Position numbers and translations under genes: made by a program | Notes under the pieces: generated by a model | Seen by the model: only the letters and a program-made list of their open reading frames with translations | What the model was told of the DNA's origin: nothing | Database searches by the model: none | Assembly: GCF_017985075.1 (NCBI RefSeq) | Contig: NZ_JAGNYF010000009.1 | Coordinates: 1 to 57,583 of the forward strand | Length of the DNA: 57,583 nucleotides | Source of the DNA: Flavobacterium sp. | GTDB taxonomy: Bacteria > Bacteroidota > Bacteroidia > Flavobacteriales > Flavobacteriaceae | Direction of reading: 5' to 3' | Shown: positions 1 through 57,583 of the stretch, in pieces | Position numbering within the stretch: the first letter of the stretch is position 1 | How the letters are laid out: each line of letters begins with the position of its first letter

Positions 1-28
1 ACAATATAGTCGGACTGCAAAAGTAATA

Positions 29-1045
29 TTATTTTTCTGTTATTTTTTTATTTTCTAACAGTAAATAAAATTGTACGCTGAATAAGAAAGTTGCCAATAC
101 TAAATGTATAGTTTGACTTCCGAAAGGAAAATCGACATACACCATAATAACACCTGATAGTATTTCGAAAATTAAAATTCTAACGATCCAATTTACTTTT
201 TCAAAACCCAATTGAAGATTTCTATTTCGAAGAAGTAAAAATAAATTGGCCAAAAAGACGACAATTGAAAAACTTCGGTGAAAATAAAAGGTGATTTCAG
301 GTTGTAACAACCAAAATGATTTTGGAGCTCCCGATTTCTCAATTGTATCTATAAACTCACGAACATACGTTCCTAAAACCACTTGAACAACAGTTAGAAG
401 TAGCACAACAACAAGCGCTATACTAAACTTTTTATCGTATTTTCTAATGCTATTTTTTGCCGAAACCACATATATAACATACAACTGTAACCCCACAATT
501 AAAAAAGCAGTTAACATATGAGTGGTAATTTTAACCGGACTTAATACCGAATCTACAACTGTTTTTCCTAACCAAGCTTGAAATCCCATCAAAAAACAAA
601 CCAAAAGAGTATAGACAACTATTTTTTTGTTTTCTTTCCAATAGCCAAATGCGAAAATAAACGCTACAAAACAGGCAATTCCTGCCAAAGCACCAAGCAA
701 TCTATTAATGTATTCAATCCAAGTATGTGCTGGGTTAAAAATAGCATAATCGTGTTTGGTGTAAGCTTCCCAATTGTTTTGTGAAAAGGAAGTAGAAGCT
801 ATAAAATCTGATTTTGCCACAAGTAAGCCTTCGTCTTTAATAATCACTTGACCTTTATCGTAAGCTTTATTAGGCGTGAATTCAAGTTCTTTTTGTTCTG
901 TGGGTGGAATATAATATCCAAAACACTTTGGCCAGTCTGGACAACCCATTCCTGAGCCAGTCATTCGCACCAAAGCACCTGCAAGAATTACTAAATAAAC
1001 TAAAACTAATGCTGTTTTTGCTGTTGTAAGAAAATATTTTTTCAT
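29..1045 (-). CDS. ctaA: Heme A synthase, CtaA/COX15 family
   Basis: The 338-residue product is a multi-spanning inner-membrane protein. The family converts heme O to heme A for cytochrome oxidase. The first helix (about residues 10-30) runs into the family loop RMTGSGMGCPDWPKCFG (27-43) with its cysteine pair. Histidines expected to bind heme lie in helices marked by HTWIEYINRLLG (about 107), ITTHMLTAF, FHRSFSIVVF and IHLVLATF. Length suits the family. The start is the ATG followed by KKYFLTTAK. The gene ends 28 bases from the window edge, so its downstream partner is not visible. Upstream lies a short-repeat tract and then an oppositely unrelated small gene on the same strand. Confidence 0.93.
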   Translation of the reverse strand: MKKYFLTTAKTALVLVYLVILAGALVRMTGSGMGCPDWPKCFGYYIPPTEQKELEFTPNKAYDKGQVIIKDEGLLVAKSDFIASTSFSQNNWEAYTKHDYAIFNPAHTWIEYINRLLGALAGIACFVAFIFAFGYWKENKKIVVYTLLVCFLMGFQAWLGKTVVDSVLSPVKITTHMLTAFLIVGLQLYVIYVVSAKNSIRKYDKKFSIALVVVLLLTVVQVVLGTYVREFIDTIEKSGAPKSFWLLQPEITFYFHRSFSIVVFLANLFLLLRNRNLQLGFEKVNWIVRILIFEILSGVIMVYVDFPFGSQTIHLVLATFLFSVQFYLLLENKKITEK

Positions 1046-1056
1046 TTGATTTATTA

Positions 1057-1102
1057 AGTTTCAAAGTTGCAGAGTTGCAAAGTTTCAAAGTTATAGAGTT
1101 TG
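1057..1102 (+). repeat. Period-8 CAAAGTNN repeat tract (left copy)
   Basis: About five degenerate octamers of consensus CAAAGTNN or CAGAGTNN run on the plus strand. The tract spans the last codons of the 1091-1450 gene and supplies its stop. It contains AGAGTTGCAAAGT at 1071-1083, which recurs inverted at 1518-1530 on the other side of that gene. The same unit recurs at 50996-51033, 53077-53120 and 54056-54092. Confidence 0.75.
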
Positions 1103-1450
1103 TTTTATTTTGTTCATAAAAGAAGTTAACATACGTTCAAGTTCTCTACTATCTTCGTAAAGTGTATTGAAATTTTCTAAAGTAATATAGTTCAAGTTAT
1201 ATGCAATTTCAACTTGTGTTTGAAATTCGAAAAGTGAGCCTAAAGAAATAGTTAAAAATCTATAATAATCTTTATTTGTTCCTCTTCCAAAACCTTCCGA
1301 AATATTACTTGGAATTGAAATAGAACATCTTCTTATTTGTGAAGTAAGTCCAAATTGTTCCTCCTTAGGAAAATCAGCAGATATAGCATAACAGTTTGTA
1401 TCTAAAGTCATAGCTTTCTGCCAAATAAGTAAGTCTCTAAATGTCTTCAC
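1091..1450 (-). CDS. Four-helix bundle protein (S23/IVP-like family)
   Basis: The 119-residue protein starts MKTFRDLLIWQKAM and carries the motifs SIPSNISEGFGRG and YYRFLTISLGSLFE, typical of the four-helix-bundle family first noted in proteins encoded in 23S rRNA intervening sequences. Function is unknown; members have no catalytic motif. The gene sits alone between CAAAGTNN repeat tracts in opposite orientations (1057-1102 and 1495-1531), and its last codons (QTL and stop) lie inside the left tract. This suggests it arrived or is maintained as a small unit, which is inference. Confidence 0.85.
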   Translation of the reverse strand: MKTFRDLLIWQKAMTLDTNCYAISADFPKEEQFGLTSQIRRCSISIPSNISEGFGRGTNKDYYRFLTISLGSLFEFQTQVEIAYNLNYITLENFNTLYEDSRELERMLTSFMNKIKQTL

Positions 1451-1494
1451 TGTTTTTTAAATATCTAAAATTATCAATTAATCACTATTTTTAT

Positions 1495-1531
1495 CTTTGC
1501 TACTCTGAAACTCTGCTACTTTGCAACTCTA
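1495..1531 (-). repeat. Period-8 CAAAGTNN repeat tract (right, inverted copy)
   Basis: This is the same octamer family as 1057-1102, here reading on the minus strand. The 13-mer ACTTTGCAACTCT at 1518-1530 is the exact complement of 1071-1083. The tract also encodes the final residues (VRVAK and stop) of the CCA-adding enzyme, so repeat and coding sequence overlap. Confidence 0.75.
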
Positions 1532-2937
1532 ACTATTCCCATTTTTTCAGCACGCTTTAAAACAAATTCTTTTGCGGGTTCATATTCATTTGGAATTTCA
1601 CCTTCTAAAATAGCTTCTTTTACGGCTTCTTTTAAAACACCAATTTCACGACCTGGTTTTAATCCAAATAGTTCCATAATTTCTTCTCCAGAAATAGGTG
1701 GCTGAAACACACGAACTCGGTCCTTCTCCTCTACTTCAACTATTTTCTGACGTACAATTTTAAAATTATTGTGATATTTTTGAAATTTTTTACTGTTTTT
1801 TGTAGTGATATCGGCTTCGCAAAGTGTCATTAAATTTTCAATATCTTCTCCTGCATCAAAAACTAAACGACGAACGGCTGAATCGGTAACAATTTCTTCA
1901 GCTATTACAATTGGTCGTGAACTCATCATAACCATTTTTTGAACAAACTTCATTTTCTGATTTAAAGGCATATGAAGTCTTTCAAAGATTTTTTTAGCCA
2001 TTTTTCCGCCTAAAAATTCATGGCCATGAAACGTCCAACCTTGCTTTTTGTTGAATTTTTTAGTTGGTGCTTTTCCTATATCGTGTAATAATGCAGCCCA
2101 ACGTAACCATACATCTTCTGTATTTGGGCAGATATTATCTACAACTTCTAACGTGTGGTAAAAATTATTTTTATGTGTATGCCCTTCTACTTCTTCCACG
2201 TTATTTAAAGCGGTTAATTCAGGTAAAATTAAATCTAATAAACCGGTTTGAAACAAATGTAAAAATCCGATAGATGGTTTTTCTGATGACAAAATTTTAT
2301 TCAATTCATCTACAATTCGCTCTCCTGAAATAATATTGATTCTGTCTTTGTTTTTTGCAATAGAAGATAACGATTCACTTTCAATTTCAAAATTTAATTG
2401 TGTAGCAAAACGAATAGCTCGCATCATTCGCAATGGATCATCAGAATAGGTAATATCTGGATCCAATGGCGTTTTTAATAATTTGTTTTCTAAATCGGCA
2501 ACACCATTAAATGGATCTACTAAATCACCAAAATTATCAGAATTTAATGAGAAAGCCATCGCATTAATGGTAAAATCACGACGTTCTTGGTCGTCTTTTA
2601 AAGTTCCATTTTCTACTAAAGGATTTCTGCTATCGTGTGTATAAGATTCTTTTCTTGCACCTACAAACTCAATATCCATTTCCTTATAACGTAACATAGC
2701 TGTTCCGTAGTTTTTAAAAACTTGAACTTTAGGTTGGTTTGGAAGTAATTCTGAAACTTTTAAAGCTAATTCAATACCGCTACCTACAGCAACAATATCT
2801 ATGTCTTTTTTATGATTTCTATCCAATAAAATATCGCGAACAAAACCACCAATCACATAGCATTCCAAGTTAAGTTCTTGAGCGGCTTGCGAAATGATTT
2901 TGAAAATTTTATTTTCTAAATGTTGTTTGTAATTCAT
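1516..2937 (-). CDS. cca: CCA tRNA nucleotidyltransferase / poly(A) polymerase family with HD domain
   Basis: The 473-residue enzyme is expected to add or repair the 3' CCA of tRNAs in the cytoplasm. The nucleotidyltransferase head shows GGFVRDILL at 30-38 and catalytic D45 and D47 in KKDIDIVAVG. It continues with RRDFTINAMAF and DPLRMMRAIRFA of the class II fold. A C-terminal HD domain follows (WAALLHDIGKAPTK). The tRNAs in this window lack an encoded CCA, which fits a true CCA-adding role. The last five codons fall inside a short-repeat tract, so the extreme C-terminus may be recently altered. Confidence 0.92.
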   Translation of the reverse strand: MNYKQHLENKIFKIISQAAQELNLECYVIGGFVRDILLDRNHKKDIDIVAVGSGIELALKVSELLPNQPKVQVFKNYGTAMLRYKEMDIEFVGARKESYTHDSRNPLVENGTLKDDQERRDFTINAMAFSLNSDNFGDLVDPFNGVADLENKLLKTPLDPDITYSDDPLRMMRAIRFATQLNFEIESESLSSIAKNKDRINIISGERIVDELNKILSSEKPSIGFLHLFQTGLLDLILPELTALNNVEEVEGHTHKNNFYHTLEVVDNICPNTEDVWLRWAALLHDIGKAPTKKFNKKQGWTFHGHEFLGGKMAKKIFERLHMPLNQKMKFVQKMVMMSSRPIVIAEEIVTDSAVRRLVFDAGEDIENLMTLCEADITTKNSKKFQKYHNNFKIVRQKIVEVEEKDRVRVFQPPISGEEIMELFGLKPGREIGVLKEAVKEAILEGEIPNEYEPAKEFVLKRAEKMGIVRVAK

Positions 2938-3030
2938 TTGTTAATTAGTCAATTTGACAATTAGTCAATGTGCCAATTTTCTAGCAAACAAAATTATTGG
3001 CTAATTGACAATTTGAAATATTGGCACATT
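2938..3030. repeat. Intergenic tract of degenerate CAATTTGACAATTAG-type words
   Basis: The gap between two minus-strand genes is filled by variants of AATTAGTCAATTTGACAATT. TGTGCCAAT occurs on the plus strand near 2970 and in inverse as ATTGGCACA near 3022, so the tract is roughly dyad-symmetric. No ORF or T-run terminator is seen. The period is near 9-10 bases and the sequence differs from the CAAAGTNN family. Confidence 0.5.
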
Positions 3031-3600
3031 TTATTTGCGAATCACCTTTACCTGACAATCTAAAGTTAATTTAATTATAGCTGAAGGTTTTTTGCAAACT
3101 TTATCGTGATGCAAATTTACAACATAGTCGACTCCTTTTATAATTTCTGGTGAAATTTCTTTGAAATTCATTGGTGTAGCATTTCCAGAAATATTTGCAG
3201 AAGTGGAGACTAATGGTCGTTTCATTCGTTCCATTAATTTAAAACAAAATGGGTCTTTTACTATCCTGATTGCTAAGGTATTATCTTCTGCGATAATATT
3301 TTTAGCCACATTTTTTGGTTGATCTAAAATTAAAGTTGTTGGCCGTTCTGAATGGTCTAAAATTTCCCATGCTACTTCTGGAATTTTTGCAAAAACATGG
3401 TACATCATTTTTTCTCCATTCATTAGGCAAATCATACTTTTGCTTTCTTCTCTTTGTTTTAGTGCGTATATTTTCGCAACAGCTTCTTCGTTGGAAGCAT
3501 CGCAACCAATTCCCCAAACCGTATCGGTTGGATATAAAATAATTCCGCCATTTTTAATGACTTCGTAGGCATTGTGAATTTCAATGTTGATTGATACCAT
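3031..3600 (-). CDS. tsaC: L-threonylcarbamoyladenylate synthase (TsaC/Sua5/YrdC family)
   Basis: The 189-residue protein has the YrdC fold. GGIILYPTDTVWGIGCDA lies near residues 18-35, with KQREESKSMICL for nucleotide binding and RPLVSTSANISG near 130. The family makes threonylcarbamoyl-AMP from threonine, bicarbonate and ATP for t6A in ANN-decoding tRNAs. Its length matches the short TsaC form rather than the longer Sua5 with an extra C-terminal domain. The ATG start overlaps the stop of the upstream FkbM-type gene by one base, so the two are probably cotranscribed although functionally unrelated. Confidence 0.9.
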   Translation of the reverse strand: MVSINIEIHNAYEVIKNGGIILYPTDTVWGIGCDASNEEAVAKIYALKQREESKSMICLMNGEKMMYHVFAKIPEVAWEILDHSERPTTLILDQPKNVAKNIIAEDNTLAIRIVKDPFCFKLMERMKRPLVSTSANISGNATPMNFKEISPEIIKGVDYVVNLHHDKVCKKPSAIIKLTLDCQVKVIRK

Positions 3601-4358
3601 TATGGAATTTTAATAAAATCTAAATTATAATAAATCAAGGTTCCCTCAGTTGTCGTATATAAAATAAAATTATAATCATTAATAGTTTTCATAACTGTAT
3701 ACGAACATTTAGGAATCATTCTGTCATGGGTTTCAACCATAATTATTTTAGTTTTTGGCAACCAATTTTCATAATTACTTTCAAATAATTGTTTTTCTGC
3801 GCCTTCAATATCAATTTTTAAAATATCAATTGTTTCCCAATTTTTGGAAGACATTATTTCATCTAAAGTAATTGAAGTACTATTAGCCTCTTCTGGATTG
3901 GTTGTTTCAACTATTTGAAAACTATTTGTGGCATTGTAAGGATCAGTAATTTTAAAAAATGCTTTTTTGTTAAAAAGAGCATTATGTTTAATTTCAAAAT
4001 TAGTAAAATTCGCCGTGTTTTTTTGTATAGCTGAAATATTATTATCTTCAATTTCAATTGCAACAATACTTGCTTTTGGATATTTCATTCTAAAAAATAA
4101 TGAAGCTAAACCAACATTTGCACCCGCATCTACAATTGTTTTAGGAACAATTGGTAAAGTAGTATTATATAAACTTGATAAAAATATTTCTTCAAATGTT
4201 TCTGTATCTTTAGTATCGTTCCTTAAATATATTTTTCTTCCTAGATTAGAAAGATATATTTCTTCTTTATTTTTTTTTAACCCGAAGTAAAGAGACAAAG
4301 CGTCTTTTAGTGAAAAATGATTTTTTAATAATCTTAGTTTTACTAACTTTTTTAACAT
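3600..4358 (-). CDS. FkbM family SAM-dependent methyltransferase
   Basis: The 252-residue protein has SAM motif I at TIVDAGANVGLASLFF (about 74-89), an acidic loop IVAIEIEDNN, and the FkbM-type ILKIDIEGAEKQLF near 180. Family members O-methylate sugars or small molecules, often in surface polysaccharide clusters. It is the promoter-distal member of a minus-strand block with a GT2 and two RfaS-like proteins (3600-7395), so modification of an LPS or O-antigen sugar is likely. The substrate cannot be read from the sequence. Confidence 0.85.
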   Translation of the reverse strand: MLKKLVKLRLLKNHFSLKDALSLYFGLKKNKEEIYLSNLGRKIYLRNDTKDTETFEEIFLSSLYNTTLPIVPKTIVDAGANVGLASLFFRMKYPKASIVAIEIEDNNISAIQKNTANFTNFEIKHNALFNKKAFFKITDPYNATNSFQIVETTNPEEANSTSITLDEIMSSKNWETIDILKIDIEGAEKQLFESNYENWLPKTKIIMVETHDRMIPKCSYTVMKTINDYNFILYTTTEGTLIYYNLDFIKIP

Positions 4359-4383
4359 GATTTGTGATTTTTAAGTTTATTTT

Positions 4384-5352
4384 TTAGTTTAATTGTCTTT
4401 TGTTTAAAATTTTATCTGTGTAATTTAGAAAAAATGCAGATATAGGATATTTTTTCTTCATATTTAATTTGTATTTTTCAATTAAGGTTTTAATATCAAA
4501 CAAAGTAGTATTGAAAATTTCATTATTTATATCAAACTTTGCAAATTTATCATTAATATAATATGCATTACATAGTCTTTTAATTTTTGTTTTATATTGA
4601 AGAAAATTGATTTTATAATTATCTAAATCTAACAAATATAAAAGATCATTTAAATTTTTATTTTCATCATCTAATTCGTAAATAATCCCACCAACTTGCT
4701 GAGCTTCATGAATTCTATAATTAATGTATTTTTTTGACAAAAAAGAAAATTGACCTTTTGAACATGCAACCCTTGCAATCCATTCATCATGATGAAAATT
4801 TGGAATTATTGGAAAAGGCATACATTCTTTTATAAACTTTCCTCTAATTGCCATTGTTGCACCTGTGGCAATATTAAAAAAACAAGATATTAAGTAATAA
4901 AAATCAAGATGTATTTTGTTATCTATAAATAATTGAGGAACATCCCAAACCAAAAAATCTTCAATTAATTCAGAATTATCATTTATACAATTACCATTAG
5001 TAGCCACCACACTTATTTGAGGATTTAATTCAAAATGACGAACTATTTCTTCAACTTTATCCGGTAACCATTGATCATCTTGATCGGAAAGAAAAATTAT
5101 ATCGCCAGTACATATTGAAATGGCTTTTTCGAAATTTTTTACGCTTCTCAAATTTGTTTCATTAATATGAAACTTAATAATATTTGGAAATTTATTGCAA
5201 TATTTATTAATAATATTTTGAGTTTCATCGGTTGAAATATCATCACAAATAACAATTTCATCAACTGGCTTTGTTTGATTTAATATAGAATCTAATTGCT
5301 CTACAATATATTTTTCACCATTATAAGTACAAAGTGCTACAGATACTTTCAT
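4384..5352 (-). CDS. Family 2 glycosyltransferase
   Basis: The 322-residue protein opens with the GT-A fold signature VSVALCTYNGEKYIVEQLDS. It continues with VICDDISTDET and the metal-binding loop FLSDQDDQW (about 90-98), then an acceptor loop with NFHHDEWIAR. This resembles rhamnosyl or galactosyl transferases that act on lipid-linked glycans at the inner face of the membrane. No transmembrane segment is evident. Codons are very AT-rich, like its neighbours in the glycan block, which could reflect lateral transfer of glycan genes. The donor sugar is unknown. Confidence 0.87.
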   Translation of the reverse strand: MKVSVALCTYNGEKYIVEQLDSILNQTKPVDEIVICDDISTDETQNIINKYCNKFPNIIKFHINETNLRSVKNFEKAISICTGDIIFLSDQDDQWLPDKVEEIVRHFELNPQISVVATNGNCINDNSELIEDFLVWDVPQLFIDNKIHLDFYYLISCFFNIATGATMAIRGKFIKECMPFPIIPNFHHDEWIARVACSKGQFSFLSKKYINYRIHEAQQVGGIIYELDDENKNLNDLLYLLDLDNYKINFLQYKTKIKRLCNAYYINDKFAKFDINNEIFNTTLFDIKTLIEKYKLNMKKKYPISAFFLNYTDKILNKRQLN

Positions 5353-5395
5353 TTATTTTGAATTTTTTTTGAAGATAATTTTAAATAACTTCAAT

Positions 5396-6397
5396 TTAAT
5401 CGTTATTTATATTCTCAAAAGGTTCAATTTTAAACATATAATTAAACCAATTTGAGAAACTATATTTATTTTTAATCGTTTCCGGAATAGAAATGTATTC
5501 TGATTTAACAAATTCAATTAAATCAGTTCTATCATCGTCAAAAACAAAAATATTTTGTGGATTATAAAAATCCATAGTTTTAACTGTTTTATTTGTAGTA
5601 ATCATTTTTTTATTATATCCTACAGACTCGAATGCTCTAAAAGACAAGCCCGTATGCAACTCTTTATGAGCTAAATCTATAATTATTTTTGATTGAGACA
5701 AAATTTCTAAATTCTCATAATACGTTAATGATTTCTTTAGAAAGGTAATGAATTTATATTTTTTTAAATGCTTTTTTGGAGAAGTAGCTAACAAAACATT
5801 TATTTTTAATCCCATACTTTCTAATTCTACACACATACGAATCAAATCTTGGGTTCTACTATCATAAGAACCAATGAAATATACATCATATTTAATTTCG
5901 TTTTTAAATAAATTGTTATAACAATCAAAGTAAAAATTTGTAGTGTAAGACAACTTTTTAGAATTGCTTTCGATATCATTTTTATCGAAAACATAAAATT
6001 CATCAAAAAAATCAATAGTTTCTGTAACTTCAGGAAATCTTGACAAGCCATCCCATTGATAAGCTACCATTTTTTTAGATTTTATTTTAACCGCTTCAAG
6101 AACTTTTAAGCTAAATTTATCTGGCCGAATAACTAATGTATAATCAAAAATTGTTTGTTGTTGATTCAAAAAAAATAAATTTTGATTTTCTTCATAAGCT
6201 CTAATTAATTGTCTCTTATAACTTTTATCCTTTTCAACTATTTTTTTATAAAAATTTATAAGGCGGTCTTTAATGTTTTTATATTTAAAACTAGTATTGG
6301 CTAATAAAACTACTTCAAAGTTATTGTTTTTTATGTTTTCTTCTACACAATCGCAAATTCTGACATCTGCAGTCATCAATACTAATACTTTTTTCAT
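5396..6397 (-). CDS. RfaS-like LPS core biosynthesis protein, paralogue A
   Basis: The 333-residue protein contains VAYQWDGLSRFPEV, the central DVYFIGSYDSRTQDL and the C-terminal GLSFRAFESVGYNKKMITTN. It shares these blocks with the adjacent 6427-7395 product, so the pair probably arose by tandem duplication. Related bacterial proteins are usually named LPS core biosynthesis protein RfaS or CgeB-like transferases. A nucleotide-sugar glycosyltransferase role is likely, but no catalytic residue can be assigned with certainty. It lies in the minus-strand glycan block. Confidence 0.65.
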   Translation of the reverse strand: MKKVLVLMTADVRICDCVEENIKNNNFEVVLLANTSFKYKNIKDRLINFYKKIVEKDKSYKRQLIRAYEENQNLFFLNQQQTIFDYTLVIRPDKFSLKVLEAVKIKSKKMVAYQWDGLSRFPEVTETIDFFDEFYVFDKNDIESNSKKLSYTTNFYFDCYNNLFKNEIKYDVYFIGSYDSRTQDLIRMCVELESMGLKINVLLATSPKKHLKKYKFITFLKKSLTYYENLEILSQSKIIIDLAHKELHTGLSFRAFESVGYNKKMITTNKTVKTMDFYNPQNIFVFDDDRTDLIEFVKSEYISIPETIKNKYSFSNWFNYMFKIEPFENINND

Positions 6398-6426
6398 CTG
6401 TTAAAATTTTTAAAAAACAATTATCT

Positions 6427-7395
6427 TTATAATTTTAAAACGGATTCAACCCATGCCGAAATAGAATATTTATCATATATATTCTGTGGCAACATTTCAT
6501 ATTTAGCAGTATAAACATTAGAGTCAAATTCCCTATTTTCATTGATTAAATAAACATTATTTGGCAAATAAAAATCATAATTTTGAACCGATATATTATT
6601 GGTAATTACTTTTTTCTGTAAACCCAAAGCTTCAAAAAATCTAAAACTTAAACCCGATTGATTATCACGAATTAAATCGACAATAGTTTCGCTTTCATTA
6701 TACATTTTCAAAGTTTGTTCTTGAGAAAATCTTTTCTTTTGGAAGATTATATTCTTATTTTTTCCTAAAAACAATTGTTTCAATTGATTTACAAAAGCTT
6801 TTTTTCCAATAGCATAGAATAAAAAAGACTGATTTTGTTTTTTTAAAATCTGAGCAAAATTATTTAAATAGTTTAATCTATTGTCTATCGAACCAATATA
6901 AATGAAATTTTGCTTTTGTATAGCGACTTTTTCAGGAGTATCAAAATAAATATAATTAGTAGTTTCTGAAAATCCGTAAGTTAAAACATCATTTTTATCA
7001 AAGGAAAATATTTCATCAAAAACACCTTCTAAAAGATGCTTTACTGGACATCTCGAAACACTATCATACAAATAAGCAATGTATTTTTCGGTATGTTTTT
7101 TAATTTCTAAATGATAGTCTAAATCAATTAATTCTGGATTAATTACTAAAATTTGATTTTGAAATCCGTTTTTTTGAAGTTGCTGAAGTATGTATTCTTG
7201 ACGCTTTTTCAGTTTAGGGTTTTTTCCTAAAAAGACTTTGCTCAATGTGTTCTGAATTCGTTCCCAGGTACTTTTATACTTAAAATTGCCGATTTTTATA
7301 TGAAAACTTTGTATTCCTTTTCTTTGCAAAGCGCTTACAATATGGGCATCGTAATTCCAATGATCAAAACTAATTACAGCAATTTTTTGCAACAT
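6427..7395 (-). CDS. RfaS-like LPS core biosynthesis protein, paralogue B
   Basis: The 322-residue protein starts at the ATG giving MLQKIAVISFDHWNYD. A longer reading from TTG at 7416 is possible but would overlap the promoter. Blocks shared with the neighbouring paralogue are IAYLYDSVSRCPV, NFIYIGSIDNRLNYL and GLSFRFFEALGLQKKVITNN. A Rossmann-like, GT-B-type transferase acting on LPS core is the best guess. A promoter-like TATCTTTG lies 19 bases upstream of the chosen start and overlaps the divergent promoter of the LPS-kinase-like gene. Confidence 0.65.
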   Translation of the reverse strand: MLQKIAVISFDHWNYDAHIVSALQRKGIQSFHIKIGNFKYKSTWERIQNTLSKVFLGKNPKLKKRQEYILQQLQKNGFQNQILVINPELIDLDYHLEIKKHTEKYIAYLYDSVSRCPVKHLLEGVFDEIFSFDKNDVLTYGFSETTNYIYFDTPEKVAIQKQNFIYIGSIDNRLNYLNNFAQILKKQNQSFLFYAIGKKAFVNQLKQLFLGKNKNIIFQKKRFSQEQTLKMYNESETIVDLIRDNQSGLSFRFFEALGLQKKVITNNISVQNYDFYLPNNVYLINENREFDSNVYTAKYEMLPQNIYDKYSISAWVESVLKL

Positions 7396-7413
7396 ATTTA
7401 CACTTTTAAAAAA

Positions 7414-7444
7414 CAAAGATATTGTTTTTTTACAAAGATTTCAA
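7414..7444 (-). promoter_or_regulatory. Candidate promoter of the minus-strand glycan block
   Basis: Read on the minus strand, TTG at 7444-7442 is followed after 20 bases by TATCTTTG at 7421-7414, matching the Bacteroidetes TTG/TAnnTTTG pattern. It lies just upstream of the ATG at 7395 and interleaves with the divergent plus-strand promoter. Confidence 0.5.
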
Positions 7445-7453
7445 TTACATTTG
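7422..7453 (+). promoter_or_regulatory. Candidate promoter of the plus-strand glycan block
   Basis: TTG at 7422-7424 and TACATTTG at 7446-7453 are separated by 21 bases and lie 17 bases before the ATG at 7471. This is a full match to the Bacteroidetes promoter pattern and supports the shorter start for the downstream gene. Confidence 0.55.
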
Positions 7454-7470
7454 TAAATCAAACACAACCT

Positions 7471-8193
7471 ATGGATAAATCGATAGTAAACATTATTAAA
7501 AATTTTGACTCCGAAGGCAATTTATTGGTTGCTGGCAAAAGAAATACTATAAAAACATTTGAACATAACCAATTGGTTTTGAACATAAAATCATTTAAAA
7601 TTCCTATTCTAATTAATGGAATAATTTATAGATATTTTAGAAAATCAAAAGCCCGAAGATCATTTGAACATGCAACTATTTTAGGACAAAAAAACATAGG
7701 TACACCTGAACCAATAGGTTATTATGAAAACAAAAACTTTTTTCGACTTTTAGATAGTTACTATGTTTGCAAACATATTAATGTGGATTATGTTTTTATA
7801 GATTTGTTTCACAAAGAATGGGACGAAAATTCACTTCAAATTTTAAAAGAAATAGCTCAATTTAATTTCCAACTTCATGAAGCTGGTATTGAATTTAAAG
7901 ACAACTCGCCTGGAAATACTTTGATTAAAAAAAATGAATCTGGTACATATGATTTTTTTCTTATAGATTTAAATCGAATGACGTTTCATAAAGAAATGGA
8001 TTTCAATTTAAGAATGAAAAATCTTTGTCGATTAACGCCTTCAGAATATATGGTTCAAGTTATAAGTTACGAATATGCAAAACTTTATAACAAACCTAAA
8101 GAAGAAGTTTTTCAATTAATGTGGAAATACACGGATGCTTTTTTTAATAAAGCACTTAAAAAAAGGAATTTCAAAAAAAGATTGGGATTATGA
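7471..8193 (+). CDS. LPS kinase-like protein (KdkA/InaA family)
   Basis: The 240-residue protein starts at the ATG after a TACATTTG promoter; a longer open frame from 7300 would run back through the divergent gene and is rejected. It has a small kinase fold with a catalytic-loop-like EFKDNSPGNTL near 138 and FFLIDLNRM near 161, equivalent to the D and DxD motifs of the WaaP/KdkA/InaA families. Members phosphorylate Kdo or heptose in the LPS inner core at the cytoplasmic face. It begins a six-gene plus-strand glycan operon, with its end overlapping the next start by 4 bases. Confidence 0.75.
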   Translation: MDKSIVNIIKNFDSEGNLLVAGKRNTIKTFEHNQLVLNIKSFKIPILINGIIYRYFRKSKARRSFEHATILGQKNIGTPEPIGYYENKNFFRLLDSYYVCKHINVDYVFIDLFHKEWDENSLQILKEIAQFNFQLHEAGIEFKDNSPGNTLIKKNESGTYDFFLIDLNRMTFHKEMDFNLRMKNLCRLTPSEYMVQVISYEYAKLYNKPKEEVFQLMWKYTDAFFNKALKKRNFKKRLGL

Positions 8194-9350
8194 TTGCAAA
8201 GCTTTTAAATAATAAAAAAATAATACTGGCTATTTGGATTTTATTAGCAACAATTTCTGCAATAAAACAATATTTAATAGGCAATAACAACAATTACCTT
8301 ATCTTTAAAAATGTTTTTAATCATACTCTAGAACAAAAATCATTATACGCAACTTATCCGAATTTATACTTTGACCACAACCATTACGGGCCTATTTTTA
8401 GTCTTTTTATTGCACCTTTTGCAATCTTACCAGATGGAATTGGCATGGTTTTATGGTGCATATTTAATGCTTTAGTTTTAGTATATGCAATTAGTCAAAT
8501 AAACTTAGAAAGCTCTAAAATCAACTTAATTTTATGGATTTGTGCTCATGAATTTTTAACCGCTATTTTAGGACAACAATTTAACCCTATTATGACAAGT
8601 ATCATTATTTTGTCTTATGTGTTAATTGAGAAAGAGAAAGATTTTTGGTCTGCTTGTTTAATTGTATTGGGTACATTTATAAAATTATATGGCATTGTTG
8701 GCTTAGCGTTTTTCTTCTTTTCTAAACAAAAACTAAAATTCATCGCATCATTGGTATTTTGGTCTGTTGTGTTTTTTGTGCTTCCAATGGCAATTTCGTC
8801 TCCAGAATTTATTCTAAATAGTTATTCAGAATGGTTTGCTAGATTGGTTGAGAAAAACAATGAAAATGCCGCATTAACTTCTATGCAAGACATTTCAATT
8901 ATGGGTATGGTTAGAAAAACATTAAATATGCCGCATCTTTCAAACATGCTATTTTTACTTCCAGGATTATTGCTTTTTGGATTACCTTATTTAAGATTTA
9001 ATATGTTTTCGAACAAAAAATTTCAATTATTATTATTGTCATCCGTTTTAATTTTTACTGTAATATTTAGTTCAGGATCTGAAAGTCCAACCTATATCAT
9101 TGCATTTGCTGGTGTAGCTATTTGGTTCGTTATTCAGGATGAAAAAACAAAATGGACCTGGTTTTTGTTTATATTTGCTATGATTTTAACCAGTTTTTCA
9201 CCTTCTGATATAATTCCTAAATTTATACGAGAAACGTATGTTAAACCTTATGCCTTAAAAGCATTGCCTTGTGTTTTAATTTGGTTTCAAATTATTTACG
9301 AATTGCTAACATTAAAAAAAGAATCAAATTCATCCATTGCTCATGAATAA
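8190..9350 (+). CDS. Polytopic membrane glycosyltransferase (GT87 / DUF2029-like)
   Basis: The 386-residue protein has about nine to ten hydrophobic helices and an extended first periplasmic loop with YFDHNHYGPIFSLFIAPFA, where acidic and histidine residues take the usual catalytic-loop place of polyprenol-phosphate-sugar-dependent GT-C enzymes. KLYGIVGLAFFFF is typical of the GT87 group. It probably transfers a mannose-type residue from a lipid carrier to a surface glycan. The next gene encodes a polyprenol-phosphate sugar synthase, which could supply its donor. Its end overlaps that gene by 8 bases. Confidence 0.72.
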   Translation: MIAKLLNNKKIILAIWILLATISAIKQYLIGNNNNYLIFKNVFNHTLEQKSLYATYPNLYFDHNHYGPIFSLFIAPFAILPDGIGMVLWCIFNALVLVYAISQINLESSKINLILWICAHEFLTAILGQQFNPIMTSIIILSYVLIEKEKDFWSACLIVLGTFIKLYGIVGLAFFFFSKQKLKFIASLVFWSVVFFVLPMAISSPEFILNSYSEWFARLVEKNNENAALTSMQDISIMGMVRKTLNMPHLSNMLFLLPGLLLFGLPYLRFNMFSNKKFQLLLLSSVLIFTVIFSSGSESPTYIIAFAGVAIWFVIQDEKTKWTWFLFIFAMILTSFSPSDIIPKFIRETYVKPYALKALPCVLIWFQIIYELLTLKKESNSSIAHE

Positions 9351-10278
9351 ATCCATTGCCATAGTGATCCCTTCATATAATGAAGCAACAAATATTGATG
9401 TTTTAATACATGCTTTAAATGAAACCATTGAAAATTTAAATTACAATTTTAAATTTATTTTTGTTGATGATGGATCTAGCGATGAAACCGTTGCTATTTT
9501 GAAAGAAAAATCAAAAGAACATCAGCATATTTTTTATTTAGAATTATCCAGAAATTTCGGTCATCAAAACGCACTCAAGGCAGGGATAGATTTAGTAAAA
9601 AATGACGTGGACGCAATTATTTCTATGGATGGAGATATGCAACACCCTCCTAAAATTATTCCTAAACTTATACAAAAATGGGAAGAAGGATTTGAAGTAG
9701 TATACACCATTAGAGAAGAAGATAAAAAATTAGGTTTCGTAAAAAATAAAACTTCCAATTTATTTTACGGCTTGATGAATAAGCTTTCTGACATTAAGTT
9801 TGAACCTGGTACTGCCGATTTCAGATTAATAGATAAAAAAGTCGCACAAGTATTTTCGGATTTCACAGAAAATGAATTATTCATTAGAGGCATTATAAAT
9901 TGGGTTGGTTTTAAGCAATTTGCCATACATTATGAACCAAATGAAAGATATTCAGGAAAAAGTAAATACACAGTAGGTAAAATGATGCGTTTTGCAGTTC
10001 AAGGTATTACTTCTTTTAGTACAAAACCTCTTTCTATGGCTATTATTTTAGGTATAAGCCTGTCAGTTATGGCATTTATTTTTTATATCGCATATGTTTT
10101 ATATAGTGTCTATTATGGACATGTGATTTCTGGTTGGGCTTCAGTAATAACAACAGTTGTTTTCTTTGGAGGTTTAAATTTAGTTGTTTTAGGAATTATT
10201 GGTGTTTACATTGGTAAATTATTTATGCAATCTAAAGGAAGACCAAATTATTTAATTAGCAGTACCAATTACAAATGA
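9343..10278 (+). CDS. Polyprenol-phosphate sugar transferase (GtrB/ArnC-like GT2)
   Basis: The 311-residue protein begins at the ATG giving MNKSIAIVIPSYNEA; a TTG six bases earlier is less likely. GT2 motifs are FVDDGSSDETVA and the DxD-containing ISMDGDMQHPPKII. NERYSGKSKYTVGKMMRFA precedes two C-terminal membrane helices, the layout of GtrB and ArnC. The family charges undecaprenyl phosphate with a sugar from a nucleotide donor. This fits the adjacent GT87-like enzyme, which would use the product on the periplasmic side. The end overlaps the following deacetylase gene by four bases (ATGA). Confidence 0.88.
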   Translation: MNKSIAIVIPSYNEATNIDVLIHALNETIENLNYNFKFIFVDDGSSDETVAILKEKSKEHQHIFYLELSRNFGHQNALKAGIDLVKNDVDAIISMDGDMQHPPKIIPKLIQKWEEGFEVVYTIREEDKKLGFVKNKTSNLFYGLMNKLSDIKFEPGTADFRLIDKKVAQVFSDFTENELFIRGIINWVGFKQFAIHYEPNERYSGKSKYTVGKMMRFAVQGITSFSTKPLSMAIILGISLSVMAFIFYIAYVLYSVYYGHVISGWASVITTVVFFGGLNLVVLGIIGVYIGKLFMQSKGRPNYLISSTNYK

Positions 10279-11057
10279 TTTTACTTAGTTTTGACATAGA
10301 AGAGTTCGACATGCCTTTTGAGTATGGTAAAGATATTTCATTAGAAAATCAAATTGCCGTTTCCGAAAAAGGAACCGAAATCATTTTAAAATTATTACAA
10401 AAACATCAAATTAAGGCTACGTTTTTTTCTACGGTTGTTTTTGCTGAAAAAGTACCTCATTTAATTAAACGAATTATTAATGAAGGGCATGAATTGGCTT
10501 CTCATACCTATTATCACAGTAATTTTGAAGTTGACCACTTAAAGCAATCCAAAGATGCTCTGGAAACACTTTCGCAAAGTGAAGTTGTTGGGTTTAGAAT
10601 GCCCAGAATGTATCCTGTAGATGAACGAGAAATCGAAAATGCTGGATATTTATATAATTCATCTATTAATCCAACATTTTTACCAGGAAGATATAATCAT
10701 TTAGACAAACCAAGAACCTATTTTAATTTACACAATGTTTGGCAAATACCTGCATCTGTTAGCCCTTTAGTTCGATTTCCTTTATTTTGGCTATCATTTC
10801 ATAATTTACCTCTACCAATTTATAAATTCTTAGCAAAATGGACATATAAAAATGACGGATATTTAAATATATATTTTCATCCATGGGAATTTACTCCGTT
10901 AGATAATAAAACCGCTTATAATTTTCCTAAATATGTTAGTAAAAACACTGGTTATGCCATGACGGAAAGATTAAGTAATTTTATACAAGCCATGAAAGAA
11001 AAAAAATATATATTTGGTACTTTCAAAGAATTTTTAATTCTAAAAAATTTAAAATAA
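10275..11057 (+). CDS. Polysaccharide deacetylase (NodB homology domain)
   Basis: The 260-residue protein has the CE4 elements LLSFDIEEFDM near the N-terminus (catalytic and metal aspartates), HELASHTYYHSNFE (zinc HxxxH, about residues 75-88), VVGFRMPRMYPVDE and the C-terminal NIYFHPWEFTP. Such enzymes remove N-acetyl groups from a glycan intermediate. There is no signal peptide, so it would act on a cytoplasmic or membrane-bound precursor. It is translationally coupled to the preceding transferase through ATGA. Confidence 0.85.
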   Translation: MILLSFDIEEFDMPFEYGKDISLENQIAVSEKGTEIILKLLQKHQIKATFFSTVVFAEKVPHLIKRIINEGHELASHTYYHSNFEVDHLKQSKDALETLSQSEVVGFRMPRMYPVDEREIENAGYLYNSSINPTFLPGRYNHLDKPRTYFNLHNVWQIPASVSPLVRFPLFWLSFHNLPLPIYKFLAKWTYKNDGYLNIYFHPWEFTPLDNKTAYNFPKYVSKNTGYAMTERLSNFIQAMKEKKYIFGTFKEFLILKNLK

Positions 11058-11063
11058 TCTTTT

Positions 11064-11894
11064 TTGAGTACAATTTCGATAATACTTACCACATACAATT
11101 CTGAAACTTGGTTAGAAAAAGTTTTATGGGGTTATACTATGCAATCCTATAACGATTTTGAATTAATAATTGCAGATGACGGCTCAACAAATGAAACAAA
11201 AATTTTAATTGAAAAATTTCAAGCCGAATTTAAAAACCCAATTATTCATGTATGGCAAAAGGACGAAGGATTTCAAAAAACCAAAATCTTAAATAAAGCC
11301 ATAATAAAAGCGTCTTGCGACTATATTTTATTTTCAGACGGAGATTGCATCCCACGAAATGACTTTGTAGCAACACATGTAAAATATCAAAAAAAAGGCA
11401 ATTTTTTATCTGGTGGTTATTTTAAATTAAATGATTTTGTCTCTAATTCAATTTCTGAAATAGACATAAAAGATCAAAGCTGTTTTAAAACTAACTGGCT
11501 ATTAGAAAACGGTTTAAAATGGAATTTTAAACTAATAAAACTTACTAAAAATAAGTTTTTTGCTTATTTTATGAATTGGATTACTCCAACTAAAAAAACA
11601 TTTAATGGGCACAATACTTCTTGTTTTAAAGAAGATTTATTTGCTGTTAATGGATTTAATGAAGACATGAAATACGGCGGATTAGATAGAGAAATTGGCG
11701 AACGTTTATTTCACAATAATATAAGAAGTATACAAATAAGATATAGTGCCATTTGTTTGCATTTAAACCATGATAGAAGTTATGCAACTAATGACATTTG
11801 GCTGAATAACAACAATATAAGACAATACAACAAACAACATAAAGTGGTTGCTATACAAAATGGTTTATCTAAATATTTGAACAATGAAGCATAA
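11064..11894 (+). CDS. Family 2 glycosyltransferase with galactosyltransferase-type C-terminus
   Basis: The 276-residue protein begins at a TTG codon; no ATG lies early enough to keep the N-terminal strand TISIILTTYNSETW. Other motifs are IIADDGSTNET, the DxD loop LFSDGDCIPR (about 94-103), and NGFNEDMKYGGLDREIGERL near 210-230, the ED-type catalytic region found in chondroitin/galactosyltransferase-like GT2 enzymes. It belongs to the plus-strand glycan operon and overlaps the next gene by 11 bases. Acceptor and donor are unknown. Confidence 0.82.
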   Translation: MSTISIILTTYNSETWLEKVLWGYTMQSYNDFELIIADDGSTNETKILIEKFQAEFKNPIIHVWQKDEGFQKTKILNKAIIKASCDYILFSDGDCIPRNDFVATHVKYQKKGNFLSGGYFKLNDFVSNSISEIDIKDQSCFKTNWLLENGLKWNFKLIKLTKNKFFAYFMNWITPTKKTFNGHNTSCFKEDLFAVNGFNEDMKYGGLDREIGERLFHNNIRSIQIRYSAICLHLNHDRSYATNDIWLNNNNIRQYNKQHKVVAIQNGLSKYLNNEA

Positions 11895-12636
11895 AATTTC
11901 AATATTTATTATTACTTATAATGAAGCACATATCATTGCAAAATGTTTAGAAAAATTAAAAACATTTGATGAAATTATTGTTGTGGATTCTGGAAGTTCA
12001 GATGCTACAGTTTCAATATGTGAATCTTTTGGAGCAAAAGTCATATCGCACAAATTTGAGAATTTTGGTTTACAAAAACAATTTGCTTTAGAACAAACCA
12101 ATAATAATTGGGTACTTTCATTAGATGCAGATGAAGTGTTGTCTGATGCATTAATTTCAGAAATACACAATATTAATCATCAAGAAAATGTAAAGGCATA
12201 TACCATCCCCAGAACACATGTTTTTTTAAATAAAATTTTTAAAAATGGTGCCGAAAGTAAACGACCAATTTTAAGATTGTTTGATAAAAGTTTCGGCAAA
12301 TTTACTCCAAATAAAGTGCACGAAACCATTGAAATAAAAGGTGCGATTGGAAAGCTACAACAAGAAATGCTTCATTATACCGTATTTGATATAAACACTG
12401 CCATACAAAAACAAATTAAATATGCTTTGTTAAGTGGAGAATTGCTTCACGAAAAAAAGAAAAAAAGTAGTGTTTTGAAAATTATAATCAAATTCCCATT
12501 TGATTTTATAAGATATTATATTTTTCAACGCAATTTCCTAAATGGGTATGAAGGTTTTACCTGGAGTATGTTTGCTGCATTTAGCAATTATCTTAAATAT
12601 GCTAAGTTGAAAGAACTTGCTGATAACAATTCATAA
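11884..12636 (+). CDS. Family 2 glycosyltransferase, WaaE/LgtF-like
   Basis: The 250-residue protein has KISIFIITYNEAHIIAKCL at the N-terminus, VVDSGSSDAT and SLDADEVLS (DxD-type), then a C-terminal amphipathic region with DFIRYYIFQRNFLNGYEGF. This is the pattern of the WaaE/KdtX and LgtF beta-1,4-glucosyltransferases that add glucose to inner-core heptose. It is the last gene of the plus-strand operon, and its 3' end overlaps the convergent GT4 gene by 35 bases. Confidence 0.85.
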   Translation: MKHKISIFIITYNEAHIIAKCLEKLKTFDEIIVVDSGSSDATVSICESFGAKVISHKFENFGLQKQFALEQTNNNWVLSLDADEVLSDALISEIHNINHQENVKAYTIPRTHVFLNKIFKNGAESKRPILRLFDKSFGKFTPNKVHETIEIKGAIGKLQQEMLHYTVFDINTAIQKQIKYALLSGELLHEKKKKSSVLKIIIKFPFDFIRYYIFQRNFLNGYEGFTWSMFAAFSNYLKYAKLKELADNNS

Positions 12637-13723
12637 TATTTCTTGCAATTTCTTCATCATTAAATTGTTGTACAAATTGCCATCCCTCCTCTTTCATTTT
12701 TGAAGCAAGTGACGAATCTTGTAAAACAAGTGTAATTTTTTCAGTTAAATCTTTCACATCAAATGGCTCAATATATAACGAATTAGGTCCTGCTGCTTCA
12801 GGAAAAACGCATCCTTTTGTTGTTATTACAGCTGCTTTTGAATATAATGCTTCTATTATAGGAATACCAAAACCTTCAAATACAGATGGATATACAAAAA
12901 CAGATGCCAATTGATAAATGATTGCTAAGTCAGTACCTGATAATCCTTTCAAAAAATGAACTCTTTTTTCTAATTTATTTTCAATAATGTATTGGTAAAT
13001 TTTATCTGCATAATCTGTTTGCTTTCCAATCAAAACTAAATCAATATCTAAATTTTTAATTGCTTTTACAATGGTTAACGCATTCTTTCTTTCTTCAATT
13101 GTTCCAACGTTTAAAACAAATTTTTGAGGTAAATTGTATTTTTTGGAAACAAGTTGCTTATCTAATTCTGAATATTCTTTTTTAAAGACATCTTGACAAC
13201 CTTGATATACGACTACTATTTTGCTAGCATCAATATTTAAATACGTAATAATATCTTTTTTAGTTTGTTCACTAATTGCGATAATTAAATCGGCATTAAT
13301 GGCTGCTTTTTTAAACTTATAAAAATGAATTTTTCTATCAAAAAAAGAATACAATTTAGGATATCTAACAAAAATTAAATCGTGAATAGTAACAATAGAT
13401 TTAATACCTTTTTTAGCTAAACCTGAAGGTAATTCACCTGAAAGCCCATGATATAAAACGATTTCATCCTTAATTAAATCATTAACAACCGTATTTTGTC
13501 GCCAATAATTTTTAAATTTTTGATTGAATTTTGAAATCGGATTTCTTTCGAATACATTCGTATTATTTGATACAAAAAGCGTTTTTTTATTCTTTTTTGG
13601 ATTGTACAAAAAATAGTTATTCTCTGGAAAATAATTACTTAAAATCCGAACTAAATCTCGACTATAATTACCCAATCCAGTTTTATTATGAAAAACTCGT
13701 TTTGCTTCAAATCCGAAATTCAT
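12602..13723 (-). CDS. Family 4 (GT1 superfamily) glycosyltransferase
   Basis: The 373-residue GT-B enzyme shows GLGNYSRDLVRIL in the N-terminal domain, IVTIHDLIFVRYP, the interdomain FVLNVGTIEERKN (about 200) and the donor-site FVYPSVFEGFGIPIIEAL, with the conserved E..G..E arrangement. Such proteins transfer mannose or related sugars to lipid-linked glycans. Its start follows the heptosyltransferase-like gene directly, and its end runs 35 bases into the convergent GT2 gene. Confidence 0.88.
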   Translation of the reverse strand: MNFGFEAKRVFHNKTGLGNYSRDLVRILSNYFPENNYFLYNPKKNKKTLFVSNNTNVFERNPISKFNQKFKNYWRQNTVVNDLIKDEIVLYHGLSGELPSGLAKKGIKSIVTIHDLIFVRYPKLYSFFDRKIHFYKFKKAAINADLIIAISEQTKKDIITYLNIDASKIVVVYQGCQDVFKKEYSELDKQLVSKKYNLPQKFVLNVGTIEERKNALTIVKAIKNLDIDLVLIGKQTDYADKIYQYIIENKLEKRVHFLKGLSGTDLAIIYQLASVFVYPSVFEGFGIPIIEALYSKAAVITTKGCVFPEAAGPNSLYIEPFDVKDLTEKITLVLQDSSLASKMKEEGWQFVQQFNDEEIARNIMNCYQQVLST

Positions 13724-14764
13724 TTACTTACAATTAAAATTTAAAAAATCAAGTAACTTATCGTAAAAGTAATTGGGTTTAAATTTACTGTATTTTTGAA
13801 ATAAATCTCCTTCGTTAGGCAATTCATCTGCATAATCATCATAATGAACAGAAATATTAGTGGTGGTGTTTTCAAACACATTCCAATCTGTTTTCGTAAT
13901 TCCAGGTGAATAAATACTAAAAGTAGGAATTTGTAGCGCTTTAGCCATATTTGCAGCGCCACCTTCATTACCTATTAATGCTTTGCAATGAAATAAAATC
14001 GCTAAAAACTCACGTAAATCGTCTTGAAAAAAATCAATAAAAATATTTTTTTTCGTAGTTTCATTACATAAATTAAAAATTTCTATTGCTTGATTTTGTT
14101 GCCACGGAAGGTAATTAAATAAAATTTGAACTTCTTTTTGAGCCACAATGTAATCTAAAACTTCCGCCATATATTGCAATGGATAATTTTTGATATCCTG
14201 ACTGCCTAAAGCGCTAATCATAATTATATTTTTAGAAATATCAATTTTAGCATCTATTATTTTTTGTTTACCTATACTGATTTCCTCATCAGATAAAAAT
14301 ATTTTTGGCGCAATTAAATTAAAATCAATTCCTAATGGTTTTAGTAGAGCCATTCTGTGTTCGATGGCTTTAGATGCATTTGATTCTGTAGTAACATTTC
14401 TGTTAACAACATCAGATAGAAGTAATTTTGAATAACTTTTTTCAAATGAAATTGTTTTTTTTGCACCTGAAAACCAAGCTAATATCACGCTATTTGGTTT
14501 TCCATAAGCATCAATAACTATGTCGTATTTTTCTTTTCTTATTTTAAATAAAAAAGCAAGAAGAGCCAATTTTCCTTTTCTTGATTTTTCATCAAGGACA
14601 ACTATTTTATCAATGAAATTATTGTTTTTTACAACGGCGTAACTGTTTTCGTATACTAAATAATGTAATTCAGCATTTGGAAAACACTCTTTAAGCGCTT
14701 CCAGAATTATAGTACTTGTAAGTACATCTCCAATTCTTTTTTTCTGAATTACTAAAATTTTCAT
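13724..14764 (-). CDS. Family 9 glycosyltransferase (heptosyltransferase-like)
   Basis: The 346-residue protein begins MKILVIQKKRIGDVLTSTI, the GT9 N-terminal signature with its GD pair. The C-terminal domain has CKALIGNEGGAANMAKAL near 270-288, matching the ADP-heptose-binding loop. GT9 enzymes add heptose to the LPS inner core at the cytoplasmic membrane. It overlaps the stop of dapD by one base and precedes the GT4 gene directly, so the two glycosyltransferases may be read from the dapD promoter. Confidence 0.88.
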   Translation of the reverse strand: MKILVIQKKRIGDVLTSTIILEALKECFPNAELHYLVYENSYAVVKNNNFIDKIVVLDEKSRKGKLALLAFLFKIRKEKYDIVIDAYGKPNSVILAWFSGAKKTISFEKSYSKLLLSDVVNRNVTTESNASKAIEHRMALLKPLGIDFNLIAPKIFLSDEEISIGKQKIIDAKIDISKNIIMISALGSQDIKNYPLQYMAEVLDYIVAQKEVQILFNYLPWQQNQAIEIFNLCNETTKKNIFIDFFQDDLREFLAILFHCKALIGNEGGAANMAKALQIPTFSIYSPGITKTDWNVFENTTTNISVHYDDYADELPNEGDLFQKYSKFKPNYFYDKLLDFLNFNCK

Positions 14765-15579
14765 TATACCGCTACGTTATATTCGCGTAAAGCATCGTTT
14801 AAAGAGGTTTTTAAATCTGTCGAAGCCTTTCTTTGTCCAATAATTAAAGCGCAAGGCACTTGAAAATCCCCAGCAGGAAATTTCTTAGTATACGTACCAG
14901 GAATTACTACAGATCTTGCAGGTACAACTCCTTTGTATTCAATTGGTTCAGATCCTGTAACATCTATAATTTTAGTGGAAGCAGTTAAACAAACGTTTGC
15001 TCCTAATACAGCTTCTTTTTCCACACGAACGCCTTCAACTACTATACAACGAGAACCAATAAATGCACCATCTTCAATAATTACAGGTGCTGCTTGTAAA
15101 GGCTCTAAAACGCCACCAATACCTACTCCTCCACTCAAATGTACATGCTTTCCAATTTGTGCACAGCTTCCAACTGTTGCCCAAGTATCTACCATAGTTC
15201 CTTCATCAACGTAAGCACCAATATTTACATAAGATGGCATTAAAATTACACCAGATGAAATATATGCCCCATGACGTGCTACAGCATTTGGCACAACACG
15301 AATTCCTCGCTCAGCATAATTTCGCTTTAACGGAATTTTATCGTGATATTCAAAAATACCTGCTTCTAATGTTTCCATTTTTTGTATGGGAAAATACATA
15401 ACTACTGCTTTTTTAACCCATTCGTTTACTTGCCAACCTGAAGCTACTGGTTCTGCCACACGAAGTGAACCAGTATCTAAAAGTTCTACAACTTCTCTTA
15501 TGGCGCTTTGCGTAGTTTCTTCTTGTAATAACTCACGGTTATCCCATGCGTTTTCTATAATTGATTGTAAATTTGTCAT
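14764..15579 (-). CDS. dapD: 2,3,4,5-tetrahydropyridine-2,6-dicarboxylate N-succinyltransferase
   Basis: The 271-residue protein matches DapD, which succinylates tetrahydrodipicolinate in the succinylase branch of lysine and meso-diaminopimelate synthesis. It shows the N-terminal helical domain with SLRVAEPVASGWQVNEWVKK and a left-handed beta-helix of hexapeptide turns (ARHGAYISSGVILMPSYVNI, GSRCIVVEGV). EGTMVDTWATVGSCAQIGK and HLSGGVGIGGVLEP hold the conserved catalytic region. It is highly conserved and of normal length. Its role in peptidoglycan supply sits next to the envelope glycan genes. Confidence 0.95.
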   Translation of the reverse strand: MTNLQSIIENAWDNRELLQEETTQSAIREVVELLDTGSLRVAEPVASGWQVNEWVKKAVVMYFPIQKMETLEAGIFEYHDKIPLKRNYAERGIRVVPNAVARHGAYISSGVILMPSYVNIGAYVDEGTMVDTWATVGSCAQIGKHVHLSGGVGIGGVLEPLQAAPVIIEDGAFIGSRCIVVEGVRVEKEAVLGANVCLTASTKIIDVTGSEPIEYKGVVPARSVVIPGTYTKKFPAGDFQVPCALIIGQRKASTDLKTSLNDALREYNVAV

Positions 15580-15629
15580 ACTACTATTTTTAACAAAGAT
15601 AAAGTTTCAAATTAGTAATACAAAATAAA

Positions 15630-15652
15630 AAATCCTGCTTTTAGCAGGATTT
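15630..15652 (-). terminator. Rho-independent terminator of the FKBP-like gene
   Basis: A 9-bp perfect stem (AAATCCTGC / GCAGGATTT) with a 5-base loop follows the stop at 15658. On the minus strand it is followed by a T-rich stretch (complement of CAAAATAAAAAA). Confidence 0.75.
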
Positions 15653-15657
15653 AAATA

Positions 15658-16590
15658 TTATTGACAAGAAGCGTCAATATGTTTTCGTTTATTAAAACCA
15701 GGACTTCCAAAAACTAACCCCGAACAATCAGGAATTAAATTATAAGAATACCATCCGGTAACTCCTGTTGTAACACGAATTTCTTCTATTGTTAATTTAC
15801 CATCATTATCATCGTCAAAATCGGCATAGTTTGGTTTCCCATCTCCATCGGTATCTAAAGCCGTTCCAGATGTTGGACCTCCGTATTCATCTTTCGATAA
15901 AATTTTATCCCCGTCATGATCTTTGTATCGAACATTCATTAGTTTAAAAGTAAAAATAATTGGCGTGTAGGAACCAATAGTACCTGCACTTTGACTATAA
16001 TATGCTAATCCAGAAGGAACAAACATAATTCCTGCTCCAAAATTAGTAAAATTAATTGTTCCATCAGTATTTATAGTTTGTCCATTAGAAGATTTAAATT
16101 CTGGAAAAACTTCTTGCCAACCTTGAATTACATCTTGTAATTGAAACCAAGTAGGGCTTGAAGCAGCATCAAAACTGGTTAAATCTGTTTTAAATCCTTT
16201 ATATGCAGTAAAAACTGAATCCAATCTTGTAGGATTGGAGCCCGCTCCTTCATTAAGTTTTAAATAGTATAATTTATGATCTACACCTTCTTTTGAAATA
16301 GTTTTAAATTTTAAAGGTTTTGCTGGATTGTTTTGACTTGCAGAAGTATCTAAAGCATCAAATATTGGAGTTCCTGGTGAAGTTGCAGTAATTTTTGTAA
16401 AAGAAACATTATAGCTAGCATCAACAGTAATGTAGTGAGATTCCATAAAGTCTTCAATTTCAGTTATATCTTCATTATATACCTCTAAATAAGGTCTTGA
16501 TTGAATTGGTGTGGTTTCATCATCTGCAGGACATCCTACTATAACAAATATAAAAGGTAATAAAAGCAATAATCTTAATGATAATTTCAT
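15658..16590 (-). CDS. FKBP-like lipoprotein with Ca-binding DxDGD repeats
   Basis: The 310-residue protein starts at the ATG for MKLSLRLLLLLPF, followed by lipobox IVGC, so it is probably an envelope lipoprotein. The central part resembles an FKBP-type isomerase domain (LQDVIQGWQEVFPEF, IMFVPSGLAYYSQ, PIIFTFKLMNV). The C-terminal 80 residues add DHDGDKILSKDEYG, DTDGDGKPNYADFDDDNDGK and LTIEEI, which read as EF-hand or thrombospondin-3-like calcium loops. The fusion suggests a calcium-stabilised surface or periplasmic isomerase. Isomerase activity is inferred; several FKBP active-site aromatics are not obvious. The open frame extends 16 codons upstream, but that reading would bury the signal peptide. 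Confidence 0.72.
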   Translation of the reverse strand: MKLSLRLLLLLPFIFVIVGCPADDETTPIQSRPYLEVYNEDITEIEDFMESHYITVDASYNVSFTKITATSPGTPIFDALDTSASQNNPAKPLKFKTISKEGVDHKLYYLKLNEGAGSNPTRLDSVFTAYKGFKTDLTSFDAASSPTWFQLQDVIQGWQEVFPEFKSSNGQTINTDGTINFTNFGAGIMFVPSGLAYYSQSAGTIGSYTPIIFTFKLMNVRYKDHDGDKILSKDEYGGPTSGTALDTDGDGKPNYADFDDDNDGKLTIEEIRVTTGVTGWYSYNLIPDCSGLVFGSPGFNKRKHIDASCQ

Positions 16591-16677
16591 TTTGTAAAAA
16601 TTTAATTTAAAAAAGTGGTCGCAAGATACGATTTTCATTTATTTTTGTACAAATATTAACATTCATTTTTGATTTTT

Positions 16678-17040
16678 ATGCGAATTGATAAATATTTATG
16701 GTGCATCAGATACTTTAAAACTAGAGGTTTGGCAGCAGAAGCCATAAAAAAAGGACATGTTTCAGTAAATAATGTAAAAGCAAAAGCATCAAGAGATGTG
16801 TTTCCTTTAGACAAAATTACGTTAAGAAGAGACCAAATAAACTACATCATTAAAGTTTTAGACATTCCACCAAGTAGAATCGCAGCAAAAATTGTAGATT
16901 TATATAGAAAAGATGAAACACCACCAGAATCTTTTGAACATTTAGAACTCATTAAACTTTCAAAAGAACATTATAGAGCTAAAGGTGAAGGAAGACCAAC
17001 TAAAAAAGACCGAAGAGATATTGACGATTATACCGAATAA
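16678..17040 (+). CDS. RNA-binding S4 domain protein (Hsp15-like)
   Basis: The 120-residue protein starts at the ATG giving MRIDKYLWCIRYFKTR; a TTG three codons earlier is not needed. The N-terminal S4 domain (2-65) contains RGLAAEAIKKGHVSVN and a basic tail follows (KEHYRAKGEGRPTKKDRRD). The Hsp15 family binds free 50S subunits carrying nascent chains and rescues stalled translation. A TATTTTTG element at 16640-16647 may be its promoter. It heads a tight cluster with the next two genes, which have 3-base gaps. Confidence 0.87.
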   Translation: MRIDKYLWCIRYFKTRGLAAEAIKKGHVSVNNVKAKASRDVFPLDKITLRRDQINYIIKVLDIPPSRIAAKIVDLYRKDETPPESFEHLELIKLSKEHYRAKGEGRPTKKDRRDIDDYTE

Positions 17041-17043
17041 ATT

Positions 17044-17622
17044 ATGGTATTAAATAAAGAATATTGGGAAGAAAGATACGAATCAGCAACTACAAATTGG
17101 GATGTTGGAGATGTTTCTACTCCGTTAAAAGCATATATTGACCAATTAAAAGATAAAAATACTCGAATTTTAATTCCAGGAGCTGGAAATGCATATGAAT
17201 TAGATTATCTAATTGAAAATGGTTTCCAAAATGTTTTCGTAATTGATTACGCAAAACATCCATTAGACACTATTATAAAAAGAAATAAATCATTAGAAAA
17301 ACATTTAATTCACGATGATTTTTTTAATCATATTGGTACGTATGATTTAATTTTAGAACAGACCTTCTTTTGTGCCTTACAGCCAAATTTAAGACCAAAT
17401 TATGTTGCGAAAATGTATGATTTATTATACGAAAAAGGAAAAATTTCTGGATTATTATTTAATTTTCCATTAACCGAAGAAGGTCCGCCTTTTGGGGGAA
17501 GTCAAGAGGAATATGTGAAATTATTTTCTAATACGTTTTCGATTAAAACATTAGAACTTGCATTTAATTCTATAAAACCTCGTGCTAATAAAGAATTGTT
17601 TTTTACATTTGAAAAAAAATAA
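17044..17622 (+). CDS. TPMT-like SAM-dependent methyltransferase
   Basis: The 192-residue protein matches the thiopurine S-methyltransferase (TPMT) group common in Bacteroidetes. WEERYESATTNWDVGDVSTP lies at the N-terminus, SAM motif I at RILIPGAGNAYELDYLIENG (about 48-67), then VFVIDYAK and EQTFFCAL. Family members methylate sulfur, selenium or halide substrates; the native substrate here is unknown. It lies three bases after the S4-protein gene and four before the phosphoribosyltransferase gene, so the three are probably cotranscribed. Confidence 0.85.
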   Translation: MVLNKEYWEERYESATTNWDVGDVSTPLKAYIDQLKDKNTRILIPGAGNAYELDYLIENGFQNVFVIDYAKHPLDTIIKRNKSLEKHLIHDDFFNHIGTYDLILEQTFFCALQPNLRPNYVAKMYDLLYEKGKISGLLFNFPLTEEGPPFGGSQEEYVKLFSNTFSIKTLELAFNSIKPRANKELFFTFEKK

Positions 17623-17625
17623 ACC

Positions 17626-18120
17626 ATGCAACACATTATTTTATCTCACAAAGAAATTGAACATAAAACAAAACGTATTGCGTATCAAGTATACGAAACA
17701 TTTGCTAACGATTCTGAATTGGTTATTGCAGGAATTTCAAATAGTGGTTTTGTATTTGCTCAAAAAATTGCTAAACAATTAGAATCTATAAGTGATATTA
17801 AAATTACTATTTGTGAAGTAAATATCAACAAGCAAAATCCTTCTGACACAATAACAACATCATTATCAGAAGAAGCGTATGCTAATAAAAACTTAGTTTT
17901 AGTAGATGATGTATTAAATTCTGGTGCGACCTTAATTTACGCCATTAAACATTTCTTAAACGTTCCTTTAAATAAATTTAAAACTGCAGTTTTAATTGAC
18001 AGAAATCATAAAAAATACCCTGTAAAAGCTGATTTTAAAGGATTGTCGTTATCTACTTCTTTACAGGAACACGTCCAAGTAGTTTTTGAAGATCAAAATT
18101 CTTATGTTTATTTAAGCTAA
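17626..18120 (+). CDS. Phosphoribosyltransferase (PyrR-like)
   Basis: The 164-residue protein has the PRPP-binding signature NLVLVDDVLNSGATLIYA near 88-105 and an N-terminal flexible region with YQVYETF and VIAGISNSGFVFA. The fold and size fit type I phosphoribosyltransferases such as PyrR or a hypoxanthine/xanthine enzyme. The Bacteroidetes version is usually annotated only as phosphoribosyltransferase, and a regulatory role in pyrimidine synthesis is not supported by context. Its 3' end overlaps that of aroK by nine bases. Confidence 0.8.
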   Translation: MQHIILSHKEIEHKTKRIAYQVYETFANDSELVIAGISNSGFVFAQKIAKQLESISDIKITICEVNINKQNPSDTITTSLSEEAYANKNLVLVDDVLNSGATLIYAIKHFLNVPLNKFKTAVLIDRNHKKYPVKADFKGLSLSTSLQEHVQVVFEDQNSYVYLS

Positions 18121-18627
18121 TTTAGATACAATCTCTGAAACAATTTCCTCTTCATTTTTATTGTCAACAGTAATAATTGTTTGAACTTGGTTGTAGAAAT
18201 AATTGCGCTCAAATAAATGTTTTGCTACAAATTCTGTTAATTCTTCATCATTTAAATTAGCTACAATTGGTCGCGTATTTTTTTGTTTTTTCAAACGTTC
18301 AATTATAGTGGTTACAGATGTTTTCAAATAAAAACTTTTAATATTGTCGTTCTGATATAAATTAAAATTATCATAATAACAAGGTGTCCCGCCACCTAAA
18401 GCTAAAACATAATTATTTGTATTATTTAAAAATACTTCCAAAACTTCTCTTTCTTTTTTTCTAAAGAAAAGCTCCCCTTTTTGTTCAAAAATTTCATTAA
18501 TTGTTGTTTTTAATTCTTGTTCAATAATTGAATCTAAATCATAAAAAGGCAATTCCAAAGATTCTGAAAGTATTTTTCCAATAGTTGTTTTTCCAGAAGC
18601 CATATAGCCAATAAGAATTATTTTCAT
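18112..18627 (-). CDS. aroK: Shikimate kinase
   Basis: The 171-residue protein begins with IILIGYMASGKTTIGKIL, the Walker A P-loop, followed by ELPFYDLDSIIE (shikimate-binding Asp), FFRKKEREVLE and LALGGGTPCYYD, the GGG motif. ARTRPI-type LID residues appear as KNTRPIVANL. The enzyme phosphorylates shikimate in the fifth step of chorismate synthesis, which also feeds the menaquinone genes (menC, menA, menB) in this window. Transcription faces the tRNA cluster, and the 200-base upstream gap carries the tRNA promoter. Confidence 0.92.
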   Translation of the reverse strand: MKIILIGYMASGKTTIGKILSESLELPFYDLDSIIEQELKTTINEIFEQKGELFFRKKEREVLEVFLNNTNNYVLALGGGTPCYYDNFNLYQNDNIKSFYLKTSVTTIIERLKKQKNTRPIVANLNDEELTEFVAKHLFERNYFYNQVQTIITVDNKNEEEIVSEIVSKLA

Positions 18628-18772
18628 ATTTAATTTGAAATTTTATGGTATAAAAGTATAATAAAATAATGGAATTTTAATCATAATCTAAACCAAATAC
18701 CTATCAAAGACTTCTTAATTAAGGGGTTATAAATAATTTTAAAAAAAATATTAAATAATTACAAAAAAGCTA

Positions 18773-18802
18773 TTGCAAAATAAATAAATCATCATATATT
18801 TG
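18773..18802 (+). promoter_or_regulatory. Promoter of the tRNA cluster
   Basis: TTG (18773-18775) and TATATTTG (18795-18802) are separated by 19 bases, a full match to the Bacteroidetes consensus. The predicted start would be about 20 bases before the first tRNA-Lys. The preceding 100 bases are very AT-rich with A-tracts. Confidence 0.65.
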
Positions 18803-18827
18803 CACCCGCAATGAAGAAATAGTTTTA

Positions 18828-18900
18828 GACTCTGTAGCTCAGCTGGTAGAGCATTACACTTTTAATGTAGGGGTCCTGGGTTCGAATCCCAGCGGGGTCA
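18828..18900 (+). tRNA. tRNA-Lys (UUU), copy 1
   Basis: This is a 73-nt cloverleaf with acceptor GACTCTG/CGGGGTC, D-arm GCTCAGCTGGTAGAGC, anticodon TTT inside CTTTTAA and T-arm GGGTTCGAATCCC. No CCA is encoded. It is identical to the second copy 43 bases downstream. Confidence 0.96.
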
Positions 18901-18943
18901 CAAAAATATTTCAAAATATACAAAATTACAACTTCATTGCTAC

Positions 18944-19016
18944 GACTCTGTAGCTCAGCTGGTAGAGCATTACACTTTTAATGTAGGGGTCCTGGGTTCG
19001 AATCCCAGCGGGGTCA
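18944..19016 (+). tRNA. tRNA-Lys (UUU), copy 2
   Basis: This is an exact 73-nt duplicate of the tRNA-Lys at 18828-18900, with no CCA encoded. The spacer is AT-rich and lacks a promoter match, so both copies are probably processed from one transcript. Confidence 0.96.
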
Positions 19017-19020
19017 CAAA

Positions 19021-19053
19021 AAGAAGTTAAGCAACCGCTTAGCTTCTTTTTTT
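19021..19053 (+). terminator. Hairpin with T-run after the tRNA-Lys pair
   Basis: A 12-bp stem (AAGAAGTTAAGC / GCTTAGCTTCTT, one G-T pair) with loop AACC is followed by TTTTT. It looks like a strong intrinsic terminator but lies upstream of the tRNA-Leu, which has no clear promoter of its own. Confidence 0.75.
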
Positions 19054-19059
19054 ATTTTT

Positions 19060-19141
19060 GGCCATGTGGAGAAATTGGTAGACTCGCCATCTTGAGGGGG
19101 TGGTGCTGCAAGGCGTATGGGTTCGAATCCCATTTTGGTCA
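19060..19141 (+). tRNA. tRNA-Leu (GAG)
   Basis: This is an 82-nt class II tRNA with D-arm GAGAAATTGGTAGAC, anticodon loop CTTGAGG (GAG) in the stem CCAT/GGTGG, a short variable arm TGCTGCAAGGCG and T-arm ATGGGTTCGAATCCCAT. The acceptor stem GGCCATG/TTTGGTC contains G-T pairs and one T-T mismatch. No CCA is encoded. Confidence 0.88.
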
Positions 19142-19146
19142 CTTTA

Positions 19147-19174
19147 AAATCTTGCGTTTGCGAGATTTTTTTTT
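19147..19174 (+). terminator. Terminator after tRNA-Leu
   Basis: A 9-bp stem AAATCTTGC / GCGAGATTT with loop GTTT is followed by an uninterrupted T-run. It closes the tRNA transcription unit ahead of the regulator gene. Confidence 0.85.
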
Positions 19175-19205
19175 CTTTTTATTACAATTGTTTCTATTTT
19201 TTATG

Positions 19206-19232
19206 TATTTTTGTTTAAACTTTTTAAACAAA
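19206..19232 (+). promoter_or_regulatory. TAnnTTTG element overlapping a perfect 10-bp inverted repeat
   Basis: TATTTTTG (19206-19213) lies at a -7 position for the regulator gene. It overlaps the perfect dyad TTTGTTTAAA-CTT-TTTAAACAAA (19210-19232), which ends two bases before the ATG. A MerR-type dimer bound there would block its own promoter, so this is a candidate autoregulatory operator. The best upstream TTG (19188-19190) is spaced only 15 bases away, unlike the usual 19-21. Confidence 0.55.
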
Positions 19233-19234
19233 AA

Positions 19235-20134
19235 ATGAACAACATAAAATCTACATTCAGTATCAAGGACTTAGAAAATCTTTCAGGTATTAAAGCGCAT
19301 ACGATTCGTATTTGGGAAAAAAGGTACAATTTACTTGAACCTATGCGAACTGATACTAATATTAGATTGTACGATTTAAAAAATCTTCAAAAACTATTAA
19401 ATGTGGTTTTGTTAACTAATTTTGGATATAAAATTTCTAAAATTTCTAAACTTAATCAAACAGAAATTGAAAAATTTGTAGTTAAAATTCAAACCGAAAA
19501 AACGGTTAACAATCACGTTTTAAGTAGTTTTAAAATGGCGATGTTGAATTTTGATCAGCCACTTTTTGTAAAAACTTACAACGAATTACTTAGTCAGAAA
19601 ACTTTTAGCGCCGTATTTTTTGAAACATTTATACCTCTTTTAGAAGAAATTGGAATATTATGGACTACAAACACAATATCACCTGCTCACGAACATTTTA
19701 TTTCTCATTTAATAAAACAAAAGATATTAATTGAAGTTGAAAAATATCAAATTAAACAAAACAGCGTTTCAGATCAAACTTATATTTTATACTTACCTTT
19801 CAAAGAAATTCATGATTTAGGGCTTTTATTTTTACATCATGAAATAGTAACAAAAGGGCATCATTCTATATACTTAGGAAGAAGTTTACCTATTGAGAAT
19901 TTATTGGAATTAAATAATCATTTTAAGAAAATAACGTATATCACCTATTTAACAGTAGAACCAAACGAAGATGAAATAGAAAATTACATTCAGGTTTTTA
20001 AAAATACGATACTTAAAGACAATTCAAACGAGTTATTGATATTTGGAAGAAAAGCCCAGATATTAGACAATTCAAAACTTCCTGAGAATATAAAATCTAT
20101 AGAGAATATCAAAGATTTTTTATTTACATTATAA
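19235..20134 (+). CDS. MerR-family regulator with B12-binding domain (CarH/LitR type)
   Basis: The 299-residue protein starts at the ATG for MNNIKSTFSIKDLENL; a TTG eight codons upstream lies inside the operator-like dyad. Residues 8-75 form a MerR winged helix (IKAHTIRIWEKRYNLLEPMR). The C-terminal half is a cobalamin-binding module: W143 with E153-H154 gives the W-x9-EH cap motif, and E191-I-H193-D-L-G196 gives ExHxxG with the lower-ligand histidine, followed by YLGRSLP. CarH/LitR proteins use adenosylcobalamin as a light sensor and repress carotenoid genes in the dark. crtI follows 21 bases downstream. Confidence 0.9.
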   Translation: MNNIKSTFSIKDLENLSGIKAHTIRIWEKRYNLLEPMRTDTNIRLYDLKNLQKLLNVVLLTNFGYKISKISKLNQTEIEKFVVKIQTEKTVNNHVLSSFKMAMLNFDQPLFVKTYNELLSQKTFSAVFFETFIPLLEEIGILWTTNTISPAHEHFISHLIKQKILIEVEKYQIKQNSVSDQTYILYLPFKEIHDLGLLFLHHEIVTKGHHSIYLGRSLPIENLLELNNHFKKITYITYLTVEPNEDEIENYIQVFKNTILKDNSNELLIFGRKAQILDNSKLPENIKSIENIKDFLFTL

Positions 20135-20155
20135 TTTTAAACTTATAACTTTTAC

Positions 20156-21616
20156 ATGCCAAAAACAATACATATTATAGGATCTGGATTTTCATCTTTA
20201 GCTGCTGCGTGTTACTTAGCTAAAGAAGGGAATAAGGTAACAGTATTTGAAAAAAACACGAATTTAGGTGGGCGTGCCCAACAATTTTCTGCTGATGGTT
20301 TTACTTTTGATATGGGTCCTTCCTGGTATTGGATGCCCGATGTATTTGAAAGTTTTTTTGCAGATTTTAATAAAAAACCATCTGATTACTATAGTTTAGA
20401 AAAATTATCTCCAGGATATAGAGTGTTTTTTGAAGACAACACGCATTTTGATATTTCGGATGATTTAAATACTATTATTTCCGATTTCGAAAAATTAGAA
20501 AAAGGAAGCGGTAAAAAATTAAGCGAATTTATTGACAACGCTAAAAAAAATTACGAAATAGCCATTAAAGATTTAGTATATAGACCTGGCGAAAGTATTT
20601 TTGAATTAGTTACACCTCAAACCGCACTTAAAATCGACCAATTTTTTTCAAACATCAAAAGAGATGTTCGTAAAAAAATAAAAAATAAAAATTTACAGCA
20701 AATTTTAGAATTTCCTGTATTGTTTTTAGGTGCAAAACCATCAGACACACCATCATTTTATAGTTTTATGAATTATGCTGATTTTGGTTTAGGAACTTGG
20801 CAACCAAAAAATGGTTTTTTTGATGTAGTTCAAGCTATGGTGAAATTAGGAACTGAATTGGGCGTAACGTATCACACAAATGCCGCTATTTCTAAAATTA
20901 TTGTAGAAAATAATGCTGCTACAGGTATAGAAATAAATAATGAAATTTTGAATGCAGACGTAGTACTTTCAGGAGCAGACTACCATCATACGGAAACTTT
21001 ATTACCCATCGAAAACAGACAATATTCTGAAGCGTATTGGGATAAAAAAACTTTTGCACCTTCTTCCCTATTATTTTATGTAGGTTTTGATAAAAAATTA
21101 GAAAATGTATGTCATCATAATTTATTTTTTGATTCGGATTTTGAGAAACATGCTGTTGAAATTTACGACAATCCAGAATGGCCTTCAGATCCTTTGTTTT
21201 ATGCAAATTTTACTTCTATAACAAACAAACAAACCGCTCCAGAAGGTTGTGAAAATGGCTTTTTTTTAATTCCAATTGCGCCGGATTTAGAAGATACGGA
21301 AGCTTTAAGAGAAGAATATTTTGAAAAAATAATAAGTCGATTTGAACACATTACAAAACAAAGTGTTAGAAAAAACATTATCTTTAAAATATCTTTTTGT
21401 GTAAACGACTTTAAATCAGAGTATAACTCCTACAAAGGAAATGCTTACGGAATGGCTAATACATTATTACAAACCGCTGTTTTACGTCCGAAATTGAAAA
21501 GTAAAAAAGTTAAAAATTTATATTTTACGGGACAATTAACTGTTCCGGGACCTGGCGTTCCTCCTGCATTAATATCAGGAAAGTTAGTTTCACAATTAAT
21601 AAAAAAATACCAATAA
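20156..21616 (+). CDS. crtI: Phytoene desaturase
   Basis: The 486-residue flavoprotein has the dinucleotide fold IIGSGFSSLAAACYLAKEG at 5-23, VFEKNTNLGGRAQQF, and the CrtI C-terminal signature YFTGQLTVPGPGVPPALISG. It desaturates phytoene to lycopene in the membrane. Length is normal. It is one base from crtB and downstream of the CarH-like regulator, the standard flavobacterial order. CrtI-type rather than CrtN-type chemistry is inferred from the crtB/crtZ context. Confidence 0.93.
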   Translation: MPKTIHIIGSGFSSLAAACYLAKEGNKVTVFEKNTNLGGRAQQFSADGFTFDMGPSWYWMPDVFESFFADFNKKPSDYYSLEKLSPGYRVFFEDNTHFDISDDLNTIISDFEKLEKGSGKKLSEFIDNAKKNYEIAIKDLVYRPGESIFELVTPQTALKIDQFFSNIKRDVRKKIKNKNLQQILEFPVLFLGAKPSDTPSFYSFMNYADFGLGTWQPKNGFFDVVQAMVKLGTELGVTYHTNAAISKIIVENNAATGIEINNEILNADVVLSGADYHHTETLLPIENRQYSEAYWDKKTFAPSSLLFYVGFDKKLENVCHHNLFFDSDFEKHAVEIYDNPEWPSDPLFYANFTSITNKQTAPEGCENGFFLIPIAPDLEDTEALREEYFEKIISRFEHITKQSVRKNIIFKISFCVNDFKSEYNSYKGNAYGMANTLLQTAVLRPKLKSKKVKNLYFTGQLTVPGPGVPPALISGKLVSQLIKKYQ

Positions 21617-21617
21617 T

Positions 21618-22457
21618 ATGAAGGCATTATTTGATACCGTTTCTTTCGCATGTAGCGTTAAAGTTACCAAAGCGTACAGTACTTCTTTTTCATCTGCAGT
21701 AAAAATGCTTGCGCCATCAATTAGACAAGATATTTATAATATCTATGGATTTGTTCGTTTTGCTGATGAAATTGTAGATAGTTTTCATGATTACAACAAA
21801 GAGGAATTGTTTGAAAAATTTGAAATAGAATTAGAAGACGCAATTCGTAATAAAATTAGTTTAAATCCAATTTTAAACTCGTTCCAACATACTGTCAATA
21901 AGCACAATATTAGTCAAGATTTGATTGATGCGTTTATGAAAAGCATGAAGCTTGATTTAGTAAAACAAGAATACAAAACTACCGAAGAATATCACGAATA
22001 TATTTATGGAAGTGCGGATGTTGTGGGTTTAATGTGCTTAATGGTTTTTGTAAATGGCGATGAGAAAAAATATGAAGAACTAAAAGCATCTGCTATGAAA
22101 TTAGGTTCTGCTTTTCAGAAAGTGAATTTCTTGAGAGATTTAAAAGCTGATTTTGAAGGTTTAAATCGTACTTATTTTCCAAATACCGATTTAAATAAGC
22201 TAACAGAAACTTCAAAAAAAGAAATTATTGAAGATATTGAAGCTGATTTTAAAATGGCATACGAAGGAATTTTACGTTTACCTATTGAAGCTAAATTTGG
22301 TGTATATACCGCATACAGATATTACAAACGTCTATTAACACGTTTAAAAACAACGCCTTCTACAGAAATCAAAAATGCAAGAATCAGAGTGCCTGATTAT
22401 CAAAAAGTAGAATTATTAGCGCGTTGTTATGTAAAATATAGATTGAATTTACTTTAA
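21618..22457 (+). CDS. crtB: Phytoene synthase
   Basis: The 279-residue protein has both aspartate-rich motifs of head-to-head prenyl synthases: DEIVD in YGFVRFADEIVDSFHD near 43-58, and DLKAD in FQKVNFLRDLKADFEGLNRTYF near 165-186. It condenses two geranylgeranyl diphosphates to phytoene, the first committed step of carotenoid synthesis. The start lies one base after the crtI stop, so translation is probably coupled. Length and motifs are intact. Confidence 0.93.
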   Translation: MKALFDTVSFACSVKVTKAYSTSFSSAVKMLAPSIRQDIYNIYGFVRFADEIVDSFHDYNKEELFEKFEIELEDAIRNKISLNPILNSFQHTVNKHNISQDLIDAFMKSMKLDLVKQEYKTTEEYHEYIYGSADVVGLMCLMVFVNGDEKKYEELKASAMKLGSAFQKVNFLRDLKADFEGLNRTYFPNTDLNKLTETSKKEIIEDIEADFKMAYEGILRLPIEAKFGVYTAYRYYKRLLTRLKTTPSTEIKNARIRVPDYQKVELLARCYVKYRLNLL

Positions 22458-22509
22458 TCAGTAAAAAATTAAATACATTTTTAACATTAAAACTTTAAAT
22501 TAAAAAATT

Positions 22510-22956
22510 ATGTGGTTGTATATAGTAGTGTTTCTTATAACATTTTTTATGATGGAATTTATGGCGTGGTTTACACATAAATTTATAATGCACGGATTCC
22601 TTTGGAGTTTACATGCAGACCATCACAAAAAAGACCACGATTCGTGGTTTGAAAGAAATGATGCGTTCTTTATATTTTACGCTGTAGTAAGTATGACCTT
22701 TTTCTTTTTGTGGCAAAATGGAATTTTAGCAATCGGATTGGCAATTGGACTTGGGATTTTTGCTTATGGATTAACCTATTTCTTAGTACACGATATATTT
22801 ATTCACCAACGATTTAAATTATTCAGAAACGCAAATAGCAAATATGCTCGAGCGTTAAGACGTGCACACAAAATGCACCATAAACATATTGGAAAACATC
22901 AAGGAGAATGTTTTGGAATGTTATTATTTCCGTTTAAACATTATAAAAACGCATAA
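22510..22956 (+). CDS. crtZ: Beta-carotene hydroxylase
   Basis: The 148-residue membrane protein carries four histidine clusters of the non-heme di-iron hydroxylases: HKFIMHG near 23, HADHHKKDHDSWF near 35, HDIFIHQRF near 94 and HKMHHKHIG near 120. It hydroxylates the beta-rings of beta-carotene to zeaxanthin. It needs a cyclised substrate, yet no lycopene cyclase gene lies in this cluster, so crtY must be elsewhere. It is the last gene of the operon and is followed by a strong terminator. Confidence 0.92.
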   Translation: MWLYIVVFLITFFMMEFMAWFTHKFIMHGFLWSLHADHHKKDHDSWFERNDAFFIFYAVVSMTFFFLWQNGILAIGLAIGLGIFAYGLTYFLVHDIFIHQRFKLFRNANSKYARALRRAHKMHHKHIGKHQGECFGMLLFPFKHYKNA

Positions 22957-22984
22957 AAAAAGCTCCTTTTGGAGCTTTTTTTTT
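22957..22984. terminator. Bidirectional terminator between crtZ and the ABC-F gene
   Basis: A 10-bp perfect stem AAAAAGCTCC / GGAGCTTTTT with loop TTTT continues into TTTT on the plus side and has A-residues on the other side. It can therefore serve both convergent genes. Confidence 0.85.
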
Positions 22985-22998
22985 AAAATAATATATTT

Positions 22999-24630
22999 CT
23001 ATTTTTCAATTTCTTTTAAACTTTCCATTTTTTTATACGCTAAAAACCCTTTGATATCTTCAAAATGTTCTTTAACACGTTTATTTCCGAATTCGAAAAC
23101 TTTTGTTGCCAAACCATCTAAAAAGTCACGGTCGTGTGAAACTAAAATTAATGTACCATCAAAATCGCGTAAAGCATCTTTAATAATATCTTTAGTTTTC
23201 ATATCTAAATGATTGGTTGGCTCATCCAGAATTAAGACATTCACTGGTTCTAATAATAATTTTATCATTGCCAAACGTGTTTTTTCTCCTCCAGAAAGCA
23301 CTTTTACTTTCTTTTGAATATCGTCACCTTTAAACATAAAAGCACCTAATAAATCTTTAATTTTCGTACGAACATCGCCTACTGCAATTTGGTCTATTGT
23401 TTCAAAAATTGTCATTTCTCCATCCAATAAAGAAGCCTGATTTTGTGCAAAATAACCAATCTGTGAATTATGTCCCACTTCTAATTTGCCTTCAAATTCA
23501 ATTTCCTTCATAATGGCTTTTATCATTGTAGATTTTCCTTCTCCGTTTTTTCCAACAAAAGCTACTTTCTGCCCTCTTTCAATAACCATATTGGCGTCTT
23601 TAAATACAACGTGGTCGCCATATTTTTTTGATAATTCTTCCACTACCACTGGATATTGTCCAGAACGAGGCGATGGTGGAAATTTCAACTTTAATGCCGA
23701 AGTATCGACCTCATCCACTTCAATTGGCACAATTTTTTCTAACATTCTAACACGAGATTGTACCGCATCTGTTTTAGAAAATGTACCTCGAAAACGATCT
23801 ATAAATGCTTGATTGTCAGCAATGAATTTTTGTTGTTCGTCAAATGCTTTTTGTTGGTGAATTCTTCTGTCTTTTCTTAATTCTAAATATTCAGAATATA
23901 CGGCTTTGTAATCGTAAATTTTACCCATTGTAACTTCAATAGTACGATTCGTAATATTGTCTACAAATGTTTTATCGTGCGATATTACCATTACCGCTTT
24001 TGCAGAATTAATTAAAAAATCTTCCAACCACTGAATACTTTCAATATCCATATGATTGGTTGGCTCATCTAACAAAATTAAATCTGGTTTTTTTAATAAA
24101 ATTTTAGCCAATTCAATACGCATTCTCCAACCTCCAGAAAATTCTTTCGTTAATCGAGTAAAATCTTCTCTTTCAAAACCTAAACCTTTTAGAACTTTTT
24201 CTACCTCTGCCTCATAATTGACTTCTTCAATAGCATAAAATTTTTCAGAAAGCTCAGAAACGTGTTCAATTAATTTCATATACGCATCACTTTCATAATC
24301 CGTTCTGATGGTTAATTGCTCATTAATATCGTCAATTTCTTTTTTCATATTTAGCACCTCAGCAAAAGCTTTAGAAGCTTCTTCCATTACTGTACAATTG
24401 TCTGAAGTTAATAAATGCTGAGGCAAATAAGCTATTACCGCATCACTTGGAGCAGAAATACTTCCACGTGTGGCTTTGCTTTCGCCTGCAACTATTTTCA
24501 AAAGGGTTGATTTTCCTGCACCATTTTTACCCATAAGGGCAATTTTATCATTTTCATTAATGGCGAAAGTTACTTCGCTAAAAAGAGTGGTTCCGCCAAA
24601 TTCAACGGCGATATCATTAACTGTAATCAT
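22999..24630 (-). CDS. ABC-F family ATPase (Uup/EttA/YbiT-type)
   Basis: The 543-residue soluble protein has two ABC domains and no membrane segment. Domain 1 has Walker A LMGKNGAGKSTLLK, signature EFSGGWRMRIELAK and Walker B PDLILLDEPTNHMD. Domain 2 has FVGKNGEGKSTMIK, VLSGGEKTRLAMIK and NVLILDEPTNHLD. A charged linker separates them with a duplicated domain-arm helix around residues 245-305. ABC-F proteins act on the ribosome, relieving stalls or protecting against antibiotics. Without a C-terminal coiled extension this resembles the housekeeping YbiT/YdiF form. Confidence 0.92.
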   Translation of the reverse strand: MITVNDIAVEFGGTTLFSEVTFAINENDKIALMGKNGAGKSTLLKIVAGESKATRGSISAPSDAVIAYLPQHLLTSDNCTVMEEASKAFAEVLNMKKEIDDINEQLTIRTDYESDAYMKLIEHVSELSEKFYAIEEVNYEAEVEKVLKGLGFEREDFTRLTKEFSGGWRMRIELAKILLKKPDLILLDEPTNHMDIESIQWLEDFLINSAKAVMVISHDKTFVDNITNRTIEVTMGKIYDYKAVYSEYLELRKDRRIHQQKAFDEQQKFIADNQAFIDRFRGTFSKTDAVQSRVRMLEKIVPIEVDEVDTSALKLKFPPSPRSGQYPVVVEELSKKYGDHVVFKDANMVIERGQKVAFVGKNGEGKSTMIKAIMKEIEFEGKLEVGHNSQIGYFAQNQASLLDGEMTIFETIDQIAVGDVRTKIKDLLGAFMFKGDDIQKKVKVLSGGEKTRLAMIKLLLEPVNVLILDEPTNHLDMKTKDIIKDALRDFDGTLILVSHDRDFLDGLATKVFEFGNKRVKEHFEDIKGFLAYKKMESLKEIEK

Positions 24631-24640
24631 TTTATTTTAA

Positions 24641-24666
24641 GGTAAAAGGTTATGGGTTAAAGGATT
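24641..24666 (-). repeat. Short CCCTTTA-type repeat tract
   Basis: The 79-base gap between the ABC-F and DUF2007 genes holds AAGGTAAAAGG, TTATGGG and TTAAAGG, a weak relative of the CCCTTTA heptamer tracts seen after 43.8 kb. The copies are few and degenerate. Confidence 0.4.
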
Positions 24667-24709
24667 TGTAAATTATATAAAACTTTTCACTTTTTACTAA
24701 TCACTAAAA

Positions 24710-24910
24710 TTACATATTCATTTTAAAATCTTCTATTGCGTCTCTCACTTTCATAAAATCATCTTCTTCAATAAACAATTCAATTATTTTATTTGTTCCA
24801 GAATTTTGTTTGTTTTCTCGTTGTGTTACAAATACATTACCCGATTCTATTACAGATTGTAATTTTTGTGCAATTGTTTCTTTTCCAGAAAAAATTTTAA
24901 TAAGTCCCAT
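24710..24910 (-). CDS. DUF2007-like putative signal-transducing protein
   Basis: The 66-residue protein starts MGLIKIFSGKETIAQKLQS and ends with an IELFIEEDDFMKVRDAIEDF strand-helix unit. This is the ferredoxin-like DUF2007 fold abundant in Bacteroidetes. Function is unknown. A full promoter match lies 27 bases upstream, so it is a genuine gene despite its size. It is separate from the ABC-F gene by a short repeat tract. Confidence 0.78.
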   Translation of the reverse strand: MGLIKIFSGKETIAQKLQSVIESGNVFVTQRENKQNSGTNKIIELFIEEDDFMKVRDAIEDFKMNM

Positions 24911-24936
24911 ATTTATATGTTTGGATTTTTGAGGTG

Positions 24937-24970
24937 CAAATATAGTCTATTTCAATAATTTTAGACAAAA
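24937..24970 (-). promoter_or_regulatory. Promoter of the DUF2007 gene
   Basis: On the minus strand TTTTG at 24970-24966 is followed after 21 bases by TATATTTG at 24944-24937, a full Bacteroidetes promoter match upstream of the ATG at 24910. Confidence 0.6.
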
Positions 24971-25107
24971 TTGAAAGATTAATAAATTATTGTGTTGCAT
25001 TTTATTAATAATAATTGGTAAAACCAGATTTGAATAGGTTGAACATCAATAAAAGAAGTTATATTTACAAAACAAATAATGCGAAGTAATTAGAAAATTC
25101 AAAAATT

Positions 25108-25218
25108 ATGGCTAAAAGTCAAGACGCAAAAAAAGTACAAAAAAAAGAACCTTTAAAAACCGCTAAAGAAAAAAAGGAAGAAAAAAGAGATAAAAGAAAC
25201 AATCCAAAACGAGATTAA
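25108..25218 (+). CDS. Small lysine-rich protein
   Basis: A 36-codon frame starts at ATG (MAKSQDAKKVQKKEPLK) and ends NPKRD. More than half of the residues are charged, with many lysines. Similar tiny basic proteins are common in flavobacterial genomes, but no function is known. A near-promoter (TTG, then TATATTTA) precedes it. It could bind nucleic acid, which is inference from charge only. It sits in an otherwise gene-free gap. Confidence 0.55.
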   Translation: MAKSQDAKKVQKKEPLKTAKEKKEEKRDKRNNPKRD

Positions 25219-25294
25219 AAAAACAAGTCCTGAATTAGAAATAATTGAGGATTTTTTTATGCTAAACTTTTAGTACTTTTACAAAAAAAACTGA

Positions 25295-25684
25295 ATGAGC
25301 TATTCTGAACAAATAAATGCAATATACGAACACCTAAAAACCAGTTTATCAAATGGGACTTTCGCAAAGTTAACCTTAGGAAAAACCATTGGGAAAACGG
25401 AATTAACAAATATATATTTCCGTACGATTGTAGATAATGATGCTTTAAAATTCAATGTAACGTTCAGATATTTATCAGAAGAAATTATTGAAATAAAACC
25501 TATTGAAGATGTAGTGATGCTTTTAAATCAATACCTAAACAATCCGTTTTTAACTGTAATTTTATTTACAACTGAAAAAGACATTCTAATAAAATTAAAT
25601 AAAAAACGAATTGCCACCATTACTGAAATGGACAATACGTTTAAAAACGCAGATCCAGTTTTGTTGGATTTCTTAAAAAAATAA
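25295..25684 (+). CDS. Hypothetical protein, 129 aa
   Basis: I do not recognise a named family with certainty. The protein begins MSYSEQINAIYEHLKTSL, continues with FAKLTLGKTIGKTELTNIYF and a strand-rich middle (LKFNVTFRYLSEEIIEIKPI), and ends with a helix DPVLLDFLKK. The block resembles, from memory, the N-terminal region of a Bacteroidetes methyltransferase-like protein, but no SAM motif is present. It could therefore be a stand-alone domain. It converges on the GlcD-type oxidase gene with a ten-base gap. Confidence 0.6.
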   Translation: MSYSEQINAIYEHLKTSLSNGTFAKLTLGKTIGKTELTNIYFRTIVDNDALKFNVTFRYLSEEIIEIKPIEDVVMLLNQYLNNPFLTVILFTTEKDILIKLNKKRIATITEMDNTFKNADPVLLDFLKK

Positions 25685-25694
25685 ACCCATTTTT

Positions 25695-27098
25695 TTACAA
25701 CTCGTCAGGGAAAATTTTCCCAGGATTTAATATATTATTAGGGTCGAAAACAGCTTTTATTCTCTCCATAAGTTCTAAATGACCTTTGTTAAAAACAATA
25801 TCCATATAGTTTTTTTGTACCAATCCGATACCGTGTTCTCCAGATAAAGTTCCTTTTAGAGAAACTGTTAATTCAAAAATTTCTCTTATTCCTTTTGGAA
25901 CTTCAGTTTTCCAATTGCTATCAGTCATTGTGCCTTTGATAATATTCACGTGTAAATTTCCATCACCTGCGTGTCCATAGCACACCGATTGAAATCCGTA
26001 TTTTGAACCAATTTCTTTAATTCCTTTTAATAATTTTGGTAATTCAAATCTTGGTACAACCGTATCTTCTTCTTTATAAATAGAATTTGCCTTTACAGCT
26101 TCAGCCACACCTCTTCGCATTTTCCAAAGGGCATTTTTCTGATCTTCTGTATCTGCGAATAATACTTCATCGATTTCAAATTGTTCTACCACTTCCAATA
26201 TTTTTTCTGCTTCTTGCATTAAAATTTCAGGGTAATTTCCATCTACTTCAATTAATAAATGGGCTTGATGTTCTGGTTTTACATCTACAGAAATGCCATC
26301 TAAATAGGTAACCGACCAATCTATCGCATCACGCTCCATAAATTCTAATGCACTCGGTACTATTCCGGCTCTGAATATAGCAGAAACCGCTTCACAAGCT
26401 TGTTCTGCCTTATAAAACGGGACCAAAAGCAATACATTATGTGTGTTTTTAGGAATTAGTTTTAAAACAATTTTGGTTACAATTCCTAAAGTACCTTCGC
26501 TTCCCACCATCAATTGGGTAAGGTTATAACCTGTTGAATTTTTTAACGTATTGGCACCTGTCCAAATAATAGCACCTGTGGGCAAAACCACTTCTAAATT
26601 TAATACATAATCTTTAGTAACACCATATTTTAGTGCACGTGCACCACCTGCATTTTCGGCAACATTACCTCCTATCCAACAACTACCCATACTACTTGGA
26701 TCCACAGGGTAAAACAATCCTTTTTCAGCTACTGCCTCACGTAATACTTGAGTAATTACAGCTGGTTCGGTAGTGACTTGCAAATTATTTTCGTCTATTT
26801 CTATAATTTTATTTAATCGCTCTAAAGATAAGCCAATGCCACCAAAAATAGATAACGCACCACCGCTCAAACCCGTTCTTGCGCCTATTGGCGTAGTTGG
26901 AATTTTATATTGATTGGCTACTTTTAAAATTTCAGAAATTTCTTGTGCATTGGCAGGTTTAAGAACTACTTGTGGCGGAAATGATAAATCTTCCGTTTCG
27001 TCGTGACCAAAATGCGATAGTGTTTCGGCATCTGTAAAAATATAATTTTCGCCTACAATTGCGGTTAATTTTTGAAAAGCTTCGGTATTGAAATTCAT
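25695..27098 (-). CDS. FAD-linked oxidase, GlcD / D-lactate dehydrogenase type
   Basis: The 467-residue protein has the vanillyl-oxidase-type FAD domain (TPIGARTGLSGGALSIFGG near 76-94, DPSSMGSCWIGGNVAENAGG near 138-157, MVGSEGTLGIVTKIVLKL near 203-220). The C-terminal cap domain ends with CYGHAGDGNLHVNI and LSGEHGIGLVQK. These enzymes oxidise 2-hydroxy acids such as D-lactate or glycolate and pass electrons to quinone or another acceptor. No GlcE or GlcF partner is adjacent, which favours a stand-alone D-2-hydroxyacid dehydrogenase. Confidence 0.88.
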   Translation of the reverse strand: MNFNTEAFQKLTAIVGENYIFTDAETLSHFGHDETEDLSFPPQVVLKPANAQEISEILKVANQYKIPTTPIGARTGLSGGALSIFGGIGLSLERLNKIIEIDENNLQVTTEPAVITQVLREAVAEKGLFYPVDPSSMGSCWIGGNVAENAGGARALKYGVTKDYVLNLEVVLPTGAIIWTGANTLKNSTGYNLTQLMVGSEGTLGIVTKIVLKLIPKNTHNVLLLVPFYKAEQACEAVSAIFRAGIVPSALEFMERDAIDWSVTYLDGISVDVKPEHQAHLLIEVDGNYPEILMQEAEKILEVVEQFEIDEVLFADTEDQKNALWKMRRGVAEAVKANSIYKEEDTVVPRFELPKLLKGIKEIGSKYGFQSVCYGHAGDGNLHVNIIKGTMTDSNWKTEVPKGIREIFELTVSLKGTLSGEHGIGLVQKNYMDIVFNKGHLELMERIKAVFDPNNILNPGKIFPDEL

Positions 27099-27192
27099 AA
27101 TTTTATTTTTTATTACTACTAAATTTCGAAAGTATCGAATAGTAAATAGTTTTTTGTTTTTACATTTAATTTTATTTCTTTTGAAAACGAAT

Positions 27193-27297
27193 GCCCTAGC
27201 CCTGATAGGAGCGGTATCCTTTTTATTTAAGTTTCCTGAGGCACTCGAAGGTAACTTAAATAAAAAGATTTAGCGGATAGCAGGAATGGCTTCTTTT
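27193..27297 (+). ncRNA. Flavo-1-like structured intergenic element with inserted palindrome
   Basis: The left part GCCCTAGCCCTGATAGGAG and right part GATTTAGCGGATAGCAGG can pair through CCTG/CAGG and TA/TA. Inside, a perfect 14-bp stem (27220-27233 with 27253-27266) encloses CCTGAGGCACTCGAAGG (27235-27251). From memory the outer sequence resembles the abundant flavobacterial intergenic RNA motif called Flavo-1; I cannot confirm the match. The loop sequence belongs to a separate palindrome family seen again at 29887-29955. Confidence 0.5.
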
Positions 27298-27333
27298 AAA
27301 AAAAAATATTACTTTTACACAAAGCAATTTTAA

Positions 27334-28416
27334 TTGAGTAAAAATAATAAAATATCTGCACTTTCCGAAAAAGACGGAATAATTAAACCTGAAATAGTAA
27401 GTTCTCAGGTAGCAAAGCACATTCAAGCGTTTAGAAAGCAAGAAGTTAGTGCGGCTGAGTTGATTGAAAAAATTATTTTAGGCGATAAAGTGGCTTTGAG
27501 TAGAGCTATTACTTTAATTGAAAGCACCAATCCTATACATTTTGAGAAAGCGAACGAAGTTATAAATGGTTGTTTGCCTTATGCGAATAATTCAGTTCGA
27601 ATTGGTATTACAGGTGTGCCTGGCGTGGGAAAAAGTACTTTTATTGAAGCGTTTGGAAAACACCTAACCAACATTGGAAAAAAAGTTGCAGTTTTGGCTA
27701 TTGATCCAAGCAGCACATTAAGTCACGGAAGTATTTTGGGAGACAAAACCCGAATGGAAGAATTGGTAAAAGATGAAGATGCCTTTATTCGACCAAGCGC
27801 TTCTGGTGAAAGTTTAGGCGGTGTCGCCAGAAAAACACGAGAAGCCATAATTTTATGTGAGGCCTGTGGCTTTGATACGATTATTATAGAAACCGTAGGT
27901 GTGGGACAAAGTGAAACTGCCGTGCACAGTATGGTAGATTTCTTTTTACTTTTAAAAATTTCGGGAGCTGGCGATGAGTTACAAGGGATTAAGCGAGGTA
28001 TTATGGAAATGGCGGATGCAGTTGTAATAAACAAAGCCGATGGCGACAACATACAAAAAGCAAAAATGGCGCAAATAGAATTTAACAGAGCGTTACATTT
28101 GTTTCCTATGAAAGATTCGGGATGGCAGCCAAAAGTAACGACCTGCAGCTCAATTACTTCAGATGGTATTTCAGAAGTGTATGCGATTATTTTAGCTTAT
28201 ATTTCTCAAACAACTGATTCTGGTTATTTTTATGCCAACAGAGAGGCACAAAACCAATATTGGATGATGGAAACAATTAATGAACAACTGAAAAACAGCT
28301 TTTACCAACATCCAGAAATAATAAAACAATTAGAAACCGTTAAAAAGCAAGTACTTCAACACGAAATCTCTCCTTTTATAGGTGCAAAATACTTATTGGA
28401 GCTTTTTAAGAAATAA
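27334..28416 (+). CDS. meaB: Methylmalonyl-CoA mutase-associated GTPase MeaB
   Basis: The 360-residue G3E GTPase has Walker A RIGITGVPGVGKSTFIEAFG near 88-107, DPSSTLSHGSILGDKTRM near 129-146, the G3-like TIIIETVGVGQSE and the guanine motif VINKADGDN. MeaB protects and loads cobalamin into methylmalonyl-CoA mutase, so it links to propionate metabolism. The start is a TTG; no ATG lies near the conserved beginning. The mutase genes are not in the window. A B12-dependent light regulator lies 7 kb upstream but is unlikely to be functionally connected. Confidence 0.9.
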   Translation: MSKNNKISALSEKDGIIKPEIVSSQVAKHIQAFRKQEVSAAELIEKIILGDKVALSRAITLIESTNPIHFEKANEVINGCLPYANNSVRIGITGVPGVGKSTFIEAFGKHLTNIGKKVAVLAIDPSSTLSHGSILGDKTRMEELVKDEDAFIRPSASGESLGGVARKTREAIILCEACGFDTIIIETVGVGQSETAVHSMVDFFLLLKISGAGDELQGIKRGIMEMADAVVINKADGDNIQKAKMAQIEFNRALHLFPMKDSGWQPKVTTCSSITSDGISEVYAIILAYISQTTDSGYFYANREAQNQYWMMETINEQLKNSFYQHPEIIKQLETVKKQVLQHEISPFIGAKYLLELFKK

Positions 28417-28478
28417 TAGCACAACTATTTACTCCTAATTTTATAAATTACAAAACAAACAAACTTTAACATTTTTAT

Positions 28479-28943
28479 ATGCAAAATATTGAAACCGTAT
28501 TACAATTAGAAGACGAAATAGCTATTATTGAAGCCGTTGGTACTCATATTTGGGATAAAAAACAAAAAACAGATTTAAACCACGCCGAAAAAACATTTGT
28601 ACTTATTGATATTTTTGAGGCGGCGATGAATGAAGGTGGTTTGCATTATTTCTTTAACAATGAAAGTGGCGATTTTGCCGCTGAAATTATCCAAGCTTAT
28701 AAAGAGATTGAAGCGCCTAAAACAGCAACATTACTTACCAAAGCTTTTCAATTGTTCACAGTAAAATATACCGAAGACACTACTAAAAGACAAGAGGTTA
28801 TTACAAAGCTTGATGAAAAAATCATCTCCGGTTGGGAAGACTTAGATGAAATTTTCTTTACTGAAGAAGAGGAAGATGTTGTTGCATTAATTGTTGCTTT
28901 TATTCGAAAAAATAAATCGAAATTTCTTAACGAATACGTGTAA
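28479..28943 (+). CDS. DMP19-like (DUF4375) protein
   Basis: The 154-residue acidic protein has the DMP19-type core EAAMNEGGLHYFFNNESGDFA near 49-69 followed by AAEIIQAYKEIEAPKTATLL. DMP19 of Neisseria is a DNA mimic, and the family is otherwise uncharacterised. The C-terminal half carries two acidic runs (EDLDEIFFTEEEEDV), consistent with a DNA- or protein-mimic surface, though that is inference. It stands alone between meaB and the ABC exporter genes. Confidence 0.72.
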   Translation: MQNIETVLQLEDEIAIIEAVGTHIWDKKQKTDLNHAEKTFVLIDIFEAAMNEGGLHYFFNNESGDFAAEIIQAYKEIEAPKTATLLTKAFQLFTVKYTEDTTKRQEVITKLDEKIISGWEDLDEIFFTEEEEDVVALIVAFIRKNKSKFLNEYV

Positions 28944-28992
28944 CAGGATACCGTTTCTGTCGTCTTACCTATAAATTAAATACGTAATACTA

Positions 28993-29886
28993 TTGGAAAC
29001 TATATTAAAAATCACCAATCTTCATAAAAAATACGGCAAAGTTCACGCGGTAAACAATGTTTCTATTGAAATTAAAAAAGGAAATGTATATGGAATTTTA
29101 GGACCAAATGGTTCTGGAAAATCAACTACATTGGGCATTGTGTTAAACGTAGTAAACAAAACATCTGGCGATTTTCAATGGTTTGATGGGGCACATTCTA
29201 CACACGAAGCCCTAAAAAAAGTGGGTGCCATTATTGAACGTCCCAACTTTTACCCTTATATGTCTGCGGAAGACAATTTGAAATTAGTCTGCAAAATAAA
29301 AAACATTCCTTTTACAAAAGTCACCGAAAAATTAGAATTAGTAGGTCTTTTAGAAAGAAAAGACAGCAAATTTAAAACGTTTTCTTTAGGAATGAAGCAG
29401 CGTTTGGCTATAGCCTCTGCCCTATTAAACGATCCAGAAATTTTAATTTTAGATGAACCTACAAATGGCTTAGATCCGCAAGGAATTAGACAAATTAGAG
29501 ATTTAATCCGAATTATTGCCAATCAGGGCACAACAATTCTTTTAGCGTCTCACTTATTAGACGAAGTAGAAAAAGTATGCTCACACGTAATTGTAATAAG
29601 AAATGGCGTTACTTTATACCAAGGAACGGTTGACGGAATTACAGCAAATGAAGGATTCTTTGAATTGGAATCGGATAATTTAGCTCAATTAAAAACTGCG
29701 TTACAATCGTTTCCACAAATTGACAAAATTGAAGAAGAGGATTCAAAAGTATTGGTGTATTTAAATGCTAATTTGGAAGCATCCGAATTAAATTCGCACT
29801 TATTTAAACAAAATATCACACTTACACATTTAGTGAAAAGAAAGCATAGTTTAGAAGAACAGTTTTTAGAATTAACGAAACATTAA
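28993..29886 (+). CDS. ABC transporter ATP-binding protein
   Basis: The 297-residue ATPase starts at TTG (ETILKITNLHKKYG). Walker A is GILGPNGSGKSTTLG near 34-48, the signature is TFSLGMKQRLAIAS and Walker B is ILILDEPTNGLDPQG, followed by the switch histidine in LLASHLLDE. The C-terminal 80 residues form the DrrA/BcrA-like extension. With the permease at 29980 it forms a DrrAB- or bacitracin-type exporter; the substrate is unknown. A 15-bp hairpin begins at its stop codon and separates it from the permease. Confidence 0.88.
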   Translation: METILKITNLHKKYGKVHAVNNVSIEIKKGNVYGILGPNGSGKSTTLGIVLNVVNKTSGDFQWFDGAHSTHEALKKVGAIIERPNFYPYMSAEDNLKLVCKIKNIPFTKVTEKLELVGLLERKDSKFKTFSLGMKQRLAIASALLNDPEILILDEPTNGLDPQGIRQIRDLIRIIANQGTTILLASHLLDEVEKVCSHVIVIRNGVTLYQGTVDGITANEGFFELESDNLAQLKTALQSFPQIDKIEEEDSKVLVYLNANLEASELNSHLFKQNITLTHLVKRKHSLEEQFLELTKH

Positions 29887-29955
29887 TTTTGTTGCCTGAG
29901 GTTCTCGAAGGCAACAAAATTAATTCAACACTTGCCTTCGAGAGCCTCAGGCAAC
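29882..29955. repeat. Pair of inverted palindromes, CCTGAGG(N)TCTCGAAGG family
   Basis: A 15-bp perfect stem (29882-29896 with 29910-29924) encloses TGAGGTTCTCGAA. A second copy follows in reverse (29931-29955). GCCTGAGGTTCTCGAAGGCAA and the complement of the second copy differ at one base. The pair lies between the two ABC exporter genes and could limit permease expression. No T-run follows, so it is called a repeat rather than a terminator. Confidence 0.75.
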
Positions 29956-29979
29956 TTTCAAACTAATTAAACTAAAAAA

Positions 29980-30834
29980 ATGAAAAGATTACTCTCTATA
30001 GAATTACAAAAAATTTGGCAAAACAAAGCCAGTAGAATATTAACCATAGTCTATTTTTTATCGCTTTCGTTATTAGCTACGGTAGCTTTAATTGAATTTG
30101 ATTTTGGTGTGTTTAAATTTGAAGCTGCAAAAAGTGGCTTTTTCAATTTTCCATATATTTGGCACTTCACAACTTATATTGCCTCTTGGTTAAAAATATT
30201 TTTGGCTGTAATTATTGTTTCAATGATTGCCAATGAATACAGTTATGGCACATTAAAACAAAACTTAATTGATGGAATGTCCAAAAAAGAGTTCTTATTA
30301 TCAAAAGTATATACCATATTAGTATTCTCATTAGTTTCGACAACTTTAGTTTTTGTAATTAGTTTAATTTTAGGTTTAAAATATTCTTCGTATACAGAAA
30401 TAGGCATTATTTTTTCGGATTTAGAATATTTGTTTGCATACTTTTTAAAACACGTTGCGTTTTTCTCTTTCTGTTTATTTCTTGCCTTGTTAATTAAACG
30501 ATCTGCTTTTACATTAGGATTTATTTTTGTTTGGTTTTTAGGCGAAAATATTGGCCACGCCATTTTAAAATATCAAATTTTAGGCTATACACATTTAGAT
30601 AAAGACACTACTCCAATTGATTTTCTAAAAAAATTATTTCCTTTAGAATCGATGTCAAATTTAATTGTAGAGCCTTTTACGAGATTAAATTTTGTGAAAT
30701 CGGTTACCACTACAGTGGGCGCAACTATAGAGAAAAATTATGCCGTAGAGCCTGTTAGTATTGTAATAGTACTATTTTGGACCTGTTTATTCTTATTATT
30801 ATCTTTTTACATCCTTAAAAAACGAGATTTATAG
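29980..30834 (+). CDS. ABC transporter permease
   Basis: The 284-residue protein has six hydrophobic helices, beginning with ILTIVYFLSLSLLATVALI and ending with VSIVIVLFWTCLFLLLSFYI. A large loop lies between helices 1 and 2, and NEYSYGTLKQNLIDGMSKKEFLLSK follows helix 2, the coupling-helix region typical of ABC-2 permeases. It pairs with the ATPase just upstream. The final arginine-aspartate tail KKRDL is common in these permeases. Substrate not predictable. Confidence 0.85.
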   Translation: MKRLLSIELQKIWQNKASRILTIVYFLSLSLLATVALIEFDFGVFKFEAAKSGFFNFPYIWHFTTYIASWLKIFLAVIIVSMIANEYSYGTLKQNLIDGMSKKEFLLSKVYTILVFSLVSTTLVFVISLILGLKYSSYTEIGIIFSDLEYLFAYFLKHVAFFSFCLFLALLIKRSAFTLGFIFVWFLGENIGHAILKYQILGYTHLDKDTTPIDFLKKLFPLESMSNLIVEPFTRLNFVKSVTTTVGATIEKNYAVEPVSIVIVLFWTCLFLLLSFYILKKRDL

Positions 30835-30850
30835 TATCTTTGCTGATGCT

Positions 30851-32839
30851 ATGAAAAGAATAATATTTATATTTTTTGGCGTTTTATTTAACGTTGGTGT
30901 TTCGCAAAATATAACTGTAAATCAAACCTTTACAGCACAACAGCTAATTGAAAACATTTTAGTCAATAGTGGTTGCGTATCTGTAAGTAACTTTTCTGCA
31001 ACTGGTGGAAATTTTAGTGCGGGTGAAATGAGTTTTGGTTATTTCAATGCTAATGGTTCTGTATTTCCTTTTCAAGAAGGTATTGTTTTAAGTACTGGAA
31101 AATTAAGTTCCGTAATTGGACCTAATACAAATTTTTCTGATTCAGGTATTGGAATGAGTTGGAATGGAGACACCGATTTAAATACTGCATTAAGTCTATC
31201 TAACACGTTTAATGCTACTGTATTAGAATTCGATTTTATACCGAATGCGAATACTATCAGCTTTGATTATATTTTTGCATCCGAACAATATCTTTTGAAT
31301 CCAGCTTCAAACCAGTGCAATTATACTGATGGTTTTGCTTTTTTACTCAAAGAAGCTACTGCTTCTACGTATCAAAACTTAGCATTAATTCCAAACACAA
31401 CTATTCCTGTGCGTGTGAATACGGTTCGAGGAAGCGGAACTATTTGTCCTGCTGCGAATGAAGCATATTTTGATGCATTTAATTCAGGCAATTACCCAAC
31501 TACTTATGATGGGCAAACTAAAATTTTAACGGCACAAGCAGCAGTAATACCTGGAACTTTATATCATATAAAATTAGTAATTGCCGATGAAGGAAATGGC
31601 CGATTTGATTCTGGGATTTTCTTAAAAGCTGGAAGTTTTGTATCAGAAAAAGACTTAGGACCTAATCGATTACTTTCATCAGGAAATTCCTTATGCCCTA
31701 ACGAAACATTAATTTTAAATGCCACACAAGCCGGTGCTACAAATTATAAATGGTTCAAAAATGGAAATCAAGTTGGAACAAATAGTGCCACTTATGACGT
31801 AACTTCAGCAGGAACTTATTCTGTAGAAATAAACATCAATACTACTTGCGTGATTACAGGTTCAATTGAAATAGAATATGCGCCTAACATAACTACATCA
31901 ACTACCAGTTTTACAGCTTGTGATACGAATTCTGATGGATTTGCCGACTTTGATTTGAACGCCATTAAAACCCAAATTTTTAACAACTTACCTAATAATT
32001 ATAGTGTAGCATTATTTGATTCTCCCTCAGGAACAACTGCTTTACTAGCAAACTTTACGAATACTACACTAAATCAACAAATTATTTATGCAAGAATTGT
32101 TTCGCTTGAAAATTGCTATTCTAACATTCCAATTACGCTAAACGTATTATCATCTGGTGGTATTTTAACAACCGAATTAATAAATATTTGCAATAATTCA
32201 ACAACTACAATTAGTGCTCCAAGTGGCTTTTCTACATATAGTTGGAATACTTTACCAGTTCAGAATTCACAAACAATTTCTATTTCAAACGAAGGAAATT
32301 ATATTGTGACGTTAACAAGTGCGAATGGATGCACAAATACAAAAACATTTACTGTAATTAATTCTGAACTTGCTACTATTACAAGTATTGAAGTAAATGA
32401 TTTTGAGGAAAATTTAACGGCTTTAATTACTATTATTGGAAATGGAAATTATACTTATTCAATTGACAATGTAAATTTTCAAAACACACCCTTTTTTAAC
32501 TTGCCTGAACCTGGAGAATACCGTATTTATGTAAAAGAAGAACAATGCGGAACAATTTCTGATACTTTTTTCGCAATTTCCTATCCAAAATTTTTCACTC
32601 CTAATGGAGATACTTTTAACGATATCTGGCAAATTAAAAATTTAGATAAAAAAGGGTTAGAAAACAGTAAAATTTATATTTTTGATAGATTTGGAAAACT
32701 CATAAAAGAAATTAACAAAACCAACACCAGTTGGGACGGCACTTTCGATAATCAAAAGCTTCCTTCAACAGATTATTGGTTTGTTATAGAAGTTTCAAAC
32801 GGTAAAATTATAAAAGGACATTTTAGTTTAAAACGATGA
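30851..32839 (+). CDS. Secreted protein: choice-of-anchor L domain with T9SS type B sorting domain
   Basis: The 662-residue protein has a signal peptide (IIFIFFGVLFNVGVSQ). A choice-of-anchor L domain follows (residues about 25-240; FFAS-type core FDYIFASEQYL, GIVLSTGKLSSV), then Ig-like repeats (TNYKWFKNGNQVGTNSATY, FSTYSWNTLPVQNSQ). The C-terminal gliding-associated domain has FFTPNGDTFNDIWQI, IYIFDRFGKLIKEI, WDGTFDNQKLPSTDYWFVI and ends KGHFSLKR, the type B signal for type IX secretion. It is probably a cell-surface adhesin. It overlaps crcB by four bases. Confidence 0.88.
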   Translation: MKRIIFIFFGVLFNVGVSQNITVNQTFTAQQLIENILVNSGCVSVSNFSATGGNFSAGEMSFGYFNANGSVFPFQEGIVLSTGKLSSVIGPNTNFSDSGIGMSWNGDTDLNTALSLSNTFNATVLEFDFIPNANTISFDYIFASEQYLLNPASNQCNYTDGFAFLLKEATASTYQNLALIPNTTIPVRVNTVRGSGTICPAANEAYFDAFNSGNYPTTYDGQTKILTAQAAVIPGTLYHIKLVIADEGNGRFDSGIFLKAGSFVSEKDLGPNRLLSSGNSLCPNETLILNATQAGATNYKWFKNGNQVGTNSATYDVTSAGTYSVEININTTCVITGSIEIEYAPNITTSTTSFTACDTNSDGFADFDLNAIKTQIFNNLPNNYSVALFDSPSGTTALLANFTNTTLNQQIIYARIVSLENCYSNIPITLNVLSSGGILTTELINICNNSTTTISAPSGFSTYSWNTLPVQNSQTISISNEGNYIVTLTSANGCTNTKTFTVINSELATITSIEVNDFEENLTALITIIGNGNYTYSIDNVNFQNTPFFNLPEPGEYRIYVKEEQCGTISDTFFAISYPKFFTPNGDTFNDIWQIKNLDKKGLENSKIYIFDRFGKLIKEINKTNTSWDGTFDNQKLPSTDYWFVIEVSNGKIIKGHFSLKR

Positions 32840-33207
32840 TAAAAAACATATTTTTAGTACTTCTTGGAGGCGGAATTGGCAGTGTAGTCAGATATTTACT
32901 TAGTTATTTTTTAACCAGAAACAGTACAACTCAGTTTCCTTGGGCAACTTTCATAGCTAATGGTTTAGGTTGCTTATGTATTGGATTACTTTTTGGATAT
33001 ATTCAGAAAAATAATGTACAAAATGAAACGTTGAAACTTTTACTAATAACTGGGTTTTGTGGTGGATTTACTACTTTTTCAACATTTAGTTTAGAAAACA
33101 TTCAATTTATTCAAAATCAAAATTATAACTTAGCGCTTTTATACACAATATCATCGATTTTTATTGGTTTTTTAGGTGTACTAATTGGTTTTAAACTATT
33201 TAACTAA
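32836..33207 (+). CDS. crcB: Fluoride channel CrcB/Fluc
   Basis: The 123-residue protein has four membrane helices. It starts GGGIGSVVRYLLSYF with the pore Arg, continues with TFIANGLGCLCIGLLFG and the signature GFCGGFTTFSTFSLE near 75-89 with its phenylalanine box. Fluc channels are dual-topology dimers that export fluoride. Its ATGA start overlaps the stop of the T9SS substrate gene, and its stop overlaps the next start by one base. No fluoride riboswitch can fit in front of it. Confidence 0.93.
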   Translation: MIKNIFLVLLGGGIGSVVRYLLSYFLTRNSTTQFPWATFIANGLGCLCIGLLFGYIQKNNVQNETLKLLLITGFCGGFTTFSTFSLENIQFIQNQNYNLALLYTISSIFIGFLGVLIGFKLFN

Positions 33208-34229
33208 TGCAACATATAAACGAAAGTCAAATTTCTGAAATAAAACAACTCTTAGCAACTCCAAAAAAAATTGCTATCATTCCGCATAGAAATGTGGATG
33301 GTGACGCAATGGGTTCTACGCTTGGGTTATATCATATTTTAAAACAATTAAATCACCAAATTACGGTTGTTGTGCCCAATGAAATTCCAGATTATTTACA
33401 ATGGATTCCAGGTACAAATGACGCAACACTAATTTTTGAAGGCGCGCATACCAATAAAGCAATTTCTGTTTTAAAAGAAGCAGAACTAATTTTTACGTTA
33501 GATTTTAATGCATTTCATCGTACAGGTGAGCAAATGGAAACGGTTTTAAAAACTATTTCTACAACATTTATAATGATTGACCATCACGAGAAACCTGATG
33601 CCTATGCAAAATATATGTTTTCAGATATTGAGTATAGTTCCACTTGCCAAATGGTGTATGAATTCATCCAAAAATTAGAACTTGGCGACTACATAAATTT
33701 AGATGCAGCTACGTGCTTATATACAGGAATCGCAACAGATTCTGGTGGATTTCGCTTTCCAAGAACTACCGGAAACTTACATCGCATTGTAGCCAATTTA
33801 ATTGATATCGGCGTGAATAATTCGCAAATTCACGTAAATTTATACGATAATGGCGATTATAATAAACTACAAATTTTAGGAAAAGCACTATCAAATATGA
33901 AAGTGTTACCGGAATACAAAACCAGTTATATTGCACTTTCGCAACAAGAACAAAACGAACTACAAGTTAAAAAAGGCGATACAGAAGGTATAGTAAATTA
34001 TGGCTTAACCATTAAAAAAATTGATTTTACAGCGTTTTTCACAGAAGTTTCAGAAGAAAAAATAGTTAAAATTTCATTTCGTTCACAAGGTGATTTTGAT
34101 GTAAATCAGTTTGCCCGAAATCATTTTAATGGTGGCGGACACAAAAATGCAGCTGGTGGGAAATCTTTTGATAGTTTAGAAGACACAATAACTAAATTTA
34201 TTGCTATTTTAGCAGTCGAAAAAAAATAA
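33207..34229 (+). CDS. DHH/DHHA1 phosphoesterase (NrnA-like)
   Basis: The 340-residue protein has the DHH motifs IIPHRNVDGDAMGSTLG near 23-39, FTLDFNAFHRTG, MIDHHEKPD near 124-132 and TGIATDSGGFRFPRTT. The DHHA1 domain ends with HFNGGGHKNAAGG. NrnA enzymes degrade nanoRNAs and dephosphorylate pAp; c-di-AMP or pApA hydrolysis is an alternative. There is no membrane segment, unlike GdpP. The start overlaps the crcB stop. Confidence 0.9.
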   Translation: MQHINESQISEIKQLLATPKKIAIIPHRNVDGDAMGSTLGLYHILKQLNHQITVVVPNEIPDYLQWIPGTNDATLIFEGAHTNKAISVLKEAELIFTLDFNAFHRTGEQMETVLKTISTTFIMIDHHEKPDAYAKYMFSDIEYSSTCQMVYEFIQKLELGDYINLDAATCLYTGIATDSGGFRFPRTTGNLHRIVANLIDIGVNNSQIHVNLYDNGDYNKLQILGKALSNMKVLPEYKTSYIALSQQEQNELQVKKGDTEGIVNYGLTIKKIDFTAFFTEVSEEKIVKISFRSQGDFDVNQFARNHFNGGGHKNAAGGKSFDSLEDTITKFIAILAVEKK

Positions 34230-34239
34230 ATTAACAAAA

Positions 34240-34788
34240 ATGAACTCATTCAAATATATTTTACTTGTTGCAGCAACCATTTTCATTGCTTCGTGTTCTG
34301 AAAAGCAAGCGCGTAAACCCATTTCTCAAACTTCTGGAACTTTTATGAAAGAATCCATTGACAGAAATAAAAAGTTAAATGAACAAGAAAAAATAGCCAT
34401 CACAAAAATCATTCAAAAAGATACTGCATTTATATACAATCGTTCAGAAAAAGGCTTTTGGTATGCTTATGAAACTAAAAGTACTGAAAATGTATTTCCT
34501 GTAAAAGGCGATGTAGTGAATTTTGATTATGAAATTACCGATTTATACGGAAATATCATTTATACCGCTGAAGAATTAAAACCACAAACCTATTATGTAG
34601 ACAAACAAAATATTATGAGTGGTTTACGAAACGGTATCAAATTAATGCATAAAGGCGACAAGGTGAAATTCATTTTTCCTTCACAATCTGCATACGGATA
34701 TCACGGTGATGATAAAAAAATCGGGACGAATCAGCCTATTATTTGTCACGTAACGTTAAATGAAATAAAAACAGAAACCCCAGAATAA
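34240..34788 (+). CDS. gldI: Gliding-motility-associated peptidyl-prolyl isomerase GldI
   Basis: The 182-residue lipoprotein has IFIASC as lipobox (C19) and an FKBP domain (about 75-180) with GDVVNFDYEITDLYGNIIY, GLRNGIKLMHKGDKVKFIFP and AYGYHGDDKKIGTNQPI. GldI of Flavobacterium johnsoniae is such a lipoprotein and is required for gliding and T9SS function, probably by folding envelope proteins. It precedes two larger isomerase genes at 6-base gaps, forming a three-gene PPIase cluster. Confidence 0.88.
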   Translation: MNSFKYILLVAATIFIASCSEKQARKPISQTSGTFMKESIDRNKKLNEQEKIAITKIIQKDTAFIYNRSEKGFWYAYETKSTENVFPVKGDVVNFDYEITDLYGNIIYTAEELKPQTYYVDKQNIMSGLRNGIKLMHKGDKVKFIFPSQSAYGYHGDDKKIGTNQPIICHVTLNEIKTETPE

Positions 34789-34794
34789 TTAAAA

Positions 34795-35871
34795 ATGAAA
34801 AAGATACTTACATTCCTTTTATTTAGTACGCTATTTATTTCTTGTACAGGCAAAGTTGAAAATGGTAATTTATCAGATGGTTTATATGCTTTAATTGAAA
34901 CATCTAAAGGAGATATTACTATAAAATTAGAATTCGAAAAAGCGCCTTTTACAGTAGCAAACTTTGTTACATTAGCTGAAGGAAAAAATAATTATGTGAA
35001 CTCCAAATACAAAGGCATTCACTTCTACGACGGATTAACTTTTCACAGAGTCGAAGCAAATCCGCCAATGATTCAAGGTGGTGATCCTTTAGGTTCTGGG
35101 CAAGGCGGACCTGGGTACAAATTTAAAGATGAATTTCACCCAGAATTAAATCACGGAAAAGCGGGAATATTATCTATGGCAAATTCAGGACCTAACACAA
35201 ATGGTTCTCAGTTTTTCATAACAACAGATCAAACACCATATTTAGATAGAAAACACAGTGTTTTTGGCGAAGTAGTAGAAGGATTAGATATTGTAAGTAC
35301 AATTGTGGTTGGCGATAAAATAAATACTGTAAAAATCATCAGAAATGGTGATGCTGCTAAAAAATTCGACGCGGTTAAAGTCTTTAAAGAATATTTTGAT
35401 AAACAAGTCGAATTACAAAAAGTACTTGAGCAAGTTAAAATCAAAAAAGTAGCTCAAATTGAGGATATTAAAGCGACAGGAACCAAAACCAAAACAGGAT
35501 TAATTTATAAATTAATTTCTTCAGGAAAAGGAAAAAAACCAGTTTATAGCCAAGAAGTATTTGTACATTATGCAGGATTTTTTGTTGATGGCACGCTGTT
35601 TGACACAAGTTATGCGAATGTAGCCGAAGAAAATGGCGTATTAGATGAAGCCAGAAAAGAAGCAAACGGATATGCACCTTTTCCATTTACTTACGGAAGT
35701 AAAACTGGCTTAATTCCTGGATTTATTGAAGGATTAGAAAATATGAAATTTGGCGATAAAATGGCCTTATTAATACCCGGGCATTTAGGATATGGCGAAC
35801 AAGGGTATGGCGCCATTCCGCCTAATGCCACATTATTATTTGAAGTAGAATTATTAGAAAAACCAAATTAA
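34795..35871 (+). CDS. Lipoprotein with cyclophilin and FKBP domains
   Basis: The 358-residue lipoprotein has LFISC as lipobox. A cyclophilin domain (about 30-190) shows [52 protein letters not shown] and [10 protein letters not shown]. An FKBP domain (about 225-358) shows [37 protein letters not shown] and [20 protein letters not shown]. Two unrelated PPIase folds in one chain are expected to act as an envelope folding factor. It is a close paralogue of the next gene and probably shares its operon with gldI. Confidence 0.9.
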
Positions 35872-35877
35872 TTAAAA

Positions 35878-37086
35878 ATGAAAAAGTTAGTAGTATTATT
35901 GTGTGCATTAACTGCCACTATTTCTTTAGCACAAACTAAAAATGCAAAACCAAAACCAGTAGTTTTGGAAGGTATATTTGCAGAAATTTATACCAACAAA
36001 GGTAAAATTGCCTTACAATTAGAATTTCAAAAAACACCTATTACTGTTGCCAATTTTATTACGTTAGCAGAAGGTAAAAATGAATTTGTAACCAACGACA
36101 GAAAAGGAAAACCTTATTACGATGGTTTAAAATTCCATAGAGTTATTGCGAATTTTATGATTCAAGGTGGTTGTCCTTTAGGAACTGGAGCAGGAGATCC
36201 TGGATATAAATTTAAAGACGAATTTGATCCAAGTTTAAAACACGACAAGCCAGGAATTTTATCTATGGCAAATTCTGGACCTGCAACAAATGGGTCTCAG
36301 TTTTTCATCACACATAAAGATACACCTTGGTTAAACAACAAACACAGTATTTTTGGTCACGTTATTGAAGGGCAAAAAGTAGTAGATGCTATTGCTCAGG
36401 ACGATGTAATTGAAAAAGTAGTAATTGTTAGAAAAGGAAAATTAGCTAAAAATTTCAATGCAGAAAAAGTATTTTCAGAATATATGAAAATGAAACCTGA
36501 ATTAGATAAAAAAGAAGCAGAAGAAAACAGAATTAAGGCAGAAGCAAATGCAAAATTAGAAGCAGAAAGAAAACAAAAAGAATCGGAAGCAAAAGCCATT
36601 GCTGATAAAGAAATGAAAGAAAAATTAGGTCCGCTTTTAGCTGCTAAAGTTGCTGAATTAGCTGCTTTAAAAGCAAAAACAACAACTACGGCTTCTGGTT
36701 TACAATATAGCATCTTACAAAAAGGAACAGGCGTAAAACCAGCAGAAGGTAAAGATATTTATGTGCATTATGCAGGATATTTAGAAGATGGGAGTCTTTT
36801 TGACAGTAGCTACGAAGCCATAAACAAAATGTATGGTAAATTTGACCTAAACAGAGCCAATCAAAACGGTTACCAACCTTTTCCATTTAAATACGGAAGC
36901 AAAGGGGGTTTAATCCCTGGATTTTTAGAAGGAATTAACAATATGAATTTCAATGATAAAGCAATTTTCTTTATTCCAGCTAAATTAGGATATGGAGAAA
37001 GAGGTGCTGGGAACGTGATTCCACCAAACAGTAATATCATTTTTGAAGTGGAAATTTTAGAAAGTTTACCAACTGCAAAACAATAA
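35878..37086 (+). CDS. Periplasmic protein with cyclophilin and FKBP domains
   Basis: The 402-residue protein has a signal peptide (LVVLLCALTATISLAQ) without a lipobox, unlike its lipoprotein paralogue upstream. The cyclophilin part shows KFHRVIANFMIQGGCPLG and [18 protein letters not shown]. The FKBP part shows IYVHYAGYLEDGSLFDSSY, GLIPGFLEGINNMNFNDK and GYGERGAGNVIPPNSNIIFEV. A longer lysine/glutamate-rich helical linker (about 200-265) separates the two. A 12-bp terminator follows, ending the isomerase cluster. Confidence 0.9.
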   Translation: MKKLVVLLCALTATISLAQTKNAKPKPVVLEGIFAEIYTNKGKIALQLEFQKTPITVANFITLAEGKNEFVTNDRKGKPYYDGLKFHRVIANFMIQGGCPLGTGAGDPGYKFKDEFDPSLKHDKPGILSMANSGPATNGSQFFITHKDTPWLNNKHSIFGHVIEGQKVVDAIAQDDVIEKVVIVRKGKLAKNFNAEKVFSEYMKMKPELDKKEAEENRIKAEANAKLEAERKQKESEAKAIADKEMKEKLGPLLAAKVAELAALKAKTTTTASGLQYSILQKGTGVKPAEGKDIYVHYAGYLEDGSLFDSSYEAINKMYGKFDLNRANQNGYQPFPFKYGSKGGLIPGFLEGINNMNFNDKAIFFIPAKLGYGERGAGNVIPPNSNIIFEVEILESLPTAKQ

Positions 37087-37107
37087 ATACAGAAATATAT
37101 ATTTAAT

Positions 37108-37140
37108 ATCTCATCTTGATTTATCAAGGTGAGATTTTTT
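37108..37140 (+). terminator. Terminator of the isomerase cluster
   Basis: A 12-bp stem ATCTCATCTTGA / TCAAGGTGAGAT (one G-T pair) with loop TTTA is followed by TTTTT, 22 bases after the stop codon. Confidence 0.88.
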
Positions 37141-37201
37141 ATTTGTAGTAATTCATACATTTACTTAAGGTTTTACTTACTTTTGTATTTAAATTAATTT
37201 A

Positions 37202-37615
37202 ATGGCACGAATTTTATCCATAGATTACGGACAAAAACGAACAGGAATTGCGGTTACAGACGACTTTCAAATTATTGCAAGCGGACTTACCACTATTCCA
37301 TCTACAGATTTAATTGCTTTTTTAAAAACCTATTTTTCTAAAGAAAATGTGGAAACTGTAATCATTGGCGAACCGAAACAAATGAACGGCTTACCAAGTG
37401 AAAGCACAGAAATTATTGAAAAATTTATAACGCAGTTTCATACCGAATTTCCAAATATGAAAATGGAACGTGTAGATGAACGTTTTACCTCAAAAATGGC
37501 ATTTCAAACTATGATTGATAGCGGTTTAAAGAAAAAACAACGCCAAAACAAAGGATTAATTGACGAAATTGCCGCAACAATACTATTGCAAGATTATTTG
37601 AATTACAAAAAATAA
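37202..37615 (+). CDS. ruvX: Holliday junction resolvase-like RuvX (YqgF)
   Basis: The 137-residue protein has the RNase H-like elements RILSIDYGQKRTGIAVTDD at 3-21, VIIGEPKQMNG near 58, VDERFTSKMAFQTM near 98 and the C-terminal acidic DEIAATILLQDYL. The family acts in 16S rRNA 5' maturation and possibly on recombination intermediates. A TACTTTTG element (37178-37185) lies 16 bases upstream. In other flavobacteria I recall it next to def and mazG, which here lie 12-14 kb away. Confidence 0.9.
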   Translation: MARILSIDYGQKRTGIAVTDDFQIIASGLTTIPSTDLIAFLKTYFSKENVETVIIGEPKQMNGLPSESTEIIEKFITQFHTEFPNMKMERVDERFTSKMAFQTMIDSGLKKKQRQNKGLIDEIAATILLQDYLNYKK

Positions 37616-37680
37616 AGCGTAAATTTGAATTTAAGATTTACGAGTTTAGATTTACGAAACCTAAAACCTGAAACAAAAAA
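37616..37680 (+). repeat. Short direct-repeat words between ruvX and the SRPBCC-like gene
   Basis: AGATTTACGA occurs at 37634-37643 and 37648-37657, fourteen bases apart, within a TTTACG-rich stretch ending CCTAAAACCTGAAAC. It is another degenerate word-like tract in an intergenic gap. No terminator or promoter match is evident. Confidence 0.4.
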
Positions 37681-37688
37681 ACAAAACA

Positions 37689-38081
37689 ATGAATTTAGAA
37701 AGTCCAAAAACAAACGTAAAAAAATCAGCTGAATACATTTTTAATGCCTTATCAGATATTAAAAATTTCGAAAAATTAATGCCTGAAAATATGGCAAAAT
37801 TTGAAGTTATTGATGAAAATTGCTTTGAATTTGGTTTAAAAGGTATGCCTGAAATTAAATTGGTAAAAAAAGCAAGCACACCAAATTCAGAAATTATTTT
37901 AGGTGCTGCATCAAGTAAATTACCGTTTACTTTAACTGCAAAAATAGATGCGATTTCAGAAAATGAAACCGATATACAATTGTTTTTTGAAGGTGAATTT
38001 AATGCAATGATGGCGATGATGGTAAAAGGACCTATTACTAAGTTTATTGAAACTTTATCAAGTAATATGGATAAATTATAG
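37689..38081 (+). CDS. SRPBCC (START-like) family protein
   Basis: The 130-residue protein reads as a helix-grip fold: VKKSAEYIFNALSDIKNFEKLMPENM at the N-terminus, alternating strands (FEFGLKGMPEIKLVKK, FTLTAKIDAISENETDIQLFFE) and a long C-terminal helix GPITKFIETLSSNMDKL. Such proteins bind hydrophobic ligands or act in ribosome association (RatA-like); no specific function can be assigned. It precedes a secreted hypothetical protein with a two-base gap, so the two may be cotranscribed. Confidence 0.68.
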   Translation: MNLESPKTNVKKSAEYIFNALSDIKNFEKLMPENMAKFEVIDENCFEFGLKGMPEIKLVKKASTPNSEIILGAASSKLPFTLTAKIDAISENETDIQLFFEGEFNAMMAMMVKGPITKFIETLSSNMDKL

Positions 38082-38083
38082 TT

Positions 38084-38947
38084 ATGAAGAAACTATTTTT
38101 ATTGTTTTTTATTGCGATAGCATTAAATTCATTTGCTCAAAATGGTAGAATGAATCAACAAACATCTGGTGTTGAATTTTATTTTGGAAAAAAAGATTAT
38201 GTACCTGCAACGGTTCAACTAACTAATGGGAAAACATTAATGGGTGAAGTTCAAGATTTTGATTCTCCAAACATAATTGAGATCAGAGATTTTGGGTTTA
38301 AACCTAGTGATCTAGAAAACGATATTAATTATAATAGAAAAAAAATTAGATTTAGAAAAAATGCAGATGATACTTCAATTCAAATTTCAGCAGATTCAAT
38401 AAATTATATTACGCACTTTGATATAGAGACAAAAGATATCAAAGAATTTAAAAGATTAAATATTTTGACAACAAATAACAATGGCAAGATTGAAAAAACT
38501 GACCGTGTTATATTTTTGCCTTTAATTAAAAAAGATTCGATAAATTTCTATGGTTATAATATGATAGCGCAAGGCAAATATGTTAGAACAGTTTTTTATT
38601 TAAATAATTCAAAAGATAATTTAGCTATTAATCCTTTAGATTTTAGTATGATGGACTTATTCAAAAATCAAAGTAAAATTGGGCAAGAAGTAGTAAATGC
38701 AATTAAGCACGTTACTAATGATTGTCCAGAGTTTCAGAAAATACTCGATCAAAAGATGGATGTTTCAGAAGAAATGAAAAAAGACGCCATACAAAAATAT
38801 CAGAAAATGCAAAGCGACGTAAACGAAGGAAAGAAAAACTTAAAAACTAAAAAAGAAAAACGAGATTTTGAAAGTACCGTTTTTGCTAATTATTATTTAG
38901 ATCCTTTTATAAAACTAACTGAGAGTTATAAAACTATGTGTAAATAA
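38084..38947 (+). CDS. Secreted hypothetical protein, 287 aa
   Basis: I do not recognise the family. It has a signal peptide (LFLLFFIAIALNSFAQ). A strand-rich N-terminal half follows with VEFYFGKKDYVPATVQLTNG and GEVQDFDSPNIIEIRDFG, and a helical lysine-rich C-terminal half (ILDQKMDVSEEMKKDAIQKY, NLKTKKEKRDFESTVF). Only two cysteines are seen (C at NDCPEF and the penultimate residue). A periplasmic or surface location is likely. A terminator follows immediately. Confidence 0.6.
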   Translation: MKKLFLLFFIAIALNSFAQNGRMNQQTSGVEFYFGKKDYVPATVQLTNGKTLMGEVQDFDSPNIIEIRDFGFKPSDLENDINYNRKKIRFRKNADDTSIQISADSINYITHFDIETKDIKEFKRLNILTTNNNGKIEKTDRVIFLPLIKKDSINFYGYNMIAQGKYVRTVFYLNNSKDNLAINPLDFSMMDLFKNQSKIGQEVVNAIKHVTNDCPEFQKILDQKMDVSEEMKKDAIQKYQKMQSDVNEGKKNLKTKKEKRDFESTVFANYYLDPFIKLTESYKTMCK

Positions 38948-38950
38948 GAA

Positions 38951-38981
38951 AAAGCGACAATTAATTTTGTCGTTTTTTTTT
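38951..38981 (+). terminator. Terminator after the 287-aa secreted protein
   Basis: Stem CGACAA / TTGTCG, extended by flanking A and T runs, is followed by at least eight T residues. It begins 4 bases after the stop codon. Confidence 0.75.
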
Positions 38982-39019
38982 GGATTATGTATTAAAGTGA
39001 TTTTAGTTTAAGAAAGTAT

Positions 39020-39547
39020 TTAATTCAGTTCAATTTTATCAATTACCAATTGAAAAGACTCATTTTTTTTATTGCCAATTAAAAAAATCAATTCTTCAAA
39101 TGAATTGCTGTTATAATTAGGTAGATTTAGATCCTGACCACGAAAAGAAGGGTATAAATCTTTCATATTAATATTAATTTCTTGCCAGTCTCCATTAGTT
39201 TTAAATGTGGAGATATAAGAATAATATTTTGATATTTTGTCTTTAATTCTAATTTGGTAGTCTTTGCCGTCGCCTTTTAGTTTTAGAGTAATTTTACTGT
39301 CAGCGTTAGTATTAATTTTGTCAAATTGATACCTTACAGACGAAAATCCTCCATAATTTTCAGTAGACACTGTACCCGAGAATACGCCATTCCCATCATC
39401 ATCGATAGAAAACCGACCATTGGAACGACCGCCCATTACCACATCATCAACTATTAACCAGTCGGAAACGTTTGAGTTTTTAGAAAAATCATAAATTGAA
39501 ATTGTATTCATAGTAAAGCAAAAGAAAAGTAATAAAAGTAACTTCAT
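39020..39547 (-). CDS. CIA30-family (galactose-binding-like) secreted protein
   Basis: The 175-residue protein has a short signal peptide (LLLLFFCFTMNTI). The CIA30 beta-sandwich follows: WLIVDDVVMGGRSNGRFSID near 30-49, GVFSGTVSTENYGGFSSVRY, LKLKGDGKDYQIRIKD and a C-terminal strand FQLVIDKIELN. The family is named after a complex I assembly factor, but bacterial members are mostly uncharacterised carbohydrate-binding-like domains. It is upstream of nothing in the same direction except the window-left menC terminator gap. Confidence 0.75.
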   Translation of the reverse strand: MKLLLLLFFCFTMNTISIYDFSKNSNVSDWLIVDDVVMGGRSNGRFSIDDDGNGVFSGTVSTENYGGFSSVRYQFDKINTNADSKITLKLKGDGKDYQIRIKDKISKYYSYISTFKTNGDWQEININMKDLYPSFRGQDLNLPNYNSNSFEELIFLIGNKKNESFQLVIDKIELN

Positions 39548-39580
39548 AACACGTATAATTTATAGGAATTATTTGTAAAC

Positions 39581-40615
39581 TTACAATTTAAATTCCCAAT
39601 TTCGTTCCTTTACGTAAAATAACTTGCCGTTTTTAATTTCTAATGGACAAGCGAAATTATTAGTATACAAACCACCCGTTCCTAATCCTTGTGGCATTTT
39701 ATTGTTTAACGTGTACGTAAATTGTGCAATCGCATTTAATCCCACATTACTTTCCAATGCCGAAGTAATCCACCAACCAATATTTCGTTTTTCAGCTAAT
39801 TCTATCCATTCTAAGCTACCTTTTATGCCGCCAATAAAACTGGGCTTCAAAATAATATATTGTGGCTGTATGGCGTCTAAAAGCATTGCTTTAGCTTCAT
39901 ATTTAAAAACACCAATCAACTCTTCATCTAACGCTATTGGAAAAGGTGTGGTTTTGCATAGCTCTGACATCTTGTCAGTGTTGTTTTTTTGAACAGGCTG
40001 CTCAATGCTATGTAATTCAAATTCAGATAATTGATTTAATTTATTTAAAGCTTCATTTGAATCAAAAGCACCGTTTGCATCTACACGTATTTCAATGGTT
40101 TTTGCATCAAAATGTTGACGAATAAATCGCAATAAACCCAATTCTTTTTCAAAATCTATAGCGCCAATTTTCAATTTTATACAGGTAAAACCTTCCGCTA
40201 ATTTTTCTTCAATTTGTTGTTTCATAAACGCTTCCTCACCCATCCAAACCAATCCATTAATTAAAATTGAATCTTTCGATTGGGTAAATTCAGAAGGAAA
40301 CAATTCAAATAGAGATTTAGCTTGTAAAGATAAAAATGCCATCTCAACACCAAATTGAATGGAAGGAAATTCAAGTAATGCATCCCATAATTGATCCTTA
40401 CCTAAATGAATGTTTTCACACACCCATTTCAATTTTTCTTCATAATCTGGTCGGTCATCAACTGATAAACCACGCAACAATCCGCACTCACCTATTCCAA
40501 TTTTACCATTTTCTTCCAATAGTAAAAACCAGGTTTCTTTTTCCGTCATCACACCACGAGAGGTACCGCTTGGACGTTTAAAGTTTAGGATGTATTTTTT
40601 ATAGGTAGCTTTCAT
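39581..40615 (-). CDS. menC: o-Succinylbenzoate synthase
   Basis: The 344-residue enolase-superfamily enzyme has GFTCIKLKIGAIDFEKEL with the catalytic KxK region, EIRVDANGAFD and SIEQPVQ as metal ligands, FPIALDEELIG for the third ligand, and YIILKPSFIGGIKG with the second lysine. It dehydrates SHCHC to o-succinylbenzoate in menaquinone synthesis. Together with menA and menB upstream on the same strand it supplies the quinone of the respiratory chain. Confidence 0.9.
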   Translation of the reverse strand: MKATYKKYILNFKRPSGTSRGVMTEKETWFLLLEENGKIGIGECGLLRGLSVDDRPDYEEKLKWVCENIHLGKDQLWDALLEFPSIQFGVEMAFLSLQAKSLFELFPSEFTQSKDSILINGLVWMGEEAFMKQQIEEKLAEGFTCIKLKIGAIDFEKELGLLRFIRQHFDAKTIEIRVDANGAFDSNEALNKLNQLSEFELHSIEQPVQKNNTDKMSELCKTTPFPIALDEELIGVFKYEAKAMLLDAIQPQYIILKPSFIGGIKGSLEWIELAEKRNIGWWITSALESNVGLNAIAQFTYTLNNKMPQGLGTGGLYTNNFACPLEIKNGKLFYVKERNWEFKL

Positions 40616-40617
40616 TT

Positions 40618-40690
40618 TGTTAAACAGAGTTTCGCAAAGATTCGCAAAATTTGTGTGACTTTACGTATTCTTCGTGCGTCTCTGCGAAAT
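40618..40690. repeat. Degenerate TTTCGCAAAGA / GACGCACGAAG word tract
   Basis: The menC upstream gap contains GTTTCGCAAAGATTCGCAAAAT and, in the inverse sense, CTTCGTGCGTCTCTGCGAAAT. These are short words with period near 8-9, partly dyad-symmetric, and similar to generic GCAAAGACGCA repeats seen in many Bacteroidetes gaps. No coding potential is seen. Confidence 0.45.
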
Positions 40691-40692
40691 AA

Positions 40693-41883
40693 TTATTCAA
40701 GGATTCTTAGTATTTTTTTAAAATTATTTATTGGAAAGCCTTTCTTTTCAAACTCAGAAAAATCAGATTTCGTTTGATTTACCCAACTTGTATTTGAGGC
40801 AATGTTTTGCGTTTTGTATTGATTATGAAGGTCTTTAGCTTCCGAAACACGGTCTGTAAATAAATACACGTGAGCCAATTGCAATTGATGTGTTAAATCG
40901 TTCTTTTCTAAAGCTATAGCTTTGTTTATATTATCTTCTGCTTTAGCAAATTGTTTTGAAAATAAGTAGAAATTTCCCAATAAACCATAATCGATATGAC
41001 TGGCTGCTTTTTTAAATATAATTTCGTCTTGAATTTTTGAAATGGCTTCATCAACTTTATTATTCTTATTTAACTGAACGGCTTCTATTCGTATCGTATT
41101 TAAATACAAATCAAATTGATTGGTTTTTTTTAAAGCTATTTCTTGTACCTCAGCAACTGCTTTAGATTTCTCTACTGCTATCAATTGTTTGTACTCAGAA
41201 TATTTGTATTTTTCTGTAAAACTTGCTACAAATTGAGCTAAAAAAACGGCTTCTTTTGGTGATTTTTTATACCAATCTAATTTTTTTCCAAGTGTAACTA
41301 TTTCTTTTTTTGTTTCTAAATTCCAACCTCTACTGGCTGAATAATCTATCCAAGAAACCACTTCCAATACTATTTTGGTGCTTAATACCCAGTTTTTATT
41401 TTCAAAAACAAACCAAATATTTGGTGTGTTTTCAAAACATTTTGTGTTTTTAATAGAAATTACTTTACTGTCTTTATTTATGGGTTCTTTACTGAAATAA
41501 CAAGCCGTTTCTAACTTTCCGTCTTTTAAAAACTGATTTCCGGCCTTCTCAGATGTGTAAATTCCATAAACACAAGTATCGTCGCCAGAAAGAGAATTAG
41601 TTAATACAATAGCGCCTGCTGTGCCTTGACTAATACCTGTAGGATCTGGTATGGCTTTTAGTATAGATGCCAAGCTATTTGTGATTTTTCCGTTTTCATC
41701 AATTAATGAAATTCGGAATACAAATTCAGAGGCACCCTCAGGCAAGTCGTCAATTTTCACTAAGGTTCGGTTGCCCGATGAAAGTTTAATTTCTTTAGTA
41801 AACGCGCGTTCTTTATCCCAAAAACCATCTTTCTGAGCGAAAGAAATTTGAGTAATAAGAAGAAATAAGAATATTTTTTTCAT
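40693..41883 (-). CDS. Secreted TPR-like protein, 396 aa
   Basis: The protein starts with a signal peptide (MKKIFLFLLITQISFAQ). Residues 25-180 form a strand-rich domain with two cysteine-containing segments (GDDTCVYGIYTSEK, LETACYFSKEP). The C-terminal half is helical with at least one tetratricopeptide pair: LLGNFYLFSKQFAKAEDNINKAIALEKN near 310-337 and LAHVYLFTDRVSEAKDLHNQY. The function is unknown; a periplasmic scaffold role is plausible. It lies between menC and the MBL-fold gene on the same strand. Confidence 0.65.
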   Translation of the reverse strand: MKKIFLFLLITQISFAQKDGFWDKERAFTKEIKLSSGNRTLVKIDDLPEGASEFVFRISLIDENGKITNSLASILKAIPDPTGISQGTAGAIVLTNSLSGDDTCVYGIYTSEKAGNQFLKDGKLETACYFSKEPINKDSKVISIKNTKCFENTPNIWFVFENKNWVLSTKIVLEVVSWIDYSASRGWNLETKKEIVTLGKKLDWYKKSPKEAVFLAQFVASFTEKYKYSEYKQLIAVEKSKAVAEVQEIALKKTNQFDLYLNTIRIEAVQLNKNNKVDEAISKIQDEIIFKKAASHIDYGLLGNFYLFSKQFAKAEDNINKAIALEKNDLTHQLQLAHVYLFTDRVSEAKDLHNQYKTQNIASNTSWVNQTKSDFSEFEKKGFPINNFKKILRILE

Positions 41884-41924
41884 TAAATAGTTTTTCTGTT
41901 GTTAAGCAATTTTGATACCAAAGT

Positions 41925-42602
41925 TTATAAATCGATGCTTTGTCCTATTTCTAATAACATTAAATCTTTTCCTTTTTGGAAGAATTTACGTTTGGCTTCT
42001 TCGTGATTAATTTCGATATAACCGAAAGTATCGTAATGATAGCCTAATATTTTATCACATTCTACAAAGTCTGAAGCGATAATAGCATCTTCCACATCCA
42101 TTGTAAAATTACTTCCGATAGGCAAAATAGCCAAATCTAATTTGGTTCGCATCGGAATCAATTTCATATCCATTGTTAAAGCCGTATCGCCAGCGATGTA
42201 TATGTTTTTATGCTCACCTTCAATTACAAATCCACCTGGTTGCCCACCATAGCTTCCATCAGGAAATGAGGAGGTATGAATCGCATTCACGTATTTGACA
42301 TTCCCAAATTCGAAATCCCAACTTCCGCCGTGGTTCATTGGATGATAATGAAATCCTTTATTTCCATAATGTGAAGCAATTTCATAATTAGATACAATTA
42401 CTGCATCTGTTCGTTTGGCAATAGTTTCCACATCTAAAATATGGTCTTGATGCGCATGTGTTAGCAATATATAATCGGCTTCAATTTCATCTATAGAAAT
42501 GTGAGACGCTTTTGCATTTCCTGTAATAAAAGGATCTACCAAAATATGAGTATCATTGATTTGAATACCCAAGCACGCGTGTCCGTAAAATGTTATTTTC
42601 AT
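41925..42602 (-). CDS. Metal-dependent hydrolase, MBL fold (UPF0173)
   Basis: The 225-residue protein begins MKITFYGHACLGIQINDTH and carries the HxHxDH metal motif in LLTHAHQDHILD near 48-59. Later ligands are HTSSFPDG, YIAGDTALTMDMK and GYHYDTFGYIEI. The UPF0173 group consists of small metallo-hydrolases of unknown substrate. It lies next to menA in a men gene cluster, 17 bases downstream, so cotranscription is likely, but a menaquinone role is not established. Confidence 0.87.
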   Translation of the reverse strand: MKITFYGHACLGIQINDTHILVDPFITGNAKASHISIDEIEADYILLTHAHQDHILDVETIAKRTDAVIVSNYEIASHYGNKGFHYHPMNHGGSWDFEFGNVKYVNAIHTSSFPDGSYGGQPGGFVIEGEHKNIYIAGDTALTMDMKLIPMRTKLDLAILPIGSNFTMDVEDAIIASDFVECDKILGYHYDTFGYIEINHEEAKRKFFQKGKDLMLLEIGQSIDL

Positions 42603-42619
42603 AGTTACTATTATTTTTA

Positions 42620-43516
42620 TTAATATAAAAAGCTAATCCAAATTAGTATACTTAAAACAAATGTTCCTAATGCTACTTTTTTTAATTCAGGATCAAAATC
42701 TACAGCAGAAGTTGATTTTCTTACTTTTTCTAAATGCATTAAAAAGAAAATAAAAACAAAAAAGCTTAAAAATATTTTCGTTTTTACTCCTATTGAAAAG
42801 ACAAACAAACATAAAAACGGAACAATAATTAAGAAATGTTGGTATTTTTTAGCCCATTTCAATCCAAACTTTACCACTAACGTATTTTTATTTGCGATTC
42901 TGTCATTCTCAATATCGCGCATATTATTTAAGTTTAATACAGCGGTGCTTAACATCCCTATCGCCGTAGCGGGAAGAAATAATTTAATATCGATATGTTG
43001 CGAGTACAAAAAATTGCTTCCAATAACAGCTACTAATCCAAAAAAGATAAAAACGAAAACATCTCCAAAACCGCTATATCCATAAGCATTATTTCCAACG
43101 GTATATTTTATGGCTGCGGCAATTGAAGCCATTCCTAACACCAAAAAAGTAAACGAATACACAAAATTTTCTTGTCCAAATGCAAAATAAATTAAAGCTA
43201 CAGCTAAAACAAAGGCTATAACCGAGTTGATGATAATTGCCTTTTTCATTTGGGCAGACGTAATTTCACCCGAAGCTACTAATCGCTTTTCGCCAATTCT
43301 ATTGGCATCTGTGCCTTTTATGCCATCGCCATAATCGTTAGCGAAATTGGATAATATTTGAAAAGATAATGTGGTACATAATGCCAACACAAAAATAATC
43401 CAATCAAATGAATGTTGGTAATACGCATACGCACTTCCTACCAAAATTCCAGAAATAGAAAGGGGTAACGTTCGTAAGCGTGCCGCTTGAATCCAAGGTT
43501 GTATTGTGTTTTTCAT
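42620..43516 (-). CDS. menA: 1,4-dihydroxy-2-naphthoate prenyltransferase
   Basis: The 298-residue polytopic UbiA-family protein has the two aspartate motifs NFANDYGDGIKGTD near 61-74 and NNMRDIENDRIANKNTL near 186-202, with about eight to nine membrane helices. It transfers the polyprenyl chain to DHNA, giving demethylmenaquinone, in the cytoplasmic membrane. The start ATG overlaps the stop of the 85-residue membrane protein by one base. Confidence 0.93.
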   Translation of the reverse strand: MKNTIQPWIQAARLRTLPLSISGILVGSAYAYYQHSFDWIIFVLALCTTLSFQILSNFANDYGDGIKGTDANRIGEKRLVASGEITSAQMKKAIIINSVIAFVLAVALIYFAFGQENFVYSFTFLVLGMASIAAAIKYTVGNNAYGYSGFGDVFVFIFFGLVAVIGSNFLYSQHIDIKLFLPATAIGMLSTAVLNLNNMRDIENDRIANKNTLVVKFGLKWAKKYQHFLIIVPFLCLFVFSIGVKTKIFLSFFVFIFFLMHLEKVRKSTSAVDFDPELKKVALGTFVLSILIWISFLY

Positions 43517-43773
43517 TAAACTAAGAAAACGATTAATAGTGTAATTACATTTAATGCCAAACTAAAATACGACATCAAACTATTTTTGTTTTTAATTAGT
43601 GAATAGGTATTTAGTATTGGCAAAACAATAAACAACACTAACATTGGAAGCCAAATAATTTCAAAAAGAACTCCTAAAATAGTAATCTGATATACATCAA
43701 TTGTTTTGCTAAGCAACCAATACAATAGCATTGAACTACTTAAAACTAAAAGAAGTTTTTTATTTGTGAACAC
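43516..43773 (-). CDS. Small membrane protein, 85 aa
   Basis: The protein consists of two hydrophobic segments (LLLVLSSSMLLYWLLSK and EIIWLPMLVLFIVLPIL) and a third near the C-terminus (LALNVITLLIVFLV). No family is recognised. It is tightly coupled to menA by a one-base overlap, which suggests coexpression. The gap upstream is a pyrimidine-rich repeat tract, so its promoter is unclear. Confidence 0.6.
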   Translation of the reverse strand: MFTNKKLLLVLSSSMLLYWLLSKTIDVYQITILGVLFEIIWLPMLVLFIVLPILNTYSLIKNKNSLMSYFSLALNVITLLIVFLV

Positions 43774-43860
43774 TTTTTACTTTTCTCTTTTCTCTTTTCT
43801 CTTTTTACTTTTACCCTTTACCTATCACCCTTTACCTAACACCCTTCACCCTTCACCCAT
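43774..43860 (+). repeat. Pyrimidine-rich CTCTTTT and CCCTTTA heptamer tract
   Basis: The plus strand is almost purely pyrimidine with interspersed A: TTTTCTCTTTTCTCTTTT followed by CCCTTTACC and CACCCTTCACCC units of period 7. It fills the whole gap between menB and the small membrane protein gene. The heptamer matches the tracts at 53130, 54109 and, inverted, 50921. A homopurine-homopyrimidine stretch of this length could adopt triplex DNA. Confidence 0.7.
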
Positions 43861-44700
43861 CTAAGGAATGTACTTTTTCTCAAAATTAGGTTTTCGTTTT
43901 TCCAAGAACGCATTTCTACCTTCTACAGCTTCTTCGCTCATATAGGCCAATCGTGTGGCTTCACCAGCAAAAACTTGTTGTCCCACCATACCGTCATCGG
44001 TTAAATTCATAGCGAATTTTAACATTCTGATAGACATTGGCGATTTACCTAATATTTCTTGCGCCCATTCGTAAGCAGTTGATTCTAATTCAGTGTGCGG
44101 AATTACAGCATTTACCATACCCATTTCGTAGGCCTCTTGTGCTGAGTAGTTTCTACCTAAAAAGAAAATTTCTCTTGCTTTTTTCTGTCCTACCATTTTG
44201 GCTAAATATGCTGAACCATAGCCGCCATCAAAACTGGTTACATCAGCATCCGTTTGTTTAAAAATGGCGTGTTCTTTACTTGCTAAAGTTAAATCGCATA
44301 CGACGTGCAAACTATGTCCGCCACCAACAGCCCAACCCGGAACCACAGCAATAACTGCTTTTGGCATAAAACGAATTAAACGTTGTACTTCTAATATATT
44401 TAATCGGTGATAGCCGTCTTCGCCTACATACCCTTGCTTGCCTCTTGCTTTTTGATCGCCACCACTACAAAAACTCCAAATTCCGTCTTTTGAAGAAGGT
44501 CCTTCTGCAGATAATAAAACCACTCCAATAGAAGTATCTTCGTGGGCATCTTTAAAAGCATCTAATAATTCGGCAGTTGTTTTTGGTCGGAATGCATTTC
44601 GCACATCAGGTCTGTTGAAGGCAATACGCGCTACACCATCACATTTTTTATACGTGATATCTTCGTACTCTTTTACGATTTTCCAGTTGATAGTTGACAT
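43861..44700 (-). CDS. menB: 1,4-dihydroxy-2-naphthoyl-CoA synthase
   Basis: The 279-residue crotonase-fold enzyme starts at the ATG giving MSTINWKIVKEYED; the TTG two codons earlier is not needed. Conserved blocks are FRPKTTAELLDAF, WSFCSGGDQKARG, VPGWAVGGGHSLHVVCDLTL (oxyanion hole) and DADVTSFDGGYGSAYLAK. It cyclises o-succinylbenzoyl-CoA to DHNA-CoA. With menC and menA it covers three steps of menaquinone synthesis; menD, menE and menF are outside the window. Confidence 0.95.
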   Translation of the reverse strand: MSTINWKIVKEYEDITYKKCDGVARIAFNRPDVRNAFRPKTTAELLDAFKDAHEDTSIGVVLLSAEGPSSKDGIWSFCSGGDQKARGKQGYVGEDGYHRLNILEVQRLIRFMPKAVIAVVPGWAVGGGHSLHVVCDLTLASKEHAIFKQTDADVTSFDGGYGSAYLAKMVGQKKAREIFFLGRNYSAQEAYEMGMVNAVIPHTELESTAYEWAQEILGKSPMSIRMLKFAMNLTDDGMVGQQVFAGEATRLAYMSEEAVEGRNAFLEKRKPNFEKKYIP

Positions 44701-44830
44701 TTTCAATATTTTTTATCAAAAATACTTCAAAAATACTTTAATTTGCAAAAGCAGATGACATTTTTATAAAATCGTACTTAATTAATATTTTGAGAATGTG
44801 ATTTGCCCTAAAAAAACAGTAAAACAATAG

Positions 44831-45259
44831 ATGAAATACAAATCGGACTTTAGTAAAATTAATTTCTTTATACCCTTATTTCCTGCAGTACTCGTGTCGC
44901 TTATTGCTTTTTTATCTGGAGATTCTATTGAAATGGTTTTGGCGCCTATTGGTATTCTAATTTTGTTTCCAAGTGTGTTAATTACAGTAACATTTTTCAC
45001 TACCTATTACGAAATTCAAGAAAACGTATTGGTTGTTTCTATGTTTTTTTACAAAACAAAAATTAAAATTTCAGAAATTAAAAACATAAAATATTCCAAT
45101 TCTATAATGAAAACAAATTTTTACAAACCAGGCTTTCATCACAGAGGTATTGAAATTGTTTATCACAAATACGACGACATATTTATATCACCAATCAACA
45201 GAGACCAATTTATTGAGCAGTTAATCGAACAAAATCCAACTATAGAAATCAGAAAATAA
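44831..45259 (+). CDS. PH-like domain membrane protein
   Basis: The 142-residue protein has two N-terminal membrane helices (INFFIPLFPAVLVSLIAFL, GILILFPSVLITVTFFT). A cytoplasmic bacterial PH-like domain follows: YEIQENVLVVSMFFYKTKIKI, SEIKNIKYSNSIMK, HRGIEIVYHKYDDIFISP and a C-terminal helix QFIEQLIEQNP. The family is uncharacterised. Its stop overlaps the start of the serine hydrolase gene by one base, so the two are likely coupled. Confidence 0.7.
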   Translation: MKYKSDFSKINFFIPLFPAVLVSLIAFLSGDSIEMVLAPIGILILFPSVLITVTFFTTYYEIQENVLVVSMFFYKTKIKISEIKNIKYSNSIMKTNFYKPGFHHRGIEIVYHKYDDIFISPINRDQFIEQLIEQNPTIEIRK

Positions 45260-46449
45260 TGAGAATACGCCTTACACTCTTATCACTTATTTTATTTACA
45301 CTTTCTTGCAAAGACAATGCATCGGAATTTTCAAAAAAAAATGGCACACAACAAGACCAAAGCGACTTTTTTGTAGCATTTAACGAATTAGATTCTGCGT
45401 ATTGCGAGAAACAAAAAAACGAAATCAGTTACCAATACAACAAATTAATTAACAAAGGTGATTTCTACGGTCAGTTTTTAGTGGCAAAAAACGGAAAAAT
45501 CTTGTTTGAAGATTATCAAGGGTTTGCTTACAAAGAAAAAGACGATAAAAACGGAAAAAATAAGCCCATTCATATCGCTTCTGTAAGTAAAGTTTTAACG
45601 GCAGCGGTTATTTTAAGAATGGTTGACCAAGAAAAAATTGGTTTAGACGATAAAGTTTCCAACTACTTAGAAGGTTTTTATCATAAAGATATTACGGTAA
45701 GAATGTTATTAAATCACCGAAGCGGCTTGCGTCATTATGGTTATTTTATTGAACGAGATGTGAAATGGGACCGTTCAAAACGCATCACCAATCAAGATAT
45801 TTTAAAGTTAATTAATTCTGGAAAAATTCATTTAGAAAGTAAACCAGGAACGCGATTTGCCTATTGCAACACCAACTATTCTTTATTAGCGCTTATTATT
45901 GAAAAGGTTTCTGGAATGCGTTATCACGAAGCGATGAACGAACTACTTTTTAAACCCTTAGGAATGAAAAACACGTTTGTATTTGACTACGAAAAACACC
46001 ACGACACCGTAAGTCAAACTTATAAATCGAATCGATTACGCCTAGCTTTTGACCATTTGGATTTGGTTTATGGCGATAAAAACATTTATTCAACAGCACG
46101 CGATTTATTAAAGTTTGATTTAGCCACGTATTCAGATAACTTTTTTAGCGAAAAACTAAAGAAAGAAATTTTTAAAGGATACAGTTACGAATCGAAAGGT
46201 GAAAAAAATTACGGATTAGGCATTCGTTTACGTGAATGGAAAGAAGCACCAACTCTAACCTATCATAACGGTTGGTGGCACGGAAATACCTCATCGTATA
46301 TTACTCAAAAAACAGATACATTAACCATTATTGCATTGTCAAATAAAATGACTTACAACACCTATAAAACTAAAAAGTTTATTGCGTTATTTAACCCTAA
46401 ATATCCTGTAAAACTGGATAATAATGATGTAGGTGGTGCTAATGAATAA
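45259..46449 (+). CDS. Serine hydrolase lipoprotein, class C beta-lactamase fold
   Basis: The 396-residue protein has lipobox LFTLSC (C17). Catalytic motifs are SVSK (108-111) in HIASVSKVLTAA, YCN in FAYCNTNYSLLALI and HNG in YHNGWWHGNTSS. The fold includes penicillin-binding proteins, esterases and D-aminopeptidases; a true beta-lactamase is unlikely given the lipoprotein location. It is coupled to the PH-like membrane protein gene and converges on the DUF3570 gene with a three-base gap. Confidence 0.85.
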   Translation: MRIRLTLLSLILFTLSCKDNASEFSKKNGTQQDQSDFFVAFNELDSAYCEKQKNEISYQYNKLINKGDFYGQFLVAKNGKILFEDYQGFAYKEKDDKNGKNKPIHIASVSKVLTAAVILRMVDQEKIGLDDKVSNYLEGFYHKDITVRMLLNHRSGLRHYGYFIERDVKWDRSKRITNQDILKLINSGKIHLESKPGTRFAYCNTNYSLLALIIEKVSGMRYHEAMNELLFKPLGMKNTFVFDYEKHHDTVSQTYKSNRLRLAFDHLDLVYGDKNIYSTARDLLKFDLATYSDNFFSEKLKKEIFKGYSYESKGEKNYGLGIRLREWKEAPTLTYHNGWWHGNTSSYITQKTDTLTIIALSNKMTYNTYKTKKFIALFNPKYPVKLDNNDVGGANE

Positions 46450-46452
46450 GAG

Positions 46453-47898
46453 TTACTGATTTACAAATTTGAATGCAATCGTAGCAATATTCGCATTTAA
46501 ACCATCAGTTCTTTCGTAATGATTGAATCTGAAATCGATATTTTTTAAACCAAATTTCCAAATTTTTGCAGCGGTAAATATGTCGGTATACGTAAATCCG
46601 GCGCCATATTGGTTGGCGTTAAATGTAGACAAATCAAAATCTGAAGTATAGAATTTTTCCGTAGAAAGATGTTGTTCAAAAGGCGCAAAATATTTAGACT
46701 GCATCTGCGTATAATATCTATACATTGGAAAAATGGTAAATTTATCAGATACTTTCACAGGAATTTCAATAGAAGCCGTATGTGCTTGTATGTCCCAATC
46801 GTCAGAATAATAGCGGTAATACGTTCTAAAAACGACTCTCTCGTTTAAGTAATAATTTAATCGTGCGCCAATTGGCAATTTAAAACGAGTGTTTGGTAAG
46901 CGTTCAATATCATCCGCTAAGCGATACACATCACTATTTGAAGGGTTTTCGTAATTAGAAATACTTGCAGAATTTCCAATATAATAATTGGGTTTATCTG
47001 CAAAATAGATTCTATGATACGGTGTGGATAACATTCCATCTTGTTTTAAGATATCGAAAAATACAGAAAACTGAAACTTTTTGGTTAACACTTGAGAGAA
47101 ACCAACAGAGGCCGAATACGAGTTTCTGCCCACAGCACTCCATTTTGAGAACGTATTTGGTAAATAAGCCGAAGAAATAGCACCACTTTGATTGTATACC
47201 GTTACACCAGCAAAATAACCATTACTCTGAAAACCAGAGCCAAATTTACCAAACTCACTCAATTCGGTTGGATAAATTGGGCGCCATTGGTCTAAATAAG
47301 CATTGACTTTTAAGGACACTTCTGAATTTTTATCATTAAATAATTTCGAAATGCCTCCTCCAAAACCTATTGAAGTATAATCATATTCATTTGAAAACGC
47401 CACATCGGCATTCCAAATTAAATTTCTATCGTCGCTACTATGACTGTAATTGGCATTTATGGCAGCCAACACATCACTTTGTGACGCACCAGAAGACGCT
47501 TGCCAAGGCGAACCTGTCGGACCTGCAGCCAATGCAGCAGCAGCTACTCTATCGTCATCATCTCCACCACCACCTCTGGAAGCCCCTGAAGCATTAAACG
47601 GATTGATATTACTTGACGAAGCTGATGTATATGCAGAAATTCCGCTATCAATTGTCAAAACATCATCGTCATTTAAAGGCATAGCAATTACTATGTTGGC
47701 TGTAGCATTGGTTAATTTTTCAGAACCAATTCCACCACCTACAGAAGAATGCGTACCATCTTGTTTGTAATAACTGGATAAAAAATCGATTTCAGTAGTT
47801 TCTAAAACACGTTTTTTAAATACAATGGTGGTGTCTTTTTTTTGTTGCGCGTACGATAAAAACGTACATAAACTTAGGGCGAATACTATTTTTTTCAT
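46453..47898 (-). CDS. DUF3570 outer-membrane barrel-like protein
   Basis: The 481-residue protein has a signal peptide (IVFALSLCTFLSYAQ). The region from about 60 onwards is a series of amphipathic strands with aromatic ends (YTSASSSNIN, VAFSNEYDYTSIGFGGGISK, YYRYYSDDWDIQ), ending TIAFKFVNQ as in outer-membrane barrels. A flexible glycine/aspartate-rich segment (RGGGGDDDDR, 108-117) is flanked by two SGAS tetrads (104-107, 136-139). It is the last gene of a thioredoxin, ApbE, DUF4266, DUF3570 operon, a combination suggesting a flavin- or redox-linked envelope system. The barrel's role is unknown. Confidence 0.85.
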   Translation of the reverse strand: MKKIVFALSLCTFLSYAQQKKDTTIVFKKRVLETTEIDFLSSYYKQDGTHSSVGGGIGSEKLTNATANIVIAMPLNDDDVLTIDSGISAYTSASSSNINPFNASGASRGGGGDDDDRVAAAALAAGPTGSPWQASSGASQSDVLAAINANYSHSSDDRNLIWNADVAFSNEYDYTSIGFGGGISKLFNDKNSEVSLKVNAYLDQWRPIYPTELSEFGKFGSGFQSNGYFAGVTVYNQSGAISSAYLPNTFSKWSAVGRNSYSASVGFSQVLTKKFQFSVFFDILKQDGMLSTPYHRIYFADKPNYYIGNSASISNYENPSNSDVYRLADDIERLPNTRFKLPIGARLNYYLNERVVFRTYYRYYSDDWDIQAHTASIEIPVKVSDKFTIFPMYRYYTQMQSKYFAPFEQHLSTEKFYTSDFDLSTFNANQYGAGFTYTDIFTAAKIWKFGLKNIDFRFNHYERTDGLNANIATIAFKFVNQ

Positions 47899-47907
47899 CT
47901 TTATAAA

Positions 47908-48117
47908 TTAATTACAACCGCAACCACCACCCGATTTTCCACCATTGGCACCAGCAGCCGCTTCACGATACACTTGAAAAGACGTTTCGTAACGTTCTGA
48001 AGCACGAGCAGATAATTTCATATCTACATCGTTGATTTTTTCTTTTTCGTACTCTTTAACCGAATTACACGATTGGAAAACCAAAAGCAACACGGATAAT
48101 TTTAAAAACTTTCTCAT
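47908..48117 (-). CDS. DUF4266 small lipoprotein
   Basis: The 69-residue protein has a short signal peptide with lipobox LVFQSC (C17). It continues KEYEKEKINDVDMKLSARAS and ends in a glycine/cysteine tail GGKSGGGCGCN. The DUF4266 family is found next to DUF3570 and ApbE genes. The CGC tail could bind metal or form a disulfide, substrate for the thioredoxin-like protein two genes upstream. That is inference. It is nine bases upstream of the DUF3570 gene. Confidence 0.82.
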   Translation of the reverse strand: MRKFLKLSVLLLVFQSCNSVKEYEKEKINDVDMKLSARASERYETSFQVYREAAAGANGGKSGGGCGCN

Positions 48118-48152
48118 ATTTTATTTATTTACAAACCAATTAAGGAGTGCTT

Positions 48153-49136
48153 TTATTCATATTTTTTAATGTCAATTCCTTTTGAAGTAAAAATTTTACC
48201 TTTATCATCCACAATGATGCACTCAATGCCTTTTAGTTGATTGATTAAGTTCAACCCTACCTCTACACCCAACACAAAAACACCCGTTGCCAACGCATCT
48301 GCAATTTCTGTTTGTTTAGCAAAAACCGAAACACTTACTATGCCAGTTGCTGGATATCCAGAACGCGGGTCAATTATGTGCGAATAGCGAATGTTGTTAA
48401 ACGTGACATATTTTTCATAACTCCCAGACGTCTCCACAGCGCTATCAACCAACGGAAACGTAGCGAATACTTTATTTTTATTTACTGGATTAACAATACC
48501 AACCGTCCAAGGTTTGCCATCGATTTGACTTCCCCAAGTGTTTATATCTCCCGAAACATTTACAATTCCGGCAGTACAACCTTTGGCTTGAAGTACTTCT
48601 TTCACTTTATCGGCAATGTATCCCTGACCAATACCGCCAAGTCCTAATTTCATACCTGAATTTTTAAGGAAAATCGTTTTGTTTTTGGTGTCTAAAATTA
48701 TTTTTTCGTAACCAATTCGTTCTACTGATTTTTTAATAGCTTCAGGCGAAGGCATTTCTTTCATCGAACCATCAAATTTCCAAATCTTATCCATTGACGC
48801 ATACGAAATATCGAAAGCACCATCGGTTAATTTTGATATTTTAAGGGCACGTTCTACCAATTCAAATACTTCATTATTGACTTTAATAGGCACTATACCT
48901 GCATTCTGATTTACTTGTGAAATTTGTGTAGTCGGAATCCAATCTGAAATTAAATTTTCAATTCGTTTTACTTCATTTACAGCTAAATTGACATAAAAAT
49001 TTCCTTCAACCGTGTCTTTGGCTACTACAGTAATTTCAAACGGACTGCCCAATAAAGCATACTTTTTCTTGTGCGTAATTTGAGAAAAAGCAGTTAAGGT
49101 TCCTAAAAACAAAAAGAGACAAAATTTCAATTTCAT
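48153..49136 (-). CDS. apbE: FAD:protein FMN transferase (ApbE family)
   Basis: The 327-residue secreted enzyme has a signal peptide (FCLFLFLGTLTAFSQ) and the ApbE blocks GAFDISYASMDKIWKF, KLGLGGIGQGYIADKV, GIVNVSGDINTWG, ETSGSYEKY, YSHIIDPRSGYPA and ADALATGVFVLG. ApbE transfers FMN from FAD to a Ser or Thr in substrate proteins outside the cytoplasm. Its substrate is not obvious among classic FMN-binding domains here, so the adjacent DUF3570 protein with SGAS tetrads is a candidate. It overlaps the thioredoxin gene by one base. Confidence 0.92.
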   Translation of the reverse strand: MKLKFCLFLFLGTLTAFSQITHKKKYALLGSPFEITVVAKDTVEGNFYVNLAVNEVKRIENLISDWIPTTQISQVNQNAGIVPIKVNNEVFELVERALKISKLTDGAFDISYASMDKIWKFDGSMKEMPSPEAIKKSVERIGYEKIILDTKNKTIFLKNSGMKLGLGGIGQGYIADKVKEVLQAKGCTAGIVNVSGDINTWGSQIDGKPWTVGIVNPVNKNKVFATFPLVDSAVETSGSYEKYVTFNNIRYSHIIDPRSGYPATGIVSVSVFAKQTEIADALATGVFVLGVEVGLNLINQLKGIECIIVDDKGKIFTSKGIDIKKYE

Positions 49137-49570
49137 TAGTTTACCATCGCATTTAAAAGTTGCACATATTCTGTAGGTGATACGTTCTTATAGCCAGTAA
49201 TTCCTAATACTTTACCCGTAGCGTCTAACAAAACTACCAATGGGAAATTACCTTCTTTATTATATTTTTCGGCTAATTTTTTATTACTTTCTGTTTGTGC
49301 TTCAGATAAAGCATTTCCCTTTTTCTTTGGAAAATCTGCTTTTAACAATACCCATTTCTTTTCTGCTTCAGTTTTAAAAACATCAGATTGAAAAATAGTC
49401 CTGTCTAATTTTATACAAGGTGCACACCAATCAGATCCAGAAAAAACCAAAAGAATATTTTTATTCGAAGATATTGCTTCCGTTTTGGCCGAATCTAAAG
49501 AAGTAGTCCAATTTTGAGCAAAAGACAGTGAAGCTGAAAATATAAATGCAAATAGAATTATTTTTTTCAT
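49136..49570 (-). CDS. Periplasmic thioredoxin-fold protein
   Basis: The 144-residue protein has a signal peptide (IILFAFIFSASLSFAQ) and the redox motif CAPC in FSGSDWCAPCIKLDR near 45-59. EGNFPLVVLLDATGKVLG carries the cis-proline region. The DsbD-gamma/thioredoxin-7 type fold suggests reduction or oxidation of envelope thiols. It is the first gene of the ApbE/DUF4266/DUF3570 operon, and the cysteine tail of the DUF4266 lipoprotein is a plausible partner. A TATATTTG element lies 37 bases upstream on its strand (49607-49614). Confidence 0.87.
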   Translation of the reverse strand: MKKIILFAFIFSASLSFAQNWTTSLDSAKTEAISSNKNILLVFSGSDWCAPCIKLDRTIFQSDVFKTEAEKKWVLLKADFPKKKGNALSEAQTESNKKLAEKYNKEGNFPLVVLLDATGKVLGITGYKNVSPTEYVQLLNAMVN

Positions 49571-49743
49571 GGCTTTTAAGAATTGTTTAATGTTTTATTT
49601 ATAACACAAATATACGAATTTTATTGTTTGACTGCTTTATTCTAATGTTATTTTTTTGTTATGTAATTACATTATAAAAGGGTTCAGAAAATTAATAAGC
49701 AAGAATAAAAGAAAATTTGCTAATTTTGCAAAAAAAAGAAACC

Positions 49744-50331
49744 ATGATTTTACCTATATACGGATATGGCGAAGCTGTTTTAAGAAAAGTTTGCGAAGAC
49801 ATTACACCAGAGTATCCAAACTTAACCGAAACATTAAGCAATATGTATGAAACCATGTACAATGCTTATGGCGTAGGTTTGGCAGCACCTCAAGTAGGTT
49901 TAGCCATCCGATTATTTGTAATTGACACTACCCCATTTGCAGATAGCGACGAAGTTACTAAAGAGGAATCCGAACAATTAAAAGGGTTCAAACAAACGTT
50001 TATTAATGCTAAAATTTTAAAAGAAGAAGGTGAAATTTGGGCATTTAATGAAGGTTGTTTAAGTATTCCCGATGTGCGTGAAGACGTTTTGCGTCATGAA
50101 ACCGTTACTATTGAATATTACGATGAAAACTTCGAAAAAAAAACAGAAGTTTACAACGGATTGATTGCTAGAGTAATACAACACGAATACGATCATATTG
50201 AAGGCGTTTTATTTACCGACCATTTATCTATGTTAAAGAAAAAATTAGTAGGTAAGAAACTTCAAAATATTATGGAAGGCAAAGCCAGACCCGATTATAG
50301 AATGAAATTTGCCAACTTAAAAATCAAATAA
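49744..50331 (+). CDS. def: Peptide deformylase
   Basis: The 195-residue enzyme starts at the ATG giving MILPIYGYGEAVLRK; a TTG nine codons upstream overlaps the promoter-like TAATTTTG (49721-49728). The three deformylase motifs are intact: GVGLAAPQVGL near 41-51, EGCLSIPDVRE near 108 and QHEYDHIEGVLF near 146, with the metal-binding HExxH equivalent. It removes N-formyl groups from new proteins. It is followed by the DUF5606 gene. Confidence 0.95.
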   Translation: MILPIYGYGEAVLRKVCEDITPEYPNLTETLSNMYETMYNAYGVGLAAPQVGLAIRLFVIDTTPFADSDEVTKEESEQLKGFKQTFINAKILKEEGEIWAFNEGCLSIPDVREDVLRHETVTIEYYDENFEKKTEVYNGLIARVIQHEYDHIEGVLFTDHLSMLKKKLVGKKLQNIMEGKARPDYRMKFANLKIK

Positions 50332-50372
50332 ATCGGACCTAAAAATTTTATGTTTTATTTTGGATTTTCAAA

Positions 50373-50403
50373 TTGGAAATTCATTTTTTAAAATATATAT
50401 TTG
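50373..50403 (+). promoter_or_regulatory. Promoter of the DUF5606 gene
   Basis: TTG (50373-50375) and TATATTTG (50396-50403) are spaced by 20 bases, a full consensus match. The TTG could be mistaken for a start codon; reading it as a -33 box supports the ATG at 50427. Confidence 0.7.
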
Positions 50404-50426
50404 CGACCATAAAAAAACAAAAAACT

Positions 50427-50849
50427 ATGAGTTTTCAAAAAATATTAGCCATTTCTGGAAAGCCAGGATTATACGAATTAAAAGTACAAACCCGTTCAGG
50501 ATTTGTGGCAGAATCCTTATTAGATGGTAAAAAAATTACTGTAGGATTAAGAAGTAACGTAAGTTTATTATCTGAAATTGCCGTGTTTACTTATAATGAA
50601 GAAGTAAAACTAATTGATATTTTTAAATCAATAGCTACCAAAGAAAACGGAGAAGCTACTATTTCGCACAAAGAAACAGACGACAAATTAAAAAGCTATT
50701 TCCGTGAAATTTTACCAGAATATGACGAAGACCGTGTATACACTTCGGATATTAAAAAAATATTCAATTGGTATAATATTTTACAACCTAAGGGCTATGT
50801 GACTTTAGATGCTTTAAATGCAGAAGTAAAAGAAGAAACCGCTGAATAA
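50427..50849 (+). CDS. DUF5606 domain protein
   Basis: The 140-residue protein begins MSFQKILAISGKPGLYELKV, continues with VGLRSNVSLLSEIAVFTYNE and ends with a helix-rich part including YDEDRVYTSDIKKIFNWYNI and YVTLDALNAE. It is conserved in Bacteroidetes, usually beside def and mazG, and uncharacterised. Its location between def and mazG hints at a housekeeping role in translation or nucleotide quality control. A terminator follows. Confidence 0.82.
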   Translation: MSFQKILAISGKPGLYELKVQTRSGFVAESLLDGKKITVGLRSNVSLLSEIAVFTYNEEVKLIDIFKSIATKENGEATISHKETDDKLKSYFREILPEYDEDRVYTSDIKKIFNWYNILQPKGYVTLDALNAEVKEETAE

Positions 50850-50873
50850 GCTTTTTCCATAAAGAAATATAGT

Positions 50874-50909
50874 ATATCCCATTCTTAATTTAGTTTGGGA
50901 TATTTTTTT
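50874..50909 (+). terminator. Terminator after the DUF5606 gene
   Basis: Stem ATATCCCA / TGGGATAT (50874-50881, 50896-50903) with a 14-base loop is followed by TTTTTTT. The repeat tract that opens the accessory region starts 12 bases later. Confidence 0.75.
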
Positions 50910-50920
50910 ATCTTTGACAC

Positions 50921-51129
50921 AAGGGTTTTGGGTATTGGGTAAAGGGTGAAGGGTTAAGAGATAAGTATAAGGCATAAGTCTAAGGTCGAAAGTCAATACT
51001 TTGAAACTTTGCCACTCTGCAACTTTGATACTATAACAAGTCTAAAACTCTAACAATCTAAAAGCTAATCGCTAAAAGCTGAAAGCCATTAAATTTTGAA
51101 TAACCAACAACGAATTTTGAATTTTGAAA
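50921..51129 (-). repeat. Composite repeat tract E (inverted relative to tracts G and H)
   Basis: From the plus strand: GGGTAAAGGGTGAAGGG (complement of the CCCTTTA heptamer), the 13-mer TAAGGCATAAGTC (50968-50980), CTTTGCCACTCTGCAACTTTG (complement of the CAAAGTNN octamer), then TCTAAAACTCTAACAATCTA and finally GAATTTTGAATTTTGAAA. The order and 13-mer match tract H at 54056-54108 in reverse. It fills the gap between the DUF5606 gene and mazG. Confidence 0.75.
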
Positions 51130-51136
51130 TAAAAGA

Positions 51137-51910
51137 ATGAACACAAGAGCCCAACAACTACAAGCCTTTGAAAGATTACTGGATATTATGGACGATTTAC
51201 GTGAGAAATGTCCGTGGGATAAAAAGCAAACGTTAGAAAGCTTGCGTCATCTTACCATAGAAGAAACCTATGAATTAGGTGATGCTATTTTAGATAATGA
51301 TTTACCTGAAATTAAAAAAGAACTGGGCGATTTGTTACTACATATTGTGTTTTATTCCAAAATAGGTTCAGAAACAAATGATTTTGACATTGCCGATGTG
51401 GCCAATAGCATTTGCGAGAAGTTAATAGACCGTCATCCACATATTTATGGCGATGTGGTGGTGGAAAACGAAGAACAAGTAAAACAAAATTGGGAAAAGC
51501 TGAAATTAAAAGAAGGCAGAACTTCGGTGTTAGAAGGTGTACCAAAAAGTTTACCAGCATTAGTAAAAGCCAGCAGAATTCAAGATAAAGTTAAAGGTGT
51601 AGGATTCGATTGGGAAGAAACGCAACAGGTTTGGGAAAAAGTAGAAGAAGAAATTGCCGAATTACAAGTGGAAATAGCCGCTAACAATCAAGATAAAATG
51701 GAAGCCGAATTTGGCGATGTGTTATTCTCTATGATTAACTACGCCCGCTTTTTAAACATCAACCCAGAAGACGCCTTAGAACGCACCAACAAAAAATTCA
51801 TCAAACGCTTTAAGTATTTAGAAAGTAAAGCCAGCACATTAGGCAAATCGTTATCTGATATGACATTAGCCGAAATGGATGTGTTTTGGGAGGAAGCGAA
51901 GAGGGTTTAA
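51137..51910 (+). CDS. mazG: Nucleoside triphosphate pyrophosphohydrolase MazG
   Basis: The 257-residue protein has two MazG helical domains. The N-terminal one shows LREKCPWDKKQTLESLRHL near 16-34, EETYELGDAI and KKELGDLLLHIVFYSKI, the ExxE..ExxD metal set. The C-terminal one shows EEEIAELQVEI and EAEFGDVLFSMINYARFL. MazG hydrolyses NTPs and dNTPs to monophosphates and can lower ppGpp during stress. It sits between two composite repeat tracts. Confidence 0.93.
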   Translation: MNTRAQQLQAFERLLDIMDDLREKCPWDKKQTLESLRHLTIEETYELGDAILDNDLPEIKKELGDLLLHIVFYSKIGSETNDFDIADVANSICEKLIDRHPHIYGDVVVENEEQVKQNWEKLKLKEGRTSVLEGVPKSLPALVKASRIQDKVKGVGFDWEETQQVWEKVEEEIAELQVEIAANNQDKMEAEFGDVLFSMINYARFLNINPEDALERTNKKFIKRFKYLESKASTLGKSLSDMTLAEMDVFWEEAKRV

Positions 51911-52030
51911 GGTGAAGGGTTAAAGGTTAAGGGAAAAATCTAAGAAGTCTAACAATCTAACAATCTAAGAAGTCTAATATGTCTAATATGTCTAAAAATC
52001 TAAGAAATCTAATCCGTCTAAGTAGTCTAT
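51905..52030 (+). repeat. Composite repeat tract F, running into a signal-peptide coding region
   Basis: A short inverted CCCTTTA part (AAGGTGAAGGGTTAAAGG) is followed by about ten TCTAA units spaced 8-9 bases: TCTAAGAAG, TCTAACAA, TCTAATATG and so on. The last five units lie inside the first codons of the serine hydrolase gene at 51979 and encode its basic N-terminus. Confidence 0.8.
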
Positions 52031-53076
52031 TATTAAGTATTCTATTCATTTCTTGTGGTGAAACGGATTGTGGTTGTACTACTCCACCAGTGGAACCTAT
52101 GTATTTTCCACCAAATTCTGGTACTACTTGGGAAACCATAGCACCTGAAAATTTAGGTTGGAATACGGCAAACATTGCGGCACTTGACGCCTACCTAATT
52201 GAAAAACACTCAAAAAGTTTTATTGTTTTACACAACGGAAAAATAGTTTTAGAAAAGTATTACAACGGACATACCGCTACTACCCCATGGTATTGGGCAA
52301 GTGCAGGAAAAACGCTAACTTCAACCGTTACAGGGATTGCAGCGCAAGAAGGACTAATAAATATTAACAACAAAGTATCCGATTATATAGGAACGGGCTG
52401 GACGAGTGCGCCTTTAGCTAAGGAAAACTTAATTACTTGTAAGAATTTATTAAGTATGAATTCTGGGTTAAACGATGCTTTAGGCGATACAGTAACACCC
52501 AATAATTTACAATACGTAGCCGATGCAGGCACCCGATGGGCGTATCATAATGTATATGTAAAATTACAAGATGTGGTAGCCACTGCCACCAATCAAACGT
52601 GGGACACTTACTTTAACAACAAATTACGCAACCCAATTGGGATGACTGGCGCTTGGGTTACCGATCCAACGGCATTAAGTGTCTATTGGAGTAACAGCCG
52701 AAGTATGGCGCGTTTTGGCTTACTGGCTTTAGCCAATGGCAATTGGAATGGTACACAAATTATCAATTCAAATTATATGAATGCTGCCACAACAACTTCT
52801 CAACAAATTAATTTAGCGTACGGCTATTTGTGGTGGCTAAACGGAAAAAGCAGCTTTCATCTTCCTCAAAGTCAATTGCAATTTAATGGTAGTATCATCA
52901 CTACCGCCCCAGCAGATATGTATTGCGCATTAGGCATGGACGACCAAAAAATATACATAGTGCCTAGCCGCAAATTAGTTATTATCAGAATGGGCAATGC
53001 CGCAGACAACAGTAATCCAGCCTTATCTGATTTTGACGAAGTACTTTGGCAGAAGATTAATGCGGTGGTGAATTAG
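51979..53076 (+). CDS. Serine hydrolase lipoprotein, class C beta-lactamase fold
   Basis: The 365-residue protein has lipobox LFISC (C26) and a second pair of cysteines soon after (CGC). SAGK (108-111) in YWASAGKTLTS is the SxxK pair, WAYHNVYVKL gives YxN, and CALGMDDQKIYIVP takes the place of the KTG/HxG motif. It is an envelope esterase- or PBP-like enzyme. The N-terminal MSNMSKNLRNLIRLSS is written in the TCTAA repeat. An in-frame ATG within the repeat makes the exact start uncertain by four codons. It is only loosely similar to the 45259 enzyme. Confidence 0.85.
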   Translation: MSNMSKNLRNLIRLSSLLLSILFISCGETDCGCTTPPVEPMYFPPNSGTTWETIAPENLGWNTANIAALDAYLIEKHSKSFIVLHNGKIVLEKYYNGHTATTPWYWASAGKTLTSTVTGIAAQEGLININNKVSDYIGTGWTSAPLAKENLITCKNLLSMNSGLNDALGDTVTPNNLQYVADAGTRWAYHNVYVKLQDVVATATNQTWDTYFNNKLRNPIGMTGAWVTDPTALSVYWSNSRSMARFGLLALANGNWNGTQIINSNYMNAATTTSQQINLAYGYLWWLNGKSSFHLPQSQLQFNGSIITTAPADMYCALGMDDQKIYIVPSRKLVIIRMGNAADNSNPALSDFDEVLWQKINAVVN

Positions 53077-53171
53077 AGTTTCTGAGTGGCAAAGTAGCAA
53101 AGTGGCAAAGTGGCAAAGTATAGACTAACACCCTTTACCCTTTACCCTTTACCCTTCACCCAATACCCTTT
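53077..53171 (+). repeat. Composite repeat tract G (CAAAGTNN then CCCTTTA)
   Basis: Directly after the serine hydrolase stop come four octamers (GAGTGG, CAAAGTAG, CAAAGTGG, CAAAGTGG), the linker TATAGACTAA and four to five heptamers (CCCTTTA, CCCTTTA, CCCTTTA, CCCTTCA, CCCAATA). It ends at the hairpin box at 53172. The gap to the next gene (53077-53399) otherwise holds only AT-rich sequence and the toxin promoter. Confidence 0.8.
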
Positions 53172-53189
53172 TGTCGGAATCATTCTACA
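53172..53189 (+). repeat. Hairpin box, copy 1
   Basis: TGTCGGAATCATTCTACA is partly self-complementary (TGT.GGA / TTC.ACA). Near-identical boxes follow the heptamer tracts at 54180 and 55137. Function is unknown; a recombination or protein-binding site is possible. Confidence 0.6.
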
Positions 53190-53365
53190 AATAAGTTTGG
53201 AATTGATTTAATACATTTGATAAAACAAAACTTACGATTATCTGACCTCTACAGCTTATTGGTTATATAATGTTTTGTAATATATAAATGAGTGGTTGAA
53301 AACACCGAAAAATCAAGTAAAATAGAAACTTATCAATTTATATTGAAAATAATTGATTTAAAATG

Positions 53366-53395
53366 TTGTCCTTTAGAGCAACTTTATTAATTTTG
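53366..53395 (+). promoter_or_regulatory. Promoter of the toxin-antitoxin pair
   Basis: TTG (53366-53368) and TAATTTTG (53388-53395) are spaced by 19 bases. The expected start point falls on or next to the toxin start codon at 53400. Confidence 0.65.
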
Positions 53396-53399
53396 TATT

Positions 53400-53750
53400 T
53401 TGGATAAAGAAAAGAAAATAAGAACAGTAACCTTTTACAAAGAGTACTTTACCGAATTTTTTATAAAACAAAGAGAAAAGGTTCAAGATAAGATAACTTG
53501 GACGTTGCAATTAATTGAACATTTAGAGAAAATTCCAGAAACGTATTTAAAACATATAGAAAACACAGATGGATTATATGAAATAAGAGTGAAACAAGGA
53601 AGTGATATTTTTAGAATATTCTGTTTTTTTGACAAAGGAAAATTAATCGTTCTTGCGAATGGATTTCAAAAGAAAGAACAGAAAACACCAAAAAAAGAAA
53701 TAGAAAAAGCATTAAAAATAAAAAAAGAATATGAAAACGAAAACAAATAA
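53400..53750 (+). CDS. RelE/HigB-superfamily toxin (phage Gp49-like)
   Basis: The 116-residue protein has the RelE fold of the Gp49-like group: KIRTVTFYKEYFTEFFIKQ, KHIENTDGLYEIRVKQGSDI near 51-70, FRIFCFFDKGKLIVLANGFQ and KKEQKTPKKEIEKALKIKKEY. Such toxins cleave mRNA on the ribosome. The only start that keeps the first strand is TTG, placed about 5 bases after the -7 box, so the mRNA is probably leaderless. Toxin precedes antitoxin, the HigBA order, with a 20-base overlap. Confidence 0.87.
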   Translation: MDKEKKIRTVTFYKEYFTEFFIKQREKVQDKITWTLQLIEHLEKIPETYLKHIENTDGLYEIRVKQGSDIFRIFCFFDKGKLIVLANGFQKKEQKTPKKEIEKALKIKKEYENENK

Positions 53751-54036
53751 TTTAAAAACGCTTGCCGAATTCAAAGATGAGTTTTATGGCAAATCAGGAA
53801 CTGAAAAACGTGATAAATTAGAAAAAGGGTATGAACAGTTCAAACTTGGCGCATTAATACACGAAGCTCGAATTGAAAAAGGGTTGACTCAAGAAGAACT
53901 TGCTCATAAAAGCGGAACCACAAAATCCTATATTTCAAGAATTGAGAACAACGTAAAAGAAGTACGATTTTCCACTTTGCAAAAAATAGTAGAATTAGGA
54001 TTGGGCGGAAAATTAGAACTTGCGATAAAGTTGTAA
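53731..54036 (+). CDS. XRE-family antitoxin (HigA-like)
   Basis: The 101-residue protein begins at ATG within the toxin gene. A helix-turn-helix of Cro/C1 type covers about 43-98: LGALIHEARIEKGLTQEEL, KSGTTKSYISRIENNVKEV and FSTLQKIVELGLGGKLEL. The N-terminal 40 residues (TLAEFKDEFYGKSGTEKRDK) probably fold around the toxin. It would neutralise the upstream RelE-like protein and repress the shared promoter. Confidence 0.9.
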   Translation: MKTKTNNLKTLAEFKDEFYGKSGTEKRDKLEKGYEQFKLGALIHEARIEKGLTQEELAHKSGTTKSYISRIENNVKEVRFSTLQKIVELGLGGKLELAIKL

Positions 54037-54055
54037 ATAAAGACGCTGCAGTAAA

Positions 54056-54179
54056 GAGTTTCAAAGTGGCAGAGTAGCAAAGTGGCAAAGTATGGACTTA
54101 TGCCTTACACCCTTTACCCTTCACCCTTTACCCTTTACCCTTTACCCAACACCAAATACCAAACACCCTTCCCCCTTTT
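54056..54179 (+). repeat. Composite repeat tract H (CAAAGTNN, GACTTATGCCTTA, CCCTTTA)
   Basis: Four octamers (54059-54092) lead through GACTTATGCCTTA (54095-54107) to about nine heptamers (CCCTTTA, CCCTTCA, CCCTTTA, CCAAATA, CCAAACA, CCCTTCC). A T-run and the hairpin box at 54180 follow. The same order occurs inverted at 50921-51040. The rest of the gap to 54305 has no recognised signal apart from AT-rich sequence. Confidence 0.8.
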
Positions 54180-54197
54180 TGTCGGAAACATTCTACA
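54180..54197 (+). repeat. Hairpin box, copy 2
   Basis: TGTCGGAAACATTCTACA differs from copy 1 (53172) at one base. It sits directly after the heptamer tract, 108 bases before the next gene. Confidence 0.6.
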
Positions 54198-54304
54198 CAA
54201 AAATTTAAAGTTTATTATTTAAATTTGAAATTAGGTACAATAACGAGAACATCAGCCCTCAATGCTACCTAAAAATTTATTTAGTAACCTTAACTTTTTT
54301 AATT

Positions 54305-54784
54305 ATGCCATTTAACAATTTAGAAAACAGACATTTTACTACTGCTGAAAAAACAGCGTTAAGCACATTACTTACGCAAGTAGAGGGTGCATTGGTAAAC
54401 AAAACCGCTAACCTAACCCCAGAAGAGCGCCAAAAGTATGGTAGTGTAAACGAACAAAACAAGCTAATTATTAATAAAGTAAAAGACTTTAGAGATAATC
54501 AGCCTGCTTTATCAAGTCCAGAGGTGGATTGGGTAGAATTTTTAGCCGATTTTGATGACCGAAATTTTAAACAAAACATTATAATCCGATTGCAAACCGT
54601 TATTGATGGAATTTCAAATTCGAAAATTTTACAAGATTTTGACAATTACCAGGCATCACTAACAGACTATGATTATGCCAAATACAAATCGAACGCTAAT
54701 GCGCAGGGGTTTAGCCAAAAAGTAGCCGAAATTGGGCAGTTTTTTTCAGCAACTAATTCGAGTAGTGCAGCTAAAACCGAATAA
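54305..54784 (+). CDS. Hypothetical protein, 159 aa
   Basis: I do not recognise a characterised family, though similar short proteins occur in Bacteroidetes from memory. The sequence is mostly helical: TTAEKTALSTLLTQVEGALV, LTPEERQKYGSVNEQNKLII, VDWVEFLADFDDRNFKQNII and a YQASLTDYDYAKYKSNANAQ block, ending with a disordered serine/alanine tail. There is no signal peptide, cysteine or catalytic-looking motif. It is a single-gene unit between repeat tract H and a strong terminator. Confidence 0.65.
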   Translation: MPFNNLENRHFTTAEKTALSTLLTQVEGALVNKTANLTPEERQKYGSVNEQNKLIINKVKDFRDNQPALSSPEVDWVEFLADFDDRNFKQNIIIRLQTVIDGISNSKILQDFDNYQASLTDYDYAKYKSNANAQGFSQKVAEIGQFFSATNSSSAAKTE

Positions 54785-54810
54785 GAATAAGCAAACCCTC
54801 TTACATTTTG

Positions 54811-54844
54811 AAAACCTTTGGTGTACTGCCAAAGGTTTTTTTTG
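54811..54844 (+). terminator. Terminator after the 159-aa protein
   Basis: An 11-bp perfect stem AAAACCTTTGG / CCAAAGGTTTT (54811-54821, 54829-54839) with a 7-base loop is followed by a T-run of nine. Confidence 0.92.
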
Positions 54845-54850
54845 TTAAAT

Positions 54851-55016
54851 ACCTGAAATTTTACGTTCGAGACGTGAAATTTTACGTTATACCACCCCAA
54901 TTTTTACGTTCAGGACGTGAAATTTTACGTTATACCACCCCAATTTTTACGTTCAGGACGTGAAATTTTACGTTAGACAACCTAAATTTTCACGTTCGGA
55001 ACGTGAAATTTCAGGT
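54851..55016. repeat. Four-copy 43-bp palindromic array with terminal inverted repeats
   Basis: ACGTTC recurs at 54863, 54906, 54949 and 54992, an exact 43-base period. Each unit contains a palindrome around ACGTTC-N-GACGT; the last, CACGTTCGGAACGTG, is perfect. AAATTTT and TGAAATTTT extend the arms to about 13 bp. The spacer TTATACCACCCC is conserved between units 1 and 2. ACCTGAAATTT (54851-54861) and AAATTTCAGGT (55006-55016) form an 11-bp inverted repeat around the whole. It follows a terminator and contains no ORF. Confidence 0.85.
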
Positions 55017-55083
55017 TATCCACTATTTGTAGTAAAATTGAAGTCGCAACCTAAATAAAAGTTCTACAAAAAATAAGATACAT

Positions 55084-55136
55084 ATAACCCCAAACCCTTC
55101 ATCCTAAAACTTTTACCCATAACCCCACACCTATTT
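55084..55136 (+). repeat. Degenerate CCC-rich heptamer tract I
   Basis: ATAACCCCAAACCCTTCATCC and TTACCCATAACCCCACACC are spread-out variants of the heptamer found in tracts G and H, without the octamer module. It ends at hairpin box 3. The flanking 55017-55083 has no clear signal. The whole 635-base gap 54785-55420 contains a terminator, the 43-bp array, this tract, the box and a dyad region, but no gene. Confidence 0.55.
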
Positions 55137-55154
55137 TGTAGGAATCATTCTACA
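55137..55154 (+). repeat. Hairpin box, copy 3
   Basis: TGTAGGAATCATTCTACA forms a 7-bp stem with loop ATCA (one G-T pair). It differs from copy 1 at one base, and that change restores pairing, a sign that the hairpin itself is selected. Confidence 0.65.
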
Positions 55155-55248
55155 TTGATTTGACTTAAAGTACAAATTATAAATCATAGATTTGAAAATA
55201 GCAATACAACATAATATTACTTTGTAAAACATAAGGTTTTTGCACACA

Positions 55249-55324
55249 ATAAAACTAATGCGACTATTCGATAGGTAATGTCAATATTCGATTACTTAGT
55301 GTAAAACAAAGTAGTTAGTTTTAT
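55249..55324 (+). promoter_or_regulatory. Dyad with paired TATTCGAT repeats upstream of the 55421 gene
   Basis: ATAAAACTAA (55249-55258) and TTAGTTTTAT (55315-55324) are perfect 10-bp inverted repeats. Between them TATTCGAT occurs at 55265-55272 and 55285-55292, twenty bases apart, or about two helical turns. This looks like a regulator-binding region for the downstream gene. Confidence 0.45.
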
Positions 55325-55341
55325 GAAATATAAAATATTTG

Positions 55342-55379
55342 TCAGACATATCCATCCGAAATTGGGTAGCTATGTCTGA
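55342..55379 (+). promoter_or_regulatory. Stem-loop in the leader of the 55421 gene
   Basis: TCAGACATA (55342-55350) pairs perfectly with TATGTCTGA (55371-55379) around a 20-base loop. No T-run follows, so a leader RNA structure or operator is more likely than a terminator. Confidence 0.45.
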
Positions 55380-55420
55380 TTTTAATAGACAATATACAAG
55401 TTGAAAGTAATTTTAGAAAA

Positions 55421-56308
55421 ATGACAAAAAAAGAAGAAATCATCGATAACAAAAAACAATTAGATTGTTTTATTATTATGCCGATTGCTGACCCTGAAGG
55501 TTATGAAAAAGGACATTTTAAAAAAGTATATGAAGATATAATTAGTGTTTCTTGTGTGAATGCAGGATTTAATCCTGTAAGGGCGGATGAAGTAAAACAG
55601 ACTAATTTAATTCATTTGGATATTTTGAAAAAACTAATTGAATCACCAATGGCGGTTTGCGACCTTTCGAATAGAAATCCAAATGTTTTATTTGAACTTG
55701 GTTTAAGACAGGCTTTCGACAAACCGACTGTTTTAGTTCAAGAATGCGGAACTCCCAAAATTTTTGACATATCACCTTTACGTTATACTGAATATAGAAA
55801 AGAATTAAGTTATCGTGATGTTCTTGAAGACCAAAAAGCACTTGAAGATGCTATTGTAGCAACAAAAAAAGCAACAGATGCAGGAGAAGGAATAAATAGT
55901 TTGATAAACTTATTATCTCTATCAAGTCCTGCTTCATTAAAAGATATTGGTGAAAAAGATACTGCAAAAATGCTTCAAATTGTAATGGCTGAAATGAATG
56001 ATTTAAGAGGTGATTTCAGGAAAACATTAAGGCGATTTGACGAAAGAAATGAGTTATTACTCAGAGAAAAGGAAGAAGTTTCATTTGAGTATGATAGAGC
56101 TAGAATGGAATTTCAAGAATTAAATCACCTAATAAATAACGATGCTCCAGAACAAATTGTAAGAGATTTTTCTGATAGAATTCAGAGAAAATTATACGAA
56201 TCGATGGAACGTTCAAATAGCATAATGATAAGAAGGAAAAGTCAACAAATGCTCAAGGAAATAGATATTGAATTAAGTCGATATTATTCGAAAAATCAGA
56301 AAAAATAA
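55421..56308 (+). CDS. Nucleoside-deoxyribosyltransferase/TIR-like protein with coiled-coil C-terminus
   Basis: The 295-residue protein has an N-terminal Rossmann-like domain with CFIIMPIADPEGYEKGHF (16-33), NPVRADEV (51-58), AVCDLSNRNPNVLFELGLRQ (78-97) and KPTVLVQE (101-108). This pattern, with its NPNV-ELG motif, belongs to the nucleoside 2-deoxyribosyltransferase/TIR-like group often found in prokaryotic conflict systems. From about 180 the chain is charged and helical (MAEMNDLRGDFRKTLRRFDE, SFEYDRARMEFQELNHLI). A nucleotide-cleaving or sensing defence role is inferred. It lies 2 kb before a putative restriction-methylation gene. Confidence 0.7.
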   Translation: MTKKEEIIDNKKQLDCFIIMPIADPEGYEKGHFKKVYEDIISVSCVNAGFNPVRADEVKQTNLIHLDILKKLIESPMAVCDLSNRNPNVLFELGLRQAFDKPTVLVQECGTPKIFDISPLRYTEYRKELSYRDVLEDQKALEDAIVATKKATDAGEGINSLINLLSLSSPASLKDIGEKDTAKMLQIVMAEMNDLRGDFRKTLRRFDERNELLLREKEEVSFEYDRARMEFQELNHLINNDAPEQIVRDFSDRIQRKLYESMERSNSIMIRRKSQQMLKEIDIELSRYYSKNQKK

Positions 56309-56311
56309 AAA

Positions 56312-56345
56312 CTACCGGCAACAGCCGTTTTGCAAGCTGGGTATT
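56312..56345 (+). repeat. Short GC-richer hairpin element
   Basis: ACTACCGGCAACAGCCGTTT has the small hairpin CGGC-AACA-GCCG and stands out from the AT-rich surroundings immediately after a stop codon. It resembles generic Bacteroidetes post-gene elements from memory. It is too short to be a terminator and has no T-run directly after. Confidence 0.35.
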
Positions 56346-56423
56346 ATTACTTTGTTGAAGATTTGTACCACGCTGCACAAAATATATTAAAATTTGTATT
56401 AACAATAAATAAAAACATTTACT

Positions 56424-57221
56424 ATGTATAAGATAATATTAACTATAATACTATATTCATTTCAATATTGTGTGGGACAGAATATAGTTAAGAAAGAAAC
56501 TACGGAAACATATAAAGGTTTAAATAAATTTGGAAAAATTGAAAAAGGTGAATTAACTTTTAAGAGTACTATTTACTATGACAAAAAAGGTAATGCTATT
56601 TCTTATTTATCAAAATCAGAAAATCCCTATGATACTTATTTAAACGTTAAAGAAACTACAAAGTTTAATATTGCTAATCATCCTGTAGAAAGAAATCTTT
56701 ATAATTTAGATGGTTCATTAATTGAAAAAACCATTTTTAAATACGATAAAAACGGAAATGAAATTGAATATATTTTATATAAGAGTGATGGTAGTCTAAA
56801 TACGAAATGGACATTCATATATAATGATAAAGGTCAAAAAACAGAACATTTTAGATTTGATTCAGATGGTATACAAAAAAATGTATTCTATTATGATTCA
56901 AAAGGAAATATTGAATTAGAAAAAAGATACCAAGATGAAATTTTATTCAATTATTCTAAAAACTCATACGATGATAAAGGTTATGTAATAAAAATAGAAA
57001 CTTATAATGTTGATGATAGCTTAATTTCAACTGAGTCAATGAAGTATGATTTAAATGGAAATATAATTGAAAATATTACTGATTCATCAATTAATGATAA
57101 AATTTTTAAATATTCATACACTTATTCACAGTTTAATAAATTTGGAAAATGGACAAAAAAAATATCGTATTTAAACGATGAAATTGATAATATAGAAATT
57201 AGAAAATATGAATACTTTTAA
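56424..57221 (+). CDS. Secreted protein with YD/DGS-type sequence repeats
   Basis: The 265-residue protein has a signal peptide (KIILTIILYSFQYCVGQ). From residue 50 it consists of variants of Y-D-x-x-G-N-x-x-E with a following D-G-S unit: YDKKGNAISYL, YNLDGSLIEKTIFKYDKNGN, YKSDGSLNTKWTFIYNDKGQ, FDSDGIQKNVFYYDSKGNIE and YNVDDSLISTESMKYDLNGN. The repeats suggest a beta-solenoid or RHS-like sheet at the cell surface. There is no toxin-like C-terminal domain or T9SS signal. Function is unknown. Confidence 0.7.
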   Translation: MYKIILTIILYSFQYCVGQNIVKKETTETYKGLNKFGKIEKGELTFKSTIYYDKKGNAISYLSKSENPYDTYLNVKETTKFNIANHPVERNLYNLDGSLIEKTIFKYDKNGNEIEYILYKSDGSLNTKWTFIYNDKGQKTEHFRFDSDGIQKNVFYYDSKGNIELEKRYQDEILFNYSKNSYDDKGYVIKIETYNVDDSLISTESMKYDLNGNIIENITDSSINDKIFKYSYTYSQFNKFGKWTKKISYLNDEIDNIEIRKYEYF

Positions 57222-57457
57222 GAAAAAGTCAAAATCATATAGCACTCCCCGCTCCCACACAAAAATCCCTACAACCAGAAACTAAAAAAAAACCCACCCC
57301 TATGAAATAAAAAACAAACACGACAAAACACCCTTTTTTGCCCCCAGTACAAAAGTGCAATTCGTTTTATGTCGTCCCAAATCTACCTAATTACTAACCT
57401 AAATCTGTATATGTGATGCCTCCACTGCTGCTTGTACAGAGACGCATATGCAACCCA
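57222..57457 (+). other. Gene-free C-rich, G-poor interval
   Basis: The stretch up to the last gene is rich in C and poor in G on the plus strand: CACTCCCCGCTCCCACAC, ACCCACCCCT, ACACCC and TTTTTTGCCCCCAGT. A minus-strand frame of 64 codons (57383-57577) is the shadow of the partial gene. No tRNA-like fold, promoter or terminator can be seen with confidence. The strand bias could mark a structured RNA or an insertion remnant. Confidence 0.4.
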
Positions 57458-57583
57458 ATGAAATACAAAAACATACGAGAAGAAGAACTTAAAAACAAAG
57501 TGGGTGCCGACTGGTTCGCCACTTTTGATACTACAGAAATACTTGGTAATATCGACTTTACCGTCTTTCCAAAACAATATGAT
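57458..57583 (+). CDS. N-terminus of a large restriction/DNA-methylation enzyme (partial)
   Basis: Forty-two codons run off the window edge, starting at ATG: MKYKNIREEELKNKVGADW, FATFDTTEILGNIDFTVF and PKQYD. From memory this matches the start of giant Bacteroidetes proteins that combine an endonuclease-like N-terminus with an N6-adenine DNA methyltransferase (Eco57I-like, type IIG). The frame stays open to the edge. The assignment rests on a short segment, so it is a recognition rather than a proof. It follows a TIR-like gene, in keeping with a defence island. Confidence 0.6.
   Translation, partial: MKYKNIREEELKNKVGADWFATFDTTEILGNIDFTVFPKQYD

Follow-up and report, generated by a model that had tools for sequence, protein, structure and literature searches.

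A probable accessory-gene exchange hotspot behind a repeated operator-like promoter box in Flavobacterium

Integron cassette arrays carry small unrelated genes in succession, toxin-antitoxin (TA) pairs included, and in the pdif/Xer modules of Acinetobacter plasmids short repeated sites flank genes of various kinds, among them TA genes. The Flavobacterium locus described here resembles both. Unlike in integron arrays, its repeated 18-nt box lies upstream of the genes as part of a promoter, and unlike the sites of pdif/Xer modules the box is promoter-locked and does not look dif-like. Also described are hotspots whose gene content is diversified through double homologous recombination in the core genes on either side (PMC5635113). 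As that source outlines them, they share with our locus variable genes between stable neighbours, gene replacement and, probably, independence from an integrase, whereas here the units are single genes or pairs, the left arm of the swapped unit consists of a repeated promoter head where those hotspots have a core gene, and the comparison is limited to two versions and a single sister species. The core defence hotspots of Pseudomonas aeruginosa, for which the authors suggest that homologous recombination via conserved flanks may be a route and that regulation may be coordinated (PMC10250203), likewise have consistent flanks that mark the site and no single type of mobile element. Compared with that account, the site described here is far smaller and has a shared operator-like promoter element, and its cargo is only putatively defensive.

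The window, i.e. the whole stretch of DNA analysed, is the 57,583-nt Flavobacterium sp. contig NZ_JAGNYF010000009.1 (GCF_017985075.1; positions 1-57,583, forward strand); features lie on the plus strand unless stated. An initial annotation had described the region between 50.9 and 55.2 kb as a cassette-like array delimited by modular repeats in the gaps between genes. All of the modules stand where that annotation had them, and their counts exceed those in shuffled sequence: 11 octamer triples (≤2 mismatches; shuffles mean 0.01, 0/100 reached 11), 12 heptamer runs (shuffles mean 0.00), two copies of the exact 13-mer GACTTATGCCTTA at 50968-50980 (-) and 54095-54107 (+) (at ≤1 mismatch, shuffles mean 0.05, 1/100 reached 2), and three boxes at 53172-53189, 54180-54197 and 55137-55154 (≤3 mismatches, with a pattern made from the same copies; shuffles mean 0.33, 1/100 reached 3). 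The fixed order of modules also stood: octamer, 13-mer and heptamer follow one another identically in tract H (54062..54179) and, inverted, in tract E (50924..51136, minus strand), which has no box and lies between mazG and a gene that by eye is DUF5606-like; tract G (53090..53171) reads octamer, heptamer and then box, with the 13-mer absent. The claim that a heptamer tract and box head three units about 1 kb apart was borne out in the spacing of the boxes (1008 and 957 nt), though the heptamer run before the third box is degenerate, made of CCC words by eye. Nor are the modules confined to this region, since repeat words also occur at 1062-1093, 1502-1525 and 43813-43858. A further feature, absent from the initial annotation, is a set of 43-nt tandem repeats at 54851..55020, whose Rfam matches to T-box and miRNA models all fall below the gathering threshold.

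The genes left of 53,077 are stable. In the sister species G104 (~88% DNA identity) alignment extends at 87.7% over 46000-50924 and at 87.2% over 51137-53077, where it stops. mazG (51137..51910; Pfam MazG 1.6e-37) and a serine hydrolase of the Beta-lactamase family (51979..53076; PF00144 4.8e-29), which the initial annotation had placed inside the array, are both syntenic in G104 although tract E is missing there, replaced by ~50 nt of TCTAA words between flanks aligning at 87-88%. mazG is also present in 53 of the 60 genomes searched, its own counted. The two genes are vertical neighbours of the locus, and mazG is not cargo. The serine hydrolase is the last gene in common at this place: beyond 53077 no match >54 nt was reported in G104 among the 40 of 248 first-look candidates scored, and other genes follow the orthologous left flank. 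The downstream gene of G104 (181 aa) was in turn not found among the 40 of 84 first-look candidates scored in the window's genome, which is 91% complete. The remainder of the contig (the insertion at 53077..57583, whose right end lies beyond the window and the other contigs examined) reads as accessory sequence missing from the equivalent place in G104.

The accessory units are, in order, a TA pair, a gene for a 159-aa protein, and a third unit that we found in two versions. The TA pair (53400..54036) comprises a Gp49-like (HigB-type) toxin (53400-53750; PF05973 6.5e-23) followed by an HTH antitoxin (53731-54036; HTH_3 6.3e-15). The 159-aa protein (54305..54784) matched no Pfam, PADLOC, NCBIfam or PHROG family and nothing among phage records. 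These two units are absent at the equivalent place in G104, and swapping was seen for the last unit only. That unit carries in the window a TIR-like gene (55421..56308; PADLOC TIR effector model 3.2e-6; phrog_3634, function unknown, 5.2e-25; no family by Pfam scan) and a gene for a 265-aa protein (56424..57221; no family in Pfam, PADLOC or NCBIfam scans). A second contig from the same bin, C72, instead carries bPH and a 618-aa gene between identical flanks: window 54786..54912 is the start of C72 and the window end, 57457..57583, is C72 3193-3319, exactly 127 nt each, forming the left and right nodes of a bubble. The cassette-like behaviour suggested by the initial annotation is supported at this one place by the cargo swap and by the other genes beyond the left flank of G104. 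The promoter heads of window and C72 differ at 25 of 298 nt, with 3 mismatches in the first 128, so divergence climbs toward the cargo; one 43-nt-repeat motif has 3 copies in the window and 4 in C72. After the head come unrelated genes and then 95% identity over 322 columns. With the right flank a large gene begins, in which motifs resembling those of methyltransferases follow further on in C72 (AAGTGNLL and NPPY, by eye only); it matched no family in Pfam, NCBIfam, PHROGs or PADLOC, and its two PDB matches (Rab-1B, E 0.0075) lend no credible support.

Two further loci show a similar pattern. On contig C77 two tandem units, each consisting of the mnmD 3′ end, cargo, repeats and the uvrB 3′ end, hold differing cargo; 350 nt of mnmD is duplicated at 95.7% and the uvrB end is duplicated too. 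G104 (C26) has a third cargo, a NERD gene, between mnmD and uvrB. Differing genes therefore occupy one interval between conserved neighbours both in C72 versus the window and in C77 versus C26 of G104. At a third locus, gene content differs between the two species after one shared tRNA-Arg. If both cargo versions of the window locus stood in tandem on one chromosome, as at C77, the contigs would end in the same way as with two strains.

The 18-nt box has the structure of a dyad, TGTAG-N8-CTACA with a TGTCG variant. A strict set of nine sites, seven in the window's genome and two in G104, was compiled; the two-mismatch places L007-L010 and L012-L014 were left out of it, and the C72 box, also with two mismatches, was kept because it is an allele of box 3. 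In all nine a gap of precisely 22 or 32 nt separates the box from a downstream TAnnTTTG, the Bacteroidetes sigma-A -7 element, which in Flavobacterium psychrophilum is placed at -12 to -5 (PMC9723704). In the window the elements are TACATTTG at 53212..53219 and TAAATTTG at 54220..54227, each 22 nt past its box, and TAGATTTG at 55187..55194, 32 nt past box 3 and 10 nt beyond the position at 22-nt sites. The nine-site alignment accordingly has a 10-nt gap at all but the two 32-nt sites, and its invariant columns fall in the box with its preceding T and in the TA and TTTG of the -7 element. These spacings did not all arise independently, because some of the boxes descend, flanks included, from a common ancestor. 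As a control, we took 354 TAnnTTTG sites in the DNA retrieved from the window's genome and found a box-like 18-mer (≥12/18 letters) at 9 of 708 positions with gaps of 22 or 32, versus 10 of 12,036 for the remaining 34 gap lengths between 10 and 45. Across the nine boxes (six distinct), 53 of 63 arm pairs are Watson-Crick, versus 16 of 54 at the neighbouring centre, and in the C72 box positions 6 and 13 change together, the two paired differences from box 3. The box looks like an operator rather than a recombination site.

Seven strict sites head protein genes, mostly accessory, and one orthologous pair (C18/C15, in two species) heads a small-RNA candidate of ~135 nt; there the box is unchanged while the sequence just upstream has drifted (by eye). 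Two degenerate candidates stand outside the nine. At C77:5170 (-) a 12/18 box with a gap of 22 precedes a Riean_0653-family gene and stands at the head of the second C77 cargo. At C61:21321 a 13/18 box lies 22 nt before TAATTTTG on the plus strand, the minus strand being without a promoter; the gene behind this site is of outer-membrane type and perhaps not accessory.

Outside this lineage the box is rare. Searching 399 genomes of the genus for the box 22 nt before TAnnTTTG gave 7 sites, five in the window's genome and two in G104, and none in the reversed control. The bare box was found in one of 60 genomes, its own (G104 was outside the 60). Allowing one mismatch, box and promoter at 22 nt occurred at 20 places in 13 of 150 genomes; the 12 outside the window's genome and G104 are at chance level, because the reversed control gave 10, and G073 had the sole exact box and 22-nt promoter among the 12. 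Weak matches to the box in the window's own genome (≤2 mismatches) are uninformative because 14 were found versus 4 in the reversed control. In a collection of genome contigs, box and TAnnTTTG at 20-34 nt occurred in two stretches, both of the G104 assembly, for a pattern without TGTC variants and in a search that may omit the window's own genome. Viral contigs had the bare box at 16 loci, at none of which TAnnTTTG occurred within the next 42 nt. With matches elsewhere at chance level and viral copies promoterless, we rejected the box as a general motif. The literature searched, subscription papers being outside its scope, yielded no description of the box or the word tracts that we recognised. 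The box appears to be a rare, lineage-specific element, found mostly before accessory genes, that forms part of a promoter and not a junction.

The word repeats behave differently, and an unlikely reading is that all of the repeats are functionless slippage products with accessory genes beside them by chance. The initial annotation had raised such filler as an alternative, and for the octamer and TCTAA words, which appear to be slippage-prone intergenic filler, it holds; the heptamer words are probably filler too. Octamer triples match 16 times genome-wide, and half of these 16 matches fall outside the window's contig, within gaps of six contigs (C2, C28, C43, C61, C62 and C108); exact triples occur in 13 of 60 genomes, its own counted (one match in the reversed control). 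Genes named by eye beside these off-window tracts are smpB, an ABC-transporter gene and a FAH-type gene. The 43.8-kb heptamer tract is orthologous in G104 with a changed copy number and no cassette. We rejected the word repeats as cassette borders because octamers occur elsewhere, tract E is lost in G104 beside genes that were kept, and the 43.8-kb orthologue is cassette-free. A genome-wide scatter of repeats unlinked to genes had been named as evidence against an array; it was found for the octamer, not for the box, and triple heptamers occur in the window's genome only in tracts G and H (2 of 60 genomes positive, its own counted; two reversed-control matches, in other genomes). What filler leaves unexplained is the box, with its seven promoter-linked sites in the genus and none in the reversed control. 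The filler may also have a role through microhomology in insertion, because the junction in G104 likewise has TTAGA/TCTAA words.

The cassette array of the initial annotation survives in that different genes fill an equivalent interval, but not in its repeat borders. An integron-like or other site-specific array with box and repeats as recombination sites would fit the regular ~1-kb spacing, the repeated heads and the small unrelated genes with a TA pair; we consider it highly improbable, since the box is 5′ of each unit and promoter-locked, two orthologous boxes stand as a fixed site before a small-RNA-like stretch in two species, no recombinase was found among 20 distinct proteins scanned with Pfam, and Rfam scans of the window (tRNAs and Flavo-1) and C72 (DUF805b), otherwise with chance-level matches, show nothing recognised as a cassette site. 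Related copies on C94, C72, C45 and C77, with internal inverted repeats, could suggest that the head of 43-nt repeats plus box is a MITE-like non-autonomous element landing before genes. This is quite unlikely: inspection noticed neither target-site duplication nor terminal inverted repeat, the repeats are missing beside the C18 box and the G104 boxes, plasmid records gave no match, and one 41-nt repeat pattern was not found in exact form in viral contigs. The cargo could also be DNA-damage-induced through a diverged LexA-type SOS operator, for which TA and TIR-like genes are plausible cargo. The Flavobacteriaceae LexA motif is given as GGA-N5-TCC (PMC8565304), and 8 of 9 boxes carry the near match GGA-N5-TCT. 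We regard a LexA-type box as very improbable, as GGA-N5-TCC itself is in 0 of 9, the centre of the better dyad is offset by half a base, recA, dinB and a lexA-like gene, among the neighbours read, have no box, and a position near -43 fits an activator.

The reading that we favour, with reasonable confidence, is a gene-turnover hotspot to the right of the serine hydrolase where homologous recombination replaces one cargo with another under a promoter operator private to the lineage. Exchange applies to the last unit at least, most likely via shared flanking sequence, with the 43-nt-repeat/promoter head as left arm and the methyltransferase-like gene as right arm. The box would be a putative protein-binding operator. 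Its centre would fall near -43.5 or -53.5, a position open to an activator, and through it a resident regulator probably controls the cargo genes together with a conserved small-RNA-like gene. A bolder version, which we offer tentatively and think possible rather than probable, is a lineage-private regulon: the shared head would serve both as recombination arm for defence-like cargo and as switch under one resident regulator that also controls a conserved small RNA, the operator-promoter travelling with newcomers or being kept before them.

One caution from these observations is that striking repeated words between genes can, in this group, be filler that says little about where a cassette ends. 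The box may offer a handle for tracing the regulator. How a single accessory gene enters and comes under host control is rarely observed, because the intermediates disappear. This assembly preserves one slot in two versions, the changed part of which adjoins a promoter head that both have in common. Should that head act as recombination arm and switch alike, it would be a simple answer to how new defence-type genes are regulated from arrival.

Every module described in the initial annotation was found in the window, with the 18-nt box at 53172, 54180 and 55137 heading the toxin-antitoxin pair, the 159-aa gene and the TIR-like gene, and with the order octamer, 13-mer, heptamer running forward in tract H and reversed in tract E. 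Against shuffled sequence, the octamer and heptamer runs stand out strongly, the box and the 13-mer more modestly. A search for triple octamers with ≤1 mismatch gave 16 hits in the window's genome (2.28 Mb in 112 contigs, 91% complete) and 0 in a reversed control. Half of the hits are on the window's contig; the other 8 are spread over six further contigs, where the tracts sit in gaps, such as the one adjoining smpB on C61 (named by eye). Exact octamer triples were found in 13 of 60 genomes, including this one, with 1 match in the reversed control. Triple heptamers with ≤1 mismatch number 5 in the genome, all within tracts G and H, and elsewhere occur in 1 other of the 60 genomes (2 control matches). 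Shorter heptamer runs lie at 43813-43858, and the orthologous run in the sister species G104 (~88% DNA identity) differs in length while adjoining the same gene. Tract E (50924-51136) is absent from G104, which carries ~50 nt of TCTAA words instead, and the DNA on either side aligns at 87-88%. Since G104 keeps both flanks without the tract, mazG (present in 53 of the 60 genomes) and the serine hydrolase are old neighbors and not cassettes. Judged from this distribution, the octamer tracts, and probably the heptamer tracts too, are filler. At the other end of the window, a 23S_rRNA_IVP four-helix-bundle gene (about 1100-1480, minus strand; Pfam, 3.6e-39) is flanked by octamers of opposite orientation at 1062-1093 (+) and 1502-1525 (-), which might be bracketing of an accessory gene.

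The accessory DNA begins directly after the serine hydrolase. The G104 alignment ends at 53077, one base past its stop codon, and to the right of this position none of the 40 candidates scored, out of 248 at first look, gave a G104 match >54 nt. Past the serine hydrolase, G104 carries genes for a 181-aa product, a Bcp-like protein and an Nth-like protein (identified by eye). When part of the 181-aa gene was searched for in the window's genome, the best 40 of 84 candidates gave no match, and the right border of the insertion lies beyond the window.

Within this region a second contig of the same bin, C72 (5,440 nt), offers a different cargo for the same slot. It opens with 127 nt that match window 54786-54912 exactly, and C72 3193-3319 in turn repeats the last 127 nt of the window without a change. 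Exact overlaps of this length at both ends are what a k = 127 assembly graph would leave where a bubble opens and closes. The shared head, consisting of 43-nt repeats (4 copies in C72 vs 3 in the window), the box and a predicted promoter, differs at 25 of 298 positions, only 3 of them in the first 128, such that similarity falls towards the cargo. There, a bacterial PH protein gene (bPH_1, 1.5e-51) and a gene for a 618-aa protein without a family occupy the place of the window's TIR-like and 265-aa genes; downstream of both cargoes the contigs align once more, with 95% identity across 322 columns. The cassette-like turnover suggested in the initial annotation is supported at this one place. 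The two cargo versions may represent two strains or lie in tandem on one chromosome. The 43-nt tandem repeats (window 54851-55020) contain inverted repeats (ACGTTC..GACGTGAAA) and have relatives on C72, C45 and C77; the best 40 of 248 candidates compared with G104 included none there. A DUF805b RNA (L075 572-604, on C72; Rfam RF02914, 39.4 bits, above the gathering score) immediately precedes the bPH gene.

The strict box set comprises 7 sites in the window's genome (six exact and that of C72) and 2 in G104. The Bacteroidetes -7 element TAnnTTTG follows the box by 22 nt at the toxin-antitoxin pair, the 159-aa gene, C45, C77, C18 and both G104 sites, and by 32 nt at the allelic TIR-like and C72 sites, a shift of 10 nt that is close to one helical turn. 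In the nine-site alignment the invariant columns are the box, the T preceding it and TA..TTTG. The -7 element occurs at 330 of 322,530 positions on both strands of the DNA fetched from this genome. As a spacing control, 18-mers with ≥12 matching letters were scored as box-like around 354 TAnnTTTG sites, yielding 9 of 708 positions at gaps of 22 or 32 and 10 of 12,036 at the remaining 34 gaps in the range 10-45. Those 9 include two degenerate boxes, both at exactly 22 nt, which may widen the regulon: C77:5170 (L077, minus strand, 12/18), heading the Riean_0653-family gene of the second C77 cargo, and C61:21321 (L080 8322, plus strand, 13/18), which precedes an outer-membrane-type gene. Among 399 genus genomes, the strict box followed at 22 nt by TAnnTTTG turned up at 7 sites, all in this genome (5) or G104 (2), and at none in the reversed control; a search of a larger genome collection with a similar pattern matched only the G104 assembly.

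Several features agree that the box would fit a protein-binding site: the 10-nt shift, a dyad in which 53 of 63 arm pairs are kept vs 16 of 54 for the neighboring center, the joint change of positions 6 and 13 in the C72 box, and the C18/C15 ortholog pair, in which the box is identical and the sequence just upstream has drifted. In F. psychrophilum the -7 box is placed at -12 to -5 (PMC9723704), which would put the box here at about -52 to -35, and 10 nt farther upstream at the 32-nt sites. Four of the nine sites were examined for a TTG 17-23 nt before the -7 element and none has one, which fits a putative activator-dependent promoter. The antitoxin of the window's pair is probably not the only regulator, because G104 has boxes and no DNA matching the pair was reported there among the best 40 of 248 candidates.

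Six of the 7 strict boxes in the window's genome precede genes taken as accessory: the toxin-antitoxin pair, the 159-aa, TIR-like and bPH genes, and the leading gene at each of C45 and C77. In G104, one box overlaps an alpha/beta-hydrolase stop codon and heads a 251-aa gene (M50 peptidase match just sub-threshold) whose neighbors had no match in the window's genome. The second G104 box is orthologous to the C18 box; this pair heads a conserved ~135-nt stretch predicted to end in a strong hairpin and T-run (raw fold energies -34.9 and -32.1 kcal/mol) and no noticed reading frame, a small-RNA candidate adjoining a purine-nucleoside-phosphorylase-like gene (by eye; L078/L090, C18 about 31066-31250; L100 on G104 C15). 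Separately, the window encodes a Flavo-1 RNA at 27194-27291 (+) (Rfam RF01705, 67 bits).

Cargo differs at other loci as well. The mnmD-uvrB interval (names by eye) holds two tandem units in this genome (L077, on C77, 606-5481), and in both of them a distinct cargo and repeats stand between the 3′ ends of mnmD and uvrB; the duplicated parts are 350 nt of mnmD (95.7% identity) and 148 nt on the uvrB side (91%). A Bor-like lipoprotein (4.5e-24) is among the products of cargo one, and those of cargo two include PIN (3.3e-13) and Riean_0653-family (9.5e-36) proteins; G104 has a single NERD protein (1.2e-24). The tandem units are likely a snapshot of cargo capture. At tRNA-Arg, a box-headed series of small genes comes next in the window's genome; in G104 it is a DUF4468 gene (1.3e-6) and, behind that, a 45-nt copy of the tRNA 3′ end (L145, on C1, 3538-3582), the type of scar left by integrases. 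A hairpin element, CAAAGTC-NCCT-NACTTTG, lies near cargo genes in two species (L075 552 (-), L076 8620 (+), L127 10074 (-)) and is possibly another shared cargo-associated element.

We infer that incoming DNA sharing a flank or the repeated head would recombine and replace the cargo. Double homologous recombination at flanking core genes has been proposed as an MGE-independent mechanism (PMC5635113). The hotspot itself is of a known kind. Our literature searches returned no recognized description of the box, and what appears new is a private, putative operator-promoter before unrelated accessory genes, together with two versions in one bin. With the box and putative promoter forming its end, the head would supply immediate expression and regulation to any gene inserted behind it.
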